Assembly: GCA_030427145.1 (NCBI GenBank)
Contig: JAUHWT010000006.1
Coordinates: forward strand, 1-64,000
Length of the DNA stretch: 64,000 nucleotides
Reading direction: 5' to 3'
Origin: Alphaproteobacteria bacterium
GTDB lineage: Bacteria; Pseudomonadota; Alphaproteobacteria; Rhodobacterales; Rhodobacteraceae
The position numbers were made by a program, and so were the translations under genes. Shown here piece by piece: positions 1 to 64,000 of this stretch (positions are counted from its first letter, which is position 1; each line of letters starts with the position of its first letter). The notes beneath the pieces were generated by a model. It was not told where the DNA came from and did not search any database. It saw only the letters and a program-made list of their open reading frames with translations.

Positions 1-163
1 CGCGCCGAGCGCTTGAGCAATTTGAGGGCTCCGCGCCCGGCGCGCTTGCCCAAGCCAAAACCCATGACTATCAAAATCAAACCCGCAGACTCTCGTTATG
101 AACGAGGGACCACCGGGGGGCAGGTCAGTAGGCCATGAAGTTGCACTTGCCGCAGAGATGAAA

Positions 164-277
164 TCATGACGAGGGCAGGAGGTGCGGGTTCTTTTTGCGA
201 TTGAACCTGACATGCATGAACACGGTTTTTCCGCCGCAGTGGGGGCAGCGTCGGGCGTGTTCCTCGTTTTCGTTCAT
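164..277 (-). CDS. Zinc-ribbon mini-protein, apparently cut short by an in-frame TGA
   Basis: A 37-codon frame opens at ATG 277 with GGAGG about 13 nt upstream and contains a CPHC knuckle at residues 11-14, followed by a basic stretch. It ends at TGA 164-166. Read through that TGA, the same frame continues for 12 codons to a second stop at 125-127, and those codons hold a second knuckle, CGKC. Two CxxC pairs about 30 residues apart form a classical zinc ribbon, so the stop separates the two metal-binding halves. The gene lies 36 nt downstream of, and in the same direction as, the FAA-hydrolase-family gene. It may be a broken gene or a sequencing error. I do not know a function. Confidence 0.45.
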   Translation of the reverse strand: MNENEEHARRCPHCGGKTVFMHVRFNRKKNPHLLPSS

Positions 278-312
278 GCCGCTGCGTCGCCTCCGTTAAT
301 CCATTGATCTAA

Positions 313-1458
313 CTATATAAAGCCGCGTTTCGCGAGGTTCCTCATCAGGGCGCGCGTGCCGAATTTCCAGGGCGGGGCCTTGTCGGAGCGGGTCACGGTG
401 TTGCGCAGGGTTCCGAGGGTTGGGGTGGTGATTTCGACGATGTCGCCCTCGTGGTGGGTGAAGCCGCTGCCGGGGTCTCCGCGGTCCTGGTTGGGGGCGA
501 ACATGGTGCCGGTGAAAAGCAGGAAGCCGTCGGGGTACTGGTGGTTGGCGTTGCGGGTCTGGGAGACCAGATCCGCGGGGGTGCGGCTGATCTCGGACAT
601 GTTGGAGGTGCCGGTGATCTCAAACCCGTCGGTTCCGCGTATCGTCATGGAAAGACTGGCGGATTCGATGTCGGACATGGTGAACTGGTCATCGAAAAGC
701 CGGATGAAGGGGCCGACGCTGCACGACGCGTTGTTGTCCTTGGCCTTGCCGAGGAGGAGGGCGGAGCGGCCTTCGACATCGCGCAGGTTGACGTCGTTGC
801 CGAGGGTGGCGCCGACGATGGTGCCAGAGCCGTCAACGACCATCACGATCTCCGGTTCGGGGTTGTTCCATTTGGAGATCGGGTTGATGCCGACCTCCGC
901 GCCATAGCCCACGGCGGACATGGGCTGGGACTTGGTGAAGACCTCGGCATCCGGGCCGATACCCACCTCAAGGTATTGAGACCAAAGGTTTTCCTGCTGC
1001 AGAGCCTCCTTGACCTGCTGCGCTTTTTCCGAGCCCGCTTTGATGTTTGAGAGGCTTCCGCCGATCAGTTCGCCGATGCGTTTTCGGATCTCATCGGCCC
1101 TCGCGGGGTCGCCGGAGGTGCGTTCGTCGATGACGCGTTCGGTCATGGATTTGGCGAAGGTGACGCCGCAGGCTTTGAGGGCCTGGAGGTCGCAGGGGGC
1201 GAGGAGGCAGGGCTTGAGGGAGCCGTTGCGCATGTCGGCGGGGTCGTGGATGAAGTTCTCGACGGTGCCGAGCAGTTCGCCGTTCAGACCGTCGAACTCA
1301 GCGGCGATGTTCGCATCAAGAAGATCGCTCATCGTCGGGAATAATGCAGTGATATCAAAGACATTGCCGTCGCGGACGATCACCACGGAGGGGCCTTCAG
1401 CTTCGGGACGCCAGACACGGCCAACAAGTTTGGGGGAGGTTTCCGGGTTCGGAAGCAT
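313..1458 (-). CDS. Fumarylacetoacetate-hydrolase-family protein, probably a 2-keto-3-deoxy sugar-acid dehydratase type
   Basis: The protein has 381 residues from ATG 1458, which has GAGGAAA 5 nt upstream; an ATG-less 21-codon extension further upstream was rejected. The C-terminal half carries the FAH-fold metal-site pattern: the WNNPEPEIVMVVD stretch supplies the E-x-E ligands, followed by the strongly conserved GATLGNDVNLRD and LLLGKAKDNNASCSVGPFIRLFD blocks. These blocks are typical of the roughly 385-residue XylX/AraD1-like branch that dehydrates 2-keto-3-deoxy pentonates, rather than of tyrosine-pathway fumarylacetoacetases. A divalent metal (Mg) would be the cofactor. No sugar-acid genes adjoin it, so the substrate is inferred from family resemblance only. 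Confidence 0.8.
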   Translation of the reverse strand: MLPNPETSPKLVGRVWRPEAEGPSVVIVRDGNVFDITALFPTMSDLLDANIAAEFDGLNGELLGTVENFIHDPADMRNGSLKPCLLAPCDLQALKACGVTFAKSMTERVIDERTSGDPARADEIRKRIGELIGGSLSNIKAGSEKAQQVKEALQQENLWSQYLEVGIGPDAEVFTKSQPMSAVGYGAEVGINPISKWNNPEPEIVMVVDGSGTIVGATLGNDVNLRDVEGRSALLLGKAKDNNASCSVGPFIRLFDDQFTMSDIESASLSMTIRGTDGFEITGTSNMSEISRTPADLVSQTRNANHQYPDGFLLFTGTMFAPNQDRGDPGSGFTHHEGDIVEITTPTLGTLRNTVTRSDKAPPWKFGTRALMRNLAKRGFI

Positions 1459-1691
1459 GGCTTTCCTCTCTTGGTGTTTTGTTTTGGGGGCAGTTACGGA
1501 GCAATTTTTGGGCAATGTCAAATGGGTGCCCCCAGGTGTCCGTTTGGGTCAAAAAGTGGCACAGATTGTGAATCAAATGGCACAGATTGCTGCCGGAATG
1601 GCGCAATTTGGCCCCCCTGGGGCCGGATTTGGCCGGTTTTGCGGGTCAAAACGGAGGGATTTGGGTCGGTTTTGGGGTCGAAAACCCTCGA

Positions 1692-1724
1692 TTTTACCCC
1701 ACGGATTATTTTTTGTGGGGTAAA
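1692..1724. promoter_or_regulatory. Inverted repeat TTACCCCAC-N12-GTGGGGTAA, copy 1
   Basis: Perfect arms at 1692-1702 and 1715-1724 are separated by exactly 12 nt of AT-rich spacer. The same arms and spacer length recur at 1739-1768 and 11745-11773. It looks like a protein-binding operator rather than a terminator because a T-tract does not follow. Confidence 0.6.
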
Positions 1725-1738
1725 TTTTGCGTTGGGGA

Positions 1739-1768
1739 TTACCCCACGGGGATTAGTTTGTGGGGTAA
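1739..1768. promoter_or_regulatory. Inverted repeat TTACCCCAC-N12-GTGGGGTAA, copy 2
   Basis: Arms TTACCCCAC (1739-1747) and GTGGGGTAA (1760-1768) with a 12-nt spacer containing ATTA. It lies 14 nt after copy 1, in the non-coding stretch 1459-1939 between the FAA-hydrolase gene and the small basic protein. Apart from the two palindromes and a short direct repeat (TGGCACAGATTG near 1557 and 1579), I see nothing else in that stretch. Confidence 0.6.
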
Positions 1769-1939
1769 TTTGGATCTTTGCGAGTACCGCCGAAAAGCTT
1801 TTTTGAAAATCATATTATGGGCGAAGCCTTTGAAGAATCGAATTCAAGGCGTTATCTGTTATCGAGGTCTCACCATCACTCCTACGATCTCGGTTGCTGA
1901 GAATGAATGCAGCCAGCCGGGAAAGGAGGTGATTGCCTT

Positions 1940-2038
1940 ATGGCCAGGAAGTGCGGTTGCAAAACCAAACCGACGGGTCGGAAGACGGTGAAAGTGGCAA
2001 CGCACAAACGCCGTCCTCCGCGCAAAAACTGCAAATAG
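1940..2038 (+). CDS. Tiny basic cysteine-containing protein
   Basis: A 32-codon frame starts at ATG 1940 directly after AAAGGAGGTGA (1922-1932), a full-length match to the anti-Shine-Dalgarno of 16S rRNA with 7 nt spacing, which is the strongest ribosome-binding site in the window. The product is very basic (about 13 Lys/Arg in 32) with Cys at 5, 7 and 31 (CGC near the N-terminus, NCK at the end). No membrane segment is present. I do not recognise it. The surrounding 1.7-2.7 kb is more AT-rich than the chromosome around it, and a PIN/ImmA module follows. It could be a nucleic-acid-binding peptide. The coding call rests mainly on the RBS. Confidence 0.5.
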   Translation: MARKCGCKTKPTGRKTVKVATHKRRPPRKNCK

Positions 2039-2240
2039 CAGTGATTGAGTAAGAAGGTGGTGAGGCCGCAAACGCATAGCCGTCATCGCCATCGTAATCA
2101 TTGATTCAGACAGGATGTCTTCTGTCAACAGCTTCTGCTCTGTGAGTTTCAAAAATTGGCATTGTGAATGAAGCTAAATCTTGGTGTACAACCTAACTGG
2201 TTGCTGCATCTTCAAAGCGTTCAATCTAAGGTTTTTTTAC

Positions 2241-2690
2241 TTAAAGGCTTAACCTCTCAAGCAATGTTGTTCCATTGATGCATTCTACGGAAACGTTTTG
2301 CTGCCGGCAAACGAATGGGATCTTCTTTGTGCTTAGCTGTCGCTCGTCAGTGACCAGCGTATGTTCAAAAATTTTTGCGCCAGCAATTAGCCAAGGATCT
2401 GCAGGGTCAGGATTGCTTGAACCCGACAAGTCATACAAAAACTCAAAAGAGTCCGAGATGTATCCGACAAAAGCCAAAACCTCAGACTCATACTGATTAA
2501 TCAGCATAGAGTTTCGGTGCGGCCAGAATCGGTCCCGGACCTCTGGAAACCGTTTCATTTCGTCGAAAACCTGCGCTACCGTTAAAATAACGCCTAATTC
2601 GCAAAGCGGAATCAATGCCGCATAGATCTGTTCTGCGTCGGGCCTATTGGATATGTGGACCAACGCGTCAGTATCCATCAAGTAAGCCAA
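2241..2690 (-). CDS. PIN-domain (DUF4411-like) putative toxin
   Basis: The protein has 149 residues. The N-terminal MAYLMDTDAL stretch provides the first PIN acidic residue (Asp6), a middle part contains E-M-K-R, and the C-terminal part has the DPADPWLIAGAK and TDERQL patterns of the remaining acidic site, as in DUF4411/PIN ribonuclease-like toxins of about 150-165 residues. The upstream partner's TAA (2691-2693) is immediately followed by the TTG start used here, so the two genes abut without a gap and must be translationally coupled. An ATG four codons later would remove the start of the first beta strand and is less likely. Metal-dependent RNA cleavage is the family expectation; it has not been shown for this protein. 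Confidence 0.75.
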   Translation of the reverse strand: MAYLMDTDALVHISNRPDAEQIYAALIPLCELGVILTVAQVFDEMKRFPEVRDRFWPHRNSMLINQYESEVLAFVGYISDSFEFLYDLSGSSNPDPADPWLIAGAKIFEHTLVTDERQLSTKKIPFVCRQQNVSVECINGTTLLERLSL

Positions 2691-3839
2691 TTAGCTAACG
2701 CCCGCCCTCGCGTCTTGATCATCAATTTGTCTTCTCACCCGGTCGAAGTGAATCGGTTTTAGTGCTAAAATTTCAGACGCCTCTGCTACTTGAATGCGAT
2801 GCAACCGCTCAGCATTGAGCACAGACTTTGTGAATCTATTTCCAAGCTCGTTAACTTGGGTGTTGACGTAGTTGCCCCCTAGTTGTTCGGGGAGTGGCGC
2901 AGCTTGTCCCTGTTGCGCCCTAATGTGACGGAAAAAGCCCTCTCTGGCCAAGCCCAACGCTTCGAAACGGATAGCGAGCGCTTGTTGGCTGACTTTCAGT
3001 CTTCTGGACCAAGTTCTTATTTCATCTAGGGTCCATTCTCGCGGCTCGTTGGGCCACGCACCGATCAATACCCCAATGGTATCTCTTGGCATCAAAAAGG
3101 CTCCGGTAAACTTATTGCACCAAGCTTCCACCGGATTTCGGTCGTCATGATCGGAAAGGCCAGGTTCGCGTATGAGTAGGTGCGCGTATTCGTGAATTAA
3201 GGTAAATGTTCTTGCAGGATCGAAGCGTTCTTTTTTGCTTATCACGATAATCGGCGCTTCGTGGTGGTCGTAGATTGTGAAGCCTTTACAATCAGTCAGA
3301 GGAAAGTTTTTGATTGTAACGAAAGTGCCTGCATTCTCTATTACTGTCCGCCAGTTTCGAAACGCTTGGTCTGATCGCCACTGAAGCTGCAAATTCGCCG
3401 TAACGCCCAACCTACGCCTTTCCGCCTCTCCGCTTTCTTCAGCGTTGTCCCCTATTCGGTTCAGTCTGGGAATTCTCGGCACAGGAGTGGTTAGTTGGTT
3501 TTCGACCAGTTCCTGAACATTTTCTGATATCGTTCTTGCAAAGTTAATAGCGAGGCGAGTTTCAAAACCGACTTCGGGAAGCCTCCCCTCTACGGTCCGA
3601 AAGTCCGAAGGCATGGGAGGCACATTCGGCGGAGTTTGACGCAGTAAAGACCCCCCAGGTATTCTCAGCCTGGACGAAAGCTGCTTGAAGAACGTAAGGT
3701 TGGGGACCTTGTCCCCATTCTCCATAGCTATGATATCCTCAACCGGAAGTCTAAGCTTCTCGGCTAATTCGGTCTGATTTAATCCCCTATGTTCTCGCGC
3801 CCAGACAATTAACGCTGGTCGAATTGGAACGTCCGTCAT
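2691..3839 (-). CDS. XRE-type HTH fused to ImmA/IrrE zinc metallopeptidase, putative antitoxin/regulator
   Basis: The protein has 382 residues. Residues about 8-60 form a Cro/C1-type helix-turn-helix (REHRGLNQTELAEKL, followed by IIAMENGDKVP). A linker precedes an IrrE/ImmA peptidase domain around 150-290 with the zinc motif HEYAH at 216-220 and the EAWCNKFTGAFLMP block that carries the third ligand region. The gene sits directly upstream of the PIN toxin and abuts it. Pairs of COG2856-type proteins with PIN or DUF4411 proteins are a recognised predicted toxin-antitoxin arrangement. The N-terminal HTH implies autoregulation. Peptidase activity is inferred from the intact HExxH. Confidence 0.8.
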   Translation of the reverse strand: MTDVPIRPALIVWAREHRGLNQTELAEKLRLPVEDIIAMENGDKVPNLTFFKQLSSRLRIPGGSLLRQTPPNVPPMPSDFRTVEGRLPEVGFETRLAINFARTISENVQELVENQLTTPVPRIPRLNRIGDNAEESGEAERRRLGVTANLQLQWRSDQAFRNWRTVIENAGTFVTIKNFPLTDCKGFTIYDHHEAPIIVISKKERFDPARTFTLIHEYAHLLIREPGLSDHDDRNPVEAWCNKFTGAFLMPRDTIGVLIGAWPNEPREWTLDEIRTWSRRLKVSQQALAIRFEALGLAREGFFRHIRAQQGQAAPLPEQLGGNYVNTQVNELGNRFTKSVLNAERLHRIQVAEASEILALKPIHFDRVRRQIDDQDARAGVS

Positions 3840-3983
3840 GCGATTGAGTCCCGGTACCTCATTCTTCGATCTATAACATATCTGAGCATCACAGCAGCCC
3901 CACTACTACTACTGACGACAACATTTTTTTCCAGAATATTGTAGTGAAAACTTACCCTTTCATCGCATTTGGTGCTTGTGTTT

Positions 3984-4012
3984 AGAGTGAGCAGTATCAC
4001 TCTGCTTTTTTT
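3984..4012 (+). terminator. Hairpin AGAGTGA/TCACTCT followed by T7
   Basis: A 7-bp stem with a 6-nt loop (3984-4003) is followed by GC and seven T residues, the layout of a weak intrinsic terminator for rightward transcription. No rightward gene is evident upstream. It lies about 145 nt upstream of the XRE-ImmA start, so it could instead be that regulator's palindromic operator. Confidence 0.35.
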
Positions 4013-4072
4013 GCGCCCACTTATGTCGACGTTTGCCAGCATTGGGCAAAGCCCGTCACCCCCGATCCCCGC

Positions 4073-5152
4073 TCATCCCTTCCCCTCCCGGCCCCCCGAA
4101 TCCTCCGCACCCGTGACGGTGTCCGCCAGGAGGATGGCGAAGGGTTTTGTTTCCTCGAAGTTGGCAAGGATGATGGCCAGGACGGAGGTCATGGGGACGG
4201 CGAGGATGGCGCCGGGGACGCCCCAGAGGGCGGTCCAGACGGAGAGGGCTACGAGGACGACGATGGGGCTGAGATTGACCTGCCGGCCCACCAGTTTGGG
4301 CTCCAGGTAGCTGCCGACCATGACCTGGGCGAGGGTCAGGAACAGGGTGAGTGACAGGGTCATGGGGAGCGAGGCGAACTGTGCCACGGAGAGCACCACG
4401 GGGAAGAACACGCCGACATAGGAGCCTATGTAGGGGATGTAGTTCAGCAGGCCGATCAGAAGCGCCCAGAACAGGGCGAAGTCGGTTCCGTGCAGCCAGA
4501 GCACGACAAAGGAAATGGTCGCGAGGATGACGTTGATCAGGGTTTTGATGGCCAGGTAATCCCGGACGCGGCTGTTGATCGTGCGGGTGACGTCGAGGAC
4601 TTTTTCGGCCTGGCCCTCGGCTTTGAAGGCGGCGGCGACCTTGGTCTCGAAACCGCCGCGTTCGCTGATGAGGAATGCGGTGTAGAGAACGATCAGGAAC
4701 AGGGTGCCGCCAATATCGGTGAAGCCGCCCAGGAGACCGAGGAACAGGGTGCGCAGGTTGAAGGCCTCGATGGTGACCTGGCGCAGCTCGTCCCACATGG
4801 CCTGGCGGTCCAGGCCGAACCGGACGGCTACCGTTTCCAGCATGCCGTCGATATTCGCCTCGTAGACCGGTGCCAGGGAGGCGATTTCGCGGATGGTTGT
4901 CGCGGAGATCACGGCCAGGGACATGATGACACCGGCAAACACCGTGACCAGAAAGAAGCGGAGGACGGGCTGGGGCAGTCTGCGAAACAGGGGCTGGCGG
5001 TGCAGGGCGTTCGATGCGGAGATCATCACGTAAACCGTGATCAGCGCGGTGACCAGGGGCAGGATGATGGGGCGCCCGATATAAAGCAGCCAGCCCGTTG
5101 CCAGCAGAATGAACAGGGCGAGCGCCAGGTTAAGGAGTGGGTTATTCCGCAT
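4073..5152 (-). CDS. AI-2E family (PerM/DUF20) transporter
   Basis: The protein has 359 residues and about eight hydrophobic segments: a tight N-terminal hairpin (residues about 8-45), another near 65-90, and a C-terminal bundle from about 150 on. The diagnostic signature is present in the second half, with the LIGLLNYIPYIGSYVGVFFPV segment region and later PIVVLVALSVWTALWGVPGAILAVPMT, typical of PF01594. Family members export AI-2 or sodium or have unknown cargo; substrate cannot be read from the sequence. It is followed downstream on the same strand by nothing closely linked, and the serine-hydrolase gene lies 21 nt upstream, so the two may be cotranscribed. Confidence 0.85.
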   Translation of the reverse strand: MRNNPLLNLALALFILLATGWLLYIGRPIILPLVTALITVYVMISASNALHRQPLFRRLPQPVLRFFLVTVFAGVIMSLAVISATTIREIASLAPVYEANIDGMLETVAVRFGLDRQAMWDELRQVTIEAFNLRTLFLGLLGGFTDIGGTLFLIVLYTAFLISERGGFETKVAAAFKAEGQAEKVLDVTRTINSRVRDYLAIKTLINVILATISFVVLWLHGTDFALFWALLIGLLNYIPYIGSYVGVFFPVVLSVAQFASLPMTLSLTLFLTLAQVMVGSYLEPKLVGRQVNLSPIVVLVALSVWTALWGVPGAILAVPMTSVLAIILANFEETKPFAILLADTVTGAEDSGGREGKG

Positions 5153-5173
5153 AAGGCCGTGGGTCCCTTTGGT

Positions 5174-6379
5174 TCAGGTTTCGCCCGTTTCGAGGTCGAT
5201 GCCGTCGAGCGCCTCGATCAGGGGGCGGGCCTGGGCCCAGAAGGTGTTGGTGTCGGCGCGGGACTGGGCGAGGGTGAGGGTGACGACGGTTTGGGAGCGG
5301 GGGTAGACGAGGAAGTAAACGCCCCAGTAGCCACGGTGGGAGATCAGCACCGGCTGGTCGTTGACGCGTTTGACGCCGGGGCCCATGGCCTGGTGGAAGG
5401 TCTCGTTTTCGTCGCCGGGCCAGGGGGCGGTGAAGGCGCGGGCGGTGGCGGCCTGGTCGAAGAGTTTGCCGTCGATGATGGCCTGACCGAAGATTGCCAT
5501 GTCGCCCGCGGTGGTGACGAAACCGCCATCGGCGAACTCGAAACCCGGGTCGCGTTCCGAGAGGTCGATGCGCCCGGCATAGTGGTGGAGGTGGTCGGTT
5601 CCGCGGTCCCATTCGGCGTTGGCTTCGACCGTGGCGCCCATGCCGAGCCGGTCGAAGATCTCGGTGCGCACGACCTCGTGGTAGGGCCGGCCCGTGACCT
5701 GTTCCAGCACCAGACCCGCGATGTAGTAGCCAGGGGAGGCGTAGGACATGCGCTCGCCGGGCCGGCCCACCGCCGGGACGCGGGCGGCGATGGCCAGAAG
5801 CTCGTCGGGTGTGAACTTTTTGTTTTTGTTCAGGAGCACGGTCAGGGCGAAGCGGGTGTCGCTGTCGGTGTTGCCGAAGCCCGCGCGGTGGGCGAGCAGG
5901 TGCCTGACGGTGACCTGGGCGCCGTAGAAGCGGCCGTTGATGTTGAGGAAGCTGTCGAGGCTGTCCCGCCCGAGATAGGACACCACGGGGGCGTCGAGAT
6001 CCACGAGGCCGCGCTCTGAGAGGCGCAGCATGGCGGCCGCGGTGAACAGTTTGCCGACGCTGGCGGTGTGGAAGGGCGTGTCGGGGGTCAGGGGCGTGTC
6101 CGAGCCGTTCGCAAGGGTGCCGGCCGCGTGTTCGTAGAGGGTTTCGCCGTTTCGGTCGACGCGCAGGATGACGCCGGGGATGGCGTCGTCCGCGGCCCAG
6201 TCGTCGATCAGGGCTTTGAGCGTGGTGGCGTCGGAGGAGATCGACAGGGGTGTGGCCTCATCCGCCAGGGTCGACACCAGCCAGGCCGCGCCGCCCGCGG
6301 CGGCGGTGAGCAGGAGGCCCAGGACGCGCAGGGCTTTGCCCGCCAGTGTTCGTCCGAAGATCCGCTCTGCTGGTGTCAC
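5174..6379 (-). CDS. Serine hydrolase of the beta-lactamase/class C (PF00144) family, membrane-anchored
   Basis: From GTG 6379 (GAGGA upstream) the product has 401 residues. A single hydrophobic segment near residues 15-35 (VLGLLLTAAAGGAAWLV) would anchor it or act as an uncleaved signal. The SxxK nucleophile motif is S107-V-G-K110; the YxS/N tyrosine motif appears as YASPGYY; the third motif is the late HRGYWG, close to HxG. The longer frame up to 6520 would add a Pro/Thr/His-rich tail read from a G-run repeat region and is rejected. Family roles include D-peptidases and esterases; the substrate is unknown. Confidence 0.75.
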   Translation of the reverse strand: MTPAERIFGRTLAGKALRVLGLLLTAAAGGAAWLVSTLADEATPLSISSDATTLKALIDDWAADDAIPGVILRVDRNGETLYEHAAGTLANGSDTPLTPDTPFHTASVGKLFTAAAMLRLSERGLVDLDAPVVSYLGRDSLDSFLNINGRFYGAQVTVRHLLAHRAGFGNTDSDTRFALTVLLNKNKKFTPDELLAIAARVPAVGRPGERMSYASPGYYIAGLVLEQVTGRPYHEVVRTEIFDRLGMGATVEANAEWDRGTDHLHHYAGRIDLSERDPGFEFADGGFVTTAGDMAIFGQAIIDGKLFDQAATARAFTAPWPGDENETFHQAMGPGVKRVNDQPVLISHRGYWGVYFLVYPRSQTVVTLTLAQSRADTNTFWAQARPLIEALDGIDLETGET

Positions 6380-6420
6380 GGGTCGGGGGTCCTCACGTGG
6401 CCTGTGGGTGTGTGGTGTGG

Positions 6421-6501
6421 AGGGGAGGGTAGCGGATGTTGTGTGGGGGGTGGAGGGGGAAATTTGGGGGGGGGTGTGGGTTTTGGGAGTTGGGGTGGGG
6501 G
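6421..6501 (+). other. G-run cluster upstream of the serine hydrolase gene
   Basis: Eight or more runs of three to nine G on the + strand sit within about 80 nt just upstream of the GTG start. The density is enough for G-quadruplex formation in the non-template strand context. No function is shown. Confidence 0.5.
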
Positions 6502-6566
6502 CGTGACCGTGCCAGGTCATTTGGGCTTTGGACGTCGGTTGAGCGGACTTTGCTGCAGTTGTCCAC

Positions 6567-7115
6567 TTACCGACGAACGTCCGCTTCAGGGAGACGTGTC
6601 CATTTAAACCCCACCAGAAGCGTCAGGAGCACAGCCAGGGTTGTTAAGGCGGATTTAAGAATTGTGGCTGAGCTGGTGGCATAAACAAGTGGAGCGGAAA
6701 TCTCCGGCCAACTCCAAATCATTGCCGCGATACCGAGGTTTTCGAGATAGTCGAACAGAGCGCTACCCACCGAAAGGGCAATGCCAAAGCGGACAGGTTT
6801 TCCGTTTGGCATGCGTTGCCCAAGCCAGCAGATCGTGGCGATCAAAGTCAACGTGAGCATGAGTGGATAAAGTGTGTCCAAAGCGATTTGGTGACTGAGA
6901 TAATACGCGCGCCCTTGCACTCCCAACGCTTCAAGAAGCGTCGCCGCCTCAGCGGGGCCATAGCCGAAAGGACGCATGTCGAATGGGACGTGCCCTGAGA
7001 CCGCTTCGATATGGGCGAGTGTAAAATTGATCATCAGCAAATAGATCGATGCACCTGTCATCCCGGCGCCAACCGCAAGTTTTCCGATATGCTTTGCGAA
7101 TATTCCGTTCGTCAT
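6567..7115 (-). CDS. Four-TM membrane protein of unknown function
   Basis: From ATG 7115 (GGGAGTT upstream) the protein has 182 residues. Four hydrophobic segments are visible: around 10-32, 80-100, 115-140 and 150-172. The first loop contains HVPFDMRPFGYGPAEAATLLEALG, and a later one has GSALFDYLENLGI. The motif D-Y-L-E-N at the third helix recalls DUF-type integral membrane proteins of roseobacters, but I do not recognise the family. It is divergent from a Crp-like regulator with only 78 nt between the starts and a palindrome in that gap, so the two are probably a regulator-target pair. Confidence 0.65.
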   Translation of the reverse strand: MTNGIFAKHIGKLAVGAGMTGASIYLLMINFTLAHIEAVSGHVPFDMRPFGYGPAEAATLLEALGVQGRAYYLSHQIALDTLYPLMLTLTLIATICWLGQRMPNGKPVRFGIALSVGSALFDYLENLGIAAMIWSWPEISAPLVYATSSATILKSALTTLAVLLTLLVGFKWTRLPEADVRR

Positions 7116-7168
7116 TTTGCCAACTCCCTGATCCGTGGCACAAATGCCCTCATATGTGGTCACCCGCA

Positions 7169-7182
7169 TTATCATTTGATAA
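7169..7182. promoter_or_regulatory. Palindrome TTATCATTTGATAA in a divergent promoter
   Basis: TTATCA and TGATAA flank a central TT in the 78-nt gap between the membrane-protein gene and the Crp-like gene. It resembles a shrunken FNR/CRP-type dyad, so autoregulation by the adjacent Crp-like protein is plausible. Confidence 0.5.
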
Positions 7183-7193
7183 GGCACGCAGAG

Positions 7194-7763
7194 ATGGATT
7201 TACGGACGTTCCTGATGCAGTCTTCCGACCTGTCAGATGTGGCTTGCGCTGACGGTTTTGCATCTGAATGGAAACCAAGGCGTTTGGACAAAGGGGCGCA
7301 CCTTACCCGGCAGGAACAACCCGAAACAGATGAGTTCGTTCTTTTGGAAGGGTGCCTGGTGAGCAGTATTTGTGACCGAGACGGCAAAGAAGTCAGCGTC
7401 GGGTTTTATGTGGGTCCCTGCGTTATCACGCCAAATATTGCCCGGGCGCGTAACGGGGTGTCGCTCGTGTCCATTGTGGCAACAACCGATGCGCGGCTCG
7501 CAAGGATCGACAGCGATCTGCTTTCAAATCGGATGATTTCATCTGAACCCATCCGAAACTGGGCCAATGGTGTTCTACGGGACGCGTTAAGCCGGAAGGT
7601 GGATCGGGAGTGGTGCCTCGCCGCGCTGAAAGGGGCTGAGAGGCTCACATGGTTTCGCCAGGCATTTCCCGGCTACGAAGACATCTTTCCCCATGTTTTG
7701 ATCGCATCCTTTTTAGGGATCACACCTGTCACCATGAGCCGTTTACGCACCGGCTACAAATGA
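7194..7763 (+). CDS. Crp/Fnr-family transcriptional regulator, short
   Basis: The product has 189 residues from ATG 7194. Residues about 10-110 fit a cyclic-nucleotide-binding-type beta roll (FVLLEGCLVSSICDRDGKEVSVGFY). The C-terminal part ends with IASFLGITPVTMSRLR, a recognition helix of the Crp winged helix, followed only by four residues. The protein therefore ends just after the recognition helix and is shorter than the usual 220-240 residues. No Fnr-type cysteine cluster is present. It is divergent from the four-TM gene and shares its promoter region. Confidence 0.75.
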   Translation: MDLRTFLMQSSDLSDVACADGFASEWKPRRLDKGAHLTRQEQPETDEFVLLEGCLVSSICDRDGKEVSVGFYVGPCVITPNIARARNGVSLVSIVATTDARLARIDSDLLSNRMISSEPIRNWANGVLRDALSRKVDREWCLAALKGAERLTWFRQAFPGYEDIFPHVLIASFLGITPVTMSRLRTGYK

Positions 7764-7807
7764 CGGAAAGCTGACTTTCGCGCGTCTTGCAGCATCGGTC
7801 AAAGAGG

Positions 7808-7832
7808 CTCGAAGCCGTCATTGGGCTTCGAG
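7808..7832 (+). terminator. 9-bp hairpin after the Crp-like gene
   Basis: CTCGAAGCC and GGCTTCGAG pair around a 7-nt loop 45 nt after the stop codon. There is only a weak T-rich stretch behind it, so termination is uncertain. Confidence 0.35.
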
Positions 7833-7896
7833 ACCGTTTCGCGGTTTGGGAGCAACCGGTCTCCGTTCAGACATGTTGGCCGACGAGTGGAGCCGT

Positions 7897-7975
7897 GACT
7901 GCGCCGGCCCTTGGGGCCGGACCGGCGCGGGCACGGCGGGGCTGGAGCCCCTGGTTCCGTGCCCGGGGGGTGCTG
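7897..7975 (+). repeat. Family B palindromic element, copy B1 (right half only)
   Basis: Contains the right-arm hairpin (GCGCCGGCCC/CCGGCGC) and the terminal hairpin in which GGGCACGG pairs with CCGTGCCC around GGGGCT/AGCCCC. The left arm of full copies is missing. Confidence 0.8.
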
Positions 7976-8039
7976 GGGCGGAGGTTTCATTTGAAATCCG
8001 GTGCGTTCGATATAGGCTTTTCGGCGGGAGGGGACGGCC

Positions 8040-8654
8040 ATGAACGATACGGACATCTACAGAAACCAGAGGATGGGCGGGATGATCGGCAAAGGTCGGC
8101 GCACCGCATTGATCATTGTCGATTTTGTAAACGGGTTCATTGATCCCGAGGTCTTCGGGGGCGGGAACACACGCGACGCGGCGGAAGCAACGGTCCCCGT
8201 GCTGGAGGCATTTCGGGCGCGGAACCTGCCGGTCGTGTTTACGCGCATTGTTTATGCCGATGACGGCTCGGATGCGGGGATCTGGTGTGAGAAAGTGCCA
8301 AGGCTGCGTGAACTGACCGACTCCAGTCCGGCCAGCCATGTGATCGACATGCTCAAACCGCGGGCGGGTGAAACCGTCATCCGTAAAACGCAGGCATCGG
8401 CCTTCTTTGACACCAACCTCGGATCACTGCTGCGCGGTCTCAACGTGGATGCCGTTGCCGTGGCGGGAGCGACCACGAGTGGGTGTGTGCGGGCCACGGT
8501 GGTTGATGCGATCAGCGCCAATTTCCGGCCGACCGTCATTACGGACTGTGTCGGGGATCGCGCCCTGGGGCCTCACGAGGCGAACCTTTTCGACATGCGG
8601 CAAAAGTACGCGAACCTTGTTACATCGGGGGAGCTTGATGCCTTGTTAGCCTGA
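8040..8654 (+). CDS. Isochorismatase-family cysteine hydrolase, N-carbamoylsarcosine-amidase-like
   Basis: The product has 204 residues; ATG 8040 follows GGGAGGGG by 7 nt. The catalytic triad is readable: Asp28 in LIIVDFVNGF, Lys in IRKTQASAFF near 118, and Cys149 in TTSGCVRAT, in the order and spacing of the family. The N-terminal GNTRDAAEATVPVLEAFRARNLPVVFTR block and the FFDTNL segment are closest in feel to N-carbamoylsarcosine amidases, which release CO2 and ammonia from N-carbamoyl compounds. That fits the carbamoyl- and hydantoin-related genes elsewhere in the window, but the substrate is inferred. Confidence 0.8.
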   Translation: MNDTDIYRNQRMGGMIGKGRRTALIIVDFVNGFIDPEVFGGGNTRDAAEATVPVLEAFRARNLPVVFTRIVYADDGSDAGIWCEKVPRLRELTDSSPASHVIDMLKPRAGETVIRKTQASAFFDTNLGSLLRGLNVDAVAVAGATTSGCVRATVVDAISANFRPTVITDCVGDRALGPHEANLFDMRQKYANLVTSGELDALLA

Positions 8655-8866
8655 AGGGCCGGGTTTGGTGGACTGTCGTCGCCATTGTTCGCCGGACGAC
8701 AAAGGCCCGCTTACTGCGCATTGTCGACTTCCAGGCCCGCTGGATGCTTCGTATTTGCAGCATCACTTCGGGACAAGTGAGGGACGAAAATCCACATTTG
8801 TTCGAGAAGCTGTCGGCGACGGCTTTTTGTCCCTCACGCAAAATGAATTCAAACCTGCCCTTGCGC

Positions 8867-9445
8867 CTATTCGGCGGTCTGGATCTCCAGTTGCACTTTT
8901 GAATACCAATCCGCGACCTCGCGGATTTCCACGTCGGTCAAATCCGCCGCGATCGCAGACATGATCTCGTGCTCCCGCTTCCCATTCCGAAACGACTTCA
9001 GTTGGGTGTCGATGTAAATATTCACTTCGCCCGCCAGATTTGGCGCGTCGAGAAGAACGGAGATGCCATCGGCCCCGTGACAGGAAACGCAGGCGTCGGG
9101 AGCGTCGTCTTCACGTGCGCCTTCCGGCAGCGTTGCAATCGCTTCGTGGGATGCGTACCAGGCAGCCACATCCGAAATCTGCTGGGCCGAAAGGCCAGCC
9201 GTTACAACAGACATCATCTCGTGCTCGCGCGCACCGGTCTTGAACGCCATAAGTTGGGCTTCCAGGTAGTCTTTTGGTTCACCGCCTATATGGGGCGCGA
9301 TTGGGATCTGCGCATACCCGTCAATGCCATGGCACGTGCGGCACATGTTGGCAATCCTGCGTCCGGCGGCCGGATCGTCAGCGGCGGCCGGAGTCCCCCC
9401 GGCGAGCATCAACCCGCCGAGGATGGTCATTACGACAAATCTCAT
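8867..9445 (-). CDS. Periplasmic diheme cytochrome c (c4-like)
   Basis: The product has 192 residues with a cleavable signal peptide (residues 1-22, ending AAAD). Two heme motifs are present, CRTCH at 35-39 and CVSCH near 119-123, each followed by a similar block (HEMMS and HEIMS) with the distal Met, showing that two homologous c-type domains arose by duplication. The start overlaps the end of the upstream sugar-dehydrogenase gene by 4 nt (ATGA), so the two are one operon. It is the likely electron acceptor of that dehydrogenase. Confidence 0.88.
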   Translation of the reverse strand: MRFVVMTILGGLMLAGGTPAAADDPAAGRRIANMCRTCHGIDGYAQIPIAPHIGGEPKDYLEAQLMAFKTGAREHEMMSVVTAGLSAQQISDVAAWYASHEAIATLPEGAREDDAPDACVSCHGADGISVLLDAPNLAGEVNIYIDTQLKSFRNGKREHEIMSAIAADLTDVEIREVADWYSKVQLEIQTAE

Positions 9446-10707
9446 TCCGCAGCTGCGGGATTATAGGCAATACGCCATATCGCACCGGCGAAATCATCGG
9501 ACACCAGCATCGAGCCATCGGGCAGGAACTCGATATCCATTGGGCGCCCCCGATATTCGCCCGTGTCCTCGTTGAGCCACCCGTCGGCAAACACCTGTGC
9601 CCCCGTTGCATCGCCGGTTTCAGGATCGAGCGCCGTGAACATCACGCGCGCGCCCACTGGAGTGGTACGGTTCCACGAACCGTGCTGCGCCCAGAAGATG
9701 CCGCCATGGTACTCTGCAGGGAAGCTGTCGTCGTGATAGAATCGCATGCCGAGGTCGGCAGCATGCGCGGTCAACTCAAGCTGGGGCTCGATAAACTCCA
9801 CACCCTCAGGCCGCGGGGCATCAGCTTCGGAGACGATTTCGACGCGGGAATTGGTCCAGGGAAAGCCGAAATGCTGCCCGGCGGCCGTCTGACGGTTCAG
9901 TTCGCCCGGCGGAATGTCGTCGCCCATGCCGTCGACCTGGTTGTCGGTCCACCAAAGCTCTCCTGTCTCCGGGTTGAAGTCCTGCCCGACCGAATTCCGT
10001 ACGCCGCGAGTGTAAACCTCGCGTTCCGAACCGTCGGTGTTCATCCTGATGATGCCCCCGATTCCAATCCTGTCGTACATCTCGATCTTGTCGACCGGTT
10101 GCACGTTGTGCGGCTGACCGAGCGAGATGTAGAGCTTGCCATCCGGACCGATGTCGCAGACCCGGGCTGTGTGGTTGAAGCTCTCTTCTTCCGCCGGGAT
10201 CAGTTCGCCCTGGGGAACAACCACACCGACAGCAGGGTCCGGCCCTTCGAAAAAGAACTCCGCAGCGGGTAAGACGAGAACCCGGTTGCGTTCAGCAATG
10301 TAGAGGAATCCATCGGGAGAGAAACAGGGTCCGTTCGGTATATCGAAGGTGATCGAGGGTGCGAAGTCCTTGACCTCATCTGCAACGCGATCCCGGTCAC
10401 GGTCGACGATCGACCACACCTTATCCTTTCGCGTACCAGCAAAAAGTACCGTGCCCTGCGGCGCCATTGCCATTGAGCGTGCATCCGGCACGACAGCATA
10501 GAGACTGACTTCAAAACCATCAGGCACATTGATGTGCTCGACGATTGCCCTGAGTGCCTCGGCCCGGTCGCCTTCCTGGTCAACGAACGTAAATGTGGCG
10601 TCCGTCTTCTGCATATTGGTGAGTTTGTTCATGTTGTCCTGAGCCATAACCGGCCCAGCCAACATCGTTCCGAGCAGAAGGCTCGGGATAATCTTCCGAT
10701 TTGTCAA
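9442..10707 (-). CDS. PQQ-dependent sugar dehydrogenase, L-sorbosone/aldose dehydrogenase-like
   Basis: The product has 421 residues with a Sec signal (GTMLAGPVMAQ, cleavage near 23). The body is a six-bladed GSDH-type propeller: repeated blocks such as MAPQGTVLFAGTR, CFSPDGFLYIAERNRVLVL, IGPDGKLYISLGQPHNV and SVGQDFNPETGELWWTDNQVDGMGDDIPPGELN are the standard sorbosone-dehydrogenase signature, and HFGFPW and GSWNR follow. The terminal FLPDGSMLVSDDFAGAIWRIAY is also characteristic. Periplasmic oxidation of an aldehyde or sugar with PQQ is expected, passing electrons to the overlapping cytochrome c gene product. Confidence 0.87.
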   Translation of the reverse strand: MTNRKIIPSLLLGTMLAGPVMAQDNMNKLTNMQKTDATFTFVDQEGDRAEALRAIVEHINVPDGFEVSLYAVVPDARSMAMAPQGTVLFAGTRKDKVWSIVDRDRDRVADEVKDFAPSITFDIPNGPCFSPDGFLYIAERNRVLVLPAAEFFFEGPDPAVGVVVPQGELIPAEEESFNHTARVCDIGPDGKLYISLGQPHNVQPVDKIEMYDRIGIGGIIRMNTDGSEREVYTRGVRNSVGQDFNPETGELWWTDNQVDGMGDDIPPGELNRQTAAGQHFGFPWTNSRVEIVSEADAPRPEGVEFIEPQLELTAHAADLGMRFYHDDSFPAEYHGGIFWAQHGSWNRTTPVGARVMFTALDPETGDATGAQVFADGWLNEDTGEYRGRPMDIEFLPDGSMLVSDDFAGAIWRIAYNPAAAE

Positions 10708-10798
10708 TTTATCCTCCCATATTTCTTACGAGGTGGTTTGACGCTTTTGCGCCGTCTTTGCCCCACGCTGGAAAATACTCGCTTTTCGATCCGGTAGC

Positions 10799-10824
10799 TG
10801 TCAACTTTTTTACAAGTTTTGACA
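10799..10824 (-). promoter_or_regulatory. Dyad TGTCAA...TTGACA, possible promoter of the sugar-dehydrogenase operon
   Basis: On the minus strand TTGACA (10804-10799) is a perfect -35 box and lies within an imperfect dyad with TGTCAA at the other end. A weak -10-like GAGTAT follows at about 18 nt. The rest of 10708-11018 holds only this and repeat B2. Confidence 0.35.
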
Positions 10825-10932
10825 CGAAGACCATCCTGCGACCGAACCATGGGTTGGTTGGACTAACTCGTTTACCCAGGTTGCAATTCGGTTCGATCTT
10901 CCTTTTAGGATCACTCTTCCTGACCTTTTCCA

Positions 10933-10985
10933 TGTGCCCGGCGCGGGCACGGCGGGGCTGGAGCCCCTCTGTTCCGTGCCCGGGT
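10933..10985 (+). repeat. Family B palindromic element, copy B2 (terminal hairpin only)
   Basis: Only the final hairpin of family B is present: CGGGCACGG, GGGGCTGGAGCCCC and CCGTGCCCG. Confidence 0.8.
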
Positions 10986-11018
10986 GGGCTTGGCGGATTG
11001 TCCGCTTTCCGACCTTGA

Positions 11019-11546
11019 TCAGGCTTCGAACTCTTCGAGGAGATACCCGTTTTCGTAAGTCCCGGTTCTGATCCGGGACATGCTGACGGGGCGGGCGCAG
11101 GCGCCGAAGAGGGGCGTGCCGGTTCCGAGGACGCAGGGGGCGCGCTTGAGGATCAGCCGGGTGATCAGGCCCTGTTCCAGCATCCAGCCCGCGAAATCGC
11201 CGCCCCCGCAGAGATATACGGGGCCATCAGCGGTGCGCGCCAGGTCCCTGACCGCGTCAGGGGTCGGGCGGGTGCAAACCTGGATTTCGGCGGGTTCCGG
11301 CACCTTCAGGGTGTCGGAGAAGACGACGGTCTGCATGTGCGGATACGGGTTCCGGCCGGGTTCCAGTCCAAAACCATAGCCGAACTCGTAGGTTTTTCGG
11401 CCCATGATTGCGGTTTTGTAGGTCCCGAGGCGCTTGAAGTAGTCGTCGACGACGCGACCGTTGTGGGCGAATTTTGAGATGTCCCCGGACGCGCCGGAGA
11501 TGAAGCCGTCGAGCGAGACGGCAACGTCATAGATAATGGGCTGCAT
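11019..11546 (-). CDS. Dihydrofolate-reductase-like (RibD C-terminal family) protein
   Basis: The product has 175 residues. It starts with the conserved VAVSLDGFISG strand-loop, has IMGRKTYEFGYGF (NADPH-binding loop region), QTVVFSDTL, and the late GPVYLCGGGDFAGWMLEQGLI helix, followed by the PLFGA segment. These are characteristic of single-domain PF01872 proteins of about 175-190 residues. No riboflavin genes are adjacent and the substrate is unknown. The start ATG 11546 is preceded by GGAGCATCTC, giving a GGAG site. Confidence 0.85.
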   Translation of the reverse strand: MQPIIYDVAVSLDGFISGASGDISKFAHNGRVVDDYFKRLGTYKTAIMGRKTYEFGYGFGLEPGRNPYPHMQTVVFSDTLKVPEPAEIQVCTRPTPDAVRDLARTADGPVYLCGGGDFAGWMLEQGLITRLILKRAPCVLGTGTPLFGACARPVSMSRIRTGTYENGYLLEEFEA

Positions 11547-11744
11547 GAGATGCTCCTGTTCATAATTTCCCTGGATGCCGTTGGGCTTCCGACTGAGCTG
11601 GAAATTATTTGATCACTGGCAGGGCACTCCTTGGATGGGGGTACATCCAGCCAGAGTTTTGTCGTCCGGTCAACAGGCTGCCGGATGGAGGTGGGCCATT
11701 GGGAGCGGTCAGGCGCGGCGGGTGACGCGCATTTCTTGACTTCC

Positions 11745-11773
11745 TTACCCCACGCGAATTATTTTGTGGGGTA
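11745..11773. promoter_or_regulatory. Inverted repeat TTACCCCAC-N12-GTGGGGTA, copy 3, at the nucleotidyltransferase start
   Basis: Arms at 11745-11753 and 11766-11773 flank a 12-nt spacer (GCGAATTATTTT). The right arm ends on the A of the ATG start codon of the downstream gene, so a bound protein or a folded RNA would block initiation. Confidence 0.65.
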
Positions 11774-12804
11774 TGGGCGGTTATGACTATCACAGCGGGA
11801 TCGGTGCGGCGGCCTGGGCGGAGGTGCTCAGGCTGTTGCGGGACCGGGAGGTTTCGGGGCTGAAGGGCACGCCCCGGATGAAAACCATTAACGGGCGGGG
11901 CTACTGGTACGACCATTACCGGATCGGGTCGGAGACGGTGGACCGGTATATAGGTGAGGATGGTGCGGAGCTGCGCTCGCGGCTCGACCGCTATGGGGAG
12001 ATGCGGGCGCGGGAACAGCGGTCGAGCCGCGAGCGGGCGCGGCTGATGCGGGTTTTGCAGGCGGAGGGGTATCTGATGTCCGATGTGGGCACGGGTCAGA
12101 TCGTGTCCGCCATGGCCCGGGCCGGGGTGTTTCGCCTTGGCGGTACGCTGGTGGGCACCCAGGCGTTTCGGGCCTATGAGGGGCTCCTGGGCGTGCGCAT
12201 CGGGTTTGACCAGAGCGCCATGACCGATGACATTGACATTGCCAGTTTCGAGCGGCTGTCGCTCGTGCTGGATGACCGGCTGGACGAGCCGTTGGCGGGG
12301 GTGTTTTCCGACCTGAAATTCGAGCCTTTGCCGTCGGTGGACCGGGACGGGCGGGTGTGGCGCTGGCGCCAGACCGCCCGGCAGACGCTGGTGGAGTTTC
12401 TGACGCCCTCCTTCAGTGAGGAGGAGGGGGTGCGGGAGCTGGCCGCGCTCGGGGTGAGTGCGCAGAGCCTGCATTTTCTCAACTACCTGATCGCGGAGCC
12501 GGTGCCGGTGCCGTTTCTCTACCGCTCGGGCGTGCTGGTGCAGGTGCCGCGGCCGGAGCGCTATGCCATTCACAAGCTGATCGTGGCGGACCGGCGGCGG
12601 GACGGGCCGGACGCCCTGAAGTCGCGTAAGGACCGGGCGCAGGCGGCGTTTCTCATCGGGGTTCTGGCCGGGGAGCGGCCGGAGGATTTGGCCGAGGCCT
12701 GGGAGGAGGCGCGGGGCAGGGGCGCGGCCTGGCGGACGCGGATTGCTGCGAGTTTGCGACGGATGCCGGAGACGCGGGAAGTGCTGCGGCAGGTTGTGGG
12801 GTAG
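11773..12804 (+). CDS. GSU2403-family nucleotidyltransferase-fold protein
   Basis: The product has 343 residues from ATG 11773 (a TTG three codons earlier is also possible). The N-terminal 90 residues are helical and charged. The nucleotidyltransferase core follows: GGTLVGTQAFRAYEGLLGVRIG (residues about 122-143) replaces the classical GS motif, and TDDIDIASF carries the two catalytic acidic positions (D153, D155). The C-terminal part includes VPRPERYAIHKLIVADRR, also typical of this family. Enzymatic substrate is unknown. The palindrome covering its start suggests tight regulation. It is isolated from other operon partners, and repeats C1 and B3 follow it. Confidence 0.75.
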   Translation: MGGYDYHSGIGAAAWAEVLRLLRDREVSGLKGTPRMKTINGRGYWYDHYRIGSETVDRYIGEDGAELRSRLDRYGEMRAREQRSSRERARLMRVLQAEGYLMSDVGTGQIVSAMARAGVFRLGGTLVGTQAFRAYEGLLGVRIGFDQSAMTDDIDIASFERLSLVLDDRLDEPLAGVFSDLKFEPLPSVDRDGRVWRWRQTARQTLVEFLTPSFSEEEGVRELAALGVSAQSLHFLNYLIAEPVPVPFLYRSGVLVQVPRPERYAIHKLIVADRRRDGPDALKSRKDRAQAAFLIGVLAGERPEDLAEAWEEARGRGAAWRTRIAASLRRMPETREVLRQVVG

Positions 12805-12814
12805 GGGCTGTTGT

Positions 12815-12910
12815 GCCCGTTCCCTGAGGGCAGGGGCGACCGCGGGCGGAAGCGGAGCGCCGCCCATGGGGGCGGTCGGCGCTGCCCGGCGTGGCCGCCG
12901 GGCGGGGGGT
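12815..12910 (+). repeat. Family C palindromic element, copy C1
   Basis: Contains the C-hairpin GCCCGGCG-TGGC-CGCCGGGC preceded by GGCGGTCGGCGCT, and an upstream hairpin around GCGCCGCCCATGGGGGCGG. The 407-nt gap 12805-13211 holds this, B3 and little else. Confidence 0.85.
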
Positions 12911-12950
12911 TTGGTGCGGCGCGGTTGGTATTCATCGCTTTGCTGTTGCC

Positions 12951-13130
12951 CCCGGCACGGAACAAGGGGCTTCGAGCCCCGCCGTGCCAGCGCCTGACCG
13001 GCCCCACGGTCTGGCGCTCCCTTGACGTTTGCGGTCCGTTCAACCGCGCGCGGTACACTCCACCATAAACCGCGTCGCACGGTCGTCATGCGCCAGCCCC
13101 CGGTTAGGCGCTGGCACGGCTTACCGTATG
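12951..13130 (-). repeat. Family B palindromic element, copy B3, full length
   Basis: Reverse orientation. Inverted arms at 12981-13001 and 13100-13120. Compared with the consensus, the arm pairs differ by two compensatory changes (T-A to A-T, and G-C to T-A) and one G-U wobble, so the stem is kept while its sequence has changed. Confidence 0.85.
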
Positions 13131-13211
13131 CTGGCTGTCCCCCAATCTCCGCTTGAGGCTACCGGCGATTGGCGGCAGGAGAGGGGGCGCGTTTGATGAG
13201 GGGGCGGTGTG

Positions 13212-13865
13212 ATGAGTAACAGAATCCGGGCGGCGGTGTTTGATCTGGATGGGACGCTGATTGACAGCGTGCCGGATATTGCGGCGGCGGCGAACCGGTA
13301 TCTGGAGGCGCGGGGGCTGCCGGTGCCCGATGCGGAGCTTGTTGAGACCTTTGTGGGCTGGGGGCCGCGGAAGCTGATGGTGGATGTGCTGAAGACCCTC
13401 GACCAGCCCACGGATGACGCGGCGGTGGATGCGGCCGTGGCCGGGTTCATGGAGGTCTACTGGCGGCATCCGGCGGATCTGACGCGGTTTTTCCCGCATG
13501 TGCGCGAGGATCTGGAAACCCTGAAGGCTGCCGGGTTTGCGCTGGGGGTCTGTACGAACAAGCCCCATGACCTGACGCTGAAGGTGCTGGAGACGCTGGG
13601 GGTTGGGCATCTCTTTGCCTCGGTGGTGGGGTCGGGTGTGGCTGCCGCCAACAAGCCCGATCCGGCACATCTGCTGGAGGTGGCGCGGCGGATGGATCTG
13701 GCGCCGGGCGAGTGGGTATATGTGGGCGATACTGTCGTGGACCGGCGCACGGCTGAGGCCGCCCGCGTGCGGTTTTTCGCGGTGCCCTGGGGTGGCGGGC
13801 GTCACCTGGAGGTGGCGGAGGGTGCGCGGCTCTCGCGGCTGGCGGATCTGGTGGATTTGGGGTGA
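13212..13865 (+). CDS. gph: HAD-superfamily phosphatase, phosphoglycolate-phosphatase type
   Basis: The product has 217 residues from ATG 13212. HAD motifs are complete: FDLDGTLIDS with nucleophile Asp11 and acid Asp13, motif II in LGVCTNK near 113, motif III Lys in AANKPDPAHL, and motif IV in WVYVGDTVVDRRTA. The cap domain of about 75 residues between motif I and II fits the Gph/PGP class. The usual reaction is 2-phosphoglycolate to glycolate, a housekeeping repair of the Rubisco/DNA-repair by-product, but related members act on other phosphates. No cbb genes adjoin it. Confidence 0.82.
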   Translation: MSNRIRAAVFDLDGTLIDSVPDIAAAANRYLEARGLPVPDAELVETFVGWGPRKLMVDVLKTLDQPTDDAAVDAAVAGFMEVYWRHPADLTRFFPHVREDLETLKAAGFALGVCTNKPHDLTLKVLETLGVGHLFASVVGSGVAAANKPDPAHLLEVARRMDLAPGEWVYVGDTVVDRRTAEAARVRFFAVPWGGGRHLEVAEGARLSRLADLVDLG

Positions 13866-13884
13866 GCCTCCCATGCGGTTGTGA

Positions 13885-14115
13885 CGTTCACACACTCTAG
13901 AAAAGTGCACGTTTGCTGATGCCTGGTTGGGTGTGGGGCAACAGTCCCGCCACCATTCCCGGCGTGTCGGCACGACACGCCATGCCCGATTTTCCCCACG
14001 GGAGGGCATCCCCGACGTTGGCAACCGCTCAATGGTTTCGGGTGTTTTTGCGACACGCGCTGGCCGCCCGGTTCGGAGCCCTCCCAAAGTCGGGCATGGC
14101 GCGTCGTGCCTGGGG
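13885..14115 (+). repeat. Family A palindromic element, copy A1, full length
   Basis: A 5' module (CGTTCACAC at 13885, then GGGTGTGGGGCA) leads into hairpin GGCGTGTCG-GCA-CGACACGCC and the long inverted arms around CATGCCCGA and TCGGGCATG near 13982 and 14089. The gap 13866-14403 holds this, C6 and an AT-rich stretch 14285-14400 with the promoter region of the small protein. Confidence 0.85.
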
Positions 14116-14172
14116 TTGGGACGCGTGAATCTGGCAGCCTTGGCGGAAGGCGTGTTGTGGGGCGTGAACCTG

Positions 14173-14260
14173 TCAGCCGTCCCGCCCGGTGCCCGCACCG
14201 GGCTGCGCCGACCCTCCCCCCGGAGGCGCATTCGCGCCGCCAGGGTCAGCGCAGCCCTTT
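14173..14260 (-). repeat. Family C palindromic element, copy C6
   Basis: Reverse orientation; hairpin arms GCCCGGTG and CACCGGGC, a compensatory variant of the C1 stem. It follows A1 by about 55 nt. Confidence 0.8.
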
Positions 14261-14403
14261 GGTTTTGGGCGGGAGTGGTCAAAAAAAAGCGATGCCGAAA
14301 AATTTCAATTAATTGATTTCATTAAATAAAATATCCTGCTCTATTTTCCGAAAATTAACATTGGGCGGTTAACTTGATTTTTATACATCTTCAGGAGCGA
14401 GCA

Positions 14404-14538
14404 ATGCAGATTACCATCGAGGCAGGACAAATCATCCAAATTCTGGCAAATGTAATTGTAGTCGGCGGGGGGCTATATGGACTTTGGTGCTACCTGCGCC
14501 GAAAACTAAGGCAAAGATGCAACTCAGATGATAGTTGA
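14404..14538 (+). CDS. Small single-TM membrane protein
   Basis: A 44-codon frame from ATG 14404 with AGGAG 7 nt upstream. Residues about 9-30 form one hydrophobic helix (IIQILANVIVVGGGLYGLWCY) followed by a basic tail (LRRKLRQR), the positive-inside pattern of an N-out/C-in small membrane protein. Its codons are AT-richer than those of neighbours, and it sits alone between repeat C6 and the ProC-like gene on the other strand. I do not recognise it. Possible roles are a membrane-protein modulator or a type-I-toxin-like peptide; neither is supported further. Confidence 0.5.
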   Translation: MQITIEAGQIIQILANVIVVGGGLYGLWCYLRRKLRQRCNSDDS

Positions 14539-14695
14539 TCAATTTTGTCTGAAACCAGCCAGATTAAACCTGACCTATTTTGATTTATCCAATGATTGGG
14601 TGAATGCAATTGCCACCAGCGCCCAGGCAAATCTGGATTTTTTGCCTGCACAACCCCTTGAAGTTGGGCGGGAGCCGTAGCGCAGGCGGTCAGCT

Positions 14696-15493
14696 TCAGC
14701 CGATGGAGCGGGTGCGGGTGATGGCGGCGTTGAGGCCGCGGGCGATGTCCCGTGCGATGGTTGAGCGGCGCATGTACTCGAGACCGGCGGCGGTGGTTCC
14801 GGCGTAGTCGATCATCTGCTGGACGTGCTCGGCGGGGGTGGGTGATCCGTCGGCCATCATGGTTCCGGCGCTGAGGAAGAGCTGGCGCACGGCGCGGTCG
14901 GCGATGGCGGCAGGGATGCCCTGGGAGGTGGCGTGGTTGGCCATGGCTTCGGCGAAAAAGGCGACGAAGCCGGGGACGGGGCCGGTCATGGCGGTGAAGA
15001 ACTCGATGTGGGCCTCGTCCTGGACCTCGTCGGTAAGGCCGCAGGCACCGAACAGGGCGGTGGTGCGGGCGCGGTCGGCGGATGTCACGGCGGGGGCGGC
15101 GCACCAGGGGGAGTAGGCGAGGCCGGTTTCGGCGGCGGGGCTCGACATGGCGCGGATGACGCGGGGGGAGCCGGTGAGGGCGGCGAGTTTTTCCACCGAC
15201 ACGCCCGCCATGACGGAGAGGATCAGGCGGTCGGGGGCGTGGAGGCCCAGGTCTGAGGCCATGGCGGGCGGGACGGACAGGAGGATCACGTCGCAGGCCT
15301 GGGCGAGGTCCTGGTTGTTGGTGGTGAGGTTTATGCCGGGATGGTCTTCAAAGCCGTCGGCGCGGCCGGAGCGGTTGGAGATCCAGAGGCGGTCGGGCGG
15401 GATGATGTCGGATTTGAGGACGGCGTGGGCGATGGCGCGGCCGAGCATGCCGGTGCCGCCGATGATGCCGAGGGTCCAGGGGGCTGCGGTCAT
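14696..15493 (-). CDS. Pyrroline-5-carboxylate-reductase-family oxidoreductase
   Basis: The product has 265 residues. The Rossmann loop reads LGIIGGTGMLGRAI, and the helix-turn region SGRADGF lies near residue 43. The C-terminal dimerisation domain has MTGPVPGFVAFFAEAMANHA (in place of the usual SGSGPAY), then AVRQLFLSAGTMMADG and MIDYAGTTAAGLE, matching the ProC domain order. The substitutions in the substrate loop make true proline biosynthesis uncertain; such ProC-like copies often sit in catabolic clusters. It is transcribed together with the M20 hydrolase gene 23 nt upstream. Confidence 0.75.
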   Translation of the reverse strand: MTAAPWTLGIIGGTGMLGRAIAHAVLKSDIIPPDRLWISNRSGRADGFEDHPGINLTTNNQDLAQACDVILLSVPPAMASDLGLHAPDRLILSVMAGVSVEKLAALTGSPRVIRAMSSPAAETGLAYSPWCAAPAVTSADRARTTALFGACGLTDEVQDEAHIEFFTAMTGPVPGFVAFFAEAMANHATSQGIPAAIADRAVRQLFLSAGTMMADGSPTPAEHVQQMIDYAGTTAAGLEYMRRSTIARDIARGLNAAITRTRSIG

Positions 15494-15516
15494 GGGCGGG
15501 CTCCTTTTGCGGGGTG

Positions 15517-16773
15517 TCAGCGGGCGGCCTGGGCGGGCTCCGGCTGGTCGGCGATATGGGCCGCAAGGTCCTGAAGGAAGCGGGCCATGACGGTGACGGT
15601 TTGGCCCATGTCGGCGTCGGTGGCGAATTCTTCCGGCGAATGGCTGATGCCGCCACGGCAGCGGGTGAAGAGCATGGCGATGGGGCAGAGATCGGCCATG
15701 GCGGAGGCGTCATGGGTGGCGCCGGAGGGCAGTTCGCGAGGCGCGATGCCCTCAGCCTCACAGGCGCCGGCGAGAAGCTTGCGGAAGCCTTCGTCGCAGG
15801 AGACGGCGGTCTGCTCGTAGGTGCGCTCAAACGAGACGTCGATGCGGCGGTTGCAGGAGATTTCGGCGCAGAAGCTCTTGAGTTCGCCCGCGAACCGCTG
15901 GCGGATGGCGTCGTCGGTGCCGCGGATTTCCACGGTGACTGTGACCTCGCGGGGGATGCCGTTGACCACGTTGGGGTGGTTTTCGATCCGGCCGACGGTG
16001 GCGCGGATGTTGGGGTCGGTGGCGGCGAGGCGGTCGACCTCGGCTATGAGATGCGCGGCGGCGACAAGGGCGTCCTGGCGGAGGTTCATGGGCACGGTGC
16101 CCGCATGGCCCGTGGCGCCGGTGAAGGTGACGGTGTTGCGCTCGATGCCGCAGATGCCGGTGACGATGCCAAGGGGCAGATCCTCACTCTCCAGCAGGGG
16201 GCCCTGTTCGATATGGGCCTCGAGATAGCCGAGGATGTCGCTGCGGCTGCGGGCGATTTTGGCGATGGCGGCGGCGTCGCCGCCCGCGGAGTTGAGCGCG
16301 CCCGCGAGCGTCACGCCGTCCTGGTCGCACATGTCGAGCACGCGGTCGTCGAGCGTGCCGGCGAGCGCGCGGGGGCCGATCAGGGCGGTGGGGAAGCGCA
16401 CGCCCTCCTCATCCGCGAAGGCGAGAACCTCGACGGCGAAGGGGAGGGTTATGCCGTCGGCGGCCAGTTTTTCGAGCGCGAGACAGCCCAGGGCCACGCC
16501 CATGATGCCGTCATAGGCCCCGCCGCCCAGAACGCTGTCCTGATGGGAGCCGATGAGGAAGGTGGGCGACCCTGGCGGGCCCTCGCGCCGTCCGATCAGG
16601 GTGCAGGCGGCGTCGAGACGGGTTTTTAGCCCGGCGGCGTTCATCCACTGGCTGATTTTGTCCCGGGCGTCGGCATGTTCCTGGGTGAAGGGAAACCGGG
16701 TCACGCCCGCCCCGGGAGCGGAGAGGGTTGCGATGTCCTGCAGGCGGTGTTGAGCTTCGCGTCCCCAGTCCAT
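15517..16773 (-). CDS. M20-family Zn hydrolase: N-carbamoyl-L-amino-acid hydrolase / allantoate amidohydrolase / beta-ureidopropionase type
   Basis: The product has 418 residues. Metal ligands are readable in order: His and Asp in IGSHQDSVLGGGAYDG (about 80-95), Glu in FADEEGVRF, His in YLEAHIEQGP (about 190), and the late His in GGISHSPEEF (about 383). The lid domain carries GATGHAGTVPM and NVVNGIPREVTVTVEIRG. These define the HyuC/AllC/UPase group, which cleaves N-carbamoyl groups from amino acids, ureidoglycolate precursors or N-carbamoyl-beta-alanine. Its proximity to a PreA-like gene and HyuA/B supports hydantoin or reductive pyrimidine catabolism. The exact substrate is not decidable from the sequence. 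Confidence 0.85.
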   Translation of the reverse strand: MDWGREAQHRLQDIATLSAPGAGVTRFPFTQEHADARDKISQWMNAAGLKTRLDAACTLIGRREGPPGSPTFLIGSHQDSVLGGGAYDGIMGVALGCLALEKLAADGITLPFAVEVLAFADEEGVRFPTALIGPRALAGTLDDRVLDMCDQDGVTLAGALNSAGGDAAAIAKIARSRSDILGYLEAHIEQGPLLESEDLPLGIVTGICGIERNTVTFTGATGHAGTVPMNLRQDALVAAAHLIAEVDRLAATDPNIRATVGRIENHPNVVNGIPREVTVTVEIRGTDDAIRQRFAGELKSFCAEISCNRRIDVSFERTYEQTAVSCDEGFRKLLAGACEAEGIAPRELPSGATHDASAMADLCPIAMLFTRCRGGISHSPEEFATDADMGQTVTVMARFLQDLAAHIADQPEPAQAAR

Positions 16774-17040
16774 TCATCCCTCCCGTTTTGTTTTTTTGTG
16801 TGGGGGGAAGCTTAACATGGGGAATGGGGAGGGGAAGGGGGGGCAGAGAGTGCATGGAGTTGATGGGAAGCTTTTTGCAGCATTCAGGATTGAGTGGCAA
16901 TCAATCTGCTTCCTGACCAGCCGCGCGGCATTTAAGGTGCCGGCATGATTACTGGCTTGGTATCCGAAAGGTGCGACGCAAGCTTTTTTCATGATTTACA
17001 AATCTTTATGGGGTCTTTCGCGCTGTCCTCATGTCTCTCC

Positions 17041-17193
17041 CGGCGTGTCGGCACGACACGCCATGCCCGACTTCCCCCCAGGGAGGGCATACACGACGTC
17101 AGCAACGGTTCGTCTGTTTCGATAATTTGCAGGGAACGCCCCAGCCAGTCGGGTCGGAGCCCACCCGAAGTCGGGCATGGCGCGTCCTGCCTC
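17041..17193 (+). repeat. Family A palindromic element, copy A2 (core only)
   Basis: Core hairpin and long arms are present; the 5' CGTTCACAC module is not. The right arm ends GGCGCGTCCTGCC, giving one unmatched pair with the left arm. The 840-nt divergent gap 16774-17614 holds A2, B4 and the GntR operator. Confidence 0.85.
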
Positions 17194-17330
17194 GTGTCTC
17201 GCGTGAGGGGGAGATGACTGAATGCCCTTCCCTCAACAGTTCCACGTTATTTTAGCATGAAAAACCTGTCAGGTAGCTGGTGCGGAGGGTGTCTTTGGGC
17301 GGTGGACGAAGTGACGGAACCCAAAGAGAC

Positions 17331-17510
17331 CCCGGGCACGGAACAGAGGGGTTCAGCCCCGCCGTGCCTGCGCCGGACCGGGCCCGGAGGTCCGGCGCAT
17401 GTTGACGTTTTCCCTGAGCTTTGGGGGAAGAGGTATGGGGCGGCATGAAATCGCGAAGCGGAGCCGTTGGGGGCGTCGTCCCCCCGGTCCGGCGCAGGTA
17501 CGGCTTTTTT
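17331..17510 (-). repeat. Family B palindromic element, copy B4, full length
   Basis: Reverse orientation. Arms at 17361-17381 and 17484-17504 pair except for one G-T, and the terminal hairpin precedes them. Confidence 0.85.
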
Positions 17511-17566
17511 CCGACGGCCGCCGGGCAGTCGGCGTTGTGGTTCGGCCTTCCATTGTTCCCCGTCAA

Positions 17567-17580
17567 TTTATCATGATAAA
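17567..17580. promoter_or_regulatory. Perfect palindrome TTTATCATGATAAA, putative GntR operator (autoregulatory)
   Basis: 14-bp perfect dyad, 34 nt upstream of the chosen start of the GntR gene. The same dyad occurs twice upstream of the dipeptide ABC transporter at 25.9 kb. Confidence 0.7.
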
Positions 17581-17614
17581 CCGGTGCAAGGCTTGGTGTG
17601 GAGGGTGTCCGGGG

Positions 17615-18388
17615 GTGTCGGTGAACAGGGAAACGGGGAAACTCCGGGGGTCGGGGGCGCGGCGGAGCCGGCCGGTGCAGGTGGCCGACGCGATCAAGGA
17701 CTGGGTGGTGGAGCATGGTCTGCGCAGGGGCGACCGGCTGCCCTCCGAGCAGGACATGATCGGGCGGTTTGCCATGTCCAAGGGCACGATCCGGGAGGCG
17801 ATGCGCATTCTGGAGGCCCAGGGGCTGATCGAGACGCGCACGGGGCCGGGCGGTGGCAGTTTTGTGGGTGAGGTCAGTGCGGAGCGGGCGCGGGCTTTGC
17901 TGGGGAACTACTTCTATTTTCGCGATCTGAGCGTGGCGGATATCTACCAGGTGCGGCGGCTTCTGGAGCCGGAGCTGGCGGCGTCTCTGGCCGGGCGGCT
18001 GGATGAGGGGCAGCTTGGGGAGCTTGAGGCCGTGATTGCGCGCTATCCCGAGCCCGCGCGGTCGGTGGAGGAGGAGCGGGAGCAGCACATCGCCTCGTTG
18101 GAGTTTCACGCGCGGCTGGCGGAATTCGGGGAGAACGAGCTTCTGGGATTTCTGATCGGGTTCATGGCGCGGATCCTGTCGGATCTGACCGTGCACCGGA
18201 AGCTCTATGAGCCGCATAACATCGAGCTGTGGCGGCGGGGGCGGGCCTATCAGTCCGATCTGGTGGGCGCCCTGCGGGCGGGCGATGCGGAGCGCGCGCG
18301 GGAGGTGATGCGCGACCACATGGACACGGCGCGGGCGCTGATGGAGCGCCAGGAGGCGGAGGTGCTGAAGCGGTTCATTGGGGGGTGA
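17615..18388 (+). CDS. GntR-family (FadR/FCD subgroup) transcriptional regulator
   Basis: From GTG 17615 (GGAGGG 9 nt upstream) the product has 257 residues; an ATG at 17573 lies inside the operator and would add 14 residues. The N-terminal winged helix is clear: VADAIKDWVVEHGLRRGDRLPSEQDMI, then SKGTIREAMRILEAQGLIETRTGPGGGSFV. The C-terminal FCD helical domain starts with ADIYQVRRLLEPELAASLA and holds the D/H metal-site positions (LEFHARLAEF, the late MRDHMD). A perfect palindrome just upstream, shared with the ABC transporter at 26 kb, suggests autoregulation and control of that transporter. Confidence 0.85.
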   Translation: MSVNRETGKLRGSGARRSRPVQVADAIKDWVVEHGLRRGDRLPSEQDMIGRFAMSKGTIREAMRILEAQGLIETRTGPGGGSFVGEVSAERARALLGNYFYFRDLSVADIYQVRRLLEPELAASLAGRLDEGQLGELEAVIARYPEPARSVEEEREQHIASLEFHARLAEFGENELLGFLIGFMARILSDLTVHRKLYEPHNIELWRRGRAYQSDLVGALRAGDAERAREVMRDHMDTARALMERQEAEVLKRFIGG

Positions 18389-18408
18389 CGCGCGGGGTTT
18401 TGCGCGGT

Positions 18409-18585
18409 GAGCCGGGGCTGTGGCGGACCGGGGGCGGCGCAGCTGTGGGGTGTGCGGGGCGGTTTTATGGTTGGGTGTGCTTCGCCGGGTTGAGGTGGGC
18501 GCAGGTGTCGACGGTGCGTCGTCCCAGGGGACGGTCCGACGCAGGCACGGCGGGGTTTCACCCCTTGTTCCGTGCCGGGGATCGT
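18409..18585 (+). repeat. Family B palindromic element, copy B5, degenerate left arm
   Basis: Contains the internal GGTTTTATGG block, the right arm GGTCCGACGCAGGCACGGC and the terminal hairpin with CCGTGCC. The left arm has drifted. Confidence 0.75.
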
Positions 18586-18679
18586 GGGGCGTTCGGGTGA
18601 CAAACTGCACATAATTCAGTCAAAGTGGGTCAATTGGCGGTCTGTTGGACAGCCGCTGGCGGCGTGCATTCAAAAAATA

Positions 18680-18695
18680 TTGACTAATTGGTCAA
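18680..18695. promoter_or_regulatory. RutR-like operator TTGACTAATTGGTCAA upstream of the PreA-like gene
   Basis: The 16-bp dyad matches the RutR consensus TTGACCA-NN-TGGTCAA at all but one position and lies 39 nt upstream of the start. RutR senses uracil/thymine in E. coli, which fits a pyrimidine-reductase-like target. No rutR gene is in the window. Confidence 0.6.
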
Positions 18696-18733
18696 AAATT
18701 GCGGTCCTGAGGTCAACAGAACAGGGAAGTGCC

Positions 18734-19831
18734 ATGACGATTGATCTGACGACGCGTTTTACCGGGCTTGAATTTGTGAATCCGTTTGTGCTGGCCTCCG
18801 CGCCGCCGACCGAGAGCAAGCGCAAGATTTTGCGGGCTTTTGAGGCTGGATGGGGTGGGGTGGTCACCAAGACGATCGGGCTGCATCCGGTGGAAAATGT
18901 CGCGGGACCGAAGACGATTTACCAGCGCGCGAGCGATGTGAAGCCTTACGTGTCGCGCTACAAGCGGCCCGATACGGTGTCGCATTCCTCGTGGAACTGG
19001 GAGCTGATCTCGGACCAGCCGCTGGAGCAGTGGCTGCCGGATCTGGAGGAGATCAAGACGACGTATCCCGACCGCATGGTGATCGCCTCGATCATGGCGG
19101 GCGCCGGGGGTGAGGCGGAGATGGAGAACTGGCGCAAACTGGCGCGGGCCTGTGTGGGTGTGGGCTGTGACGCGCTGGAGCTGAACATGTCCTGTCCGCA
19201 TATGGACCGCAAGGATATGGGCGCGAATATTGCCAATGACGAGGACATCATCCGCTCGGTTTTGAAGGCGGTGACCGGGGCGGTGGATGTGCCGGTCTGG
19301 GTGAAGCTGACGCCGGCGACCTCGACGCTGGTGGATGCGGCGGGCGCGGCCTATGAGGCGGGGGCGTCGTGCATTTCGCTGTGCAACACGTTTCCGTCCC
19401 TGCCGCTGATGGATCCGGAGACGCTGAAATTTGAGGTGGAGGTGGACGGCTATGTCACCTCCGGCGGCCAGGGCGGGCTGGCCATTCTGCACCAGGCGCT
19501 GCAGCGGGTGTCGGATATCTCGCGGGCCTATCCGGATAGAGCCATTTCGGGCATTGGCGGCATCAAGGGCTTTCGCGAGGCGTTTAATTTCATCGTGCAC
19601 GGCGCGGGGAATTTGCAGGTCTGCACGGCGGCGATGGAGGAAAAGGGCAGTGGCGGGGTCGGTGTGCAGCTGATCCAGGAGCTGACCCGGGATCTGGGCG
19701 TGTACCTGGAGGCCAAGGGGCATTCGTCGATCGAGGATTTCCGGGGCATCGCGCGGGAGCGGATTGTCGAGCACTCGAAAATCCGGCGCAAGAGCGAGGA
19801 CTATAACGGCGGCTACGCGATTTCGGCCTGA
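18734..19831 (+). CDS. Dihydropyrimidine dehydrogenase PreA-like FMN protein lacking the ferredoxin domain
   Basis: From ATG 18734 the product has 365 residues. It is a DHOD-type FMN barrel: FVNPFVLASAPPTESKRKILRAFEAGWGGVVTKTIG at the start, the active-site-region ELNMSCPHMDRKDMGANI (catalytic Cys loop), VWVKLTPATSTL, and ISGIGGIKGFREAFNFIVHGAGNLQVCTAAM for phosphate binding. This order is that of PreA, which with PreT reduces uracil or thymine. E. coli-type PreA is longer and ends in a 4Fe-4S domain with CxxCxxC motifs; this protein has no such cysteines and stops at SEDYNGGYAISA. The electron route is therefore unclear. A RutR-like site and a terminator frame the gene. Confidence 0.78.
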   Translation: MTIDLTTRFTGLEFVNPFVLASAPPTESKRKILRAFEAGWGGVVTKTIGLHPVENVAGPKTIYQRASDVKPYVSRYKRPDTVSHSSWNWELISDQPLEQWLPDLEEIKTTYPDRMVIASIMAGAGGEAEMENWRKLARACVGVGCDALELNMSCPHMDRKDMGANIANDEDIIRSVLKAVTGAVDVPVWVKLTPATSTLVDAAGAAYEAGASCISLCNTFPSLPLMDPETLKFEVEVDGYVTSGGQGGLAILHQALQRVSDISRAYPDRAISGIGGIKGFREAFNFIVHGAGNLQVCTAAMEEKGSGGVGVQLIQELTRDLGVYLEAKGHSSIEDFRGIARERIVEHSKIRRKSEDYNGGYAISA

Positions 19832-19840
19832 CGGTGCGGT

Positions 19841-19866
19841 GCCCCGCCAGGGCTGGCGGGGCTTTT
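19841..19866 (+). terminator. Intrinsic terminator after the PreA-like gene
   Basis: GCCCCGCCAG and CTGGCGGGGC form a 10-bp stem with a 2-nt loop, followed by TTTT. It lies between convergent genes. Confidence 0.85.
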
Positions 19867-19870
19867 GGCA

Positions 19871-20326
19871 TCAGTTGGTGGGGTCGATGGCGTGCTGGAG
19901 GCGGAAGCCCACGGCCATGCGGTTCCAGATGTTGATGGTGCCGATGGCGACGGTGAGTTTGGTGATCTCCGCGTCGCTGAAATGGGGTTTCAGCAGGTCA
20001 AAGTCCGCATCCGGGGCCCCGGTTTGTGAGACATTGGTGAGGGCGTCGGTCCAGGCGAGCACGGCGCGTTCGCGCGCGTCGTAGAGGCCGGATTCGCGCC
20101 AGGCCGGGATGAGCACGATCCACTGGTCGCCGAGCCCGTCCTTGCGGGCCTCCTTCACATGCATGTCGACGCAGAAGGCGCAGCCGTTCAGCAGCGAGGC
20201 GCGAATTTTCAGCAGGTGCAGCAGGCGCTTGTCGAGGCCGGAATCGCGGGAGACGAACTCCTCCAGCGCCCAGACGGCTTTGACGGCGTCGGGGGCGGCT
20301 TTCATGTAGTCGATGCGGGGGTCCAT
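19871..20326 (-). CDS. Carboxymuconolactone-decarboxylase/AhpD-family protein
   Basis: From ATG 20326 (AAAGGA upstream) the product has 151 residues. The CxxC site appears in LNGCAFCVDMH, followed by the DLKEARKDGL-type helix, as in AhpD-like peroxidase-reductant proteins (the NGCxxCxxxH signature). The later part has ERAVLAWTDALTNVSQTGAPD and SDAEITKLTVAIGTINIWNRM, standard for the family. It follows the Rrf2 gene by 11 nt, and the pair is probably an operon, giving a redox-responsive unit. A peroxidase or electrophile-detoxification role is likely; the substrate is unknown. Confidence 0.85.
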   Translation of the reverse strand: MDPRIDYMKAAPDAVKAVWALEEFVSRDSGLDKRLLHLLKIRASLLNGCAFCVDMHVKEARKDGLGDQWIVLIPAWRESGLYDARERAVLAWTDALTNVSQTGAPDADFDLLKPHFSDAEITKLTVAIGTINIWNRMAVGFRLQHAIDPTN

Positions 20327-20337
20327 GGGATGTCCTT

Positions 20338-20847
20338 TCATTGGGTGCGTGGTTTTGTGTGCCGGGCGTTGGCCTCCAGAAAGGCGCAGCCGCGGGCGGC
20401 GATGGTGCCGTCATCGTCCCGTTCGACCTGGGCCAGCAGGGCGGCGATGGTGGTTTTGGCCAGTTCGGCGCGGTAGAGGCGCTCGGCGCGCAGCATGGCG
20501 GCGTTGATCTGGCAGGGCGCGGTGAAAAAACTGTCGGGCGGCGGGTTGGGGCCGTTGCGCCGGATCTCGCGGCAGCGGAAGGCGGGCTCAGTGCCCTCCA
20601 CGGCCAGGGTGATGTCCAAAAGCGTGATGTTTTCCGGCGGGCGGGCCAGGTGGTAGCCGCCTTTGGGGCCGGGGATCGTGGCGAGGATCCCGGCGCGGGA
20701 CAGGGCCTGGAGGTGTTTGAGCAGGTAACTCGTCGAGACGCCGTGGAACTCCGCCAGCGCCGCGGCGGAGAGCACGTCGCCGGACGGAAGGGTGGCGAGC
20801 ATGGAAACGGAGTGGATTGCCTGCTCGATGCCGTCGCTGAGTTTCAC
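20338..20847 (-). CDS. Rrf2-family transcriptional regulator
   Basis: The product has 169 residues. The N-terminal winged helix is typical: GIEQAIHSVSMLATLPSGDVLSAAALAEFHGVSTSYLLKHLQALSRAGIL, then the wing GPKGGYHLARP. Downstream are two widely spaced cysteines (FRCREIRR and APCQINAAM) and a third, RGCAFLEANAR. Their positions suggest redox or Fe-S sensing, as in other Rrf2 regulators, although the classical C-x(5-7)-C-x(5)-C cluster is not matched exactly. A 23-bp dyad lies 24 nt upstream of the start, so autoregulation is likely. The AhpD-like gene is cotranscribed. Confidence 0.85.
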   Translation of the reverse strand: MKLSDGIEQAIHSVSMLATLPSGDVLSAAALAEFHGVSTSYLLKHLQALSRAGILATIPGPKGGYHLARPPENITLLDITLAVEGTEPAFRCREIRRNGPNPPPDSFFTAPCQINAAMLRAERLYRAELAKTTIAALLAQVERDDDGTIAARGCAFLEANARHTKPRTQ

Positions 20848-20870
20848 GGGGTGGATCGCCTTCGTCTGAT

Positions 20871-20893
20871 TCGTGGATATTATTTGTCCACGA
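20871..20893. promoter_or_regulatory. Dyad TCGTGGA-N9-TCCACGA, probable Rrf2 operator
   Basis: Perfect 7-bp arms around an AT-rich 9-nt spacer, at the position expected for the promoter of the Rrf2-AhpD operon. Confidence 0.65.
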
Positions 20894-20969
20894 TTGGGAT
20901 GAGGGCGTCAAGCGGGCGGACGAGGGCCGCACAGGTGCCGCGGGTTTTGCGGCTGTCGTCACCTGGCGA

Positions 20970-21118
20970 TGAGCCGTGGCTGCGCCGGGCCGGGGGGTGG
21001 CGCCATGCGGGTTGGGCGTCGCGGTTTTATGGCGTCGTGGACCTCTTGCCTTCGATGCTGCTGGACAGCGTCGACGGGCGCCGGCCCTTCGGGACTGGAC
21101 CGGCGCAGGCACGGCGGA
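20970..21118 (+). repeat. Family B palindromic element, copy B6 (terminal hairpin lost)
   Basis: Left arm GCCGTGGCTGCGCCGG and right arm CCGGCGCAGGCACGGC are present around the GGTTTTATGG block; the final hairpin is missing. Confidence 0.8.
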
Positions 21119-21210
21119 CAGTGGTGCTGACCCGTCCATGCTCCCAACACTTTAGTGCGGTCAGGAAAACAAAACCCGCCGTGTGTGAGGCGCAGGTCTG
21201 GCGGCTTTAC

Positions 21211-21371
21211 CGGCGGGTCGGCACGACACGCCATGCCCGACTTTCCCCCCGGGAGGGCATCCCCGACGTCAGCAACCGCTTGGTGGTTTTGGGAGTTTGT
21301 GCGACCCGCGCTGGTTGGCCGGGGTGGGGCCCTCCCAAAGTCGGGCATGGCGCGTCGTGCCTTGGGTTCGG
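21211..21371 (+). repeat. Family A palindromic element, copy A3 (core only)
   Basis: Long inverted arms around CATGCCCGACTTTCCC and AAAGTCGGGCATG, no 5' module. The gap 20848-21600 holds the Rrf2 operator, B6, A3 and a promoter region near 21560. Confidence 0.85.
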
Positions 21372-21600
21372 GACGGTTGGGCGGGGGCTGATCCGGGCGT
21401 GGCCCATGACCAAACGCGGGGCTTGCCCGGGGTGGGGCGGGTTCGTAATATTGCGGGCATGACAACGGTTCGAACAGGTCTGGTGGCGGAGTGGCGTGCG
21501 ATGGGTGCGCCCTTTGGCAAGACCCAGGAGTGGTGGCCGCCGCCCTGGCGCTGAGTTTCGACCTCAACGCCTGAAACCAACCAAACGAACTGGATAGATT

Positions 21601-22722
21601 ATGATGATCCACGACCTTACGGTGCGTGCCGATGCGCTTGTCGTGACCTGGTCCGACGCGACCACCACGGACTTTCCGACCATCTGGCTGCGCGACAACT
21701 GCCCTTCGGGGTTTCACCCGCAGACCCAGGAGCGGCTTCTGGACCTGCTCTCGCTTGAGGAGACGCCGGTGCTCGTCTCGGCGGGGCATGAGGGCCATGT
21801 TGTGCGGCTGGGCTATGCCGACGGGCATGTGAGTGACATGCCCGTGTCGCTGCTGTCGGGGCACAGGCCCGGGACACGGGCGGCTGATCCGGCCGCGGTG
21901 GAGGCGCGGCTGTGGTGGGCGGAGCATTCCGTGGCGCGGGTACCCGCGGCGTCGATCCTGGGGGATGACACGGGGCTTGCAAACTGGATGCGGCTCACGG
22001 CGTCGGACGGGCTGTCGATTGTGGAGCATGTGGAGGACCGGGCCGGGGCCGGTGTGGATCTGGCGGAGCGGATCGGGTTTCTGCGGAAGACCAATTTCGG
22101 CACCACCTTTGAGGTGATCAACAAGCCCGATCCGAACAACCTGGCCTATACCTCCGTGGCGCTGCCGCTGCATACGGACCTGCCGAACCAGGAGGTGCCG
22201 CCGGGCTATCAGTTCCTGCACTGTCTCGCGAACGAGGCGACCGGGGGCGGGTCGATCTTTGCGGACGGGTTTGCCATGGCGGAGGATCTGCGCCGGGAGG
22301 ACGCGCAGGCGTTTGAGCTGCTCTCCACGGTGGATATTCCGTTCCGGTTCCATGATGGCGAGGCGGATATTCAGGTGCACAAGCCGGTGATTACGCTCGA
22401 TGGCGCGGGTGAGGTGATCGAGATCCGCTACAACGCGCATCTGGCGGGGATTTTCGACATGCCCGCGGATGTAATGCCCGCGTATTACCGGGCGTACCGG
22501 GCCTATATGGCGCGGACGCGGGACGCGCGGTACCGCATCACGCTGAAGCTGAAGGCGGGCGAGATGGTGGTGTTCGACAACCGCCGGGTTCTGCACGGTC
22601 GGGAGTCGTTTGATCCGTCCACCGGGTTCAGGCACCTGCATGGATGCTATGTGGACCGGGGCGAATTTGCCTCGAAGCTGCGCCTGCTGTCGCGGCAGGC
22701 GGGTGTGACGGAGGCCGCGTAG
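21601..22722 (+). CDS. Gamma-butyrobetaine-dioxygenase-like Fe(II)/2-oxoglutarate oxygenase (paralog 1)
   Basis: The product has 373 residues. Residues 1-90 form the BBOX N-terminal domain (TIWLRDNCPSGFHPQTQERL). The TauD-type core follows with the iron ligands in LPLHTDLPNQ (HxD near 196-198) and the distal His in NRRVLHGRESF; RHLHGCYVD supplies the oxoglutarate-binding Arg. The family hydroxylates gamma-butyrobetaine to carnitine or N-trimethyllysine. A second paralog lies convergently 277 nt away. Neighbouring transporter genes do not identify the substrate. Either of two adjacent ATG codons could be the start. Confidence 0.82.
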   Translation: MMIHDLTVRADALVVTWSDATTTDFPTIWLRDNCPSGFHPQTQERLLDLLSLEETPVLVSAGHEGHVVRLGYADGHVSDMPVSLLSGHRPGTRAADPAAVEARLWWAEHSVARVPAASILGDDTGLANWMRLTASDGLSIVEHVEDRAGAGVDLAERIGFLRKTNFGTTFEVINKPDPNNLAYTSVALPLHTDLPNQEVPPGYQFLHCLANEATGGGSIFADGFAMAEDLRREDAQAFELLSTVDIPFRFHDGEADIQVHKPVITLDGAGEVIEIRYNAHLAGIFDMPADVMPAYYRAYRAYMARTRDARYRITLKLKAGEMVVFDNRRVLHGRESFDPSTGFRHLHGCYVDRGEFASKLRLLSRQAGVTEAA

Positions 22723-22786
22723 ACGACGGAAGAGGGTTGCTTATGGCCGGGGGCGAAATCAGGGATATTGCCCCCGGTGGGGTCAC

Positions 22787-22985
22787 GGACATTTCAGCCG
22801 TTGGAGGAGAGCCGTGACTGCGCCGGGCCGGGGGGTGGCGCACGGAGCAGATGGCTGGCGCGGTTTTATGGTGGAGTGTGCCTTTTCCGGTTTATCGGGG
22901 GCCAACGTCGACGGGCGCCGGCCCTTCGGGTCCGGACCGGCGCAGGCACGGCGGGGCTGGAGCCCCTCTGTTCCGTGCCTGGGGC
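22787..22985 (+). repeat. Family B palindromic element, copy B7, full length
   Basis: Starts at GACATTTCAGCCGTTGG, left arm at about 22812, GGTTTTATGGTGGAGTGTGCC block, right arm, and terminal hairpin ending CCGTGCCTGGGG. It lies between the two convergent BBOX genes. Confidence 0.9.
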
Positions 22986-22999
22986 GTGTTGCAACGCAT

Positions 23000-24136
23000 T
23001 CATTTGAAGCGCCCTTCGCTCACCAGCGCGCGGTAGGTGGAGCGCATCTCGGCCCGGTCGGTGTAGCAGCCGCGCAGGTAGCGGTCGCCGCTTTCGGCGG
23101 TATAGGCGGCGCGGCCATGCACGATGCGATGGTTGTCGAAGACCATGCATTCGCCCGCCTTCATCAGGAAGGTCATCATGTATTTGTCTTCCTGCAACAT
23201 CTTCCCGAAGCGGCAGAAAGCCGGATACCAGAGGTCGAGCAGCTTCTGATCGAGGTCCGGGATGTCCAGCATGTGCTGGCTGATCGTCAGGCCGGACACT
23301 TCGCCGTGGCGGTCCAGTTCGATGATCGTCTGGCGCGAGCGCATGTCGTAGCTGTCATGCTCGCAGAAGAACGGCACCTCAGTCTCCGCAAGGATTTTGA
23401 ACCCCTCCGGGTCGCGCGCACGGAAATCATTCGCCACGGCAACGCCATCGGCATAGAGGCTGCAACCGCCCTCGACCGTGTTGGCGCGGCAGTGCAGGAA
23501 CTGCACGCCTGGGGCATGTTCCTCGGCCGGGGTGTCGGTGTGCAGCTCAAGTGCCGAGGCCGTATAGGCGGTGTTGGTCGGGTTGATGTGGGTTCTCACG
23601 TCGAAATAACTGCCGAAGAAGGTCGGGCGGACCTGGCCGAGCATTTCGGCGGTTCGGGTGAGCCCTTCGTCGCTGTTTGGCATGTCGGTGAGGATGGTGA
23701 GGCCCTCGACCAGCAGCGCCTCAATCCACCGGGCGCGCAGTGCGGGATCGGCGAGCAGCTCGGGCTGGCTGAAGCGCGGCACGTTCGGGTAGTGGTCGCC
23801 GTACCATGCCTCGCGCGGGAGGTCGGCGGGGTCCGGGCGGCGCTGCGGGGTTTTGTAGGTTTCGAGCCAGCCTAGCGGGACGCGGGTGAGCTGATCTTCG
23901 GCCTCCCAGGTGATTTCGAGCGCGTCGCGGGTGACCTGGGCGGTCTTCGCTTTGGGCGCGGTGTCGAGGTGGAAGATGTCAAAGCTGCGCTCACGGGTCC
24001 TGCTGTCGAACGAGGCGGGGCAGTTGTCGCGCAGCCAGTAGTAGTTGAAGTAGTGGTTTTCGCCGTCGGAGAGCGCGATGTGCAGGCCGTTGTCCTGCAG
24101 GACCGGTGCCGCCACCGGGGAGGTCATGATGTTCAT
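23000..24136 (-). CDS. Gamma-butyrobetaine/trimethyllysine-dioxygenase-like Fe(II)/2-oxoglutarate oxygenase (paralog 2)
   Basis: The product has 378 residues from ATG 24136 (another ATG three codons later is possible). N-terminal BBOX domain with FNYYWLRDNCPASFDSRTRER; iron site in LELHTDTPAEEH (HxD), distal His in NHRIVHGRAAY, Arg in DRYLRGCYTD. It differs from paralog 1 throughout, so this is an old duplication, not a recent one. It is divergent from a LysR/GcvA-type gene that carries a stop codon, which was probably its regulator. Family reaction: hydroxylation of a trimethylammonium substrate on the way to carnitine. Confidence 0.82.
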   Translation of the reverse strand: MNIMTSPVAAPVLQDNGLHIALSDGENHYFNYYWLRDNCPASFDSRTRERSFDIFHLDTAPKAKTAQVTRDALEITWEAEDQLTRVPLGWLETYKTPQRRPDPADLPREAWYGDHYPNVPRFSQPELLADPALRARWIEALLVEGLTILTDMPNSDEGLTRTAEMLGQVRPTFFGSYFDVRTHINPTNTAYTASALELHTDTPAEEHAPGVQFLHCRANTVEGGCSLYADGVAVANDFRARDPEGFKILAETEVPFFCEHDSYDMRSRQTIIELDRHGEVSGLTISQHMLDIPDLDQKLLDLWYPAFCRFGKMLQEDKYMMTFLMKAGECMVFDNHRIVHGRAAYTAESGDRYLRGCYTDRAEMRSTYRALVSEGRFK

Positions 24137-24255
24137 TTGATATCCCGGGATGTTGCGAGGAGTTGGAGTGCGTTTTCGCAAGCGAGTATTCCACGCCTTT
24201 CTTTCCCGAAACAGGCGGATTAGCCTGATGATATCTTAAGCCATGGGTTAAGTTG

Positions 24256-25137
24256 ATGGACCGTCTTCCGCCGCTGCGCCTGCTTACCACCTTCGAGGCT
24301 GTCGCCCGGCATGGCTCGATGCGGCTGGCGGCGGCGCGGCTGAACGTAACCCAGCCCGCGGTGAGCCAGGCGCTCCGGGCGCTGGAGGAGCATGTGGGGG
24401 CGACGCTTTTCGACCGGGCCACGCGGCCGGCGCAACTGACCGAGGCGGGCGAACTACTGGCCCGGGCGGTGCGCGACGGGCTGGGGCGGATCTCGGCCGC
24501 GCTCGAGGACATCCGGGCGCTCAGCGGGCAGGACGGGGCGCAGGTCACGGTGTCCTGCACGCTTGGCATGGCGACCTACTGGCTGATGCCGCGCCTGCCT
24601 GGGTTCTATGCCGCGCATCCGGAGATGACGGTGAACGTGCAGGCGCCCGCGACCGACCTGCCGCATCTTTCGCCCGGGATCGACATCGCCATCCGCTAAG
24701 GCACCGGCGACTGGCGCGAGGGCACGACGGTCAAGCTCTTCGACGAACGGGTCTGCCCGGTGGCCGCGCCCGCCCTGCTGGAACGGTTGCAGGCCGCGGG
24801 TGTGGGGCTCGACCGGGCGCCGCTCATACATGTGCGCAGCCCGCACAACCAGCACTGGGCCGGGTGGGAGGATTACTTTCGCGCAAGTAACATCCCGCGG
24901 GCGCGTCTCTCCGGGCAGACCTTTAACAACTACGTGCAGGCGGTGCTCGACCAGCGCGGCGTCATGCTGGGCTGGCGTTCCATAACGGGCGACGCGGTGC
25001 GCGACGGGGCGCTGCGGATGTGGCCCGGGAGCGAAGTGGATTTGGGGATGTCGTATTACGTCACCGCAAGGGTGCCAAAGTCCCGGAGCACACAGGAGTT
25101 CCTGGACTGGGTCATGATGTGCGGCGAATCCGATTGA
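24256..25137 (+). pseudogene. LysR (GcvA-type) regulator interrupted by one in-frame TAA
   Basis: Codons from ATG 24256 give a full HTH (LRLLTTFEAVARHGSMRLAAARLNVTQPAVSQALRALEE) and the start of the effector domain to SPGIDIAIR at residue 147. TAA 24697-24699 then stops it. The same frame continues without any indel for 145 codons (GTGDWREGTTVKLFDERVCPVAAPALLE...) to 25137. In GcvA-type regulators this point reads IRYGTGDW, so a Tyr codon became TAA by one base. Total length 292 plus stop equals a normal LysR. Sequence decay is otherwise absent, so the mutation is recent or is a read error. It is divergent from BBOX paralog 2. Confidence 0.82.
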
Positions 25138-25212
25138 CTGACCAAAATCCCGCCACGCGGCGCGAAGGCTGGTTTTGCCGCTGATCTGATGTTTCGCGCC
25201 CGGAAGGGCCGG

Positions 25213-25893
25213 TCAGGCCACGGCCTCGCCGGTGCCGTCGCGGGTGGGGTTGTCGAGTGTCGGGACCATTTTGGTCCAGGAGTGGTAGGGTTCCGACATG
25301 GCCTGGCTGTGAAGGTGTTCGAGCGCGCCGATGGGATCGTCGGGGTGCAGGTCGATGCGCAGGGTCAGTGGCGGCGCGTGGCGGGAGACCACGAGGAGGG
25401 CGGCGGATTTCAGGCCACGGAAGTCGCCGCCGGAGGTTTTGGCGGCCCTGAGCGCGGCCAGCAGACGGTCGGGCATTTCGCCTGCGGTCTGGGTGAAGGC
25501 CGCGATCATGGCGGGCAGAACGTCGGTGTTGCTGAGCATGTTGCCGGTGGCGACGATGCCATCCGAGGCGGCCTCGCCCGCGTAATCCACGCTTTGGGAG
25601 CCGGTGAAGGCGGCGGTGCCGCCCTGGGGGTCAAGCGCCGCAAGCTGGCGGTGGTCACGGCCGGGATCGGCGGAGGTGACGGCGTGGACGGCCTCTACGG
25701 CGGTTTTGCCCTCACGCATCAGGGTGAGGGCGCCGGTGCCCCAGAGCGTGCTGGGGGAGGTGCCCTGGGAGGCGGTCAAACCCGATTCCGCGTCACCGCG
25801 CAGGACCCAGCCCCCGACACAAAGGCTGCCCGTTGCGGCAGCGCCGCCGTAAATGCCTGTTTTTGGGTCATGGGCCAAAAGTGAGAACGTCAT
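25213..25893 (-). CDS. DUF1028-family protein (Ntn-hydrolase-like)
   Basis: The product has 226 residues beginning MTFSLLAHDPKTGIYGGAAATGSLCVGGWVLRG, the signature start of DUF1028 proteins, which have an Ntn-hydrolase fold. GSQSVDYAGEAASDGIVATGNMLSNTDVLPAM is the second conserved block. These genes are commonly linked to peptide or amino-acid catabolic operons. Here it is divergent from a dipeptide-type ABC transporter, with two copies of the GntR palindrome in the shared promoter gap. An amidase role on a transported compound is inferred. Confidence 0.8.
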   Translation of the reverse strand: MTFSLLAHDPKTGIYGGAAATGSLCVGGWVLRGDAESGLTASQGTSPSTLWGTGALTLMREGKTAVEAVHAVTSADPGRDHRQLAALDPQGGTAAFTGSQSVDYAGEAASDGIVATGNMLSNTDVLPAMIAAFTQTAGEMPDRLLAALRAAKTSGGDFRGLKSAALLVVSRHAPPLTLRIDLHPDDPIGALEHLHSQAMSEPYHSWTKMVPTLDNPTRDGTGEAVA

Positions 25894-25922
25894 TTACTCA
25901 TCCCGCCTGATTGAGACTTGTA

Positions 25923-25936
25923 TTTATCATGAAAAT
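25923..25936. promoter_or_regulatory. TTTATCATGAAAAT, putative GntR operator, site 1 at the ABC transporter
   Basis: Left half matches the 14-bp palindrome upstream of the GntR gene exactly; the right half is degenerate. It lies in the divergent gap between the DUF1028 gene and the transporter. Confidence 0.5.
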
Positions 25937-25950
25937 TTGGCCTCATGCAA

Positions 25951-25964
25951 TTAATCATGATAAA
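25951..25964. promoter_or_regulatory. TTAATCATGATAAA, putative GntR operator, site 2 at the ABC transporter
   Basis: Differs from the 17567 palindrome at one base. Centre-to-centre distance to site 1 is 28 bp, and the site lies 32 nt upstream of the transporter start. Confidence 0.65.
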
Positions 25965-25996
25965 TACGGGACCAACAGCGGAGAGGACAACCTGAA

Positions 25997-27565
25997 ATGA
26001 AAATCCTTGAGTTTACGCGTCGCGCGGTGCTCGCGGCGGGACTTGCGGGCCTGGCGCTGGCCTCGCCCGCGATGGCGCAGACGCCTCCGGGTGTCCTGAT
26101 CGTGGGTCAGATCGCGGAGCCGAAGGCGCTCGACCCGGCGGCGGTGACGGCGGTCAATGATTTCCGGATCCTGATGAATGTCTATGACGGGCTGGTGCGC
26201 TACAGCGACGGCACGCTGGAGGTGGAGCCCGCGCTTGCCACAGACTGGGAGATCAGTGAGGACGGGACGGAATACACCTTCAACCTGCGTGAGGGCGTGA
26301 AATTCCATGACGGGTCGGATTTCAACGCGGAGGCGGTGAAGTTCAACTTTGACCGGATGCTGGACGAGAGCCATCCGTTCCATGACACCGGGCCGTTCCC
26401 GCTGGCGTTCTTCTTCTCGGCGGTGGACAGCGTCGAGGTGGTGGATCCGCTGACGGTGAAGTTCACGCTGAGTGCGCCTTACGCGCCGTTTTTGTCGAAC
26501 CTCGCCTATCCCACGGGTCTGATCGTGTCGCCCGCGGCGGTGGAAAGCCATGGTGCGGATTTCGGGCGCAATCCGTCCGGAACCGGGCCGTTCAGGTTCG
26601 CCGAGTGGCGCTCGAACGAGGCCGTGGTGATTGAGGCCAATCCCGATTACTGGGATGGGGCGCCGAGCCTGGAGGCGGTGGTGTTCCGCCCGATCACGGA
26701 TGCCAACACGCGCACGGCGGAGATGCTGGCGGGCGGGATCGACATGATGGTCGAGGTGCCGCCGGTGGCTTTGTCCGAGTTTGAGGGCGAACAATACAAC
26801 GTGGTCGAGCAGGCCGGACCGCATGTCTGGTTCCTGATCCTCAACACCAAGGAGGGGCCGTTTACGGATGTTCGGGTGCGTCAGGCGGCGAACCTGGCGA
26901 TCAACAAGACCTCGCTGGTCAATGACGTGCTGGAGGGCACGGCGGAAGTGGCCGCGGGGCCGACGCCGCCCGCCTTTGCCTGGGCCTATAACGAAAGCCT
27001 TGAGCCCTATCCCTATAACCCCGAGCGGGCGAAGGAGCTGATCGACGAGGCCGGTGCGGAAGGTGCGGAGCTGACCTTCTATGTGACCGAGGGCGGGTCG
27101 GGGATGCTTGACCCGATTGCCATGGGCACCGCGATCCAGGCGGACCTGGAGGCCGTGGGTTTTGACGTGAATATCGAGACCTATGAGTGGAACACCTTCC
27201 TCGGACAGGTGAATCCCGGGCTTGAGGGCAAGGCGGATATGGCCGAGATGGCCTGGATGACCAATGACCCCGATACGCTGCCCTACCTCGCGCTGCGCAC
27301 GGATGCGTGGCCGGAGCAGGGCGGGTTCAACTCGGGCTATTACTCCAACGAGAAGGTGGATGACCTGCTGGAACAGGCGCGTGTGGCGACCGATCAGGAC
27401 AAACGCGCGGAGCTTTACCAGGAGATGCAGACCATCGTTCAGGAGGACGCGCCCTGGGTCTTTGTGGCGAACTGGAAGCAGAATGCGGTCACGAGCGACC
27501 GGGTCGAGAATTTCAGCCTGCAGCCGTCGTTTTTCCTTCTGCTGAAGGATGTTGTGAAGAACTGA
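25997..27565 (+). CDS. ABC transporter solute-binding protein, dipeptide/oligopeptide (family 5)
   Basis: The product has 522 residues with a Sec signal (LAAGLAGLALASPAMAQ, cleavage after about residue 28; FTRRA gives an incomplete twin-Arg motif). The family-5 start is clear: VGQIAEPKALDPAAVTAVNDFRILMNVYDGLVRYS, followed by VEPALATDWEISEDGTEYTFNLREGVKFHDGSDFNAEAVKFNFDRM. GTGPFRFAEW and NPDYWDGAPSLEAVVF also fit. The ligand is unknown but the neighbouring DUF1028 and HyuA/B genes suggest a cyclic amide, N-carbamoyl or dipeptide-like compound. A terminator hairpin follows before the permease gene, consistent with excess binding protein over membrane parts. Confidence 0.88.
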   Translation: MKILEFTRRAVLAAGLAGLALASPAMAQTPPGVLIVGQIAEPKALDPAAVTAVNDFRILMNVYDGLVRYSDGTLEVEPALATDWEISEDGTEYTFNLREGVKFHDGSDFNAEAVKFNFDRMLDESHPFHDTGPFPLAFFFSAVDSVEVVDPLTVKFTLSAPYAPFLSNLAYPTGLIVSPAAVESHGADFGRNPSGTGPFRFAEWRSNEAVVIEANPDYWDGAPSLEAVVFRPITDANTRTAEMLAGGIDMMVEVPPVALSEFEGEQYNVVEQAGPHVWFLILNTKEGPFTDVRVRQAANLAINKTSLVNDVLEGTAEVAAGPTPPAFAWAYNESLEPYPYNPERAKELIDEAGAEGAELTFYVTEGGSGMLDPIAMGTAIQADLEAVGFDVNIETYEWNTFLGQVNPGLEGKADMAEMAWMTNDPDTLPYLALRTDAWPEQGGFNSGYYSNEKVDDLLEQARVATDQDKRAELYQEMQTIVQEDAPWVFVANWKQNAVTSDRVENFSLQPSFFLLLKDVVKN

Positions 27566-27571
27566 GTTGAG

Positions 27572-27593
27572 CGGGCCCTGCGGGGCCCGTTTT
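27572..27593 (+). terminator. Intercistronic terminator between binding protein and permease
   Basis: CGGGCCC and GGGCCCG form a 7-bp stem with a 4-nt loop followed by TTTT, 7 nt after the stop codon. Partial read-through would lower permease expression relative to the binding protein. Confidence 0.75.
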
Positions 27594-27659
27594 CGCAGGT
27601 GGGCAGGGCGAGTTGAGGGGATTTGAGTAAGTGGTGCCCTGTCCTGGCGCGGGTTGTGT

Positions 27660-27757
27660 TGCCGGAGGGCTGCGACGGCCGCGGGCGGTAGCGTAGCGCC
27701 GCCCAGGGGGGCGGTCGGCGCTGCCCGGCGTGGCCGCCGGGCGGGACGGTTGAGAGG
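27660..27757 (+). repeat. Family C palindromic element, copy C2
   Basis: Nearly identical to C1, with hairpin GCCCGGCG-TGGC-CGCCGGGC and the downstream GGTTGAGAG. It lies inside the ABC operon. Confidence 0.85.
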
Positions 27758-27801
27758 GTTGCGTCCCGGGCCATGCCGAATTTTTTAAAGGGGGGAGTGC
27801 C

Positions 27802-28749
27802 GTGACGGGCTATATTTTGAAGCGTCTCCTATCCGCCATTCCGGTGCTGTTTGGCATCACGGTGATCGTGTTTCTGATCATGGCGCTGATCCCCGGCGAT
27901 CCGGCCACGGCAATTTTGGGAAGCTATGCGACGCCGGAAAACGTGGAGAAACTCAACCGTGATCTGGGTTTGGACAAGCCCCTGGTGGCGCAGTATTTCA
28001 TCTGGCTCGGCAACATGCTTCAGGGAGATTTTGGGCAGTCGTTTGCGCTGAACCGGCCGGTGATCGATGAGGTTCTGGAGCGGTTTAATGCGACGCTGAT
28101 CCTGGCCGGGACGGCGTTTGTGCTGTGTTCGGTGTTCGGAATTCTGGCCGGGGTGGTCTCGGCGGCGAAACAGTACGGGCTGGCGGACAAGGGGATTACC
28201 TTTGCGGTGCTGCTCGGCATTTCGATCCCGTCGTTTTTCCTCGGCATGATGATGATTTTGATCTTCGGGGTGAATTTGAGGTGGCTGCCCGTTTCAGGGA
28301 TGTACGCGATTTACGGGGGCGGGGATCTGCCTGATCTGATCTCGCACCTCATTATGCCCGCGCTGGCTCTGGCGGTGGTGGCGACGGGGGTTGTGGCGCG
28401 GCTGTCGCGTTCGGCCATGCTGGAGGTTTTGCGCCAGGATTTCATTCGCACGGCGCGGGCCAAGGGCGTGTCGGAGCGGGGGGTGATCTGGCGTCATGCA
28501 CTGAAGGCCGCGATGGTGTCGATCATACCGGTGCTGGGCATTCAGGCGGGGTTTGTGCTGTCCGGCGCCGTTTATATCGAGATGGTGTTTCAGTGGCCGG
28601 GGGTGGGGCGGATGCTGGTGGACGCGATTTTGAAGCGGGACATTCTGCTGGTGCAGGGGGGCGTGGTGTTTGTGGCCGCGTGTTATGTGCTGTTCAACAT
28701 TCTGGTGGATGTGGCGCAGAGCCTGCTTGATCCGAGGATCAAGACATGA
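27802..28749 (+). CDS. ABC transporter permease, DppB type
   Basis: The product has 315 residues from GTG 27802 with GGGGGGAG upstream. Six transmembrane segments; the N-terminal LSAIPVLFGITVIVFLIMALIPGDPATAI stretch and the later YFIWLGNMLQGDFGQSF are the DppB signature, and the EAA-type loop is LRQDFIRTARAKGVSERGVIWRHAL. It overlaps the next gene by 4 nt (ATGA), showing translational coupling. It forms the inner-membrane channel for the binding protein encoded upstream. Confidence 0.9.
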   Translation: MTGYILKRLLSAIPVLFGITVIVFLIMALIPGDPATAILGSYATPENVEKLNRDLGLDKPLVAQYFIWLGNMLQGDFGQSFALNRPVIDEVLERFNATLILAGTAFVLCSVFGILAGVVSAAKQYGLADKGITFAVLLGISIPSFFLGMMMILIFGVNLRWLPVSGMYAIYGGGDLPDLISHLIMPALALAVVATGVVARLSRSAMLEVLRQDFIRTARAKGVSERGVIWRHALKAAMVSIIPVLGIQAGFVLSGAVYIEMVFQWPGVGRMLVDAILKRDILLVQGGVVFVAACYVLFNILVDVAQSLLDPRIKT

Positions 28750-30641
28750 GCGCGTTTTTCAGGCTTCTGGCCCGCAACCGGCTGGCGCTGTGGGGCGGGA
28801 TCGTTCTGGTTTTGGTGGTGTTTTTGGCGCTGATTACGCCGCTGCTGCCTCTGGCGGATCCGGATGTGACGGACACGGCGAACCGGTTTTTGCCACCGTT
28901 CTCGGAAGGGGCGTTTTTGGGGACGGACCATCTGGGGCGCGATCTTCTGTCGCGGCTGATGTGGGGGACCAGGCTCTCGCTGGCGGTCGGGTTTTCGGCT
29001 GCGGTGGCGGCGGCGACCATTGGGGCGGCGATAGGGATCGTGGCCGGGTTTTATGGCGGGCGCACGGATAACGTGATCATGCGCGGCGTCGATATGCTGA
29101 TGGCGTTTCCGTATATCCTGTTGGCACTGGCGATTGTGGCGGCGCTGGGGCCGGGGCTGATGAACGCGCTGATTGCGGTGGCGGCCGTCAATGTGCCGTT
29201 TTTTGCGCGCAACATTCGCGGCATCACGGTGGGGATTGCGCATAAGGAGTTTGTGGACGCGGCGCGGCTGGCGGGGATGGGGAACGGGCGGATCATTCTG
29301 ACCGAGATCCTGCCCAATGTGGTGCCGGTGATTGTGATTGCGATGTCCACCACCATCGGCTGGATGATTTTGGAGACGGCGGGGCTGTCGTTCCTTGGCC
29401 TGGGCTCGCAGCCGCCGCAGGCGGATCTGGGGTCGATGCTGGGGGAGGCGCGGTCGGCGCTGATCACCAATCCGCATACCTCCGTTGTGCCGGGGGTGAT
29501 GATTTTGGTGATCGTGATGAGCATCAACCTGCTGGGCGACGGGGTACGGGATGCGCTTGATCCGCGTCTGAAATCGGGGGCTTTGAGCCGGCCAATGCCC
29601 GCAACGCTGGTGGATCGCAGGTCGGTGCCGGAGGCGGGCAAGGGTGATGGTATCCTGGCGTTGCAGGATCTGGAGACGCAGTTTCATGTGAAGGACCGGG
29701 TCTATAAGGCCGTGGGCGGTGTGAGCCTGACGGTGCATCCGGGCGAGTGCCTGGGGATTATTGGCGAGAGCGGGTCGGGCAAGTCGGTCACGGCGCTGAG
29801 TGTGATGTCGCTGGTGGCCTCGCCGCCGGGGGTGATTACCGGGGGCGCGGTGCGGTATAAGGGCGAGGATTTGATCGGGGCGCCCTACGCGAAGCTGCGG
29901 TCGCTGCGTGGGGACCGGGTGGCGTATATTTTCCAGGATCCGCTGGCGACGCTGCATCCGCTCTATAAGGTGGGCGATCAGCTTGTGGAGGCGATCGGCT
30001 GTCACCATGACGTGTCATCCGCGGAGGCGCGGAGCCGGGCGATTGATCTGCTGAAATCGGTGCGGATTCCGAATGCGGAGAGCCGGGTGGACAGCTATCC
30101 GCACGAGATGTCGGGGGGGATGCGGCAGCGGGTTGGCATTGCCATGGCGCTGGCCAACGAGCCGGATGTGATCATTGCCGATGAGCCGACCACTGCGCTC
30201 GATGTGACGGTGCAGGCGCAGATTTTGGCGCTGCTCGACGATCTGAGGAAAGCGCGCGGCCTGGCGATTGTGTTTATCACACATGATTTTGGCGTGGTGG
30301 CGCAGCTCTGTGACCGGGTGGCGGTGATGTATGCCGGGCGGATCGTGGAGGAGGGGCCGACCGGGGCGGTTCTGGCCACGCCCGCGCATCCCTATACCAA
30401 ACGGCTGATCGCCTGCGTGCCGGAACTGGGCGAGGGGCGGCGGGAACTGGCGGCGATTCCCGGGCTGCCGCCGGTGGTTGATAAGCTGCCCGAGGGCTGT
30501 GCCTTTGCGGAGCGGTGTCACAAGGCGCGCAATGACTGCCGGCGGGGGAATATTCCACTGGAGGGGCCGGCGGAGGAGGCGCGGCGCGTGCGCTGTCTTT
30601 ACCCTGAGAACGAGCGGATGGCGGAGGCTGTTTCATCATGA
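28746..30641 (+). CDS. Fused ABC permease (DppC type) and ATPase (DppD type)
   Basis: The product has 631 residues. Residues about 1-285 are a DppC permease ([27 protein letters not shown] loop [27 protein letters not shown]). Residues about 300-620 are an ATPase with Walker [11 protein letters not shown]-loop [20 protein letters not shown], signature [15 protein letters not shown], Walker [15 protein letters not shown] and the oligopeptide C-terminal motif with [15 protein letters not shown]. DppC and DppD are normally separate genes; no stop or gap is seen here, so this is a genuine one-chain fusion of the half-transporter. It overlaps DppF by 4 nt. Confidence 0.9.
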
Positions 30642-31594
30642 GTGCGGCGCTGAAACTGACGGATCTCTCCAAGACGTTTGAGGTGGGCCGGACGCTGTTT
30701 GGAAAGCCGAAGGGCCTGGTGCGGGCGGTGCAGCCGGTGGACCTGACCGTGGAGCAGGGCGAGACGCTGGGCATCGTGGGCGAGAGCGGCTGCGGCAAGT
30801 CGACGCTGGCGCGGATGCTGGTGGGCCTGTTGCCGGTCACGACGGGGAGCATCGAGATCGAGGGGGCGGCATTGGACAATGCGGACCCGGCGGTGTTTGG
30901 GAAGCGCATTCAGTATGTGTTTCAGGATCCGATCAGCAGTTTGAACCCGCGCAAGACCATTCGTCAGGTGATGGAGGCGCCGCTGAAGAACCTGCACGGG
31001 ATGGGGAAGGCCGAGCGGGACGCGCGTATTCGGGAGATTTTCGATACGGTCAGTTTGCGCGAGGAGTTTCTGGAGCGCTATCCGCACGAGTTTTCCGGCG
31101 GCCAGGCGCAGCGGATCGGGATTGCGCGGGCTCTGGCGGCGGAGGCGCGGATTTTGATTTTGGACGAGCCGGTCTCGGCTTTGGACGTGTCGGTGCAGGC
31201 GCAGGTTCTGAATTTGCTGGCGCGGCTGAAGGAGGAGCTGGGGCTCACGTATCTGTTCATCAGTCATGACCTGGCGGTGGTGGAGGCGGTGTCGGACCGG
31301 GTGGCGGTGCTCTATTTCGGGGGGGTGGTCGAGGTGGGCCGTGCGGAGGATATTTTCTCGCGGCCGAAGCATCCGTATACGAAGCTGCTGGCGGACAGTG
31401 CCCCGGTGGTGGGGCGGGCGTTGAGGGCGCCGGAGGGGGTCGACACGGAGCTGCCCGATCCGCTGAACCCGCCCACGGGATGCGCCTTTCGGGCGCGGTG
31501 CCCGAATGCCACGGAGCGCTGTGGGCGGGAGGTGCCGAAGCTTGTGGAGATGGGCGAGGGCCACCGGGCGGCGTGTTTTCATCCGGTGGGGTGA
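30638..31594 (+). CDS. ABC transporter ATPase, DppF type
   Basis: The product has 318 residues. Walker [11 protein letters not shown]-loop [16 protein letters not shown], signature [15 protein letters not shown], Walker [16 protein letters not shown]-loop FISHDLAVV. The C-terminal oligopeptide-type tail contains [16 protein letters not shown], with the cysteine pattern usual for this subfamily. Its start overlaps the fusion gene by 4 nt. It pairs with the ATPase half of the fusion to energise import. Confidence 0.9.
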
Positions 31595-31599
31595 GACGT

Positions 31600-31708
31600 T
31601 TCCGCCCTTGCCCTGAGGGCGGCGCCTGACCCTGGGGGGTGCGATAGCGGCCTCCGTGGGGAGGGTCGGGCGCTGCCCGGTGCGGGCACCGGGCGGGAGG
31701 GTTGAGAT
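31600..31708 (+). repeat. Family C palindromic element, copy C3
   Basis: Hairpin GCCCGGTG-CGGG-CACCGGGC, a compensatory variant of C1/C2 (C-G to T-A), with the flanking GGAGGGTTGAGA. It may act as the 3' end of the ABC operon. Confidence 0.85.
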
Positions 31709-31713
31709 GGGGG

Positions 31714-32004
31714 CTAGAGGCGGGTTTCCGTGTTCTGACGGCCGAGTACGGCCATGATTTCCACCGCGCCATCCTGGGCAATCCGGTAGTAGATGCTGTT
31801 TGGTTTATGTATGCAGCGACGATAGCCGGGGCGAATGTCATCAACCGTCGGCCAAAGCGCGGGGTCCTCCGCAATTGCCGTGAAGCGCTGGTAGAGTGCC
31901 TGCAGGTAGCTGTCGGCGGCGTCCATTCCCCAGGTTTCCACTCCGTAGAGCCAAATCCCGTAGAGATCAGCCTTCGCTAACGGCGAGAGCCTATATTTTG
32001 CCAT
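31714..32004 (-). CDS. parE: RelE/ParE-family toxin
   Basis: The product has 96 residues. The ParE fold is recognisable from YRLSPLAKADLYGIWLYGVETWGMDAADSYL at the N-terminus, ALWPTVDDIRPGYRRCIHKPNSIYYRI in the middle and EIMAVLGRQNTETRL at the end. ParE toxins poison DNA gyrase; RelE relatives cleave mRNA. The catalytic RelE residues are not obvious, so gyrase-type activity is more likely. It overlaps the antitoxin gene by 14 nt. Confidence 0.88.
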   Translation of the reverse strand: MAKYRLSPLAKADLYGIWLYGVETWGMDAADSYLQALYQRFTAIAEDPALWPTVDDIRPGYRRCIHKPNSIYYRIAQDGAVEIMAVLGRQNTETRL

Positions 32005-32245
32005 TCCGGTGCGCCGTCTCCCGGAATTCCGCGAGGGTCTCTTCGGGTGTGGCTGTGACCCAGCCGTCTTTTTCGGCGGAGAGTTCGGACGCGATGAGGC
32101 GGGCCCGGATGGCCTCAACCTCACGGGCGCGGCGGATAAGGTCGTTGACGACCTCGCTGCGGCTGGAGAATTCCTGGCTGTCGATGCGGGACTGGATCCA
32201 GCGTTCGTTGGGTTCGGTAATCGAGAGGCTCGCGCGTTTTGCCAT
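31991..32245 (-). CDS. parD: ParD-family antitoxin (ribbon-helix-helix)
   Basis: The product has 84 residues. Residues 1-45 form the ribbon-helix-helix DNA-binding part (KRASLSITEPNERWIQSRIDSQEFSSRSEVVNDLIRRARE), and the charged C-terminal half (EKDGWVTATPEETLAEFRETAHRNGKI) would wrap the toxin. The gene precedes and overlaps parE, as usual. A short dyad TGATG/CATCA at 32272-32289 upstream could be its operator. Confidence 0.88.
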   Translation of the reverse strand: MAKRASLSITEPNERWIQSRIDSQEFSSRSEVVNDLIRRAREVEAIRARLIASELSAEKDGWVTATPEETLAEFRETAHRNGKI

Positions 32246-32321
32246 TTTGCCGGGCTTTGTGTGATGCGGTTGTGATGCGAATTTACATCATTTGTGAGGG
32301 TGTGGCAATTGCGTGTGGCTC

Positions 32322-32362
32322 TTGCGCTGCCCGGCGGTGTCGCCGGGCGGGAGGGTTGAGAG
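32322..32362 (+). repeat. Family C palindromic element, copy C4 (hairpin only)
   Basis: GCCCGGCG-GTGT-CGCCGGGC followed by GGAGGGTTGAGAG; the 5' part of the family is missing. The gap 32246-32609 holds C4, C5 and no gene. Confidence 0.8.
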
Positions 32363-32435
32363 GGGGGCTGATGGTGGAGGCGGGTATTGGGTTGAGGTGC
32401 CGTTATTGTTCGGGATGGGGCAGTGAGATGGATGG

Positions 32436-32500
32436 CTGCCCCGCCCGGTGCTTGCGCCGGGCAGCGCTGACCTCCCCCATGGGAGGCGCTGGCGCGCCAC
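32436..32500 (-). repeat. Family C palindromic element, copy C5
   Basis: Reverse orientation, head-to-head with C4 at 75 nt distance; hairpin arms GCCCGGCG and CACCGGGC with a G-T pair. Confidence 0.75.
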
Positions 32501-32609
32501 CCGAGGTCCGCGATGCCCTTGGTGTTTAGCACACGGGTGTGGAACTTGCCGATTGCAGCACTTTACGATGACTGATTAGCTGCCCTGAACAGAAGGACAG
32601 GCGGGGCTT

Positions 32610-34694
32610 ATGGGACGGGACAGGGTTCGGTTGGGTGTGGATATTGGCGGGACGTTTACGGACGTCGTGCTGGAAGTGGGCGAGGCGCGGTTTTCGACCA
32701 AGGTTTTGACCACCTATGCCGCTCCGGAGGACGCGATACTCGACGGGATGGGGCAGGTCTGTGCGGCGGCGGGGATCGGGCCGGGGGATATTGACCAGAT
32801 CATCCATGGCACGACGCTGGCGACCAATGCGCTGATTGAGCGGCGGGGGGCAAAGACAGCGCTGATTACCACGAAAGGCTTTCGGGATGTCATCGAGATG
32901 CGCACCGAGAGCCGGTTTGAGCAGTATGACTTGAATTTGGAGCTGCCCGAGCCTCTGCTGCCACGGCAGCAGCGGTTTGTGGTGAACGAGCGCATGGATG
33001 CGGGCGGCAATGTGCTGGTGCCGCTCGACCGCGCCGAGGTTGAGGCGCTGGCCGATGAGATTGCCGGGGCGGGGTTTGAAAGCGTGGCGGTGGGGCTGAT
33101 CCATTCGTATCTGAATGACGCCCATGAGCGGATGGTGCGGGAGGTTCTGGAGAAACGGCTGCCGGAGGTGATGGTGTCGATCTCCTCGGAAGTGTCGCCG
33201 CAGATGCGGGAATATGAGCGGTTCAATACGGTGGTGGCGAACGCCTATATCAAGCCGCTGATCAAGTCCTATCTGGGCCGTCTGAAGGGGCGGCTGGCGG
33301 ATAAGGGCGCGGTGTGTCCGGTGTTTTTGATGCATTCGGGGGGCGGGATTATTTCGCTGGAGAATGCGGCGGATTTCCCGGTGCGGCTGGTGGAAAGCGG
33401 CCCGGCGGGGGGCGCGGTTTTTGCGGCAAATATCGCGGCGCGGTATGGGCTCGACAAGGTTCTGTCGTTTGACATGGGCGGGACGACTGCGAAAATTTGT
33501 CTGATCAAAAACCAGGTACCGAAGACCTCGCGGGTGTTTGAGGTGGCGCGAACCTACCGGTTCAAGAAGGGGTCGGGGATGCCGATCTCGATCCCGGTGA
33601 TCGACATGGTGGAGATCGGCGCGGGCGGCGGGTCGCTCGCGCATGTGGATGCGATGCGCCAGATCCGGGTGGGGCCGGAAAGCGCGGGGTCGGAGCCGGG
33701 ACCGGCCTGTTACGGGCGCGGTGGCGAGCGGCCGGCGGTGACGGATGCGGATCTGGTGCTGGGGCGGCTTGACCCGGAAAATTTCGCGGGCGGCTCGATC
33801 CGGCTCGATGCGGAGGGGTCGCGGGGGGCTCTGACGACGCATTTGGGTGAGGCGCTCGGCATGGAAGCGGAAGAGGCGGCGTTTGGGCTGGCGGAGGTTG
33901 TGGACGAGAACATGGCCAATGCGGCGCGGGTTCATGCGGTGGAAAATGGCGAGGATCTGGCCGGGTACACCATGATTGCCTTCGGGGGCGCGGCACCGCT
34001 GCACGCGGGGCGGCTTTGCGAGAAGCTTGGGGTGTCGCGGCTGCTGGTACCGCCGGGGGCCGGGGTTGGCTCGGCCATCGGGTTTTTGCGCGCGCCGTTC
34101 AGTTTCGAGGCGAACCGGTCGGTTTACATGCGGCTCTCGAAATTTGACCCGGAAGCGATCCGCGGGCTGCTCGATGAGCTGCGGGCGGAGGCGACGGGAT
34201 TTGTGCGCAACTGTGACGCGGAGGCGGAGATCTTCGCGGAGTTCCGGGTCTACATGCGCTATGCCGGGCAGGGCTGGGAGATCCCGGTGGTGCTGGAGAC
34301 GCGGGATGCGGAGGCGCCGGATGCGGCGCGGTATCAGGCCCTGTTCGAGGCGGATTACGAGCGGCTGTTCGGGCGGGTCGTGACGGGGATGGACGTGGAA
34401 ATTACCGTCTGGGCGGTGAATGCGACCACGGCGCCGGAGCCGGTGGGGCGGGTTGCGGCGGGGTCTGGTGACAGCGTTGTCGAGCCCGGTGAAACGCGGC
34501 GGATGTTTGATCCGGTCTCGGCGGAATTTGTGGAGGCGGGCGTTTTTGCGCGGAGCGATCTGGGCACCGGTCAGCGGATTTCGGGGCCGGCGGCGGTGAC
34601 GGAGGATGAGACCACGGTGATCGTGCCGGCGAGCCGTGATGCGGTGCGCCAGCCGGACGGGTGCATCGACGTGATGATCAGGGAAGGAGCGTGA
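32610..34694 (+). CDS. hyuA: Hydantoinase/oxoprolinase subunit A (HyuA)
   Basis: The product has 694 residues. The N-terminal ATPase-like signature LGVDIGGTFTDVV and the later HGTTLATNALIERRGAKTALITTKGFRDVIEM are the HyuA hallmark. FDMGGTTAKICLI (second phosphate loop) and FGGAAPLHAG follow. The family hydrolyses hydantoins or 5-oxoproline using ATP together with HyuB. The stop and the start of hyuB are 2 nt apart. It lies in the same direction as and close behind the dipeptide-type ABC transporter, which is a plausible importer of its substrate. ATP dependence is inferred. Confidence 0.88.
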   Translation: MGRDRVRLGVDIGGTFTDVVLEVGEARFSTKVLTTYAAPEDAILDGMGQVCAAAGIGPGDIDQIIHGTTLATNALIERRGAKTALITTKGFRDVIEMRTESRFEQYDLNLELPEPLLPRQQRFVVNERMDAGGNVLVPLDRAEVEALADEIAGAGFESVAVGLIHSYLNDAHERMVREVLEKRLPEVMVSISSEVSPQMREYERFNTVVANAYIKPLIKSYLGRLKGRLADKGAVCPVFLMHSGGGIISLENAADFPVRLVESGPAGGAVFAANIAARYGLDKVLSFDMGGTTAKICLIKNQVPKTSRVFEVARTYRFKKGSGMPISIPVIDMVEIGAGGGSLAHVDAMRQIRVGPESAGSEPGPACYGRGGERPAVTDADLVLGRLDPENFAGGSIRLDAEGSRGALTTHLGEALGMEAEEAAFGLAEVVDENMANAARVHAVENGEDLAGYTMIAFGGAAPLHAGRLCEKLGVSRLLVPPGAGVGSAIGFLRAPFSFEANRSVYMRLSKFDPEAIRGLLDELRAEATGFVRNCDAEAEIFAEFRVYMRYAGQGWEIPVVLETRDAEAPDAARYQALFEADYERLFGRVVTGMDVEITVWAVNATTAPEPVGRVAAGSGDSVVEPGETRRMFDPVSAEFVEAGVFARSDLGTGQRISGPAAVTEDETTVIVPASRDAVRQPDGCIDVMIREGA

Positions 34695-34696
34695 GC

Positions 34697-36388
34697 ATGG
34701 CGGAGCGGTCAAACGTGGCCTGGCAGGTGATGTGGAACCGGCTGATTTCCGTGGTCGAGGAACAGGCGCAGGCCCTGGTGCGCACGGCGTTTTCCACCTC
34801 GGTGCGGGAGGCGGGTGACCTGTCGGCGGGGGTGTATGACGCGCGGGGTCGGATGCTGGCCCAGGCGGTGACGGGGACGCCAGGGCATGTAAACGCGATG
34901 GCGGATGCGGTGGCGCATTTTATTCGGCGCATCGGGCGACAGAATATTTTTGAAGGCGACGTGTATCTCACGAACGATCCCTGGGAAGGGACGGGGCATC
35001 TGCATGATTTCACGGTGGTCAGCCCCGCCTTTCACGACGGTGTTCTGGTCGGGTTTTTTGCCTGTACGGCCCATGTGGTCGATGTGGGCGGGCGCGGATT
35101 TGGCGCGGACGGGGCGAGCGTTTATGAGGAGGGGATTTACCTGCCCATCATGAAGTTTGCCGAGCGTGGCGAGGTGGATCAGACGCTGATCCGGATCGTG
35201 CGCGGCAATGTGCGGGAACCGGACCAGGTGGTGGGGGATCTCTATGCGCTGGCGTCGTGCAACGGGATCGGGCAGCGGCGGCTCGCGGACATGATGGCGG
35301 AGTTTGGGCTGGGCGATCTTGAGGAGGTGGCGGAGTTCATTCTGGAGAACTCAAAACGCGCGACGCTGGAGCGGATTGCGGCGCTGCCCCGGAAGAGTGC
35401 CGAAGGGTCGATGACGGTGGACGGGTTTGACACTCCGATCACGCTTGCGGTGCGGCTGTCGGTGGAGGAGACACGGATTGTCTGTGACTTCGCCGGGACC
35501 TCGCCGGTGGATGCGAAGGGGATCAACTGCCCGAAGGTCTATGCCAAGGCCTATGCCTGTTACGCGCTGAAATGTGCGATTGCGCCGGAGATCCCGAACA
35601 ATGCCGGGTCTCTGGAGCCGTTTGAGATGGAGGCACCGGAGGGGACGATCGTGAACGCGGTGCATCCCGCGCCGGTGGCGTTGCGGCATATCATTGGGCA
35701 TTTCGTGCCGGATGCGGTGTATGACGCGCTCGATAAGATCATTCCCGGCGTGGTGCCTGCGGAAGGGGCCGGGTGCCTGTGCAATTTCCAGGTGTCGCTG
35801 CGGCCGGCACCTGGGCGTGAGGGCGTGCGGGCGGAGGTGCTGGCGTTCAACTCCGGCGGGTCCGGGGCGCGGCCGAAGCATGACGGGCTGAATGCGACGG
35901 CGTTTCCCTCGGGTGTCATGACCATGCCGATTGAGGCGACGGAGCACGCGGGACCGGTCGTGATCTGGCGCAAGGAGCTGCGGCCGGACAGTGGCGGCGT
36001 GGGTGCGCGGCGCGGGGGCCTGGGGCAGTATATGGAGGTGGGTGCCCGTGAGGGGCATGAGTTTGACTTCCAGGCGATGTTCGACCGGGTGCGGCATCCG
36101 GCGCGGGGGCGTCAGGGCGGCGGTCCGGGGGGCGTGACGGAGATCGGCCAGGATGACGGCACGGAAATGCGCGGCAAGGGCAAGCAGTTTGTGCCGGAGG
36201 GGCGGCGGGTTCTGCTCTCGCTTCCGGGCGGTGCGGGCTATGGCGCGGCGGCGGACCGGGACCCGGACCTGGTGCGGCGTGACCTGGTGCGCGGCTACAT
36301 CTCGGCGGAGGCGGCCGAGCGGGATTACGGCATGAGTGCGGACGAGGTGGCGGAGGTTCTGGAGGTGGCGCGCGGGGGCGGCGGGTGA
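34697..36388 (+). CDS. hyuB: Hydantoinase/oxoprolinase subunit B (HyuB)
   Basis: From ATG 34697 (AAGGAG 7 nt upstream) the product has 563 residues. The HyuB pattern is plain: SVREAGDLSAGVYDARGRMLAQAVTGTPGHVNAM, DVYLTNDPWEGTGHLHDFTVVSPAF, and the late GARRGGLGQYM and LSLPGGAGYG blocks. It would form the heteromer with HyuA that opens a hydantoin or lactam ring. The stop codon is followed by a 170-nt gap and then the outer-membrane protein gene. Confidence 0.88.
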   Translation: MAERSNVAWQVMWNRLISVVEEQAQALVRTAFSTSVREAGDLSAGVYDARGRMLAQAVTGTPGHVNAMADAVAHFIRRIGRQNIFEGDVYLTNDPWEGTGHLHDFTVVSPAFHDGVLVGFFACTAHVVDVGGRGFGADGASVYEEGIYLPIMKFAERGEVDQTLIRIVRGNVREPDQVVGDLYALASCNGIGQRRLADMMAEFGLGDLEEVAEFILENSKRATLERIAALPRKSAEGSMTVDGFDTPITLAVRLSVEETRIVCDFAGTSPVDAKGINCPKVYAKAYACYALKCAIAPEIPNNAGSLEPFEMEAPEGTIVNAVHPAPVALRHIIGHFVPDAVYDALDKIIPGVVPAEGAGCLCNFQVSLRPAPGREGVRAEVLAFNSGGSGARPKHDGLNATAFPSGVMTMPIEATEHAGPVVIWRKELRPDSGGVGARRGGLGQYMEVGAREGHEFDFQAMFDRVRHPARGRQGGGPGGVTEIGQDDGTEMRGKGKQFVPEGRRVLLSLPGGAGYGAAADRDPDLVRRDLVRGYISAEAAERDYGMSADEVAEVLEVARGGGG

Positions 36389-36558
36389 CGGCCGGGCCGG
36401 TTTAAAGGTTTAAGTTTTGCGGGGTTTTTGGGCAAAAAATACCCGCCAAAACCCGTTCAATCCGGGATTTTCCTTTGTTAGCAAGGTGTTTACGTTTTCT
36501 GGCGCATAGTCGGCCCATCCACCAGTGACGGTGGAGAAATGTGTATGGAGAATCCGAC

Positions 36559-37638
36559 ATGTTACGACCGGCCCGGCATGGCATCGTAATCGCGTGTGCA
36601 ACAACCTCACTGGCATCCGCGGTTTCGGCGGCAGGCATCGAACGTGCGGGACCATCGAGCCGGGTTCTGTTTGAGACGGGACGCTATGTCGAGTTCTCCG
36701 GAACCTATGCAAATCCCGATCTGTCGGGTGAGGGCGGGGAGTTTCCGCCGGGCACGCCGATCCCAGGAACGACCGGGAACATACTGGACAGCTTCACGAA
36801 TTTCGGTGCGGCCTACAAGGCGGACATCAATGACCGGATGTCCTATGCGATTATTCTGGACCAGCCTTACGGGGTGTCGCTAAGCTACCCGCGGGGGCTT
36901 TATGACGGGACCTCCGCGACCATCGACACGACGACGCTGACGGGCGTTCTGGCCTATGACATCACGCCGGCGGTGAAGGCCTGGGCCGGGGTCCGGGCGC
37001 AGCGCATGTCGGCGGACGGGGCGATTCCCTTCCTCGGCGATTACACCATCGAGACGGATACGGATATTGGCTACGGCTACATGCTGGGCGTGGCCTATCA
37101 GAAGCCGGAAATCGCATTGCGGGTGGCCCTGAGTTATTACTCCGCCATCGAGCAGGAGTTCGAGACGGTTGAGTTTGGTGCCATCGACGGCACGCTGGAG
37201 GTGGAGACGCCGCAGCAGGTGGTGCTTGAGTTCCAGTCGGGCATTGCGGTGGATACGCTGGTGTTCGGCTCCATCCGCTGGGTCGACTGGCCGCAGTTTG
37301 AGATCGATCCGCAGAACTACCCGCTGGATATTCCGCTGGTCTCCTATGAGAAGCCGTGGACGGCCTATTCGCTGGGCATCGGACGGCAGTTCACCGACCG
37401 CATCGCAGGTGCGTTTGAGGTGCGGTACGAGCCGCAGACGGACACCGTGCAGCCCGCCCTCGGGCCGGTGGATGGCGGCACGTTCCTGACGGCCTCGATG
37501 AGCTATGACATGGAGCCGTTCACGATCTCGGGCGGCGTGACCTATGGCTGGCTCGGGAGCGCGGAGAACGAGCTTGGCTCCAGCTTTGACGACGGCACCA
37601 TCCAGGGCATCGGGTTCCGGATCTCGTACAACTTCTGA
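36559..37638 (+). CDS. FadL/OmpP1-family outer-membrane protein
   Basis: From ATG 36559 (GGAG upstream) the product has 359 residues. A signal peptide (IVIACATTSLASAVSAAG) precedes an antiparallel-beta body with alternating hydrophobic residues and a terminal aromatic (ends GIGFRISYNF, the C-terminal Phe used by the Bam machinery). ADINDRMSYAIILDQPYGVSLSYP and the extracellular-loop-rich SATIDTTTLTGVLAYDITPAVKAWAGVRAQ fit FadL-like channels for hydrophobic compounds, although the N-terminal hatch motif NPA is not seen. Substrate unknown. Confidence 0.75.
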   Translation: MLRPARHGIVIACATTSLASAVSAAGIERAGPSSRVLFETGRYVEFSGTYANPDLSGEGGEFPPGTPIPGTTGNILDSFTNFGAAYKADINDRMSYAIILDQPYGVSLSYPRGLYDGTSATIDTTTLTGVLAYDITPAVKAWAGVRAQRMSADGAIPFLGDYTIETDTDIGYGYMLGVAYQKPEIALRVALSYYSAIEQEFETVEFGAIDGTLEVETPQQVVLEFQSGIAVDTLVFGSIRWVDWPQFEIDPQNYPLDIPLVSYEKPWTAYSLGIGRQFTDRIAGAFEVRYEPQTDTVQPALGPVDGGTFLTASMSYDMEPFTISGGVTYGWLGSAENELGSSFDDGTIQGIGFRISYNF

Positions 37639-37645
37639 GGCGGGT

Positions 37646-37840
37646 CCGGGCACGAAACAAAGGGGCTTCAGCCCCGCCGTGCCTGCGCCGGACCGGCCGG
37701 GAGGGCCGGCGCACTTTGACGTTGGCTCAACGGTGAGAGCGAAGAGGTACACGACGCAATAAAATTGCGACGCACGGTTGTTGGGGCCCCAGCCCCCGGT
37801 CCGGCGCAGGCACGGCTCCGCTCATGGCTGAAATGTCCCG
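37646..37840 (-). repeat. Family B palindromic element, copy B8, full length
   Basis: Reverse orientation, starting 8 nt after the OMP stop codon. Arms are perfect (CCTGCGCCGGACCGG and CCGGTCCGGCGCAGG). Could double as the OMP terminator structure. Confidence 0.9.
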
Positions 37841-37850
37841 GTGAGGCGGG

Positions 37851-38762
37851 TTAAAGTCCGTTCCGGTTTGCGTAGGCGCCGGGTGACAGGCCCTCGTGCC
37901 GGGCGAAGGCGAGGCCGAATGCGCTGGCGGAGCCGTAGCCGACCTTCATGGCTATTTCCGTAATGGTCAAACCGCCCTGCCGCAGCAGGGTTTTGGCGAC
38001 CGCCATGCGCCAGGCGGTTGCGTATTCCATTGGGGCGCGGCCGACCTGCCTGCGGAACCGCTCGAAAAAGCCGGATCGGGACATGCCGGCCGCCCGTGCC
38101 ATCTCAGAGACGGAGAGGGGGCTGTCCGCCTGCGTGTGGATACGTTGCAAGGCATCAACGAGTTGCGGATCCGACAGTCCGCGCAGGAGCCCCGGCGGCA
38201 GGGTTGCGGCCGGGCCGGAGCGCAGGGCCTCGATCAGCAGGACTTCCAGCAACCGTTCCAAAACCATCCCGCGGCCCGGCCGGTCGGCGCGGGTTTCCTC
38301 GTGGATGACCGGCACCAGGGCCGTCAGGCGGCCTTGCCCCGACACGTGGATCATTTCGGGCAGCAGGGACACGAGCAGGTCGCTGGCGGGTGTGTCGAAG
38401 CGGCAATGTCCGACCAGGGCGCGCATATCGACCGGGGCTTCCGACGCGCCGAGCCGGAACCGACCGGGGCCGGTTTCAAGTGGCATGCGTGGTGCATGCG
38501 GCGGCGGGGGCACCATGCTCGACATGGTAAAGCCATGGAGGTGGGGGATCAGCACGAAATCCCCGCCCGTCAGCGTGACCGGTTCGCGCCCTGTGACATG
38601 CAACCGGCACTGGCCTTCGACCATTGCGCAATAGAAGGGGCTGGACAGGTCGTGGCGCTCCACCATCCATTTCCCGCCCGCCTCGACCATCTTGGATATG
38701 GAGAGCGCGGGCCGGAGCAGGGTCACGACGCTGGACAGGGGATCGGCGGGGGTATCGGGCAT
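37851..38762 (-). CDS. AraC-family regulator with N-terminal cupin
   Basis: From ATG 38762 the product has 303 residues. The N-terminal cupin includes PFYCAMVEGQCRLHV and VTLTGGDFVLIPHLHGF (sensor pocket). The C-terminal double HTH runs from about 205: PLSVSEMARAAGMSRSGFFERFRRQVGRAPMEYATAWRM, then GGLTITEIAMKVGYGSASAFGLAFARHEGLSPGAY. It is divergent from an alpha/beta hydrolase gene (starts 106 nt apart), its likely target. Inducer unknown. Longer in-frame starts at 38795 and 38828 lack ribosome-binding sites. Confidence 0.85.
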   Translation of the reverse strand: MPDTPADPLSSVVTLLRPALSISKMVEAGGKWMVERHDLSSPFYCAMVEGQCRLHVTGREPVTLTGGDFVLIPHLHGFTMSSMVPPPPHAPRMPLETGPGRFRLGASEAPVDMRALVGHCRFDTPASDLLVSLLPEMIHVSGQGRLTALVPVIHEETRADRPGRGMVLERLLEVLLIEALRSGPAATLPPGLLRGLSDPQLVDALQRIHTQADSPLSVSEMARAAGMSRSGFFERFRRQVGRAPMEYATAWRMAVAKTLLRQGGLTITEIAMKVGYGSASAFGLAFARHEGLSPGAYANRNGL

Positions 38763-38868
38763 GGTTCTGGACGAATGATGGATGATAATGGACATCTGAA
38801 TATAGAATGAACGGATGCGGCCGTCCATCTACCCGCTACGGCCAATTATCCCGAAAGAAAATATTCCC

Positions 38869-39813
38869 ATGAACAGACTGATAACCGTTGCCCGCGACCT
38901 GCCGACACCGGAGCCGGAGATGACCGTTGCCTATACGCCGGTCCGGTTGCCGATGCCGGGGCGCCAGCCTCTTGAGGTGCGCCTGACCGCGCCCGCTACC
39001 GGGAAGGGCCTGCCCATCGTGATCCTGTCGCATGGCTTTGGTCCCTCGAATTATATTCCCTCAAAGGACGGCTATGCCCCGCTTGCGCAGTTCTGGGCGG
39101 AGCGGGGTGTGGCGGTGCTTCAGCCGACCCATGCCAGTTCGCGGGTCGGCGGGCTTGATCCCGATCTGCCCAATGGGCCGTTTTTCTGGCGCGAGAGGGT
39201 GGCGGAAATGCGGGCCATTTTGGATCAGCTGGCGGAGGTCGAGCGGCAGGCGCCCGCGGTGGCAGGGCGGCTGGACCATTACCGGATTGCGGTGGCCGGG
39301 CATTCCTTTGGCGGGCATACCTGCGGTCTTCTGCTCGGGGCGGGCCTGGACGGCGAGGCGTTTTCCGACCCGCGCATCCGGGCCGGAATTCTGCTGGCGG
39401 CTCCGGGCCGGGGCGGTACGGACCTGACCCCGGACCATGCGGAGCGGTTTCCTTTCTTTGATGTGGATTTTGGCGGGATCAGCGTGCCGATCCTCGTGGT
39501 TTGCGGTGACGGGGACGACCCGCATTTCACGCCCCGCGGTCCGGAATGGCACGCCGATGCCTTCCACGATGCGCCCGGTGCCGACGCCCTGCTGACGATC
39601 AGGGGCGTGGGTCATGGCCTGGGCGGAATAGCGGGATGGGACGCGCGTGAGACCGAAACGGAGAACCCCGACGCGCTGGAGGCCACGCGGCGGCTGACGC
39701 TGGCCTGGTTGCGGAGCAGGTTTGACATGGAGCCTGACGCCTGGGAACACAGCCGACGCTCGCTGAGGGAAAGTGCTGCGTCTGTTGCGGAGATCACCTT
39801 GGGGAAGGGGTGA
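38869..39813 (+). CDS. Alpha/beta hydrolase, dienelactone-hydrolase-like
   Basis: From ATG 38869 the product has 314 residues. GKGLPIVILSHGFGPSNYIPSK holds the oxyanion-hole HG; the nucleophile elbow is GHSFGGHTCG; the Asp/His members are likely in ILVVCGDGDDPHF and the late GVGHGLGG. No signal peptide is seen. It follows the COG4188 layout. The divergent AraC gene suggests inducible use of an ester or lactone. Repeat B9 begins 54 nt after the stop. Confidence 0.8.
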   Translation: MNRLITVARDLPTPEPEMTVAYTPVRLPMPGRQPLEVRLTAPATGKGLPIVILSHGFGPSNYIPSKDGYAPLAQFWAERGVAVLQPTHASSRVGGLDPDLPNGPFFWRERVAEMRAILDQLAEVERQAPAVAGRLDHYRIAVAGHSFGGHTCGLLLGAGLDGEAFSDPRIRAGILLAAPGRGGTDLTPDHAERFPFFDVDFGGISVPILVVCGDGDDPHFTPRGPEWHADAFHDAPGADALLTIRGVGHGLGGIAGWDARETETENPDALEATRRLTLAWLRSRFDMEPDAWEHSRRSLRESAASVAEITLGKG

Positions 39814-39866
39814 ATGTTGGCGGTGGGTTTTTTAAGCGGGACGGGAGGGGTTTGCGGCAGTGCGAC

Positions 39867-40045
39867 CCCGGGCACGGAACAGAGGGGCTTCAGCCCCGCC
39901 GTGCCTGCGCCGGACCGGCCGGGAGGGCCGGCGCATGTAGACGTTTGCTCAACGGTGAGAGCGAAGAGGTACACGACGCCATGAAATTGCGACGCACGGA
40001 TGTTGGGAGCGCCAGCCCCCGGTCCGGCGCAGGCACGGCTCCGCT
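39867..40045 (-). repeat. Family B palindromic element, copy B9, full length
   Basis: Reverse orientation, very similar to B8 including the internal CTCAACGGTGAGAGCGAAGAG stretch region; arms perfect. The gap 39814-40132 holds this and the trpS leader promoter. Confidence 0.9.
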
Positions 40046-40132
40046 TATGTGCGGAAGTGTGTCACAGATAAGCTTCGTGGGTTTTCAACCAAATGATTGA
40101 CGGGTGCGCGCGGCGGCGATAGGCAGTGGGCC

Positions 40133-40180
40133 ATGGAAAACATGACGATCATCGCAATGAACTGGTGGCTGGCCTCCTGA
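40133..40180 (+). CDS. trpS leader peptide (MENMTIIAMNWWLAS)
   Basis: A 15-codon frame with tandem Trp codons TGG TGG at 40163-40168 ends at TGA 40178, upstream of a terminator and the trpS gene. The adjacent Trp codons and the overlapping competing stems show that ribosome stalling during Trp-tRNA shortage controls transcription into trpS. The start has only a weak purine-rich site (AGGCAGTGGGCC). Other Met codons in frame would still translate the WW pair. Confidence 0.8.
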   Translation: MENMTIIAMNWWLAS

Positions 40181-40218
40181 CAGGGTGGCCGGATGACCAG
40201 ATGTATTCCGAGGCCGCC
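40169..40218 (+). promoter_or_regulatory. Attenuator pairing region: protector stem and anti-terminator
   Basis: Segment 1 CTGGCC (40169-40174), just behind the Trp codons, pairs with segment 2 GGCCGG (40187-40192). Segment 2, as GGTGGCC (40184-40190), can instead pair with segment 3 GGCCGCC (40212-40218) with one G-U, which destroys the terminator. A ribosome stalled on TGG TGG covers segment 1 and frees segment 2. Confidence 0.75.
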
Positions 40219-40239
40219 GCGTGGGCGGCCTTTTGTTTT
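40212..40239 (+). terminator. trpS attenuator terminator
   Basis: GGCCGCC and GGCGGCC form a 7-bp GC stem with a 5-nt loop, followed by TTTTGTTTT. It ends 47 nt before the trpS ATG. Confidence 0.85.
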
Positions 40240-40285
40240 CCAGGGCTTACTGACGCGGCGCCTCGTTTTTTAGGGGACAACGCAC

Positions 40286-41287
40286 ATGAACAGACCAACC
40301 ATTCTGACGGGTGACCGCACCACGGGGCCGCTGCATATCGGGCATTATGCGGGCTCGCTGGCCAACCGGCTGCGGTATCAGGACAGCCATGAACAGTTTC
40401 TGCTGCTGGCCGATGCCCAGGCGCTGACGGACAACGCCCATGACCCGGAGAAGGTGCGGCGCAACGTGATGGAGGTGGCGCTGGATTACCTGGCCGTGGG
40501 GATTGATCCCGGTCGCACCACCATCTGTCTGCAGTCGCATCTGCCGGCTCTGGCGGAGCTGTCGATGCTTTACCTGAACTTCGTCACGGTGGCGCGGCTG
40601 GAACGCAACCCGACGATCAAGGACGAGATTCGGGTGCGCGGGTTCGGGCGGGATATTCCCGCGGGGTTCCTGTGCTACCCGGCGGCCCAGGCGGCGGATA
40701 TTACGGGTTTCAGGGCGACGGTGGTGCCGGTCGGTGAGGATCAGGCGCCGCTGATCGAGCAGACCAATGAGATCGTGAGGCGGATCAACGCAACCGCGGG
40801 CCGCGAGGTGCTGCCCGAGGCGCAGGCGGTCATCCCTAAAGCCGGTCGGTTGCCGGGGATCGATGGCAGGGCCAAGATGTCGAAATCGGGTGGCAACGCC
40901 ATTCCGCTCTCCGTTTCGCCTGACGAGATCCGCAAGGCGGTCAGGGCGATGTTCACGGACCCCAATCACCTGCGGGTTGAGGACCCGGGGCGGGTCGAAG
41001 GGAATGTGGTTTTTACGTACCTGGACGCGTTCGACGGGGACCAGGAGGGGCTTGAGGATCTGAAGGCCTGGTACCGGCGCGGCGGGCTTGGTGACAGCAA
41101 GATCAAGGCGCGGCTGGAGGGCATTCTACAGGAGCTTATCGCCCCAATTCGGGAGCGCAGGGCGCAGCTGGCGCGGGACCCGGGGTATATTCTTGACGTG
41201 ATCCGGGACGGTACGGACCGGGCGCGGGAGCGCACCGAAGCGACCAAACGGGATGTGGTGGATGCCCTGGGGCTGTTTCAGTTGTAA
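40286..41287 (+). CDS. trpS: Tryptophan--tRNA ligase
   Basis: The product has 333 residues, the normal class-I TrpRS length. The HIGH motif is HIGH at 17-20 (GPLHIGHYAGSL) and KMSKS is at 197-201. The opening ILTGDRTTGPLHIGHYAGSL and AAQAADITGFRATVVPVGEDQAPLIEQT resemble the TrpRS type common in Gram-positive bacteria more than the SGIQPSG-type TrpRS that I associate with alphaproteobacteria, so this may be an accessory second enzyme. Its expression is controlled by the attenuator in front, which would raise it when charged Trp-tRNA is scarce. Confidence 0.92.
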   Translation: MNRPTILTGDRTTGPLHIGHYAGSLANRLRYQDSHEQFLLLADAQALTDNAHDPEKVRRNVMEVALDYLAVGIDPGRTTICLQSHLPALAELSMLYLNFVTVARLERNPTIKDEIRVRGFGRDIPAGFLCYPAAQAADITGFRATVVPVGEDQAPLIEQTNEIVRRINATAGREVLPEAQAVIPKAGRLPGIDGRAKMSKSGGNAIPLSVSPDEIRKAVRAMFTDPNHLRVEDPGRVEGNVVFTYLDAFDGDQEGLEDLKAWYRRGGLGDSKIKARLEGILQELIAPIRERRAQLARDPGYILDVIRDGTDRARERTEATKRDVVDALGLFQL

Positions 41288-41475
41288 ATGAGGGGATGCG
41301 AACGGGCACGGGCATTTGTGCAATCGTGCCGTGCGGTATTGTGCGTCGACGCAGGTGATCGCTTCGTCCAGTCTATGTGTATCGGAAGCCGGACGCTTCC
41401 TGGACCACCGTAAGTTTGGCAGACAAAACCCCCGTTTCGGGGGCCGCTGCCGCTCGGCCTGACGAAAGAGACATC

Positions 41476-41871
41476 ATGTTGATCTACCACGAAATGGAAG
41501 CGGCCATGCCGGCGAATGATCCCGACCGCTATGCCGCGCTTCTGGCGGAGGATTTTGAATATGTCCGCCACAGATCGCAGGACACCATTGGACGCGCGGC
41601 AATGCGCGATCTTCTGAAAAAGGTCTGGCGTCCAGGGAACCGCGTCATCGAGGGCATGCGCTGCCTCTATGAGAATGATGATATCCTGGTGGTGCACATG
41701 ATCCTGTCCTTTGCCAGCGGATCGCGCGAGGGCGCCATGGTTGTTCATCACAAGCGTGGCGGCCGCATCGTGCGGATCGAGTCCGGTGTCTCGGACCTCC
41801 CGGGCGGTGTCGCCGCGTCGGCGCCACCGCATCCGGAAAGCGCTTCCGTTCCCCACCAAACCAGCCTTTGA
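41476..41871 (+). CDS. SnoaL/NTF2-like protein
   Basis: The product has 131 residues from ATG 41476 (GAAAGAG upstream). The N-terminal helix-loop MLIYHEMEAAMPANDPDRYAALLAEDFEYVRH, the RAAMRDLLKKVW helix and the strands VIEGMRCLYENDDILVVHMILSFASG and GAMVVHHKRGGRIVRIES make the NTF2-like cone fold likely. The Ala/Pro-rich end is probably disordered. Function unknown; 17 nt separates it from the next small gene, so they form an operon. A CCCCCG/CGGGGG hairpin with an A-tract before it lies at about 41426-41443, upstream. Confidence 0.7.
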   Translation: MLIYHEMEAAMPANDPDRYAALLAEDFEYVRHRSQDTIGRAAMRDLLKKVWRPGNRVIEGMRCLYENDDILVVHMILSFASGSREGAMVVHHKRGGRIVRIESGVSDLPGGVAASAPPHPESASVPHQTSL

Positions 41872-41888
41872 AACGAAAGGAAAATCCC

Positions 41889-42176
41889 ATGGCTTACGTT
41901 ATTTCGCATTTCTTCCCCTCCGGAACAGCCGCGCAGTATGAGGCGGCCATGCTGGCGATGAATGGAGAGCCCGGCCGCATCCCGGACGGACAGATCGCCC
42001 ATGTTGCGGGGCCCGTGCCGGGCGGCTTTCAGGTCATTGCCATCCAGGAGTCAAAGGAAAGCTGGGACCGGTTCATGACCGAGGTCTTTGCCCCCGTCAT
42101 GGGGCGCGGAATTGAGGGTGGATTTACCGCGCCGCCGACCGAACTGGAATTCGAAGCGACACATTTTTACCGCTGA
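41889..42176 (+). CDS. Small dimeric alpha-beta-barrel-like protein
   Basis: The product has 95 residues from ATG 41889 (AAAGGAAAA upstream). It opens MAYVISHFFPSGTAAQYEAAMLAMNG and continues with HVAGPVPGGFQVIAIQESKESWDRFMTEVFAPVMG, the pattern of ferredoxin-fold proteins such as antibiotic-biosynthesis-monooxygenase-like or EthD-like ones. No catalytic residues can be pointed to. It is cotranscribed with the NTF2-like gene and is convergent with a LysR gene. Function unknown. Confidence 0.7.
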   Translation: MAYVISHFFPSGTAAQYEAAMLAMNGEPGRIPDGQIAHVAGPVPGGFQVIAIQESKESWDRFMTEVFAPVMGRGIEGGFTAPPTELEFEATHFYR

Positions 42177-42194
42177 ATTCCGGCGCAACGGGTA

Positions 42195-43097
42195 TCAACC
42201 CTGTTGTCCGGCCAGGGCTGCGCGCCGCTCGATATGGAAAGCGATCAGCATATCGAGCACGGCGCGCAGACGTACCGAGCCGCGCATGGACTGGTGGTAG
42301 ACGATGTTCATGTCGATCACGTCGATGGGCTCGTCGAACAGCCGGACCAGCCTGTCATCCGCATCTCCGGCAATGCAGTAGAGAACGCCGATCCCCTGGC
42401 CGCCGGCGATCCGGTGCTGGGCCATGTCGATATTGTCTACCCGGATGCCTGGTTTGCCGGCCCCGGCGAACCGCTCGATCCAGGCGAAGGGCGGCATGTG
42501 CAGGAAGGCCTCGGCATACTGCACCAGGGCGTGGCCGGGGATGTCCGCCAGGGTCGCGGGACGGCCATGCGCCTCGATGTAGGTTTTGGCAGCAAAAACA
42601 CCGGACCCAAGCCCGAAGGAATGCGCGACGGCCAGGTCCATGTCGGTGGGCCGGACCGCGCGGATGGATATGTCGGCCTCGCCCTTCGCGAGGTTGACCG
42701 GCGCGCGACCGGACAGAAGCTCAACCCCGAGGTCGGGATGCCGGAGGGCCACGGTTCCTGGAAAATCCTCGAGGTAGCGGATGGCCAAGGGGGGACAGGC
42801 GATGCGGACGACACCTTCGAGGGCCTCGCGCGCATCGCGCACCTCCGCGCGGGCCCGGTCCGCCGCCGCCTCCATGGCTTCAGCCGCGGCAAAAGCCGAT
42901 TTGCCCTCCCGTGTCAGGGAAAATTCGCGGGCCTCCCGCACAACGAGCACGGCCCCGAAGGCGGCCTCGGCCGTGGCGAGCCTGCGGCTGACAGTCGAGG
43001 GATCGACCCAGAGCGACCGCGCCGCCCCCGCCACAGATCCGGCCCGGCCGAGCGCGAGGATCACGCGAAAATCGTTCCAGTCCGGTTCAGCAGGCAT
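42195..43097 (-). CDS. LysR-family transcriptional regulator
   Basis: From ATG 43097 the product has 300 residues, a normal LysR length; a longer frame to 43997 runs through repeat B10 and is rejected. The HTH reads WNDFRVILALGRAGSVAGAARSLWVDPSTVSRRLATAEAAFG. The effector domain starts LEGVVRIACPPLAIRYLEDF, and has VAHSFGLGSGVFAAKTYIEAHG and GVLYCIAGDADDRLVRLFDEPIDV. The last blocks are close to CrgA/DsdC-like AAV regulators of small operons. The start is divergent from a hydrolase gene 529 nt away. Target unknown. Confidence 0.85.
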   Translation of the reverse strand: MPAEPDWNDFRVILALGRAGSVAGAARSLWVDPSTVSRRLATAEAAFGAVLVVREAREFSLTREGKSAFAAAEAMEAAADRARAEVRDAREALEGVVRIACPPLAIRYLEDFPGTVALRHPDLGVELLSGRAPVNLAKGEADISIRAVRPTDMDLAVAHSFGLGSGVFAAKTYIEAHGRPATLADIPGHALVQYAEAFLHMPPFAWIERFAGAGKPGIRVDNIDMAQHRIAGGQGIGVLYCIAGDADDRLVRLFDEPIDVIDMNIVYHQSMRGSVRLRAVLDMLIAFHIERRAALAGQQG

Positions 43098-43264
43098 GGT
43101 CCCATCCGGCTTCCGGGCGGGGAAATACACGCCCAGCGGAAGTATGCCATGGGTGGCCCTGGGGCGTCGAGGTGTTTGGCCGTGTGTTCGGGGTGGACCG
43201 GGGCAGGGGCAATAACGAACGGGTCTGGCGTGCGGGTTGCGAAAGGCGATTGTGTGTGGACAGC

Positions 43265-43462
43265 GGGACATTTCAGCCGTTGGAAGGGGAGCCGTGCCTG
43301 CGCCGGACCGGGGGTGGCGCACAAAGCGGCCCAGTGGCGCGGTTTTATGGTGGAGTGTGCCTCTTCCGGTTGATCGCAGGGCAACTTTGACGGGCGCCGG
43401 CCCTTCGGGTCCGGTCCGGCGCAGGCACGGCGGGACCGGGGCCCCTTGTTCCGTGCCCGGTG
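43265..43462 (+). repeat. Family B palindromic element, copy B10, full length
   Basis: Full element from GGGACATTTCAGCCGTTGG through perfect arms to the terminal hairpin ending CCGTGCCCGG. The gap 43098-43625 holds only this and a promoter region near 43555. Confidence 0.92.
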
Positions 43463-43625
43463 GCGCGCGGCCACGTGGGGCTTTTGGGTCCGTTCCGGGC
43501 GTGGTGAAGAAGACTTGTAAGTAAGCTTGGAGCGGGACTAGACTCAGGCCTCGACAGAATTGACGCAAACATTTTTCGGCACGTGCCACCAGGCCCTGGC
43601 GTCGAGGCATGGAGAGGTGGGCGCC

Positions 43626-44663
43626 GTGACCGACAGATCTGGATGGCGCCTGGGCGGGTCGATTGCGTTTGCCTTTGCTTTGCTGGTCACTTTTGGCACC
43701 GCGCCAGGTCAGGGGGCGGCATCCTGTTTTGGTGGGACGGATGCGGTGCGTCATGCTTTGGGTGAGGATCCTGGGAGCCTGCCTGAGGGTGTGGGCTCGT
43801 TTGAGCTGTCGGACCCTGGAATGACCGGTCTTGCCGTGCATTACGTGCGTCCGGGGAGCTTTACTTCGACGTCTCCAATCCTGCTCGTCATTCCCGGGGC
43901 CGGGCGGAACAGCGACGACTACAGGGACGCCTGGATCGACGTGGCCTGCGCGTCGGGTACACTGGTGGCGGCTCTGGGGTATTCGGAAGAGACCCATGAC
44001 TTTGCCGCATATAACATGGGCGGGACGATCTCGAACCTGCAGTTTGACAACGCGGATTTTTCCCGTGTCTCAGAGACTGCGACAACAATCACGCTCGACG
44101 ATGCCGACATTCGGTTTGATGTGGTGACGAACCGCGCGGAGTGGATGTTCGATGATTTTGACCGGGTCTTTGAGCAACTGGTTCAGATGACGGGGTCCGG
44201 GCAGGACACATACGATATCTTCGGGCACTCCGCCGGGGGACAAATCCTGCACCGCTTCGCGGTTTTCGCACCACGATCGAAGGCCCGCGTGATCATCGCC
44301 GCGAATTCCGGGTTCTACACGTTTCCCGATCTTTCCCGGGCGCTGCCCACCGGGATGGAGGGGACGGGCCTGACGGAGACGGATCTGTCCCGGGCTTTCG
44401 GTGCGCGTCTCGTCCTGATGCTGGGTGCGCTGGACAATGACGACGGGGCTGGCGGGACTTTGCTGCACACACCTTACATCGATCAATCGCAGGGCCTTGG
44501 GCGTTTTGACCGGGGGCTGCGCTTCTTCGGGCATGCCCGGGAGGAAGCGGAAAGGATCGGGGCTGATTTTCACTGGCGGCTCGAGGTCATCGACCGGGTT
44601 GGACATGACTACCGGGCAATGAGTTCGGCCGCGGCGGATTACCTGATGGGTTTGAGTGACTGA
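43626..44663 (+). CDS. Secreted alpha/beta hydrolase (lipase/esterase-like)
   Basis: From GTG 43626 (GAGAGGTG upstream) the product has 345 residues. A signal peptide (RLGGSIAFAFALLVTFGTAPGQGAAS) precedes LLVIPGAGRNSDDYRDAWIDVACASGTLV and the nucleophile elbow IFGHSAGGQILHRFAV. A late VIDRVGHDYRAM gives the catalytic His; the Asp is probably in LVLMLGALDNDDGA. A conserved-looking N-terminal Gly-rich strand and secreted location suggest an extracytoplasmic esterase or polymer depolymerase. It ends 64 nt before the stop of the convergent SDR gene. Confidence 0.75.
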   Translation: MTDRSGWRLGGSIAFAFALLVTFGTAPGQGAASCFGGTDAVRHALGEDPGSLPEGVGSFELSDPGMTGLAVHYVRPGSFTSTSPILLVIPGAGRNSDDYRDAWIDVACASGTLVAALGYSEETHDFAAYNMGGTISNLQFDNADFSRVSETATTITLDDADIRFDVVTNRAEWMFDDFDRVFEQLVQMTGSGQDTYDIFGHSAGGQILHRFAVFAPRSKARVIIAANSGFYTFPDLSRALPTGMEGTGLTETDLSRAFGARLVLMLGALDNDDGAGGTLLHTPYIDQSQGLGRFDRGLRFFGHAREEAERIGADFHWRLEVIDRVGHDYRAMSSAAADYLMGLSD

Positions 44664-44727
44664 AAGATCGGATGGGCTCCCGCTGCGTCCCGTCTGACCG
44701 TTCGGGTTCGCGGGATGCCTGCCGCGA

Positions 44728-45573
44728 TCAGGGGTCTTTGGGGGCGGTCGCGTTGGGGTTCCTGTCGGCGGTGCGTCCGCGAAAATCGTCCATGCTGCTT
44801 GCCACGCCAAAGATGCGGTTGAGGACGAAGTCGAGCGCCCGCGTGGGTAACAGGCCGCGCAGCAGCGGCAGCAGGCGCACGATGGCGGGCATGTGGAGGA
44901 AAACAGCGTCGCGCTCCACGGCCCGCAGGATGCGGCGGGCCACGTCCTGGGGCTGAAGAAGCGGGATGAGGCGCGAGCGCACGCCCTCGAACATGCCGGT
45001 GTCGATGTAATAGGGCAGCACCGTGATCACACGCACGCCGGTGCCGGCGCGTTCCATCTCCTGCCGCAGTGAATCCGACCAGCCGGTCACGGCCCATTTG
45101 CTGGCGGCGTAGACGCTCATGTTGGGGTTTGAGACGAGCGCCGCCGCCGAGGCGATGTTGACCACGTGTCCCTGGCCCCGCGCGACCATGCCGGGCAGAA
45201 GCGCGCGCGTCAGATGCATCAGCGCGCCCGTGTTGATCGACAGCGTGCGGTCGATATCGGCGTGTTCGTGACCGAGGAACGGTTTGCCCACGACGATGCC
45301 CGCGTTGTTGATCAGCAGGTCGACCGGTGTTCCCCCGGCCTCCAGCCGACTGACGGCGGCGAGCACGGCCCCGGTGTCCGACACGTCCACCTGGTCGAAG
45401 ACGACAGCGCCCAGGGGATCGAGAGTTGCCCGCGCCGCCTCGATATTGGCCGTGCTCGCATCCCAGACGATCAGCTGTGCCGCGCCGCGTTCCAGGAGCA
45501 TTCGGCCCATCAGGAGCCCAATGCCCGAGGCGCCACCGGTGATCAGCGCCGTGCAACCCGCGATTTGTGTCAT
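44728..45573 (-). CDS. Short-chain dehydrogenase/reductase (membrane/retinol type)
   Basis: The product has 281 residues. Nucleotide site ALITGGASGIGLLMGRMLLERGA, NAG motif LLINNAGIVVGK, catalytic YxxxK in SVYAASKWAVTGW. After residue 210 the tail has SRLIPLLQPQDVARRILRAVERDAVFLHMPAIVRLLPLLRGLLPTRALDFVL, an amphipathic C-terminus common to SDRs that attach to lipids. It lies 23 nt downstream of the aldehyde dehydrogenase gene, and together they would oxidise an alcohol to the acid through the aldehyde. Substrate unknown. Confidence 0.87.
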   Translation of the reverse strand: MTQIAGCTALITGGASGIGLLMGRMLLERGAAQLIVWDASTANIEAARATLDPLGAVVFDQVDVSDTGAVLAAVSRLEAGGTPVDLLINNAGIVVGKPFLGHEHADIDRTLSINTGALMHLTRALLPGMVARGQGHVVNIASAAALVSNPNMSVYAASKWAVTGWSDSLRQEMERAGTGVRVITVLPYYIDTGMFEGVRSRLIPLLQPQDVARRILRAVERDAVFLHMPAIVRLLPLLRGLLPTRALDFVLNRIFGVASSMDDFRGRTADRNPNATAPKDP

Positions 45574-45596
45574 GTTCTGCCTCCCCCGGCCTGGCG

Positions 45597-47036
45597 TTAT
45601 TTCAGCATGAAGCGCACAAGCTGGTCGGCGATCCGGCCGAATGGCGCCATCGCGAGGTCGGCAAGGTTCCAGCGGCCCTGCGCGTAGATGCCTTTGGCAT
45701 GGCTGAACCGGCGGAACCCCTCGACGCCGTGATAGGCGCCGATGCCGCTTTCACCGACGCCGCCAAACGGCAGATCGTCCTGGGCGACATGCATGACGGT
45801 GCTGTTGATGCCCACGTTGCCTGACGTCGTTTCCGCGAGGACACGGTCCTGATCGGCGCCGGAGGGTCCGAACCAGTAGAGCGCGAGGGGACGCGGGCGT
45901 GCGTTGACGAAGAAGATCGCCTCATCAAGGGTCTGCCAGGTCACGACGGGCAGGATGGGGCCGAAGATTTCCTCCTGCATGACGTCCATGTCGGCGGTTG
46001 CATCAAGGATCAGGGTCGGCGCGATGGTCCGGGCACGGCCGGTCGCCTCGTCAGCCCTGTGGCCCACCGTCACGATCCTGGCACCTTTGGCCTTCGCATC
46101 CTCGATCAGGCCGTTGAGCCGGTCGAAATGCGCGTCGCTCACGATGGTGCTGTAGTCATCGCTGGCGGGTCCGTCGGGATAGAGGCGCCTGGTCGCGGCG
46201 TCGAATTCGGTCTCGAAGGCCTTCAGATCGTCCGCGTGCACCAGTGCGTAATCGGGCGCGACGCAGGTCTGGCCGGCATTGGCCAATTTGCCATAGGCGA
46301 TGCGTCGGGCGGCCCGCGCGTCGACCGCGCCGCGCGCGACGAGGGTGGGTGACTTGCCGCCCAGTTCCAGTGTCACGGGTGTCAGGTTGTCACTGGCCGC
46401 CCGCATGACGGCGCGCCCGACTTTGGTGCTGCCGGTAAACATCAGATGATCGAATGGCAGGGCGCTGAAGGCTTTCGCCACTCCGGCATCGCCGGTGACG
46501 ACCGCGACCCGGTCGCTGTCCCAGGTCTCCGACACAAGGCGCTGGATCAGGTCGCTGGTGCGCGGCGTCAGCTCGGACGGCTTCAACATCACACGGTTGC
46601 CCGCCGCCAGCGCGGTCGCGAGCGGCATCAGGGCGAGGTTCAGCGGATAGTTCCAGGGCGAGATGATCCCGATCACGCCGAGCGGCTGCCAGGCAACGCG
46701 GGCGTGGCCCATGCGGAACACGGCTGCGACGTGCCGCCGGTCCGGCGCCATGAAGCGGTGCAGGTTCCTCGAGAGGTATTTGATGCCTTCCACGGTCGGC
46801 ACGAGTTCCATGATCGCCGTTTCGTGGTGGGATCGGTGACCGAAATCGGCGGCCACCGCCTCCTCCAGGGCGCGGCGGTTGTTGACCAGGAGAGCCCGCA
46901 GTTTTGCGAGGTCCGCGCGCCGCGCCGCCAGATCCGGTGCGCCATCCCGCAGGAAGGCGGTCCGCTGTCTTTCAAGGATGGCAGCCGGGGTGGGTCCGGG
47001 CGTCGTTGCGGCGACGTGTACGCTGGTATGCTTCAT
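45597..47036 (-). CDS. Coniferyl-aldehyde-dehydrogenase-type aldehyde dehydrogenase
   Basis: From ATG 47036 the product has 479 residues. Catalytic Cys in NAGQTCVAPDYALV, catalytic Glu in VTLELGGKSPTLV, NAD site FTGSTKVGRAVM. The segment MGHARVAWQPLGVIGIISPWNYPLNLALMPLATALAAGNRVMLKPSE and the short C-terminus with the final hydrophobic helix (DLAMAPFGRIADQLVRFML) are those of the CALDH/long-chain group, which often associate with the membrane. It sits immediately upstream of the SDR gene in one operon. Confidence 0.9.
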   Translation of the reverse strand: MKHTSVHVAATTPGPTPAAILERQRTAFLRDGAPDLAARRADLAKLRALLVNNRRALEEAVAADFGHRSHHETAIMELVPTVEGIKYLSRNLHRFMAPDRRHVAAVFRMGHARVAWQPLGVIGIISPWNYPLNLALMPLATALAAGNRVMLKPSELTPRTSDLIQRLVSETWDSDRVAVVTGDAGVAKAFSALPFDHLMFTGSTKVGRAVMRAASDNLTPVTLELGGKSPTLVARGAVDARAARRIAYGKLANAGQTCVAPDYALVHADDLKAFETEFDAATRRLYPDGPASDDYSTIVSDAHFDRLNGLIEDAKAKGARIVTVGHRADEATGRARTIAPTLILDATADMDVMQEEIFGPILPVVTWQTLDEAIFFVNARPRPLALYWFGPSGADQDRVLAETTSGNVGINSTVMHVAQDDLPFGGVGESGIGAYHGVEGFRRFSHAKGIYAQGRWNLADLAMAPFGRIADQLVRFMLK

Positions 47037-47203
47037 ATCCACCTTCCATGTAGACAGTGGCAACTTACCCGTATCCAGTGACTCATGTAGGCGGTATCAA
47101 CATGATGAACGTTAGTGGAAACCGGCAAAAACGCCATCAAACCGGCGTTGAGCACGGTTTTTCAGTGGCTTCAGATGTGGCGCACGCCAAACGGCAGGCA
47201 TCC

Positions 47204-47236
47204 AAAAAAAAGCCCCGGCAGGGCCGGGGCGTTTTT
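47204..47236 (-). terminator. Terminator of the outer-membrane protein gene
   Basis: On the minus strand GCCCCGGC and GCCGGGGC form an 8-bp stem with a 3-nt loop followed by eight T; the A-tract on the + strand side makes it usable in both directions. Confidence 0.9.
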
Positions 47237-47255
47237 GCGGGGAGGTGTGGGGGGG

Positions 47256-48035
47256 TCAGAAGCGGAAGTTGAGACCGATCCGGCCGATGACGCCCGCGTT
47301 GTCGAATTCGTAGTCGATGGCCTGGCCCGGGAAGTTGGTCGGGTCGGTGGCGTGGACCGTGGCGTCCTTCAGGTCGTAGCTGAGAATTTCAGCCTTGATG
47401 CTGACGGCCTCGGTCATGCGGTGCTCGACACCGGCGCCGAGGACGTAGCCGAAGCGCGTGCCGGAGGTGTTCCAGTCGGGCGAGGTGTAGCCCAGTTCGG
47501 TCATCTCGAGCGAGAAGCTGTTGGTGACGCGGCCCGCGGCAATACCGCCGGTGGCATAGGCCAGGGTGTCGCCGAAGGAATAGCCCAGGCGAACACGGGC
47601 GGTGGCAAGGCCGTCAAGCTCCGTGCGGTAGCCGGTGACGGTGTTCACGCCGTTGAAAATGGGATCGGGGTTGGGATCGACGCGGGCAAAGCCGTGTTCA
47701 ATGTCGGAATTTCCGAAGGACAGGTCCAGTTCAACACCGGCCACCCAGGCGTCGTTGATCTGGTGGTTGTAGCCAATGGTCACACCACCGATCAGGGAGG
47801 TGTCGGACCCGTCGATGCTGTCGGGAAAGAGGCCGTTGCTGACGTCCAGCGTGATCAGGTCGCCCTCGTAGTCGCCGAGCGAGGCCTCGCCGTCGGATCG
47901 CAGGGCGCCTGCGGTCACACCGCCGTAAAGCCCGCTCCAGGTCGTTGGAGCCCGCCCCATGGAAGAGGCCGTATCATCGGCGGCCAGTGCAGGGGTCGTT
48001 ACCAGCAGTACGGCCGCAACAGTTCGAATAAACAT
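47256..48035 (-). CDS. Outer-membrane beta-barrel protein (RopB/Omp25-like)
   Basis: The product has 259 residues. Signal peptide VAAVLLVTTPALAAD is cleaved near residue 19; the barrel begins TTWSGLYGGVTAGA and includes GVTIGYNHQINDAWVAGVELDLSFG and ATARVRLGYSFGDTLAYATGGIAAG. It ends IGRIGLNFRF with the C-terminal Phe signature of Bam substrates. This is the eight-strand small-porin layout of alphaproteobacteria. It is divergent from the signalling locus by 227 nt of AT-rich DNA. Confidence 0.88.
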   Translation of the reverse strand: MFIRTVAAVLLVTTPALAADDTASSMGRAPTTWSGLYGGVTAGALRSDGEASLGDYEGDLITLDVSNGLFPDSIDGSDTSLIGGVTIGYNHQINDAWVAGVELDLSFGNSDIEHGFARVDPNPDPIFNGVNTVTGYRTELDGLATARVRLGYSFGDTLAYATGGIAAGRVTNSFSLEMTELGYTSPDWNTSGTRFGYVLGAGVEHRMTEAVSIKAEILSYDLKDATVHATDPTNFPGQAIDYEFDNAGVIGRIGLNFRF

Positions 48036-48262
48036 TCCAACGTTCCTTCAGATTTCATCCGCGGCCCGTCCTGCGCCGGACCACGCTCATCTTCTTCTGA
48101 AGGGCAACCCATAAAAATTAATTAACGCAAAACATATTCGTTCATTTTTCAAATTATTCGAATCTGATGACGGGAATCCGTGAATACTTTCTTTACGGGA
48201 GATCAACACTTTCAGGGCAATTCTTCAGTTTGCGGCAATTTCGAATCCAGGGAGATGTGCGG

Positions 48263-49717
48263 GTGTCCGTAGTGGAAACAGAAAACATGTCGATATTTGC
48301 CCGGGCCTGGCAACGGGTTGCCGATTACTTCGTGCCGCGCCACCTGGCGGACAAAAAGGACAAGAACAACCGCGCCCGGATGTTCCTCATCAGCCATACG
48401 CTGGGACCGGTCATGGGCAACTCGGTGCCCATAGCGCTGTTCGCGGTTGATCCGACGCCTGGCTATGAGGTTGTTGTTCTGGCACTCAGCATCAGTCTGT
48501 TCTGGGCTTTTCCGTTTCTTTTGAAGGCGGGGCTTGGGTATAACAAGCTGGTTCTGCTGTCCGTGATCAACCTGAATTTCGCGATCCTGTGGGCGTGTTA
48601 CCATTATGGCGGGGTGGCTTCGCCCACGCTGACCTGGGTGCTGATCATTCCGATTCTGTCACTGTTCTATGTGGGGGGCGAGCGCCGGTTGCAGCCCTGG
48701 CTGCTGGCGGTGACCAGTGCGATGTTTGTGCTGTTTTTTGCCGCATGGACCTGGTTCCGGCCGCCGCCGAATGACATTCCGGAGACGGCCATGCTGGCGC
48801 TTGGGGCGGTCTCGACGATTGCGACGCTGTGTTATGTGGCTACGATGGCCGTTTACTACGCGCGGGTGTTCGATTCCGGCGTTGATCTTGAGAACGAGGT
48901 CAAACGGCGGCGCGCGATGGCGGACGAATTGCGCCGGGCGGTGGCCCAGGCGCACCGGACCGGATCGGCAAAGTCGGAGTTTCTGGCGCGCATGAGCCAT
49001 GAGATCCGCACGCCGCTCAATGCGATTATCGGATATGGCCAGATCCTTCAGGAAGAGGCGGAGGAGCTTGAGGACAAAATGCTGGCCGAGGATGTGGCGC
49101 GCATTCTGGATGCGGCGCATTACCTCGTTCGTCTGATCAACATGGTGCTCGATCTGTCCAAGATCGAGGCGGGCCGGATGAAGTTTGACCAGAAGCCGCA
49201 CAAGGTGACCACGCTCATTGAGACCGCGCTGAAGCAGCGGGAGGCCTCGATCGCGGAGCATGGCAGCTCCCTGAAACTTCACATTCATACCGACCGCAAA
49301 GCGGTGGAGATTGACGAGCACCGGTTTTTGCAGGTGGCCGACAGCATTCTTGAGAACGCGATCATGCATTCGGATGCGGGTGAGATTACCGTGACCGTGC
49401 GCACGGAGACGCAGGCCGAGGGTCCGGAGATGCTGCGCGTTGCGATTGCCGACAGTGGCAAGGGTATTCCGCCCGATGTGATCGATACGCTGTTCCAGAC
49501 CTTCAAGACCGGGGAGAATGCCGCGGATGGCCGCTATGGCGGGACGGGGCTGAACCTGACGGTCTGTTACCAGCTGTGCCGGGCAATGGGCGGGACCATC
49601 GAGGTTCGGAGCGAGCCGGGCCAGGGAGCCGTGTTTACCATCGTGCTGCCGGTGACGCCGCCCATGCCGATTGATGACGCGGGCGTTGCCGGGAGTGGAG
49701 AGCTCAACGCGGCATGA
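48263..49717 (+). CDS. Six-TM sensor histidine kinase 1
   Basis: From GTG 48263 (GGGAG 8 nt upstream) the product has 484 residues. Six hydrophobic segments lie at about 40-62, 67-86, 95-115, 122-136, 146-164 and 174-197. A CYHYGGVASPTLTW motif occurs at the end of the third. A coiled linker leads to the H-box FLARMSHEIRTPLNAIIGYGQIL with His246. The ATPase part has ADSILENAIMHSDA (N-box), IADSGKGIPP (G1) and RYGGTGLNL (G2). No receiver domain is fused, so phosphate probably goes to the downstream REC-GGDEF-EAL protein. The oxoamine synthase starts 162 nt after it, and the second kinase is a homolog with the same sensor layout. Confidence 0.87.
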   Translation: MSVVETENMSIFARAWQRVADYFVPRHLADKKDKNNRARMFLISHTLGPVMGNSVPIALFAVDPTPGYEVVVLALSISLFWAFPFLLKAGLGYNKLVLLSVINLNFAILWACYHYGGVASPTLTWVLIIPILSLFYVGGERRLQPWLLAVTSAMFVLFFAAWTWFRPPPNDIPETAMLALGAVSTIATLCYVATMAVYYARVFDSGVDLENEVKRRRAMADELRRAVAQAHRTGSAKSEFLARMSHEIRTPLNAIIGYGQILQEEAEELEDKMLAEDVARILDAAHYLVRLINMVLDLSKIEAGRMKFDQKPHKVTTLIETALKQREASIAEHGSSLKLHIHTDRKAVEIDEHRFLQVADSILENAIMHSDAGEITVTVRTETQAEGPEMLRVAIADSGKGIPPDVIDTLFQTFKTGENAADGRYGGTGLNLTVCYQLCRAMGGTIEVRSEPGQGAVFTIVLPVTPPMPIDDAGVAGSGELNAA

Positions 49718-49879
49718 GGAAACACACGCCATTTCAGTGGGATGTGCGTGCGCCCGGCCGTCATGGCGGGGCGCAGGCATTTGTTAACCATCGTCTCTAT
49801 TACCGCGATGTGGAGCCAAAAATTTACCGGAAATTTGGGAATGGACTTCACATTGGTCCAGGTAAATTTGGGGGTAGCG

Positions 49880-51232
49880 ATGGCTGGAAAATTTATTGAT
49901 GGCGTCCCGGTGGACGCCCTTAAGGGAAGTATGCGGGATTTCCGTGTTCCTGTAGGTGCAGACCTTCTGGAACGGACCGCGGGGTTCTATGAATGGCAGG
50001 ACGCGCGTCGTCAGAGCGGCACCTGGCCCTTTTCACGTTCAACCGAGGCGGGACCGGCTGCGAGCTGTGAGATCCGCGACGATGCCGGCAATCTGAGCCG
50101 GGGCGTGAATTTCGCGAGCCAGGATTATTTGAGCCTGTCCTCGCATCCGGCGGTTCTGGCCGCGGCGAAGGACGCCATCGACACGATGGGGGTTCATTCG
50201 GCGGGATCGCCCGCGCTGGTGGGCAACACCTCGACCTCAGTAGCGCTTGAGGCGCGGATTGCCGAATTCCTGCAGATGAAGGAGGCGCTCCTTTATCCGA
50301 CAGGATGGGCCGCGGGATTTGGCGTCATCAAGGGTCTGGTCCGGGATCAGGACTATATCGTGATGGACGCGCTCTCGCATGCCTGTCTGCAGACCGGTGC
50401 GCAGGCCGCGACGAAGAACGTGATGCTGTTCCGGCACAACAATGTTGACCACTGCCGCCAGCAGCTGGCCACGATCCGGGCGCGTGACCCGAATGCGGGT
50501 ATCATGGTGGTGACCGAGAGCCTGTTCTCGATGGACAGTGACACGCCGGACATTGCCGCTCTGCAGAAGCTGGCGCATGAGTACGGTGCGACGCTGATGG
50601 TCGATGTGGCCCATGACCTGGGCAATATCGGCGAGGACGGTACGGGCCATATCGGCAAGCAGAACATGCTGGGTCAGGTGGACCTGGTCATGGGCAGCTT
50701 CTCGAAGACCTTTGGCTCGAACGGCGGTTTCGTGGCGATGAATGACCGCGCGGTGAAGGAATACCTGCGCTTCTACAGCCCGTCCTGCACGTTCTCGAAC
50801 GCCCTGTCGCCCGCCCAGGTGGCGGCGGTGACGAAGTCGCTGGACATCATTCAGTCCGATGAAGGTGCGAAGCTGCGCAACCGGCTGATGTACAACATCT
50901 GCATGCTGCGCGAGCAGCTGCGCGATCGCGGCATGGATGTCTATGGCGATCCGTCGGCCATCGTCTGCGTCAAGACGGGTGATGAGGCCCTGGCGCGCAT
51001 GGCGGCGCGTGAACTGCCCGAGCTGGGCCTGGTGGCCAACCTCGTGGAGTTCCCGGCGGTGGGCAAGGGGCTTGCCCGTTTCCGCCTTCAGGTCATGGCC
51101 GCGCATACGGAGGACGAGATCGAAGCCGCTGTTGAGCGGATCGGCACGGCCATGGAAACCGGTCGCCGTCTGCTGGAGGAGAACAACCATGTCTCCGGCG
51201 GCGTTCGGGAAATCCGGAAACTGGCCGGGTAA
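49880..51232 (+). CDS. Alpha-oxoamine synthase (PLP), CqsA/LqsA- or SPT-like
   Basis: From ATG 49880 (GGGGGT upstream) the product has 450 residues; the longer frame to 49742 was rejected. After an N-terminal extension of about 75 residues the AOS fold begins: FASQDYLSLSSHPAVLAAA, GSPALVGNTSTSVALEARIAEFLQ, DALSHACLQTGAQAATKNVMLF, then TESLFSMDSDTPDIAALQKLAHEYGATLMVDVAH and the PLP Lys276 in GSFSKTFGSNGGF. The standard DEAH/DESH motif reads DVAH. AOS enzymes condense an acyl-CoA with an amino acid (KBL, AONS, SPT, ALAS) or make hydroxyketone signals (CqsA, LqsA). The flanking sensor kinases favour the signalling role; SPT cannot be excluded. Confidence 0.75.
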   Translation: MAGKFIDGVPVDALKGSMRDFRVPVGADLLERTAGFYEWQDARRQSGTWPFSRSTEAGPAASCEIRDDAGNLSRGVNFASQDYLSLSSHPAVLAAAKDAIDTMGVHSAGSPALVGNTSTSVALEARIAEFLQMKEALLYPTGWAAGFGVIKGLVRDQDYIVMDALSHACLQTGAQAATKNVMLFRHNNVDHCRQQLATIRARDPNAGIMVVTESLFSMDSDTPDIAALQKLAHEYGATLMVDVAHDLGNIGEDGTGHIGKQNMLGQVDLVMGSFSKTFGSNGGFVAMNDRAVKEYLRFYSPSCTFSNALSPAQVAAVTKSLDIIQSDEGAKLRNRLMYNICMLREQLRDRGMDVYGDPSAIVCVKTGDEALARMAARELPELGLVANLVEFPAVGKGLARFRLQVMAAHTEDEIEAAVERIGTAMETGRRLLEENNHVSGGVREIRKLAG

Positions 51233-51245
51233 AATATCACTGTTC

Positions 51246-51269
51246 GCCACGGCCCATTGGGGCCGTGGC
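51246..51269 (+). terminator. Strong hairpin after the oxoamine synthase gene
   Basis: GCCACGGCCC and GGGCCGTGGC form a 10-bp stem with a 4-nt loop, 13 nt after the stop. The T-tract is weak (GGGTCTTACG), so it may be a partial terminator or an mRNA stabiliser before kinase 2. Confidence 0.6.
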
Positions 51270-51304
51270 GGGTCTTACGTTAACATTGCATACGGGAATT
51301 CGCT

Positions 51305-52762
51305 GTGTCCGGGCAAATCGACATGAATGATCAGAGGGTCATCGACCGTATTGTCGGTTGGTTTATCCCTGACGACGCGGTTCGCGGGCGGACGCAGCGC
51401 GAGATGGCGCGGACCTTCGTGTTTACCCATCTGTTCGGGCCGGCCATCGCGCAGCCGATGTGCCTTTATCTCTATTATGTGTCGCCGGAGGTTAACTACC
51501 CGCTGGTGGTGATGCTCCTTGGCGTGTGCAGTTTCTGGCTTTTGCCATTTGTCCTGCGCTGGACGAGCAGTATCGAGCTGGCGGCGTTTCTGTCGTTCCA
51601 GGCGCTGGCGGCGACGTCGCTGTTCGGGGCGTTCCACTATGGCGGGTTTTCCTCGCCGTTTTTGCCCTGGTTTGTGGTCAGTCTTCTGCTGGGGCTGTTT
51701 TACCTGTCAAAGCGGTCATCCGCGGTGCTGGCGCTGTTTGCCTTCGACATTCTGGTTTTTCTGGCGCTGATCCTGTGGAAGGGTCTGGATCATCAGATCC
51801 CGATTGATGACCTCCAGATCATTGGCTGGCTCTCGATCACGTCGGCGACGGTCTACATGACATGGATGGCGCTCTACTATTCGCGCATCATCGGGCTGCG
51901 TTCGGAGCTTGAGGTGGAAAGCGCGCGGCAGCGGGCGACGGCGGTGGAGCTGGAAAAGGCCCGTGCAATTGCGGAGGAGATTGGCCGCAACAGGTCGCAG
52001 TTCTTCGCGAAGATGAGCCATGAGCTGCGCACGCCCCTGAACGCCATTATCGGCTATTCCGACATTCTGCTTGAGGACTGCGAGGACAGCGGTCCGGAGA
52101 TGGAGCAGCGGAGCCGCGACGTGAACCGGATCAACGCGGCCGGGCGGCATCTTCTGTCGCTGGTGGCCGAAGTGCTCGATGCCAATGAGATCGAGAATGA
52201 CGTGATGAGCGTCGATATCGGTCAGTTCACAATCGGGCAGCTTTGCGACGAGGTGGTCGCGACGGTTGCGCCCATGGTCGAAAAGAACGGCAACACGTTC
52301 AACTTCGTCTGCCAGAACCGCGACTACGTTCTGAACACTGACGCCAAGAAGCTTCGGCAGATTTTGCTCAACCTGCTGAGCAATGCGGGCAAGTTCACGC
52401 AGAGCGGAACCGTGCGGCTGGAGCTTTATGTGGAGTTCCACACCCATGACGATCACCTCTGTGCGGTGGTCAGTGACACGGGGATTGGCATTTCGGCGGA
52501 GGCCCTGCCGCGTCTGTTCAAGGATTACGAGCAGGCCGAACAGTCCACGTTTAACCGGTTTGGCGGCACCGGCATTGGTCTGGCGCTGAGCCGCAGGCTG
52601 GCCATTCTGCTGGGCGGCGACATCTCGGTGACGAGCCGGCTGGGGCAGGGGTCGCGGTTTGCGCTCTCCGTGCCGGCGCAGATCCACGAGGTCACCGAAG
52701 ACGGCGACGATGACGACCCGGATGGCGAGACCGTCAAGGATACGGGCGGGATGGCAGCATGA
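51305..52762 (+). CDS. Six-TM sensor histidine kinase 2
   Basis: The product has 485 residues from GTG 51305 (ATG six codons later is an alternative). Six hydrophobic segments at about 38-59, 67-84, 92-114, 119-133, 139-157 and 172-193 mirror kinase 1, including the same AFHYGGFSSPFLPW motif after segment 3, and SELEVESARQRATAVELEKARAIAEE forms the coiled coil. The H-box is KMSHELRTPLNAIIGY with His239; N-box LLNLLSNAGKFT, G1 VVSDTGIGIS, G2 FGGTGIGLAL. The C-terminal tail is very acidic (EDGDDDDPDGE). No receiver domain is present. It lies 72 nt after the synthase and 67 nt before the response regulator. Confidence 0.87.
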   Translation: MSGQIDMNDQRVIDRIVGWFIPDDAVRGRTQREMARTFVFTHLFGPAIAQPMCLYLYYVSPEVNYPLVVMLLGVCSFWLLPFVLRWTSSIELAAFLSFQALAATSLFGAFHYGGFSSPFLPWFVVSLLLGLFYLSKRSSAVLALFAFDILVFLALILWKGLDHQIPIDDLQIIGWLSITSATVYMTWMALYYSRIIGLRSELEVESARQRATAVELEKARAIAEEIGRNRSQFFAKMSHELRTPLNAIIGYSDILLEDCEDSGPEMEQRSRDVNRINAAGRHLLSLVAEVLDANEIENDVMSVDIGQFTIGQLCDEVVATVAPMVEKNGNTFNFVCQNRDYVLNTDAKKLRQILLNLLSNAGKFTQSGTVRLELYVEFHTHDDHLCAVVSDTGIGISAEALPRLFKDYEQAEQSTFNRFGGTGIGLALSRRLAILLGGDISVTSRLGQGSRFALSVPAQIHEVTEDGDDDDPDGETVKDTGGMAA

Positions 52763-52829
52763 CGATTTGTTATCAAACATCCCGTATGAAGACGAACACT
52801 GTACCGCTTTGGGTAGAAGGTGGACTGAA

Positions 52830-54665
52830 ATGATACCGAATAAAGGCACATCTTCGGCCGAACCGGCCGCCGCCCCAACACCTGCGGATGATGCGGAGAC
52901 CAAGCCCAGGGTCCTCGTTGTGGATGACGTGTTCGACAACCGCGACATCCTGACCCGGCGGCTGGTCCGTCGTGGCTTTGACGTGGTTGAGGCCTCGGGC
53001 GGTCATGAAGCCCTCGAGAAGATTGAGGCTGAGGAGTTCGATATCGTTCTTCTCGACATCATGATGCCGGACATGAGCGGCAACGAGGTTCTTGAGACCG
53101 TGCGGAGGACAAAATCCGCGCGGGATCTGCCGGTCATTATGGTCACGGCCAAGAGCCAGAGCGAGGACGTGGTGCAGAGCCTGAGCCTCGGGGCGAATGA
53201 CTATGTCACCAAACCGGTGGACTTTGTCGTGGCGCTGGCGCGGATCAACGCGCAGCTTGAGGGCAAGAAGCATGCGGACAGCGAGCGTGCCGACAAGATC
53301 AGAATGGAGGCCGAAGCGAAGGCGCAGAAACGGGAAACCGACGAGAAGCTGCATTACCTCGCGTATCACGACGCCCTGACCGGGCTGATGAACCGCACGG
53401 CGTTTCGCGAGATGATCAGTGATGCGCTGCTTGAGAGCGGCAAGCCGGATCAGGAGCCGACGGTTCTGTTTATCGATCTGGACCGGTTCAAGGCGGTCAA
53501 CGATGTGCACGGGCATGAGATCGGCGACAAGCTTTTGATGGCCGTGGCGGAGCGGCTGAGTGAAATCGCCGGGACCGGTGCGAAAATCGCACGGCTGGGT
53601 GGCGACGAGTTTGGCGCGTTTCTGTTCGAGGACAGGGTGAACAACCCGAATGCGGGATTTGAACTGGCCGAGCGGATCGTTGAGGCCGCCAACCGTCCGT
53701 TTGTGGTGGATGGCTCTCCGTTTCAGATCGGCGCAAGCTGTGGCGTGGCGCGGGCGTCGGACTGTGAGAACGAGTTGGAGCAGATGCTCAAGGGCGCGGA
53801 CCTCGCGATGTATGAGGCCAAAGCGGCGGGCCGGGCGCGCCCGGTTGTGTTTGAGCCGCGGATGCTGGAGGAACAACGCGAGCGCAACGCCCTGGAGGTG
53901 GATCTGCGCCGGGCCATCGACAGCGATGAGCTGGAGATCCATTATCAGCCGCTGGTCAACACCGAGACAAACGCGATCACGACCTTTGAGGCTCTCGTGC
54001 GCTGGAACCACCCGGAGCGGGGCCTGATCCCGCCGGACCGGTTTATCGGGATCGCCGAGGATACCGGGATCATCATTCCGCTTGGGCGGAAGATTTTGCG
54101 CATGGCCTGTACGGAGGCGTTGTCCTGGCCGGATGAGATCCGGGTAGCGGTCAACCTGTCGCCGTTGCAGTTCCGGGACCCGGAGCTGATGTCGAGCATT
54201 GAGGCCGTGCTGGAGGAAACCGGGCTTCCGGCGGAACGCCTGGAACTGGAGATCACGGAAACGGCGCTGCTGGAAGCGGGTGAGACCAACCTCGATATCC
54301 TGCGCAACATCCGGGGCATGGGCATTCGCGTGTCGATGGATGACTTCGGGACCGGCTATTCCTCGATGAGCTATCTGCAGAATTTTGAGTTCGACAAAAT
54401 CAAGATAGATCAGCGGTTTGTCCGGGATCTCAAAAACGGTCACAACGGGGCCGCGATCATCAAGGCCATCATTGATCTTGGCGTGAATGCAGGCATAGAT
54501 ACCTCTGCGGAAGGCGTGGAGACCAATGACGAGGTCGAGTCGATCAAGTCCCAGGGCTGCGTTGAGATGCAGGGTTATTTCTTCAGCCGTCCGGTAAATT
54601 CCGCCGGGGTAATTGGTTTCATTGAGAAGTATCTGGGCTGGGGTCGGAAATCCGATCAGGACTAG
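52830..54665 (+). CDS. Response regulator with GGDEF and EAL domains (REC-GGDEF-EAL)
   Basis: From ATG 52830 (AAGGTGG upstream) the product has 611 residues. REC: VLVVDDVFDNRDIL with phospho-acceptor Asp76 in DIVLLDIMMPD and TAKSQSEDVVQSLSLGANDYVTKP. GGDEF: DALTGLMNRTAFREMI, FIDLDRFKAVNDVHGHEIGD, intact GGDEF at 257-261. EAL: LEIHYQPLVNTETNAITTFEALVRWNHPE with EAL at 387-389, ELEITET and MDDFGTGYSSMSYLQ (loop 6 with DDFGTGYS). Both catalytic centres look active, so the protein could make or degrade c-di-GMP. As the only receiver nearby it is the expected output of the two kinases. Confidence 0.9.
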   Translation: MIPNKGTSSAEPAAAPTPADDAETKPRVLVVDDVFDNRDILTRRLVRRGFDVVEASGGHEALEKIEAEEFDIVLLDIMMPDMSGNEVLETVRRTKSARDLPVIMVTAKSQSEDVVQSLSLGANDYVTKPVDFVVALARINAQLEGKKHADSERADKIRMEAEAKAQKRETDEKLHYLAYHDALTGLMNRTAFREMISDALLESGKPDQEPTVLFIDLDRFKAVNDVHGHEIGDKLLMAVAERLSEIAGTGAKIARLGGDEFGAFLFEDRVNNPNAGFELAERIVEAANRPFVVDGSPFQIGASCGVARASDCENELEQMLKGADLAMYEAKAAGRARPVVFEPRMLEEQRERNALEVDLRRAIDSDELEIHYQPLVNTETNAITTFEALVRWNHPERGLIPPDRFIGIAEDTGIIIPLGRKILRMACTEALSWPDEIRVAVNLSPLQFRDPELMSSIEAVLEETGLPAERLELEITETALLEAGETNLDILRNIRGMGIRVSMDDFGTGYSSMSYLQNFEFDKIKIDQRFVRDLKNGHNGAAIIKAIIDLGVNAGIDTSAEGVETNDEVESIKSQGCVEMQGYFFSRPVNSAGVIGFIEKYLGWGRKSDQD

Positions 54666-54725
54666 CACTACGCCCCGTTCCGGGCGCGCCATGTCCGGGT
54701 CGGCGGAGCGCGGGGGTTGGTGCGG

Positions 54726-55925
54726 ATGGCTGCACACACAGGCTACGACGTGGTGATTGTGGGCGGTGCGATCATGGGCGCGTCGCTGGCGTGGTTTCTG
54801 GCCAGTGATCCGGATTTTGACGGACGCGTTCTGGTTGTGGAGCGGGATCCGACCTACGCGAATTCATCCACCATGCACACCACGAGCTGTATCAGGCAGC
54901 AGTTTTCCCATGCCCTGAACGTACGGATTTCGCAGTTTGGGGCGGAATTCATCACGGGTCTTCGCGGTTTTATGGGCGGGGATGATCGGGTGCCGGAGAT
55001 TGCGATCCGGAATTTTGGCTACATGTATCTGGCGGGCTCGGAGGCACGGGCGGATGAACTGCGGCGCGACAGGGACGTTCAGGTGGCGGCGGGTGCGGCG
55101 ACGCGACTGATGACGGCCGATGAGATAGCGGCGGCGTATCCGTTTTACCGGCTGGATGACGTGGTGCTGGGATCAATCAACACGGTCGATGAGGGTTACT
55201 GGGACGCGACGGCGGTGTTTGACTGGCTGCGCCGCAAGGGGCGGGAGCAGGGGGTCGAGTACCTGACCGGCGAGGTTGTGGCGATGACGCGCGGAGCCGG
55301 CGGGCGGCGGGTGGAGAGTGTGACCCTGGCTTCCGGCGAGGTGATTTCCTGCGGGCAGGTGGTTAATGCCTCGGGGCCGCGGGCGGCGCGGACGGCCGCG
55401 ATGGCGGGTATTGATCTGCCGGTGGAGCCGAGGAAACGGTATTCGTGGATTTTTCAGGCGGAGACGCCGCTGGACCGGGAGCTGCCGCTGACGGTGGATC
55501 TGTCAGGCGTTCATGTGCGCGAGGCGGGCGGCGGGACGTATCAGTGCGGCGGGCACGGGCCGGAGGACCCGGCGGTGGAGCCGGATGATTTCGCGATGGA
55601 TCAGTCGCTCTGGGAAGAGCATGTCTGGCCCGCGCTCGCCTGGCGGATCCCGCAATTTGAGGCCATTAAGGTCACGTCGGAATGGGCCGGGCAGTACGCG
55701 TGGAACGTGCTGGACCGGAATGCGGTTTTGGGACCGCATGACGAGGTCGGGAATTTCTGGTTCATGAACGGGTTCTCGGGGCACGGGCTGCAACAGGCCC
55801 CGGCGATGGGGCGGGGCCTGGCGGAGCTTTTGGTGCATGGGGAGTTCCGGAGCCTGGATCTGTCGCCGTTCGGGTTTGGGCGAATACGCGAGGGGCGGGG
55901 GATCGTGGAGGCGGCGATTATTTGA
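54726..55925 (+). CDS. FAD-dependent oxidoreductase (DadA/sarcosine-oxidase family)
   Basis: From ATG 54726 the product has 399 residues. The FAD dinucleotide motif is VVIVGGAIMGASLAWFLASDPDFDGRVLVVERD. NSSTMHTTSCIRQQFSHALNVRISQFGAEF follows, and the catalytic-domain strand GAAGGRRV and late MNGFSGHGLQQAPAMGRGLAELL are typical of monomeric sarcosine oxidase/D-amino-acid dehydrogenase relatives. A Ser/Arg-rich start is common for roseobacter homologs. It sits 60 nt after the response regulator in the same direction, but a functional link is not evident. Substrate: a secondary or D-amino acid, inferred. Confidence 0.83.
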   Translation: MAAHTGYDVVIVGGAIMGASLAWFLASDPDFDGRVLVVERDPTYANSSTMHTTSCIRQQFSHALNVRISQFGAEFITGLRGFMGGDDRVPEIAIRNFGYMYLAGSEARADELRRDRDVQVAAGAATRLMTADEIAAAYPFYRLDDVVLGSINTVDEGYWDATAVFDWLRRKGREQGVEYLTGEVVAMTRGAGGRRVESVTLASGEVISCGQVVNASGPRAARTAAMAGIDLPVEPRKRYSWIFQAETPLDRELPLTVDLSGVHVREAGGGTYQCGGHGPEDPAVEPDDFAMDQSLWEEHVWPALAWRIPQFEAIKVTSEWAGQYAWNVLDRNAVLGPHDEVGNFWFMNGFSGHGLQQAPAMGRGLAELLVHGEFRSLDLSPFGFGRIREGRGIVEAAII

Positions 55926-55993
55926 GGGCGGACCCATTGAAACGTCTTCGCCCGGCGGCACCGCCGGGGAATGTGCGGGACGCGAGGCGCTTT

Positions 55994-56222
55994 CGTTCAC
56001 ACGGACCAAAAAAGTGTTTTTTTAAGCGCTCGGCCGGGTATTGGGCAGAGGTCCGGCAACCATCCCCGGCGTGTCGGCACGACACGCCATGCCCGACTTT
56101 CCCCCCGGGAGGGCATCCGCGACGTCGGCCCCTGCTCAATGGTTGTGGGAGTTGGGGCGACCCGCGTTGGCCGCCCGGTTCGCAGCCCTCCCAAAGTCGG
56201 GCATGGCGCGTCGTGCCTCGGG
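55994..56222 (+). repeat. Family A palindromic element, copy A4, full length
   Basis: CGTTCACAC module at 55994, an A-tract, GGGTATTGGGCA, hairpin GGCGTGTCG-GCA-CGACACGCC and the long arms. The gap 55926-56305 holds this only. Confidence 0.88.
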
Positions 56223-56305
56223 TAAGTGACTCCCCTCAGGGACGGGGCGGAACGTAAATGGGATGGCGCACGCGCTCACCGGACACCACCCATGTCAGTT
56301 TTGCC

Positions 56306-56746
56306 TCAGCTCTCCGGACGCACCACGTAGACGGAGCATTCGGAGTGGCGGACGATGCGCGAGGCGTTGGGGCCGAGGAGGTAGTCCTCCAGGTCGGCCT
56401 TGTGCGCGCCCACCACGATCAGGGACGCGCCGGAGACCTCGGCGGTTTTGATGACCTCCTCATAGGCGCGGCCCGTTGAGATGACGTGGCGCACCTTCGC
56501 GTTTGCCTCTGGACCGATGGCCTGGGTGACAAGGTTGTTCAGGAGCACCTTCGCCTGGTTCACCATTTCCTCGTGGTGACTTTCGGAGAAGAAGGTCGCC
56601 ACCGGACTGAGGCCGAAATCGGGAACCACCGCAATGACATCGAGCTGCACCCCGTCGAGATCCGCCAGTTTGGCGGCTCTCTGAATGGTGGGGATGTCGT
56701 CGGTGCCGTTGCTGATGTCGACGGCGCAGAGAACGGAACCGCTCAT
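56306..56746 (-). CDS. Universal stress protein UspA family
   Basis: The product has 146 residues. It opens VLCAVDISNGTDDIPTIQRAAKLADLDGVQLDVIAVVPDF and ends with the ATP-binding-type SGASLIVVGAHKADLEDYLLGPNASRIVRHSECSVYVVR, where G-x2-G-x9-G(S/N) spacing is readable as GAHKADLEDYLLGPNAS. The start overlaps the TRAP permease stop by 4 nt (ATGA). A UspA partner (TeaD) regulates TRAP uptake in Halomonas, and this gene probably has the same job. Confidence 0.88.
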   Translation of the reverse strand: MSGSVLCAVDISNGTDDIPTIQRAAKLADLDGVQLDVIAVVPDFGLSPVATFFSESHHEEMVNQAKVLLNNLVTQAIGPEANAKVRHVISTGRAYEEVIKTAEVSGASLIVVGAHKADLEDYLLGPNASRIVRHSECSVYVVRPES

Positions 56747-59349
56747 GCGGGAACCTCCTGACGGGTCATGCGGGCGCGCTGCAGCATGACGACAAGGGCC
56801 AGGGCGATCAGGGCCGGAATGAACATGAGTTCCTTGGGCATCTGATCGGCCGGGGCCTGGACCTGCGTGATCTGAACCGGCTCGTCGAGATAGAAGTCGA
56901 AGCTGCTCAGGGCGTCGGCATAGGGGGACGAGAAGGAGGGTTCATCCATCCTCATCACACCGTCCTCCGGCAGCAGGAGCAGTCCGGATGCTTCCAGGCG
57001 TTCCTCAGGCGTGGCGCCCTCGGGACGGACCACGAGGGTCGTCTCAACAATGTCGCCGGTGTCGAAATCCGGGCCGGCAATGGTCAGACGCAGGCGTCCG
57101 TCCTCCGGCGCGTTACCGAGGGCCTCGGCGAAGTTGACCGGATCGATCTGGTCAAACGGCGGCTGGATGCGGTCCATGAAGAAATCCGGACGGAAGAGCG
57201 CGAAGGAAATCAGCACAAGTGCGACACTCTCGTAGATCCGGTTTTTCGTCAGGAACCAGCCCATTGTGCCGGCGGTGAAGATCAGAATGGCGATGGACGC
57301 GGTCACGAAGACCAAAATCCCCTGCGCCCATCCCACATTGATCAGCAGAAGATCGGTGTTGAAGATGAACACGAAGGGCAGGGCCACGGTACGCAGCGAG
57401 TAGAAGAACGCCACGAAACCGGTCCGGATCGAGTCGCCACCGGAGACGGCGGCGGCCGCGAAGGAGGCGAGACCCACGGGCGGGGTCACGTCCGCCATGA
57501 TGCCGAAATAGAACACGAAGAGGTGCACGGCGATCAGCGGCACGATCAGGCCCGACTGCGCGCCCAGTTCGACCACAACACCCGCCATCAGGGACGAGAC
57601 CACGATGTAGTTCGCGGTGGTGGGCAGGCCCATGCCGAGGATGAGGCTGAGAAGCCCCACCATCACGAGCATCAGGATCAGGTTGCCGCCCGAGAGGAAC
57701 TCGACGAGGTCGGCCATGACCTGGCCTACACCCGTGAGCGTCACGGTGCCCACGATCACGCCCGCCGTGGCGGTGGCGAGACCGATGCCGATCATGTTGC
57801 GCGCACCGTCGATCAGGCCCTGGATCAGGTCCAGGACACCCTCACGGAAGGCGTTGGCGGTCTGGTTCTCACCGCGGAAAATGGACTTCAGCGGCTTCTG
57901 GGTCAGCAGGATGACGAAGAGCAGCATGGTCGCCCAGAAGGCCGAGAGGCCCGGGGATTTCTGCTCGATCATCAGGAAGTAGACCAGAACCACAATGGGC
58001 AGCAGGTAGTAGAGACCGGATTTGTAAATCTCGGCAACGACCGGCAACTCAACGTCTTCGGCGTTGGGATCATCCGGCTCCAGATCCGGCACACCGGCGG
58101 CGAGCCAGAGCAGGGCCACATAGGCCACAAAGATCAGGAGGGCCAGAACCCAGCTGGCGCTGTCGCCCACCGCGGCGGAAATCCAGCCGACCGGGTATTT
58201 GACACCGTAGCAGAGCAGGGCAAATCCGACGAAGAACGCGGCCATGCCACCGATGGTTTTACCCATGGACACAACGCGGTTGCCCAGCGTCGGCATGTTG
58301 TTTTTCACGGCCTCGAGATGAACGATGTAGACCAGCGCGATGTAGGAGATCGCGGCGGGAAGGAAGGCGTGGGTGATGACCTCCACGTAGGAGATGCCCA
58401 CATATTCCACCATGAGGAAGGCCGCGGCGCCCATAACGGGCGGCATAATCTGGCCGTTCACGGAGCTGGCCACCTCGACGGCGCCGGCTTTCTCGGAGGT
58501 AAAGCCCACACGTTTCATCAGCGGGATGGTGAAGGTACCGGTGGTGACCACATTGGCGATGGAGGAGCCTGAGATAAGCCCGGTTGCGGCGGAGCCCACC
58601 ACGGCGGCCTTGGCCGGGCCGCCCTTGAGGTGGCCGAGCGCGCCGAACGCCATCTTGATGAAGTAGTTGCCCGCGCCCGCCTTGTCGAGCAAAGCGCCGA
58701 AGAGCACGAAGAGGAACACGAAACGGGTGGACACGCCGAGCGCGATGCCAAACACGCCCTCCGAGGTGATCCACATGTGGCTCATGGCCTTTTGCAGCGA
58801 CGCGCCTTTCCAGCGGATCACGTCGGGCACCCAGGCGGAGGAGCCGAAGAAGACATAAGCGAGGAAAATGGTCGCGATGATCGCCATGGCCGGACCGAGC
58901 GCGCGGCGGGCGCCCTCAAAGAGCAGGATCAGGCCGGCAAGGGCGAACCATTTGTCGACATTGTCGGCAAGGCCACCGGCGGCGACGATTTTTTCGTAGA
59001 AGATAAAGCCGTAGAGCGAGACAAACACGCCAAAAATAGCGAAGACCCAGTCCTGGATTGGAATGTAGTCACGGGGGCTCGATTTGAGCGCAGGGTAGGC
59101 CATGAAGGCCAGGAATACAGCAAAGGCCAGGTGAAACTGGCGGGAGTTGTTGACCACGTCGCCTGGCAAAACGTAGTTCGCGAGCGGTGATGCAAGCAGC
59201 ACCTGAAAAATGGACCAGACCACGGCCACGACCGCGAGCAGCAGTCCGACCGATCCGGTGGGATTACGGGAGCCGGCGTCGGAGGAGGAAACGAGCTCCT
59301 GAAGCTCCTCCTCACTGAGCGCGCGGTTTTCCTTGTTGTTACTGGCCAT
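56743..59349 (-). CDS. TAXI-TRAP transporter fused 4TM/12TM permease with C-terminal DUF3394-like domain
   Basis: The product has 868 residues. The N-terminal four-helix (DctQ-like) part spans about 28-175, followed by the large DctM-like domain (GASIANVVTTGTFTIPLMKRVGF-type and FVFYFGIMADVTPPVGLASFAAAAVSGGDSIRTGFVAFFYSLRTVALPFVFIFN blocks). After about residue 700 a soluble DUF3394-like extension (LRLTIAGPDFDTGDIVETTLVVRPEGATPEERL) leads to one final helix. Na+-driven uptake with a TAXI binding protein is the family function. The UspA gene overlaps its end, and the binding-protein gene precedes it. Confidence 0.9.
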   Translation of the reverse strand: MASNNKENRALSEEELQELVSSSDAGSRNPTGSVGLLLAVVAVVWSIFQVLLASPLANYVLPGDVVNNSRQFHLAFAVFLAFMAYPALKSSPRDYIPIQDWVFAIFGVFVSLYGFIFYEKIVAAGGLADNVDKWFALAGLILLFEGARRALGPAMAIIATIFLAYVFFGSSAWVPDVIRWKGASLQKAMSHMWITSEGVFGIALGVSTRFVFLFVLFGALLDKAGAGNYFIKMAFGALGHLKGGPAKAAVVGSAATGLISGSSIANVVTTGTFTIPLMKRVGFTSEKAGAVEVASSVNGQIMPPVMGAAAFLMVEYVGISYVEVITHAFLPAAISYIALVYIVHLEAVKNNMPTLGNRVVSMGKTIGGMAAFFVGFALLCYGVKYPVGWISAAVGDSASWVLALLIFVAYVALLWLAAGVPDLEPDDPNAEDVELPVVAEIYKSGLYYLLPIVVLVYFLMIEQKSPGLSAFWATMLLFVILLTQKPLKSIFRGENQTANAFREGVLDLIQGLIDGARNMIGIGLATATAGVIVGTVTLTGVGQVMADLVEFLSGGNLILMLVMVGLLSLILGMGLPTTANYIVVSSLMAGVVVELGAQSGLIVPLIAVHLFVFYFGIMADVTPPVGLASFAAAAVSGGDSIRTGFVAFFYSLRTVALPFVFIFNTDLLLINVGWAQGILVFVTASIAILIFTAGTMGWFLTKNRIYESVALVLISFALFRPDFFMDRIQPPFDQIDPVNFAEALGNAPEDGRLRLTIAGPDFDTGDIVETTLVVRPEGATPEERLEASGLLLLPEDGVMRMDEPSFSSPYADALSSFDFYLDEPVQITQVQAPADQMPKELMFIPALIALALVVMLQRARMTRQEVPA

Positions 59350-59414
59350 GCTACCCCCTGTGGCGCCGACTGAGTTGTCCGGTGGGTTTTCCCATCCGGT
59401 GATAATTGGGAAGG

Positions 59415-59435
59415 AGGGGCGGTTTGGCCGCCCTC
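59415..59435 (-). terminator. Intercistronic hairpin in the TRAP operon
   Basis: GGGCGG and CCGCCC (59417-59422, 59428-59433) form a short stem between the binding-protein and permease genes, probably lowering downstream expression or protecting the upstream message. No T-tract. Confidence 0.4.
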
Positions 59436-59454
59436 TCCCTGCGGTTATCGAACC

Positions 59455-60426
59455 TTATTCGATAATTCCGGCTTCCTTGTAGTACTTTGCCGCACCGTCA
59501 TGCAGAGGAGCCGAGAGACCGGCCGTTGCCATCTCGTTCGGGTCGAGATTTGCGAAGGCGGGGTGCAGACCCTTGAAGTCCTCAAAGTTGTCGAAGACGG
59601 ATTTCACAACAGCGTAAACCGCGTCCTCGGAGACGTTGGAGGAGGTTACGAAGGTTGCGCCCACACCAAAGGTGGTCACGTCCTCATCGGTGCCGCGATA
59701 CATGCCGCCGGGGATGGTTGCAGTCCGGTAGAACGCATTGTCGGCGATCAGCTGGTCAACCTCGGGGCCGGTAACGGAGACGAGGTGGCTGTCGCAGGCG
59801 GTGCTGGCTTCCTCGATGGAGCCGGAGGGGTGGCCAACGGTGTAGACCATCGCGTCGATCTGGTTGTCGCAGAGCGCTGCGGACTGCTCGGCGGCCTTGA
59901 GCTCGGTTGCGAGTTCAAAATCGTCCGTGCTCCAGCCCTTGGCTTCGAGAAGGACTTCCATCGTGCCGCGCTGACCGGAACCGGGGTTGCCGATGTTGAC
60001 GCGCTTGCCCTTGAGATCCTCGAAGGTCTCGATGCCGGAATCCGCACGGGCCACGACCGTGAACGGCTCGGGGTGTACGGAGAACACGGCGCGAAGCTCT
60101 TCCATCGGGCCGTCGGCCTCGAAGTCGGAGGTGCCGTTATAGGCGTGGTACTGCCAGTCGGACTGGGCCACACCGAACTCAAGCTCACCCGCGCGGATGG
60201 TGTTGATGTTGTAGACCGAGCCGCCTGTGGATTCGGCGGAGCAGCGGAAGCCGTGCTCCTTGCGGCCCTTGTTCACGAGACGGCAGATGGCGCCGCCCGT
60301 GGGGTAGTACACGCCGGTCACGCCGCCGGTACCGATGGTAATGAACTGTTCCTGGGCCTGTGCGAAGGGGGCCACCATGGTCCCTACGGCCAGTGCCACT
60401 GCGGACATTGTGAGTTTCGAATACAT
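59455..60426 (-). CDS. TAXI-family TRAP solute-binding protein
   Basis: From ATG 60426 (GGGAGC 6 nt upstream) the product has 323 residues; the longer frame to 60648 crosses the RpiR gene and is rejected. Signal peptide [19 protein letters not shown] (cleaved near 24). The TAXI family start is clear in [67 protein letters not shown], and [20 protein letters not shown] follows. Ligand unknown; glutamate-, amine- or osmolyte-like substrates are common in the family. The neighbouring class-III aminotransferase suggests an amino compound. Confidence 0.9.
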
Positions 60427-60463
60427 CAATAAGCTCCCATATCTGATGCGGTTAATTGTGTTT

Positions 60464-61327
60464 TCAGCCTTCCCAGACCTCGCTGAGACTGCGGTTTCGA
60501 TCCTCGACCTCCCGTATCCGTCTTCGGGCGGGTGGTCCCGCCCGACCCGCCAGCATCCCGATAATGATCTCACACAGTACCAGTGTCGAGGCGTAAGACG
60601 AGAAGAAATGTCGACTGTCGGTGGGCACGACGAAACTCGCGCTGGCATGGGCCAGCGCGGGGCACGACCAGGTGTCCGTCAGAACCAGCACATACGCTCC
60701 CGCCGCCTGGGCCTCGCGCGCGGCACGGATGGCCCGGCTCGCGAAGGGAGGCTTGGTGATGACGATGAGAACGTCCGTGCCGGACATGCCGACGAGTTTG
60801 CTGGCCAGCGACGCGCCGGTGGGATTTGCCATCGACCATTTTTCCGTGAGGAAACTGGCCATGTAGACAAGGTATTCGGCAACGCCGGTGGACCCGAGCG
60901 CGCCAAAGACAAGCACGCGACGGGCCCGGTGCAGGCGGTCAACGCAGGCCTCGAGCCGGTTGGGATCGATGCTGCGCTCCATGAGCTGCACGTTGGTCGA
61001 GCAGTCATGGACATGCCGGGTCAGAAACCCGGGATCGCCTTCGTCGTGGTCCTCCTGAAGCGCCTCCATCCGGTCGGAAAAGGAGTTGACGCGGTGCTCC
61101 ACGCTGCGGCGAAGGGTATCGCGCAGTTCCTCGTAACTGTCGTAGCCAAGGGCCGTGGACATGCGGGAAAACGTGGCGGGGGAGAGGTTTGCGTCCTTTG
61201 AGACGGCCCGAAGGCTGCGGGTTGCGACGTCAACAGGGTGTTCGAGAACGAATTCCGCCGCTTCGCGAAGTTTGGTGCTGAGACCGGAATACTTTGTCGA
61301 AAGCTGCTGTTCAAACGAACGCTGCAA
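60464..61327 (-). CDS. RpiR-family transcriptional regulator
   Basis: The product has 287 residues. N-terminal HTH_6 (about 10-75): [54 protein letters not shown]. The C-terminal SIS domain (about 125-255) has [29 protein letters not shown] and [37 protein letters not shown], the sugar-phosphate-isomerase fold. RpiR members of this type control transporter and catabolic operons. Its gene is upstream of the TRAP genes and divergent from the aminotransferase gene, with three TGTTTCA repeats in the gap. Confidence 0.87.
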
Positions 61328-61365
61328 ACATCTGCCCTCCCCAAGGCGTTCAGTACGGCAAAAAG

Positions 61366-61412
61366 TGTTTCATCTGTTTCAAGCCTAGTCAACCGGAGAA
61401 TCGTATGTTTCA
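61366..61412. promoter_or_regulatory. Three TGTTTCA direct repeats in the RpiR/aminotransferase divergent gap
   Basis: TGTTTCA at 61366, 61375 and 61406; the first two are 9 nt apart. Direct repeats of this kind are plausible RpiR sites, though short. Confidence 0.4.
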
Positions 61413-61447
61413 ATAAGGACATATGGGGCGGCATAAGGACGGGGTTG

Positions 61448-62767
61448 ATGTCTCACGTATTTCCCAGACACACCAAGGCGGTATTGCCCGAAGTGGCCCG
61501 CGGTGAGGGTGTCTATCTGTTTGATACCGATGGTAAATCCTATTTCGACGGATCGGGCGGGGCGGCCGTGTCCTGTCTGGGTCACGGAGATGCGGACGTG
61601 ATTGCCGCGATTAAGGACCAGCTCGATTCCATCGCCTATGCCCATACCAGTTTTTTCACGTCGAAACCGGCGGAGCGGCTTGCCGACATGCTGGTGGCGC
61701 TGGCACCGGAGGGAATCGACCGGGTCTATCCGGTGTCGGGCGGATCGGAGGCCGTGGAGGCCGCGCTGAAACTCGCGCGGCAGTATTTCGTGGAGATCGG
61801 AGAGCCGCAGAGGCGGCATGTGATCGCGCGGCGTCAAAGCTATCACGGCAACACGCTTGGCGCACTGGCCACCGGCGGGAACGAGTGGCGGCGGGCGCCG
61901 TTTGCGCCGCTGATGGTGGAAACCACGCATATCTCGCCCTGCTACGAGTACCGGGGGCGGAGGGATGACGAGACGCCGGCGGAGTACGGTCTGCGGGTTG
62001 CGAACGAGCTGGAGGAGGAGATCCTAAGGCTCGGCGGCGACACGGTTTTTGCCTTTGTGGCCGAACCCGTGGTGGGTGCTACGGCCGGGGCGGTGCCTCC
62101 GGTGGAGGGGTATTTCAAACGCGTCCGCGAAATCTGTGACAAATATGGTGTTCTGCTGATCCTCGATGAGGTCATGTGCGGCATGGGCCGGACCGGGACG
62201 CTGTTTGCCTGTGAGCAGGACGGAATTTCGCCTGACATCGTGACCATCGCCAAGGGTCTGGGCGCGGGGTATCAACCGATCGGGGCGATGCTGTGTTCGG
62301 GAAAGATCTATGAGGCCATTGAGAACGGCAGCGGGTTTTTCCAGCACGGACACACCTATATCGGGCACCCGACAGCCTGCGCCGCCGCGCTTGCCGTGTT
62401 GGGCAAGCTGACGGATGGCGGGCTGGTGGAACGCTCGGCCACGATGGGCGAGCGGCTGCAGACGGCGCTGGAGGAGGCGTTTGGGCAGCATCCACATGTG
62501 GGTGACATTCGAGGACGGGGTCTGTTCCGGGGGATTGAGCTTGTCGAGGACCGGGAGACGAAGAAGCCGTTCGATCCCTCAAGAGCTGTCAACAAGGCAC
62601 TGAAAAAGAAGTGTTTTGAGGCCGGGCTGATCTGTTACCCGATGGGCGGTACGATTGACGGGAAGGAGGGGGACCACATCCTTCTCGCCCCGCCGTTCAT
62701 CCTGACCGACGACCATGTGGGCGAGATCGTGGACAAGCTCTCGGTGGCGTTTGACGCGGTGTTGTGA
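61448..62767 (+). CDS. Class-III (omega) PLP aminotransferase
   Basis: From ATG 61448 the product has 439 residues; longer frames upstream run into the RpiR gene. SGGSEAVEAALKLARQYF binds the PLP phosphate, RRQSYHGNTLGALATGG, FVAEPVVGATAGAVPPVEGYFKRVREICDKYGVLLILDEVMCGMGRTG, and the PLP Lys269 in IAKGLGAGYQPIGA complete the fold. FFQHGHTYIGHPTACAAALAVL is the substrate-side region. The class transfers an amino group from an omega-amine or beta-amino acid to a keto acid. Position next to the TAXI-TRAP uptake genes suggests it acts on the imported compound. Confidence 0.9.
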   Translation: MSHVFPRHTKAVLPEVARGEGVYLFDTDGKSYFDGSGGAAVSCLGHGDADVIAAIKDQLDSIAYAHTSFFTSKPAERLADMLVALAPEGIDRVYPVSGGSEAVEAALKLARQYFVEIGEPQRRHVIARRQSYHGNTLGALATGGNEWRRAPFAPLMVETTHISPCYEYRGRRDDETPAEYGLRVANELEEEILRLGGDTVFAFVAEPVVGATAGAVPPVEGYFKRVREICDKYGVLLILDEVMCGMGRTGTLFACEQDGISPDIVTIAKGLGAGYQPIGAMLCSGKIYEAIENGSGFFQHGHTYIGHPTACAAALAVLGKLTDGGLVERSATMGERLQTALEEAFGQHPHVGDIRGRGLFRGIELVEDRETKKPFDPSRAVNKALKKKCFEAGLICYPMGGTIDGKEGDHILLAPPFILTDDHVGEIVDKLSVAFDAVL

Positions 62768-62789
62768 GGGTTTGGGGGCCTTAGCCTTG

Positions 62790-62845
62790 CAACCGTCCCG
62801 CCCGACGGCGACGTCGGGCAGCGCCGAACCTCCCCATGGGCTATG
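62790..62845 (-). repeat. Family C palindromic element, copy C7
   Basis: Reverse orientation; hairpin GCCCGACG-TCGC-CGTCGGGC, another compensatory variant of the C stem. It adjoins A5. Confidence 0.8.
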
Positions 62846-62876
62846 GGATTCACCCTTCTCCACCCACTGGCCTTAC

Positions 62877-63102
62877 CCGAGGCAGGACGCGCCATGCCCG
62901 ACTTTGGGAGGGCGCCGCCCCGGTTGTTCAGCGCATGTCGCATAAACTCCCGAAACCATTGAGCGGTTGCCGACATCGGGGATGCCCTCCCGGGGGGAAA
63001 GTCGGGCATGGCGTGTCCTGCCGACACGCCGGGGATGGTGGCGGGACCTTTGCCCAACACCCGGCCAGGCATCGAGAATTGTATTTTTTGGTTGTGTGAA
63101 CG
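62877..63102 (-). repeat. Family A palindromic element, copy A5, full length, inverted
   Basis: Reverse orientation with the CGTTCACAC module at 63102-63094. The distal arm pair has changed together (CACGAC/GTCGTG to CAGGAC/GTCCTG), which keeps the long-range stem but removes one pair of the local hairpin. The gap 62768-63172 holds C7 and A5. Confidence 0.88.
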
Positions 63103-63172
63103 TTACAGGCCCCCAAGAAGGCGCTATCGCGCCACCAGGTTCATCGCTGCCCTCAGAGGAAGGGCGGAAAGC

Positions 63173-64000
63173 TCAGTCCAGACCGGACGCCAGATCCGCG
63201 ACCAGGGTGCTGATGCGGGTCAGGCGCGCGCCCGGGGGGCGGCCGTGGCGGGTGATTGACCAGAGCTCGTGGTAGCGCGGGGCGGGCAGGGTGGCGATGC
63301 GCACCTGTTCCGACCCTGGAAAGGCGGCCAGGCCGCTCCGCGGCAGCAGGGTGTAGCCCACTCCGGCGGCGACGGGGGCGGGGATCTGGCCGATCTGGTT
63401 GACACGGGAGCGGACGCGCAGGCGGTCGGCGCCGGTGAAGGCATCGGGGAAATTGCGCGGAAACAGATCGTCGGCGTAGCTCCAGACATCCGGGTGGGCG
63501 ATGAGGCCGAGGCTTTCAAGGTCATCGAACCGCACCGGGTCGGGCTGGCCGGCTGGGAGGACGAGGCAGAGTTCCTCCTGACCGATATGCCGCGCGGTGA
63601 TGCGGGGGTGGCCCGGGTCATCCGCAATGACGCCAAGGTCGAAACGGCCCTCCAGCACGCCGGTCAGAACCTGGGCCTGGGGCGCGGCCTCCACATGGAT
63701 TGAGAGACGGGGATGCGCGCGCATCAAAGCGATGGCGCGGGGGTAGAAGAGCATCGCGATACTGCCTGAACAGGCGACGCGAACCTCGCCCACATCCGGG
63801 TCGTCGCGGCCAATGGCCTCGCGCAGGGCGCGTTCCTCGGCACGGCGGGAGAGGCCAATGTCACGCACGGTCTCGCCAGCCTCGGTGAGGGAGAAGGTTT
63901 TGCCGTCCTGGACGATGAGTTTCTGACCAAGCTGCCGTTCCAGTTTGCGCAGATGCTGGGACACGCCGGGCTGGGTCATGTTGAGACGCCCGGCGGCGCG
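63173..64000 (-). CDS. LysR-family transcriptional regulator, 5' end beyond the window
   Basis: The visible part has 275 residues and continues past position 64000: seven codons (RAAGRLN) before the internal ATG 63979 belong to the HTH, whose remainder MTQPGVSQHLRKLERQLGQKLIVQDGKTFSLTEAGETV is intact. The effector domain begins VGEVRVACSGSIAMLFYPRAIALMRAHP and has RFDLGVIADD and VAAGVGYTLLPRSGLAAF. It is convergent with the aminotransferase gene. Target unknown. Confidence 0.85.
   Translation of the reverse strand, partial: RAAGRLNMTQPGVSQHLRKLERQLGQKLIVQDGKTFSLTEAGETVRDIGLSRRAEERALREAIGRDDPDVGEVRVACSGSIAMLFYPRAIALMRAHPRLSIHVEAAPQAQVLTGVLEGRFDLGVIADDPGHPRITARHIGQEELCLVLPAGQPDPVRFDDLESLGLIAHPDVWSYADDLFPRNFPDAFTGADRLRVRSRVNQIGQIPAPVAAGVGYTLLPRSGLAAFPGSEQVRIATLPAPRYHELWSITRHGRPPGARLTRISTLVADLASGLD

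Follow-up and report, generated by a model that had tools for sequence, protein, structure and literature searches.

A four-gene locus in the analysed DNA probably forms a self-contained autoinducer circuit made up of a synthase, two membrane sensors and a c-di-GMP switch. On our best reading of the sequences, this putative circuit resembles the Cqs and Lqs systems in kind, and its proteins belong to neither of these families by the tests run. The locus lies in a stretch of 64,000 nucleotides of a Rhodobacteraceae contig (hereafter the window), of which about 43-56 kb was examined closely.

Layout of the four-gene locus

The ORF calls gave the same-direction order HK1, alpha-oxoamine synthase (AOS), HK2 and REC-GGDEF-EAL, with intergenic gaps of 162, 72 and 67 nt, which reproduces the arrangement described in an earlier note on this DNA. 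HK1 (48287-49717, plus strand; its start is ambiguous among 48167, 48263 and 48287) and HK2 (51305-52762, plus strand, GTG start) each consist of a six-TM sensor, termed HYGG here, followed by HisKA and HATPase_c; Pfam found these last two domains alone in both proteins, in agreement with the earlier view that neither kinase carries a receiver. The motif said to be common to the two kinases is indeed present, but its spelling had to be corrected from HYGG-x-SP to HYGG-x-x-SP (HYGGVASP at 48602-48625 in HK1 and HYGGFSSP at 51635-51658 in HK2, both on the plus strand). Between the kinase genes lies the gene for the PLP-dependent AOS of 450 aa (49880-51232, plus strand; Pfam Aminotran_1_2), in which the catalytic residues were intact on inspection. 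The last gene (52830-54665, plus strand) encodes a response regulator with the Pfam domains Response_reg, GGDEF and EAL; the GGDEF and EAL signature residues are both intact, and a pattern search for an RxxD inhibitory site found none. An outer-membrane beta-barrel protein (PF13505, E 1.1e-13), absent from the earlier note, is encoded divergently from HK1 on the minus strand (47256-48035).

Folding also indicated a hairpin between the AOS and HK2 genes (51243-51272, plus strand), which has 13 pairs, the outer two being G-U, a loop of 4 and no T run. The 86-nt stretch used for this folding gives -31.8 kcal/mol (z -2.02), and 5 of 200 shuffles folded at least equally well. This modelled hairpin is a possible attenuator or mRNA-end structure, which might uncouple the expression of AOS and HK2. 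A sigma-70 promoter scan stayed at chance level (2 found versus 2.0 expected).

Identity of the synthase

The window AOS scored 189 bits on the CqsA/LqsA model NF005526, far below the curated cut-off of 428, and its orthologues in G048 (locus L012; 72% identity) and Pseudorhodobacter turbinis (locus L018; 75% identity) scored 184 and 183 bits, respectively. Among the matches listed for 198 genomes of the family, 36 AOS proteins outscored it, none of them above the cut-off. In a 60-row tree from a quick search the window AOS formed a clade of its own outside CqsA/LqsA, and joining it with CqsA/LqsA was rejected by the AU test (p 0.0086). Together, the scores, the separate clade and the AU test rule out CqsA/LqsA membership, so this part of the earlier proposal was not supported; because the enzyme falls outside the hydroxyketone-synthase family, its product may be of another kind. 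The other named families were likewise rejected by score against cut-off: BioF (291 versus 426 bits), KBL (255/460 and 229/493), SPT (250/640, 247/500 and 192/670) and ALAS (203/339). A firm grouping with SPT, KBL or BioF had been named beforehand as an outcome that would refute the proposal; with scores below the cut-offs and a separate tree branch, no such grouping was seen.

We consider it very improbable that this AOS serves the cell as its biotin enzyme (BioF) or as some other housekeeping oxoamine synthase. It is true that bioF is its top NCBIfam model and that an AOS search of its own genome yielded, besides the window AOS, KBL and ALAS only. However, on the bioF model it is outscored even by the KBL (351 bits) and ALAS (343 bits) of the same genome, it sits on a separate branch of the tree, and a Pfam scan of five neighbouring genes in the window revealed no biotin gene.

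The HYGG sensor domain and its linkage to synthases

HK1 and HK2 share 30% identity over 454 aa in an alignment that spans the TM part. The predicted model of the HK2 sensor shows a short N-terminal helix and then six long helices (mean pLDDT 86.9), and the six-TM assignment of HK1 follows by alignment to HK2; this supports the like layout proposed earlier for the two kinases, with simple hydropathy giving five or six overlapping peaks at most. In its own genome the sensor-domain profile matches HK1 and HK2 only (E 1e-5), and the domain is rare elsewhere: at E 1e-15, with its own genome counted in each set, it occurs in 2 of 374 genomes of the family and in 3 of 190 of the class. These open scans, whose genomes had not been chosen by AOS, gave four distinct positive genomes (own, G048, G934 and G771), and a HYGG kinase adjoins an AOS in all four, or in 3/3 without its own. 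Profile A2 was built on AOS-linked kinases, which biases it towards them, and the genome sets are small and related. The HYGG subfamilies match one another at an hhalign probability of at least 99.5%.

The gene arrangement is not limited to the window's own genome. In G048, HK1, the barrel protein, AOS, HK2 and REC-GGDEF-EAL all lie within 7.3 kb, and part of the arrangement recurs in P. turbinis, where the barrel protein, AOS, HK2 and a bare receiver are together and HK1 is 10 kb away on the same 1.6-Mb replicon, as well as in G934 and G1092 of another family, which have an AOS, a HYGG kinase and receivers. Orthologues of HK1 were found at 47.7% identity in L012 and 48.9% in L113, and those of HK2 at 59.0% in L018 and 53.1% in L012. 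A homologue of the barrel protein immediately precedes the AOS in both L012 (43% over 270 aa) and L018 (55% over 227 aa). The REC-GGDEF-EAL protein has an orthologue in L012 (53.8% over 585 aa), and in L018 the receiver only (55.8% over 120 aa). The c-di-GMP output expected in the earlier note was supported in part only: REC-GGDEF-EAL is present in 2 of the 7 genomes or records that have both a window-type AOS and a HYGG kinase, whereas in the remaining 5 the receiver stands alone.

An aldehyde dehydrogenase (45597-47063) and a short-chain dehydrogenase (44728-45573) in the window were considered as signal-maturing enzymes and set aside because BLAST against the window ORFs gave no homologue of either in L012 or L018; for CAI-1, a dehydrogenase step is reported in a passage of PMC3376566. 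In an empty-site comparison with G130 of the same genus, neither the AOS (E 1e-60) nor the sensor (E 1e-15) had a match, and the same was true of both flanking proteins (E 1e-100 and 1e-60). Scans with single proteins found one distant relative in genome contigs and none in viral contigs, and tblastn of plasmids with sensor domains returned P. turbinis only in one search and nothing in the other.

The kinases might instead belong to a conventional two-component system that responds to some other cue (redox, lipid or light), with the AOS as a chance neighbour or a metabolic target. The kinase domains of HK1 and HK2 are generic HisKA/HATPase_c, AOS and HYGG kinase are unlinked in two genomes (G943 and G1029), and 5 of 15 HYGG kinases lack an AOS in the 3.6-14 kb around each. 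Nevertheless, the rare domain and the rare AOS occur together in seven of the eight genomes or records carrying a window-type AOS (G671 has an ACP gene instead of the domain), and the domain was absent at E 0.001 from all six carriers (five genomes and one plasmid record) of AOS paralogues 38-52% identical. The chance of finding the domain in 5 of 6 AOS-chosen genomes is about 8e-10 (background 2/189), and that of finding it in 3 of 4 genera about 5e-6, with relatedness partly removed and with G934, one of the six, included in the background sample. Moreover, an AOS is adjacent in all four positive genomes of the open scans, and we regard the other-cue explanation as improbable. Of the 15 HYGG kinases, ten are no more than 1.2 kb from an AOS, which makes the AOS, and not another conserved partner, their recurrent neighbour.

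HYGG kinases also stand beside synthases of the CqsA/LqsA type. In G771, G934 and G1092 (3/3), a HYGG kinase gene lies divergently to that of an AOS above the 428-bit cut-off (489, 461 and 453 bits, respectively), and these AOS proteins are sister to CqsA/LqsA in the tree. As a positive control, all 15 above-cut-off loci among 398 genomes of the phylum have a kinase adjoining the AOS or one gene off. Like the window, the three pairs have a homologous six-TM sensor (hhalign at least 99.5%; this HYGG group also includes one unlinked kinase, L114) next to an AOS; unlike the window, they have a CqsA/LqsA-type AOS and divergent genes, and BLAST of their 13.5-kb loci found no window-like receiver or REC-GGDEF-EAL homologue. 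The occurrence of one sensor family with two AOS lineages supports the sensing of AOS products.

This pairing also bears on a further explanation, in which the product of the AOS is a membrane lipid or a secondary metabolite (formed, for example, from acyl-ACP) and the kinases report on the membrane or metabolite in the same cell, with output still through the receiver protein and no diffusible population signal. Such a role would fit the position of the window AOS outside the CqsA/LqsA clade, a relative in L077 directly behind an ACP gene, and another in Streptomyces clavuligerus (L020) beside what by eye are ACP- and ketosynthase-like genes. On the contrary, the ORF lists, read by eye, place no ACP or ketosynthase by the AOS of the window, G048 or P. 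turbinis, and the HYGG domain is elsewhere paired with an AOS above the CqsA/LqsA cut-off. We therefore consider this explanation rather unlikely and favour the autoinducer circuit.

Proposed circuit and comparison with known systems

We infer the signal, its sensing and the phosphotransfer in the four-gene circuit as follows. From the chemistry of its family, the AOS would condense an amino-acid-type substrate with an acyl thioester into an aminoketone- or hydroxyketone-type lipophilic signal, which would enter or cross membranes, perhaps aided by the adjacent outer-membrane barrel. As the linkage to two AOS lineages and the predicted fold suggest, this product may bind inside the six-helix HYGG bundles of both kinases and shift their kinase/phosphatase balance. 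Given the gene order and the intact domains, both kinases would then act on the receiver of the REC-GGDEF-EAL protein, setting c-di-GMP synthesis against breakdown. More tentatively, the data could reflect a second branch of oxoamine-synthase quorum sensing that was assembled independently in Alphaproteobacteria, whose HYGG receptors, a new six-TM family, would read the products of two non-sister synthase lineages (CqsA/LqsA-type and window-type) and which in some Rhodobacteraceae would be connected directly, by two receptors in parallel, to the turnover of c-di-GMP.

The four-gene layout did not appear in the portions of open-licence PMC papers returned by our search. If the proposal is true, oxoamine-derived signalling reaches beyond the Cqs/Lqs family that serves to recognise it, and searches by CqsA or CqsS homology would overlook such systems. 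With one synthase, two paralogous receptors and a direct c-di-GMP enzyme, this compact system would make the division of labour between the receptors testable, and a single receptor family paired with synthases of two lineages would offer a natural experiment on recognition by six-TM bundles.

The earlier suggestion of a hydroxyketone-type circuit holds as far as a recurrent circuit of AOS-linked six-TM kinases is concerned, but not as membership of CqsA/LqsA and CqsS/LqsS. None of the three refuting outcomes named beforehand (a synthase that groups with SPT, KBL or BioF, other conserved partners of the kinases, a gene order confined to this genome) was seen. For the sensors, hhalign of HYGG against CqsS gave a probability of 0.35% (E 0.17), compared with 0.08-0.94% for reversed and permease decoys; one subfamily used by itself yielded 156 colinear columns with a probability of 2.2%. 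As this profile similarity is no better than that of decoys, the kinases could not be upheld as CqsS/LqsS-family proteins. Structure searches with the HYGG and CqsS models found no PDB match at E 0.001. The top solved-structure match to the HYGG model is the six-TM protein Rv1625c, a cyclase and not a kinase (TM 0.58, probability 1.00, E 0.081, not significant by E-value; 12% sequence identity). Its structure 7yzk_A stands high in both match lists (TM 0.30 and E 0.86 for CqsS; TM 0.58 and E 0.08 for HYGG), which compares the two models indirectly. According to a part of PMC4821796, grafting the CqsS sensor onto Rv1625c gave CAI-1 control; CqsS-like 6TM domains from alphaproteobacteria are also mentioned there, which may or may not include HYGG domains.

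In alignment, the window AOS has the PLP lysine and further catalytic residues in common with KBL, BioF, SPT and ALAS, but shows 26-33% identity, scores under the curated cut-offs and other neighbours. Unlike the Cqs and Lqs systems, the window has an AOS of a different clade, sensors without detected sequence homology to CqsS/LqsS and without the PQPYEN motif, and two receiver-less kinases, the in-cluster receiver being fused to GGDEF-EAL. Like CqsA/CqsS of Vibrio and LqsA/LqsS of Legionella, it has an AOS near a six-TM histidine kinase, and the HYGG and CqsS/LqsS sensors are similar in predicted layout, with six helices after an N-terminal one, and have an invariant Trp opening helix 4 in both sensor alignments.

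The four-gene cluster and its synthase

Both ORF calls and Pfam placed four genes on the plus strand of the window, namely HK1 (48287-49717), the alpha-oxoamine synthase (AOS) gene (49880-51232), HK2 (51305-52762) and the REC-GGDEF-EAL gene (52830-54665). The ORF coordinates bore out the earlier note, which had described four genes in one direction with gaps of 162, 72 and 67 nt, and Pfam did the same for the domains of all four genes, including the lack of a receiver in either kinase. HK1 and HK2 are paralogues (30% identity across 454 aa), and residue inspection found the phospho-acceptor His, N box and G box in both kinases, the PLP lysine and other AOS residues in the synthase, and the receiver motif, GGDEF and EAL signatures in the REC-GGDEF-EAL protein, where a pattern search gave no RxxD inhibitory site. 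The G+C content of the cluster was 60.3%, versus 64.9% at 30000-47000 and 63.2% at 54700-64000. Elsewhere in the window, G+C falls to 0.479 at 2001-4000, the remaining 2-kb steps lying at 0.575-0.681.

The best NCBIfam model for the window AOS was bioF (291 bits, under the cut-off of 426), and its scores as KBL, SPT, ALAS or BioF were all under cut-off. The same held for CqsA/LqsA (189 bits versus a cut-off of 428), a model not specific for this enzyme: among the matches listed from 198 family genomes, 36 outscore it and none passes the cut-off. Two further AOS that the search found in its own genome score as KBL and ALAS. In an AOS tree of 60 rows (quick search, SH-aLRT supports only), a Streptomyces AOS and the seven close orthologues clustered with the window AOS (97%), and on the next branch out same-family paralogues and a Salipiger plasmid AOS joined this group (99%), separate from KBL, SPT, ALAS, BioF and CqsA/LqsA. 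A topology uniting window-type AOS with CqsA/LqsA was rejected (p 0.0086). Over aligned core columns, the window AOS is 20-26% identical to CqsA/LqsA types, 26-33% to the named housekeeping types and 52-72% to the seven orthologues.

Relatives of the cluster and linkage to the sensor domain

The AOS search of 394 family genomes (E 1e-60 or better) hit seven, with the window type only in its own genome and G048; the search of 385 class genomes hit six (its own, G934, G943, G1029, G1092 and G671). Two further records, from Pseudorhodobacter turbinis (75%) and Salipiger (50%), came from searching plasmids. The G048 genes comprise, besides a divergent HK1 and an outer-membrane barrel gene, those for AOS, HK2 and REC-GGDEF-EAL. 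In P. turbinis, the barrel gene, AOS and HK2 are accompanied by a bare receiver, and HK1 sits on the same replicon at a distance of 10 kb; ORFs flanking its HK1 and AOS cluster look transposase-like by eye, and it may be insertions that broke up the cluster and deleted the GGDEF-EAL part. G934 and G1092 combine AOS, a kinase with the HYGGxxSP-type six-TM sensor (HYGG kinase) and receivers, one receiver gene of G1092 overlapping the AOS end by 4 nt. In G943 and G1029, the AOS gene and the single HYGG kinase gene are widely separated, and the kinase gene is followed by one for a receiver. Thus, all seven genomes or records having both AOS and the HYGG domain encode a receiver next to the HYGG kinase, fused to GGDEF-EAL in two (window and G048) and stand-alone in five. 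At one AOS locus (L075), an EAL-like ORF lies about 8 kb from the AOS. Furthermore, the HYGG kinases of G943 and G1029 and one of G934 (L111, L112 and L114) show a receiver-like stretch inside the same ORF, followed by another receiver gene.

Profile A2, built from the N-terminal sensor domain of seven kinases from AOS loci and hence biased towards AOS-linked kinases, picked out HK1 and HK2 and nothing else in their genome. Among 190 class genomes three were positive, and among 374 family genomes two, each count including the own genome. A HYGG kinase adjoins an AOS in all four distinct scan-positive genomes (own, G048, G934 and G771). Altogether, 15 HYGG kinases were found across eight genomes or records. 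For 10, an AOS lies no more than 1.2 kb away; for the other five (HK1 of P. turbinis and one kinase each from G934, G1092, G943 and G1029), BLAST detected no AOS within the surrounding 3.6-14 kb, the G1092 kinase (L107) being the weakest match. At E 0.001, the HYGG domain was not detected in the five genomes and the plasmid record that carry more distant AOS paralogues.

Distant paralogues of the window clade lie near YcaO genes in G296, G361 and G297 (L014, L015 and L016; YcaO confirmed with Pfam for L014 and L016 and read by eye for L015), with a BTAD activator also nearby in L015, which suggests a separate biosynthetic cluster type. G324 has two window-related AOS genes in near-tandem (L013:7135-8478 and 9586-11010, minus strand), the intervening gene being nitroreductase-like by eye. 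The regulators preceding AOS in G324 (L013:11064-12221, minus strand, no Pfam match) and on the Salipiger plasmid (L019:7783-8913, plus strand, LuxR-type GerE domain) are homologous (25% identity, E 3e-12), and a cytoplasmic regulator possibly reads the AOS product there.

One sensor family, two synthase lineages

G771, G934 and G1092 each have a HYGG kinase gene in divergent orientation to the gene of an AOS that scores above the 428-bit CqsA/LqsA cut-off (489, 461 and 453, respectively), and these three AOS form the sister group of 15 reference CqsA/LqsA sequences (joint branch 100%). G934 and G1092 hold both this pair and the window-type system. The HYGG subfamilies matched each other with an hhalign probability of at least 99.5%; one unlinked kinase (L114) had been grouped with the kinases of the CqsA/LqsA-type pairs. 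As a positive control, 398 phylum genomes were examined for AOS passing the CqsA/LqsA cut-off; at 15 of 15 such loci, the AOS had a kinase as its immediate neighbour or one gene further on. It is mainly because one receptor family pairs with two synthase lineages that we take the HYGG domain to sense AOS products.

In the proposed circuit, the AOS product, putatively an aminoketone- or hydroxyketone-type signal, would be exported, pass to the kinases and bind in their six-TM bundle, and phosphotransfer would then presumably raise or lower c-di-GMP. The main rival, which we consider rather unlikely, leaves the wiring unchanged and takes the product to be a lipid or metabolite sensed inside the cell. 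Its best evidence comes from G671, where an acyl carrier protein gene (PF00550, L077:6906-7157, minus strand) is directly upstream of the window-type AOS, a hint of acyl-ACP as donor; no HYGG domain was found in G671 at E 0.001.

Comparison with known hydroxyketone systems

Among the titles and abstract beginnings that full-text searches of open-licence PMC papers brought up, none described a cluster of this kind. Clusters of the lqsA-lqsS type are reported from Ralstonia, Nitrococcus, Burkholderia and Polaromonas (PMC3376566), and CqsS-like 6TM domains from alphaproteobacteria, among others, are mentioned in PMC4821796. Profile comparison of HYGG with CqsS/LqsS sensor domains did no better than decoys, with a probability of 0.35% (decoys 0.08-0.94%; one subfamily alone 2.2%). 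The predicted models of CqsS and HYGG agree in layout, each with one N-terminal helix and six main helices. Among solved structures, the HYGG model matched the six-TM cyclase Rv1625c best (TM 0.58, E 0.08, not significant by E-value). For the CqsS model, the top match was ImcA (TM 0.52), followed by a poorly fitting Rv1625c (TM 0.30), neither significant by E-value. PMC4821796 reports that grafting a CqsS sensor onto Rv1625c conferred control by CAI-1. In PMC3376566, CqsS head-group specificity is tied to W104 and S107; in the HYGG family, an invariant Trp stands four residues past the HYGGxxSP loop, a likeness that we regard purely as an analogy.
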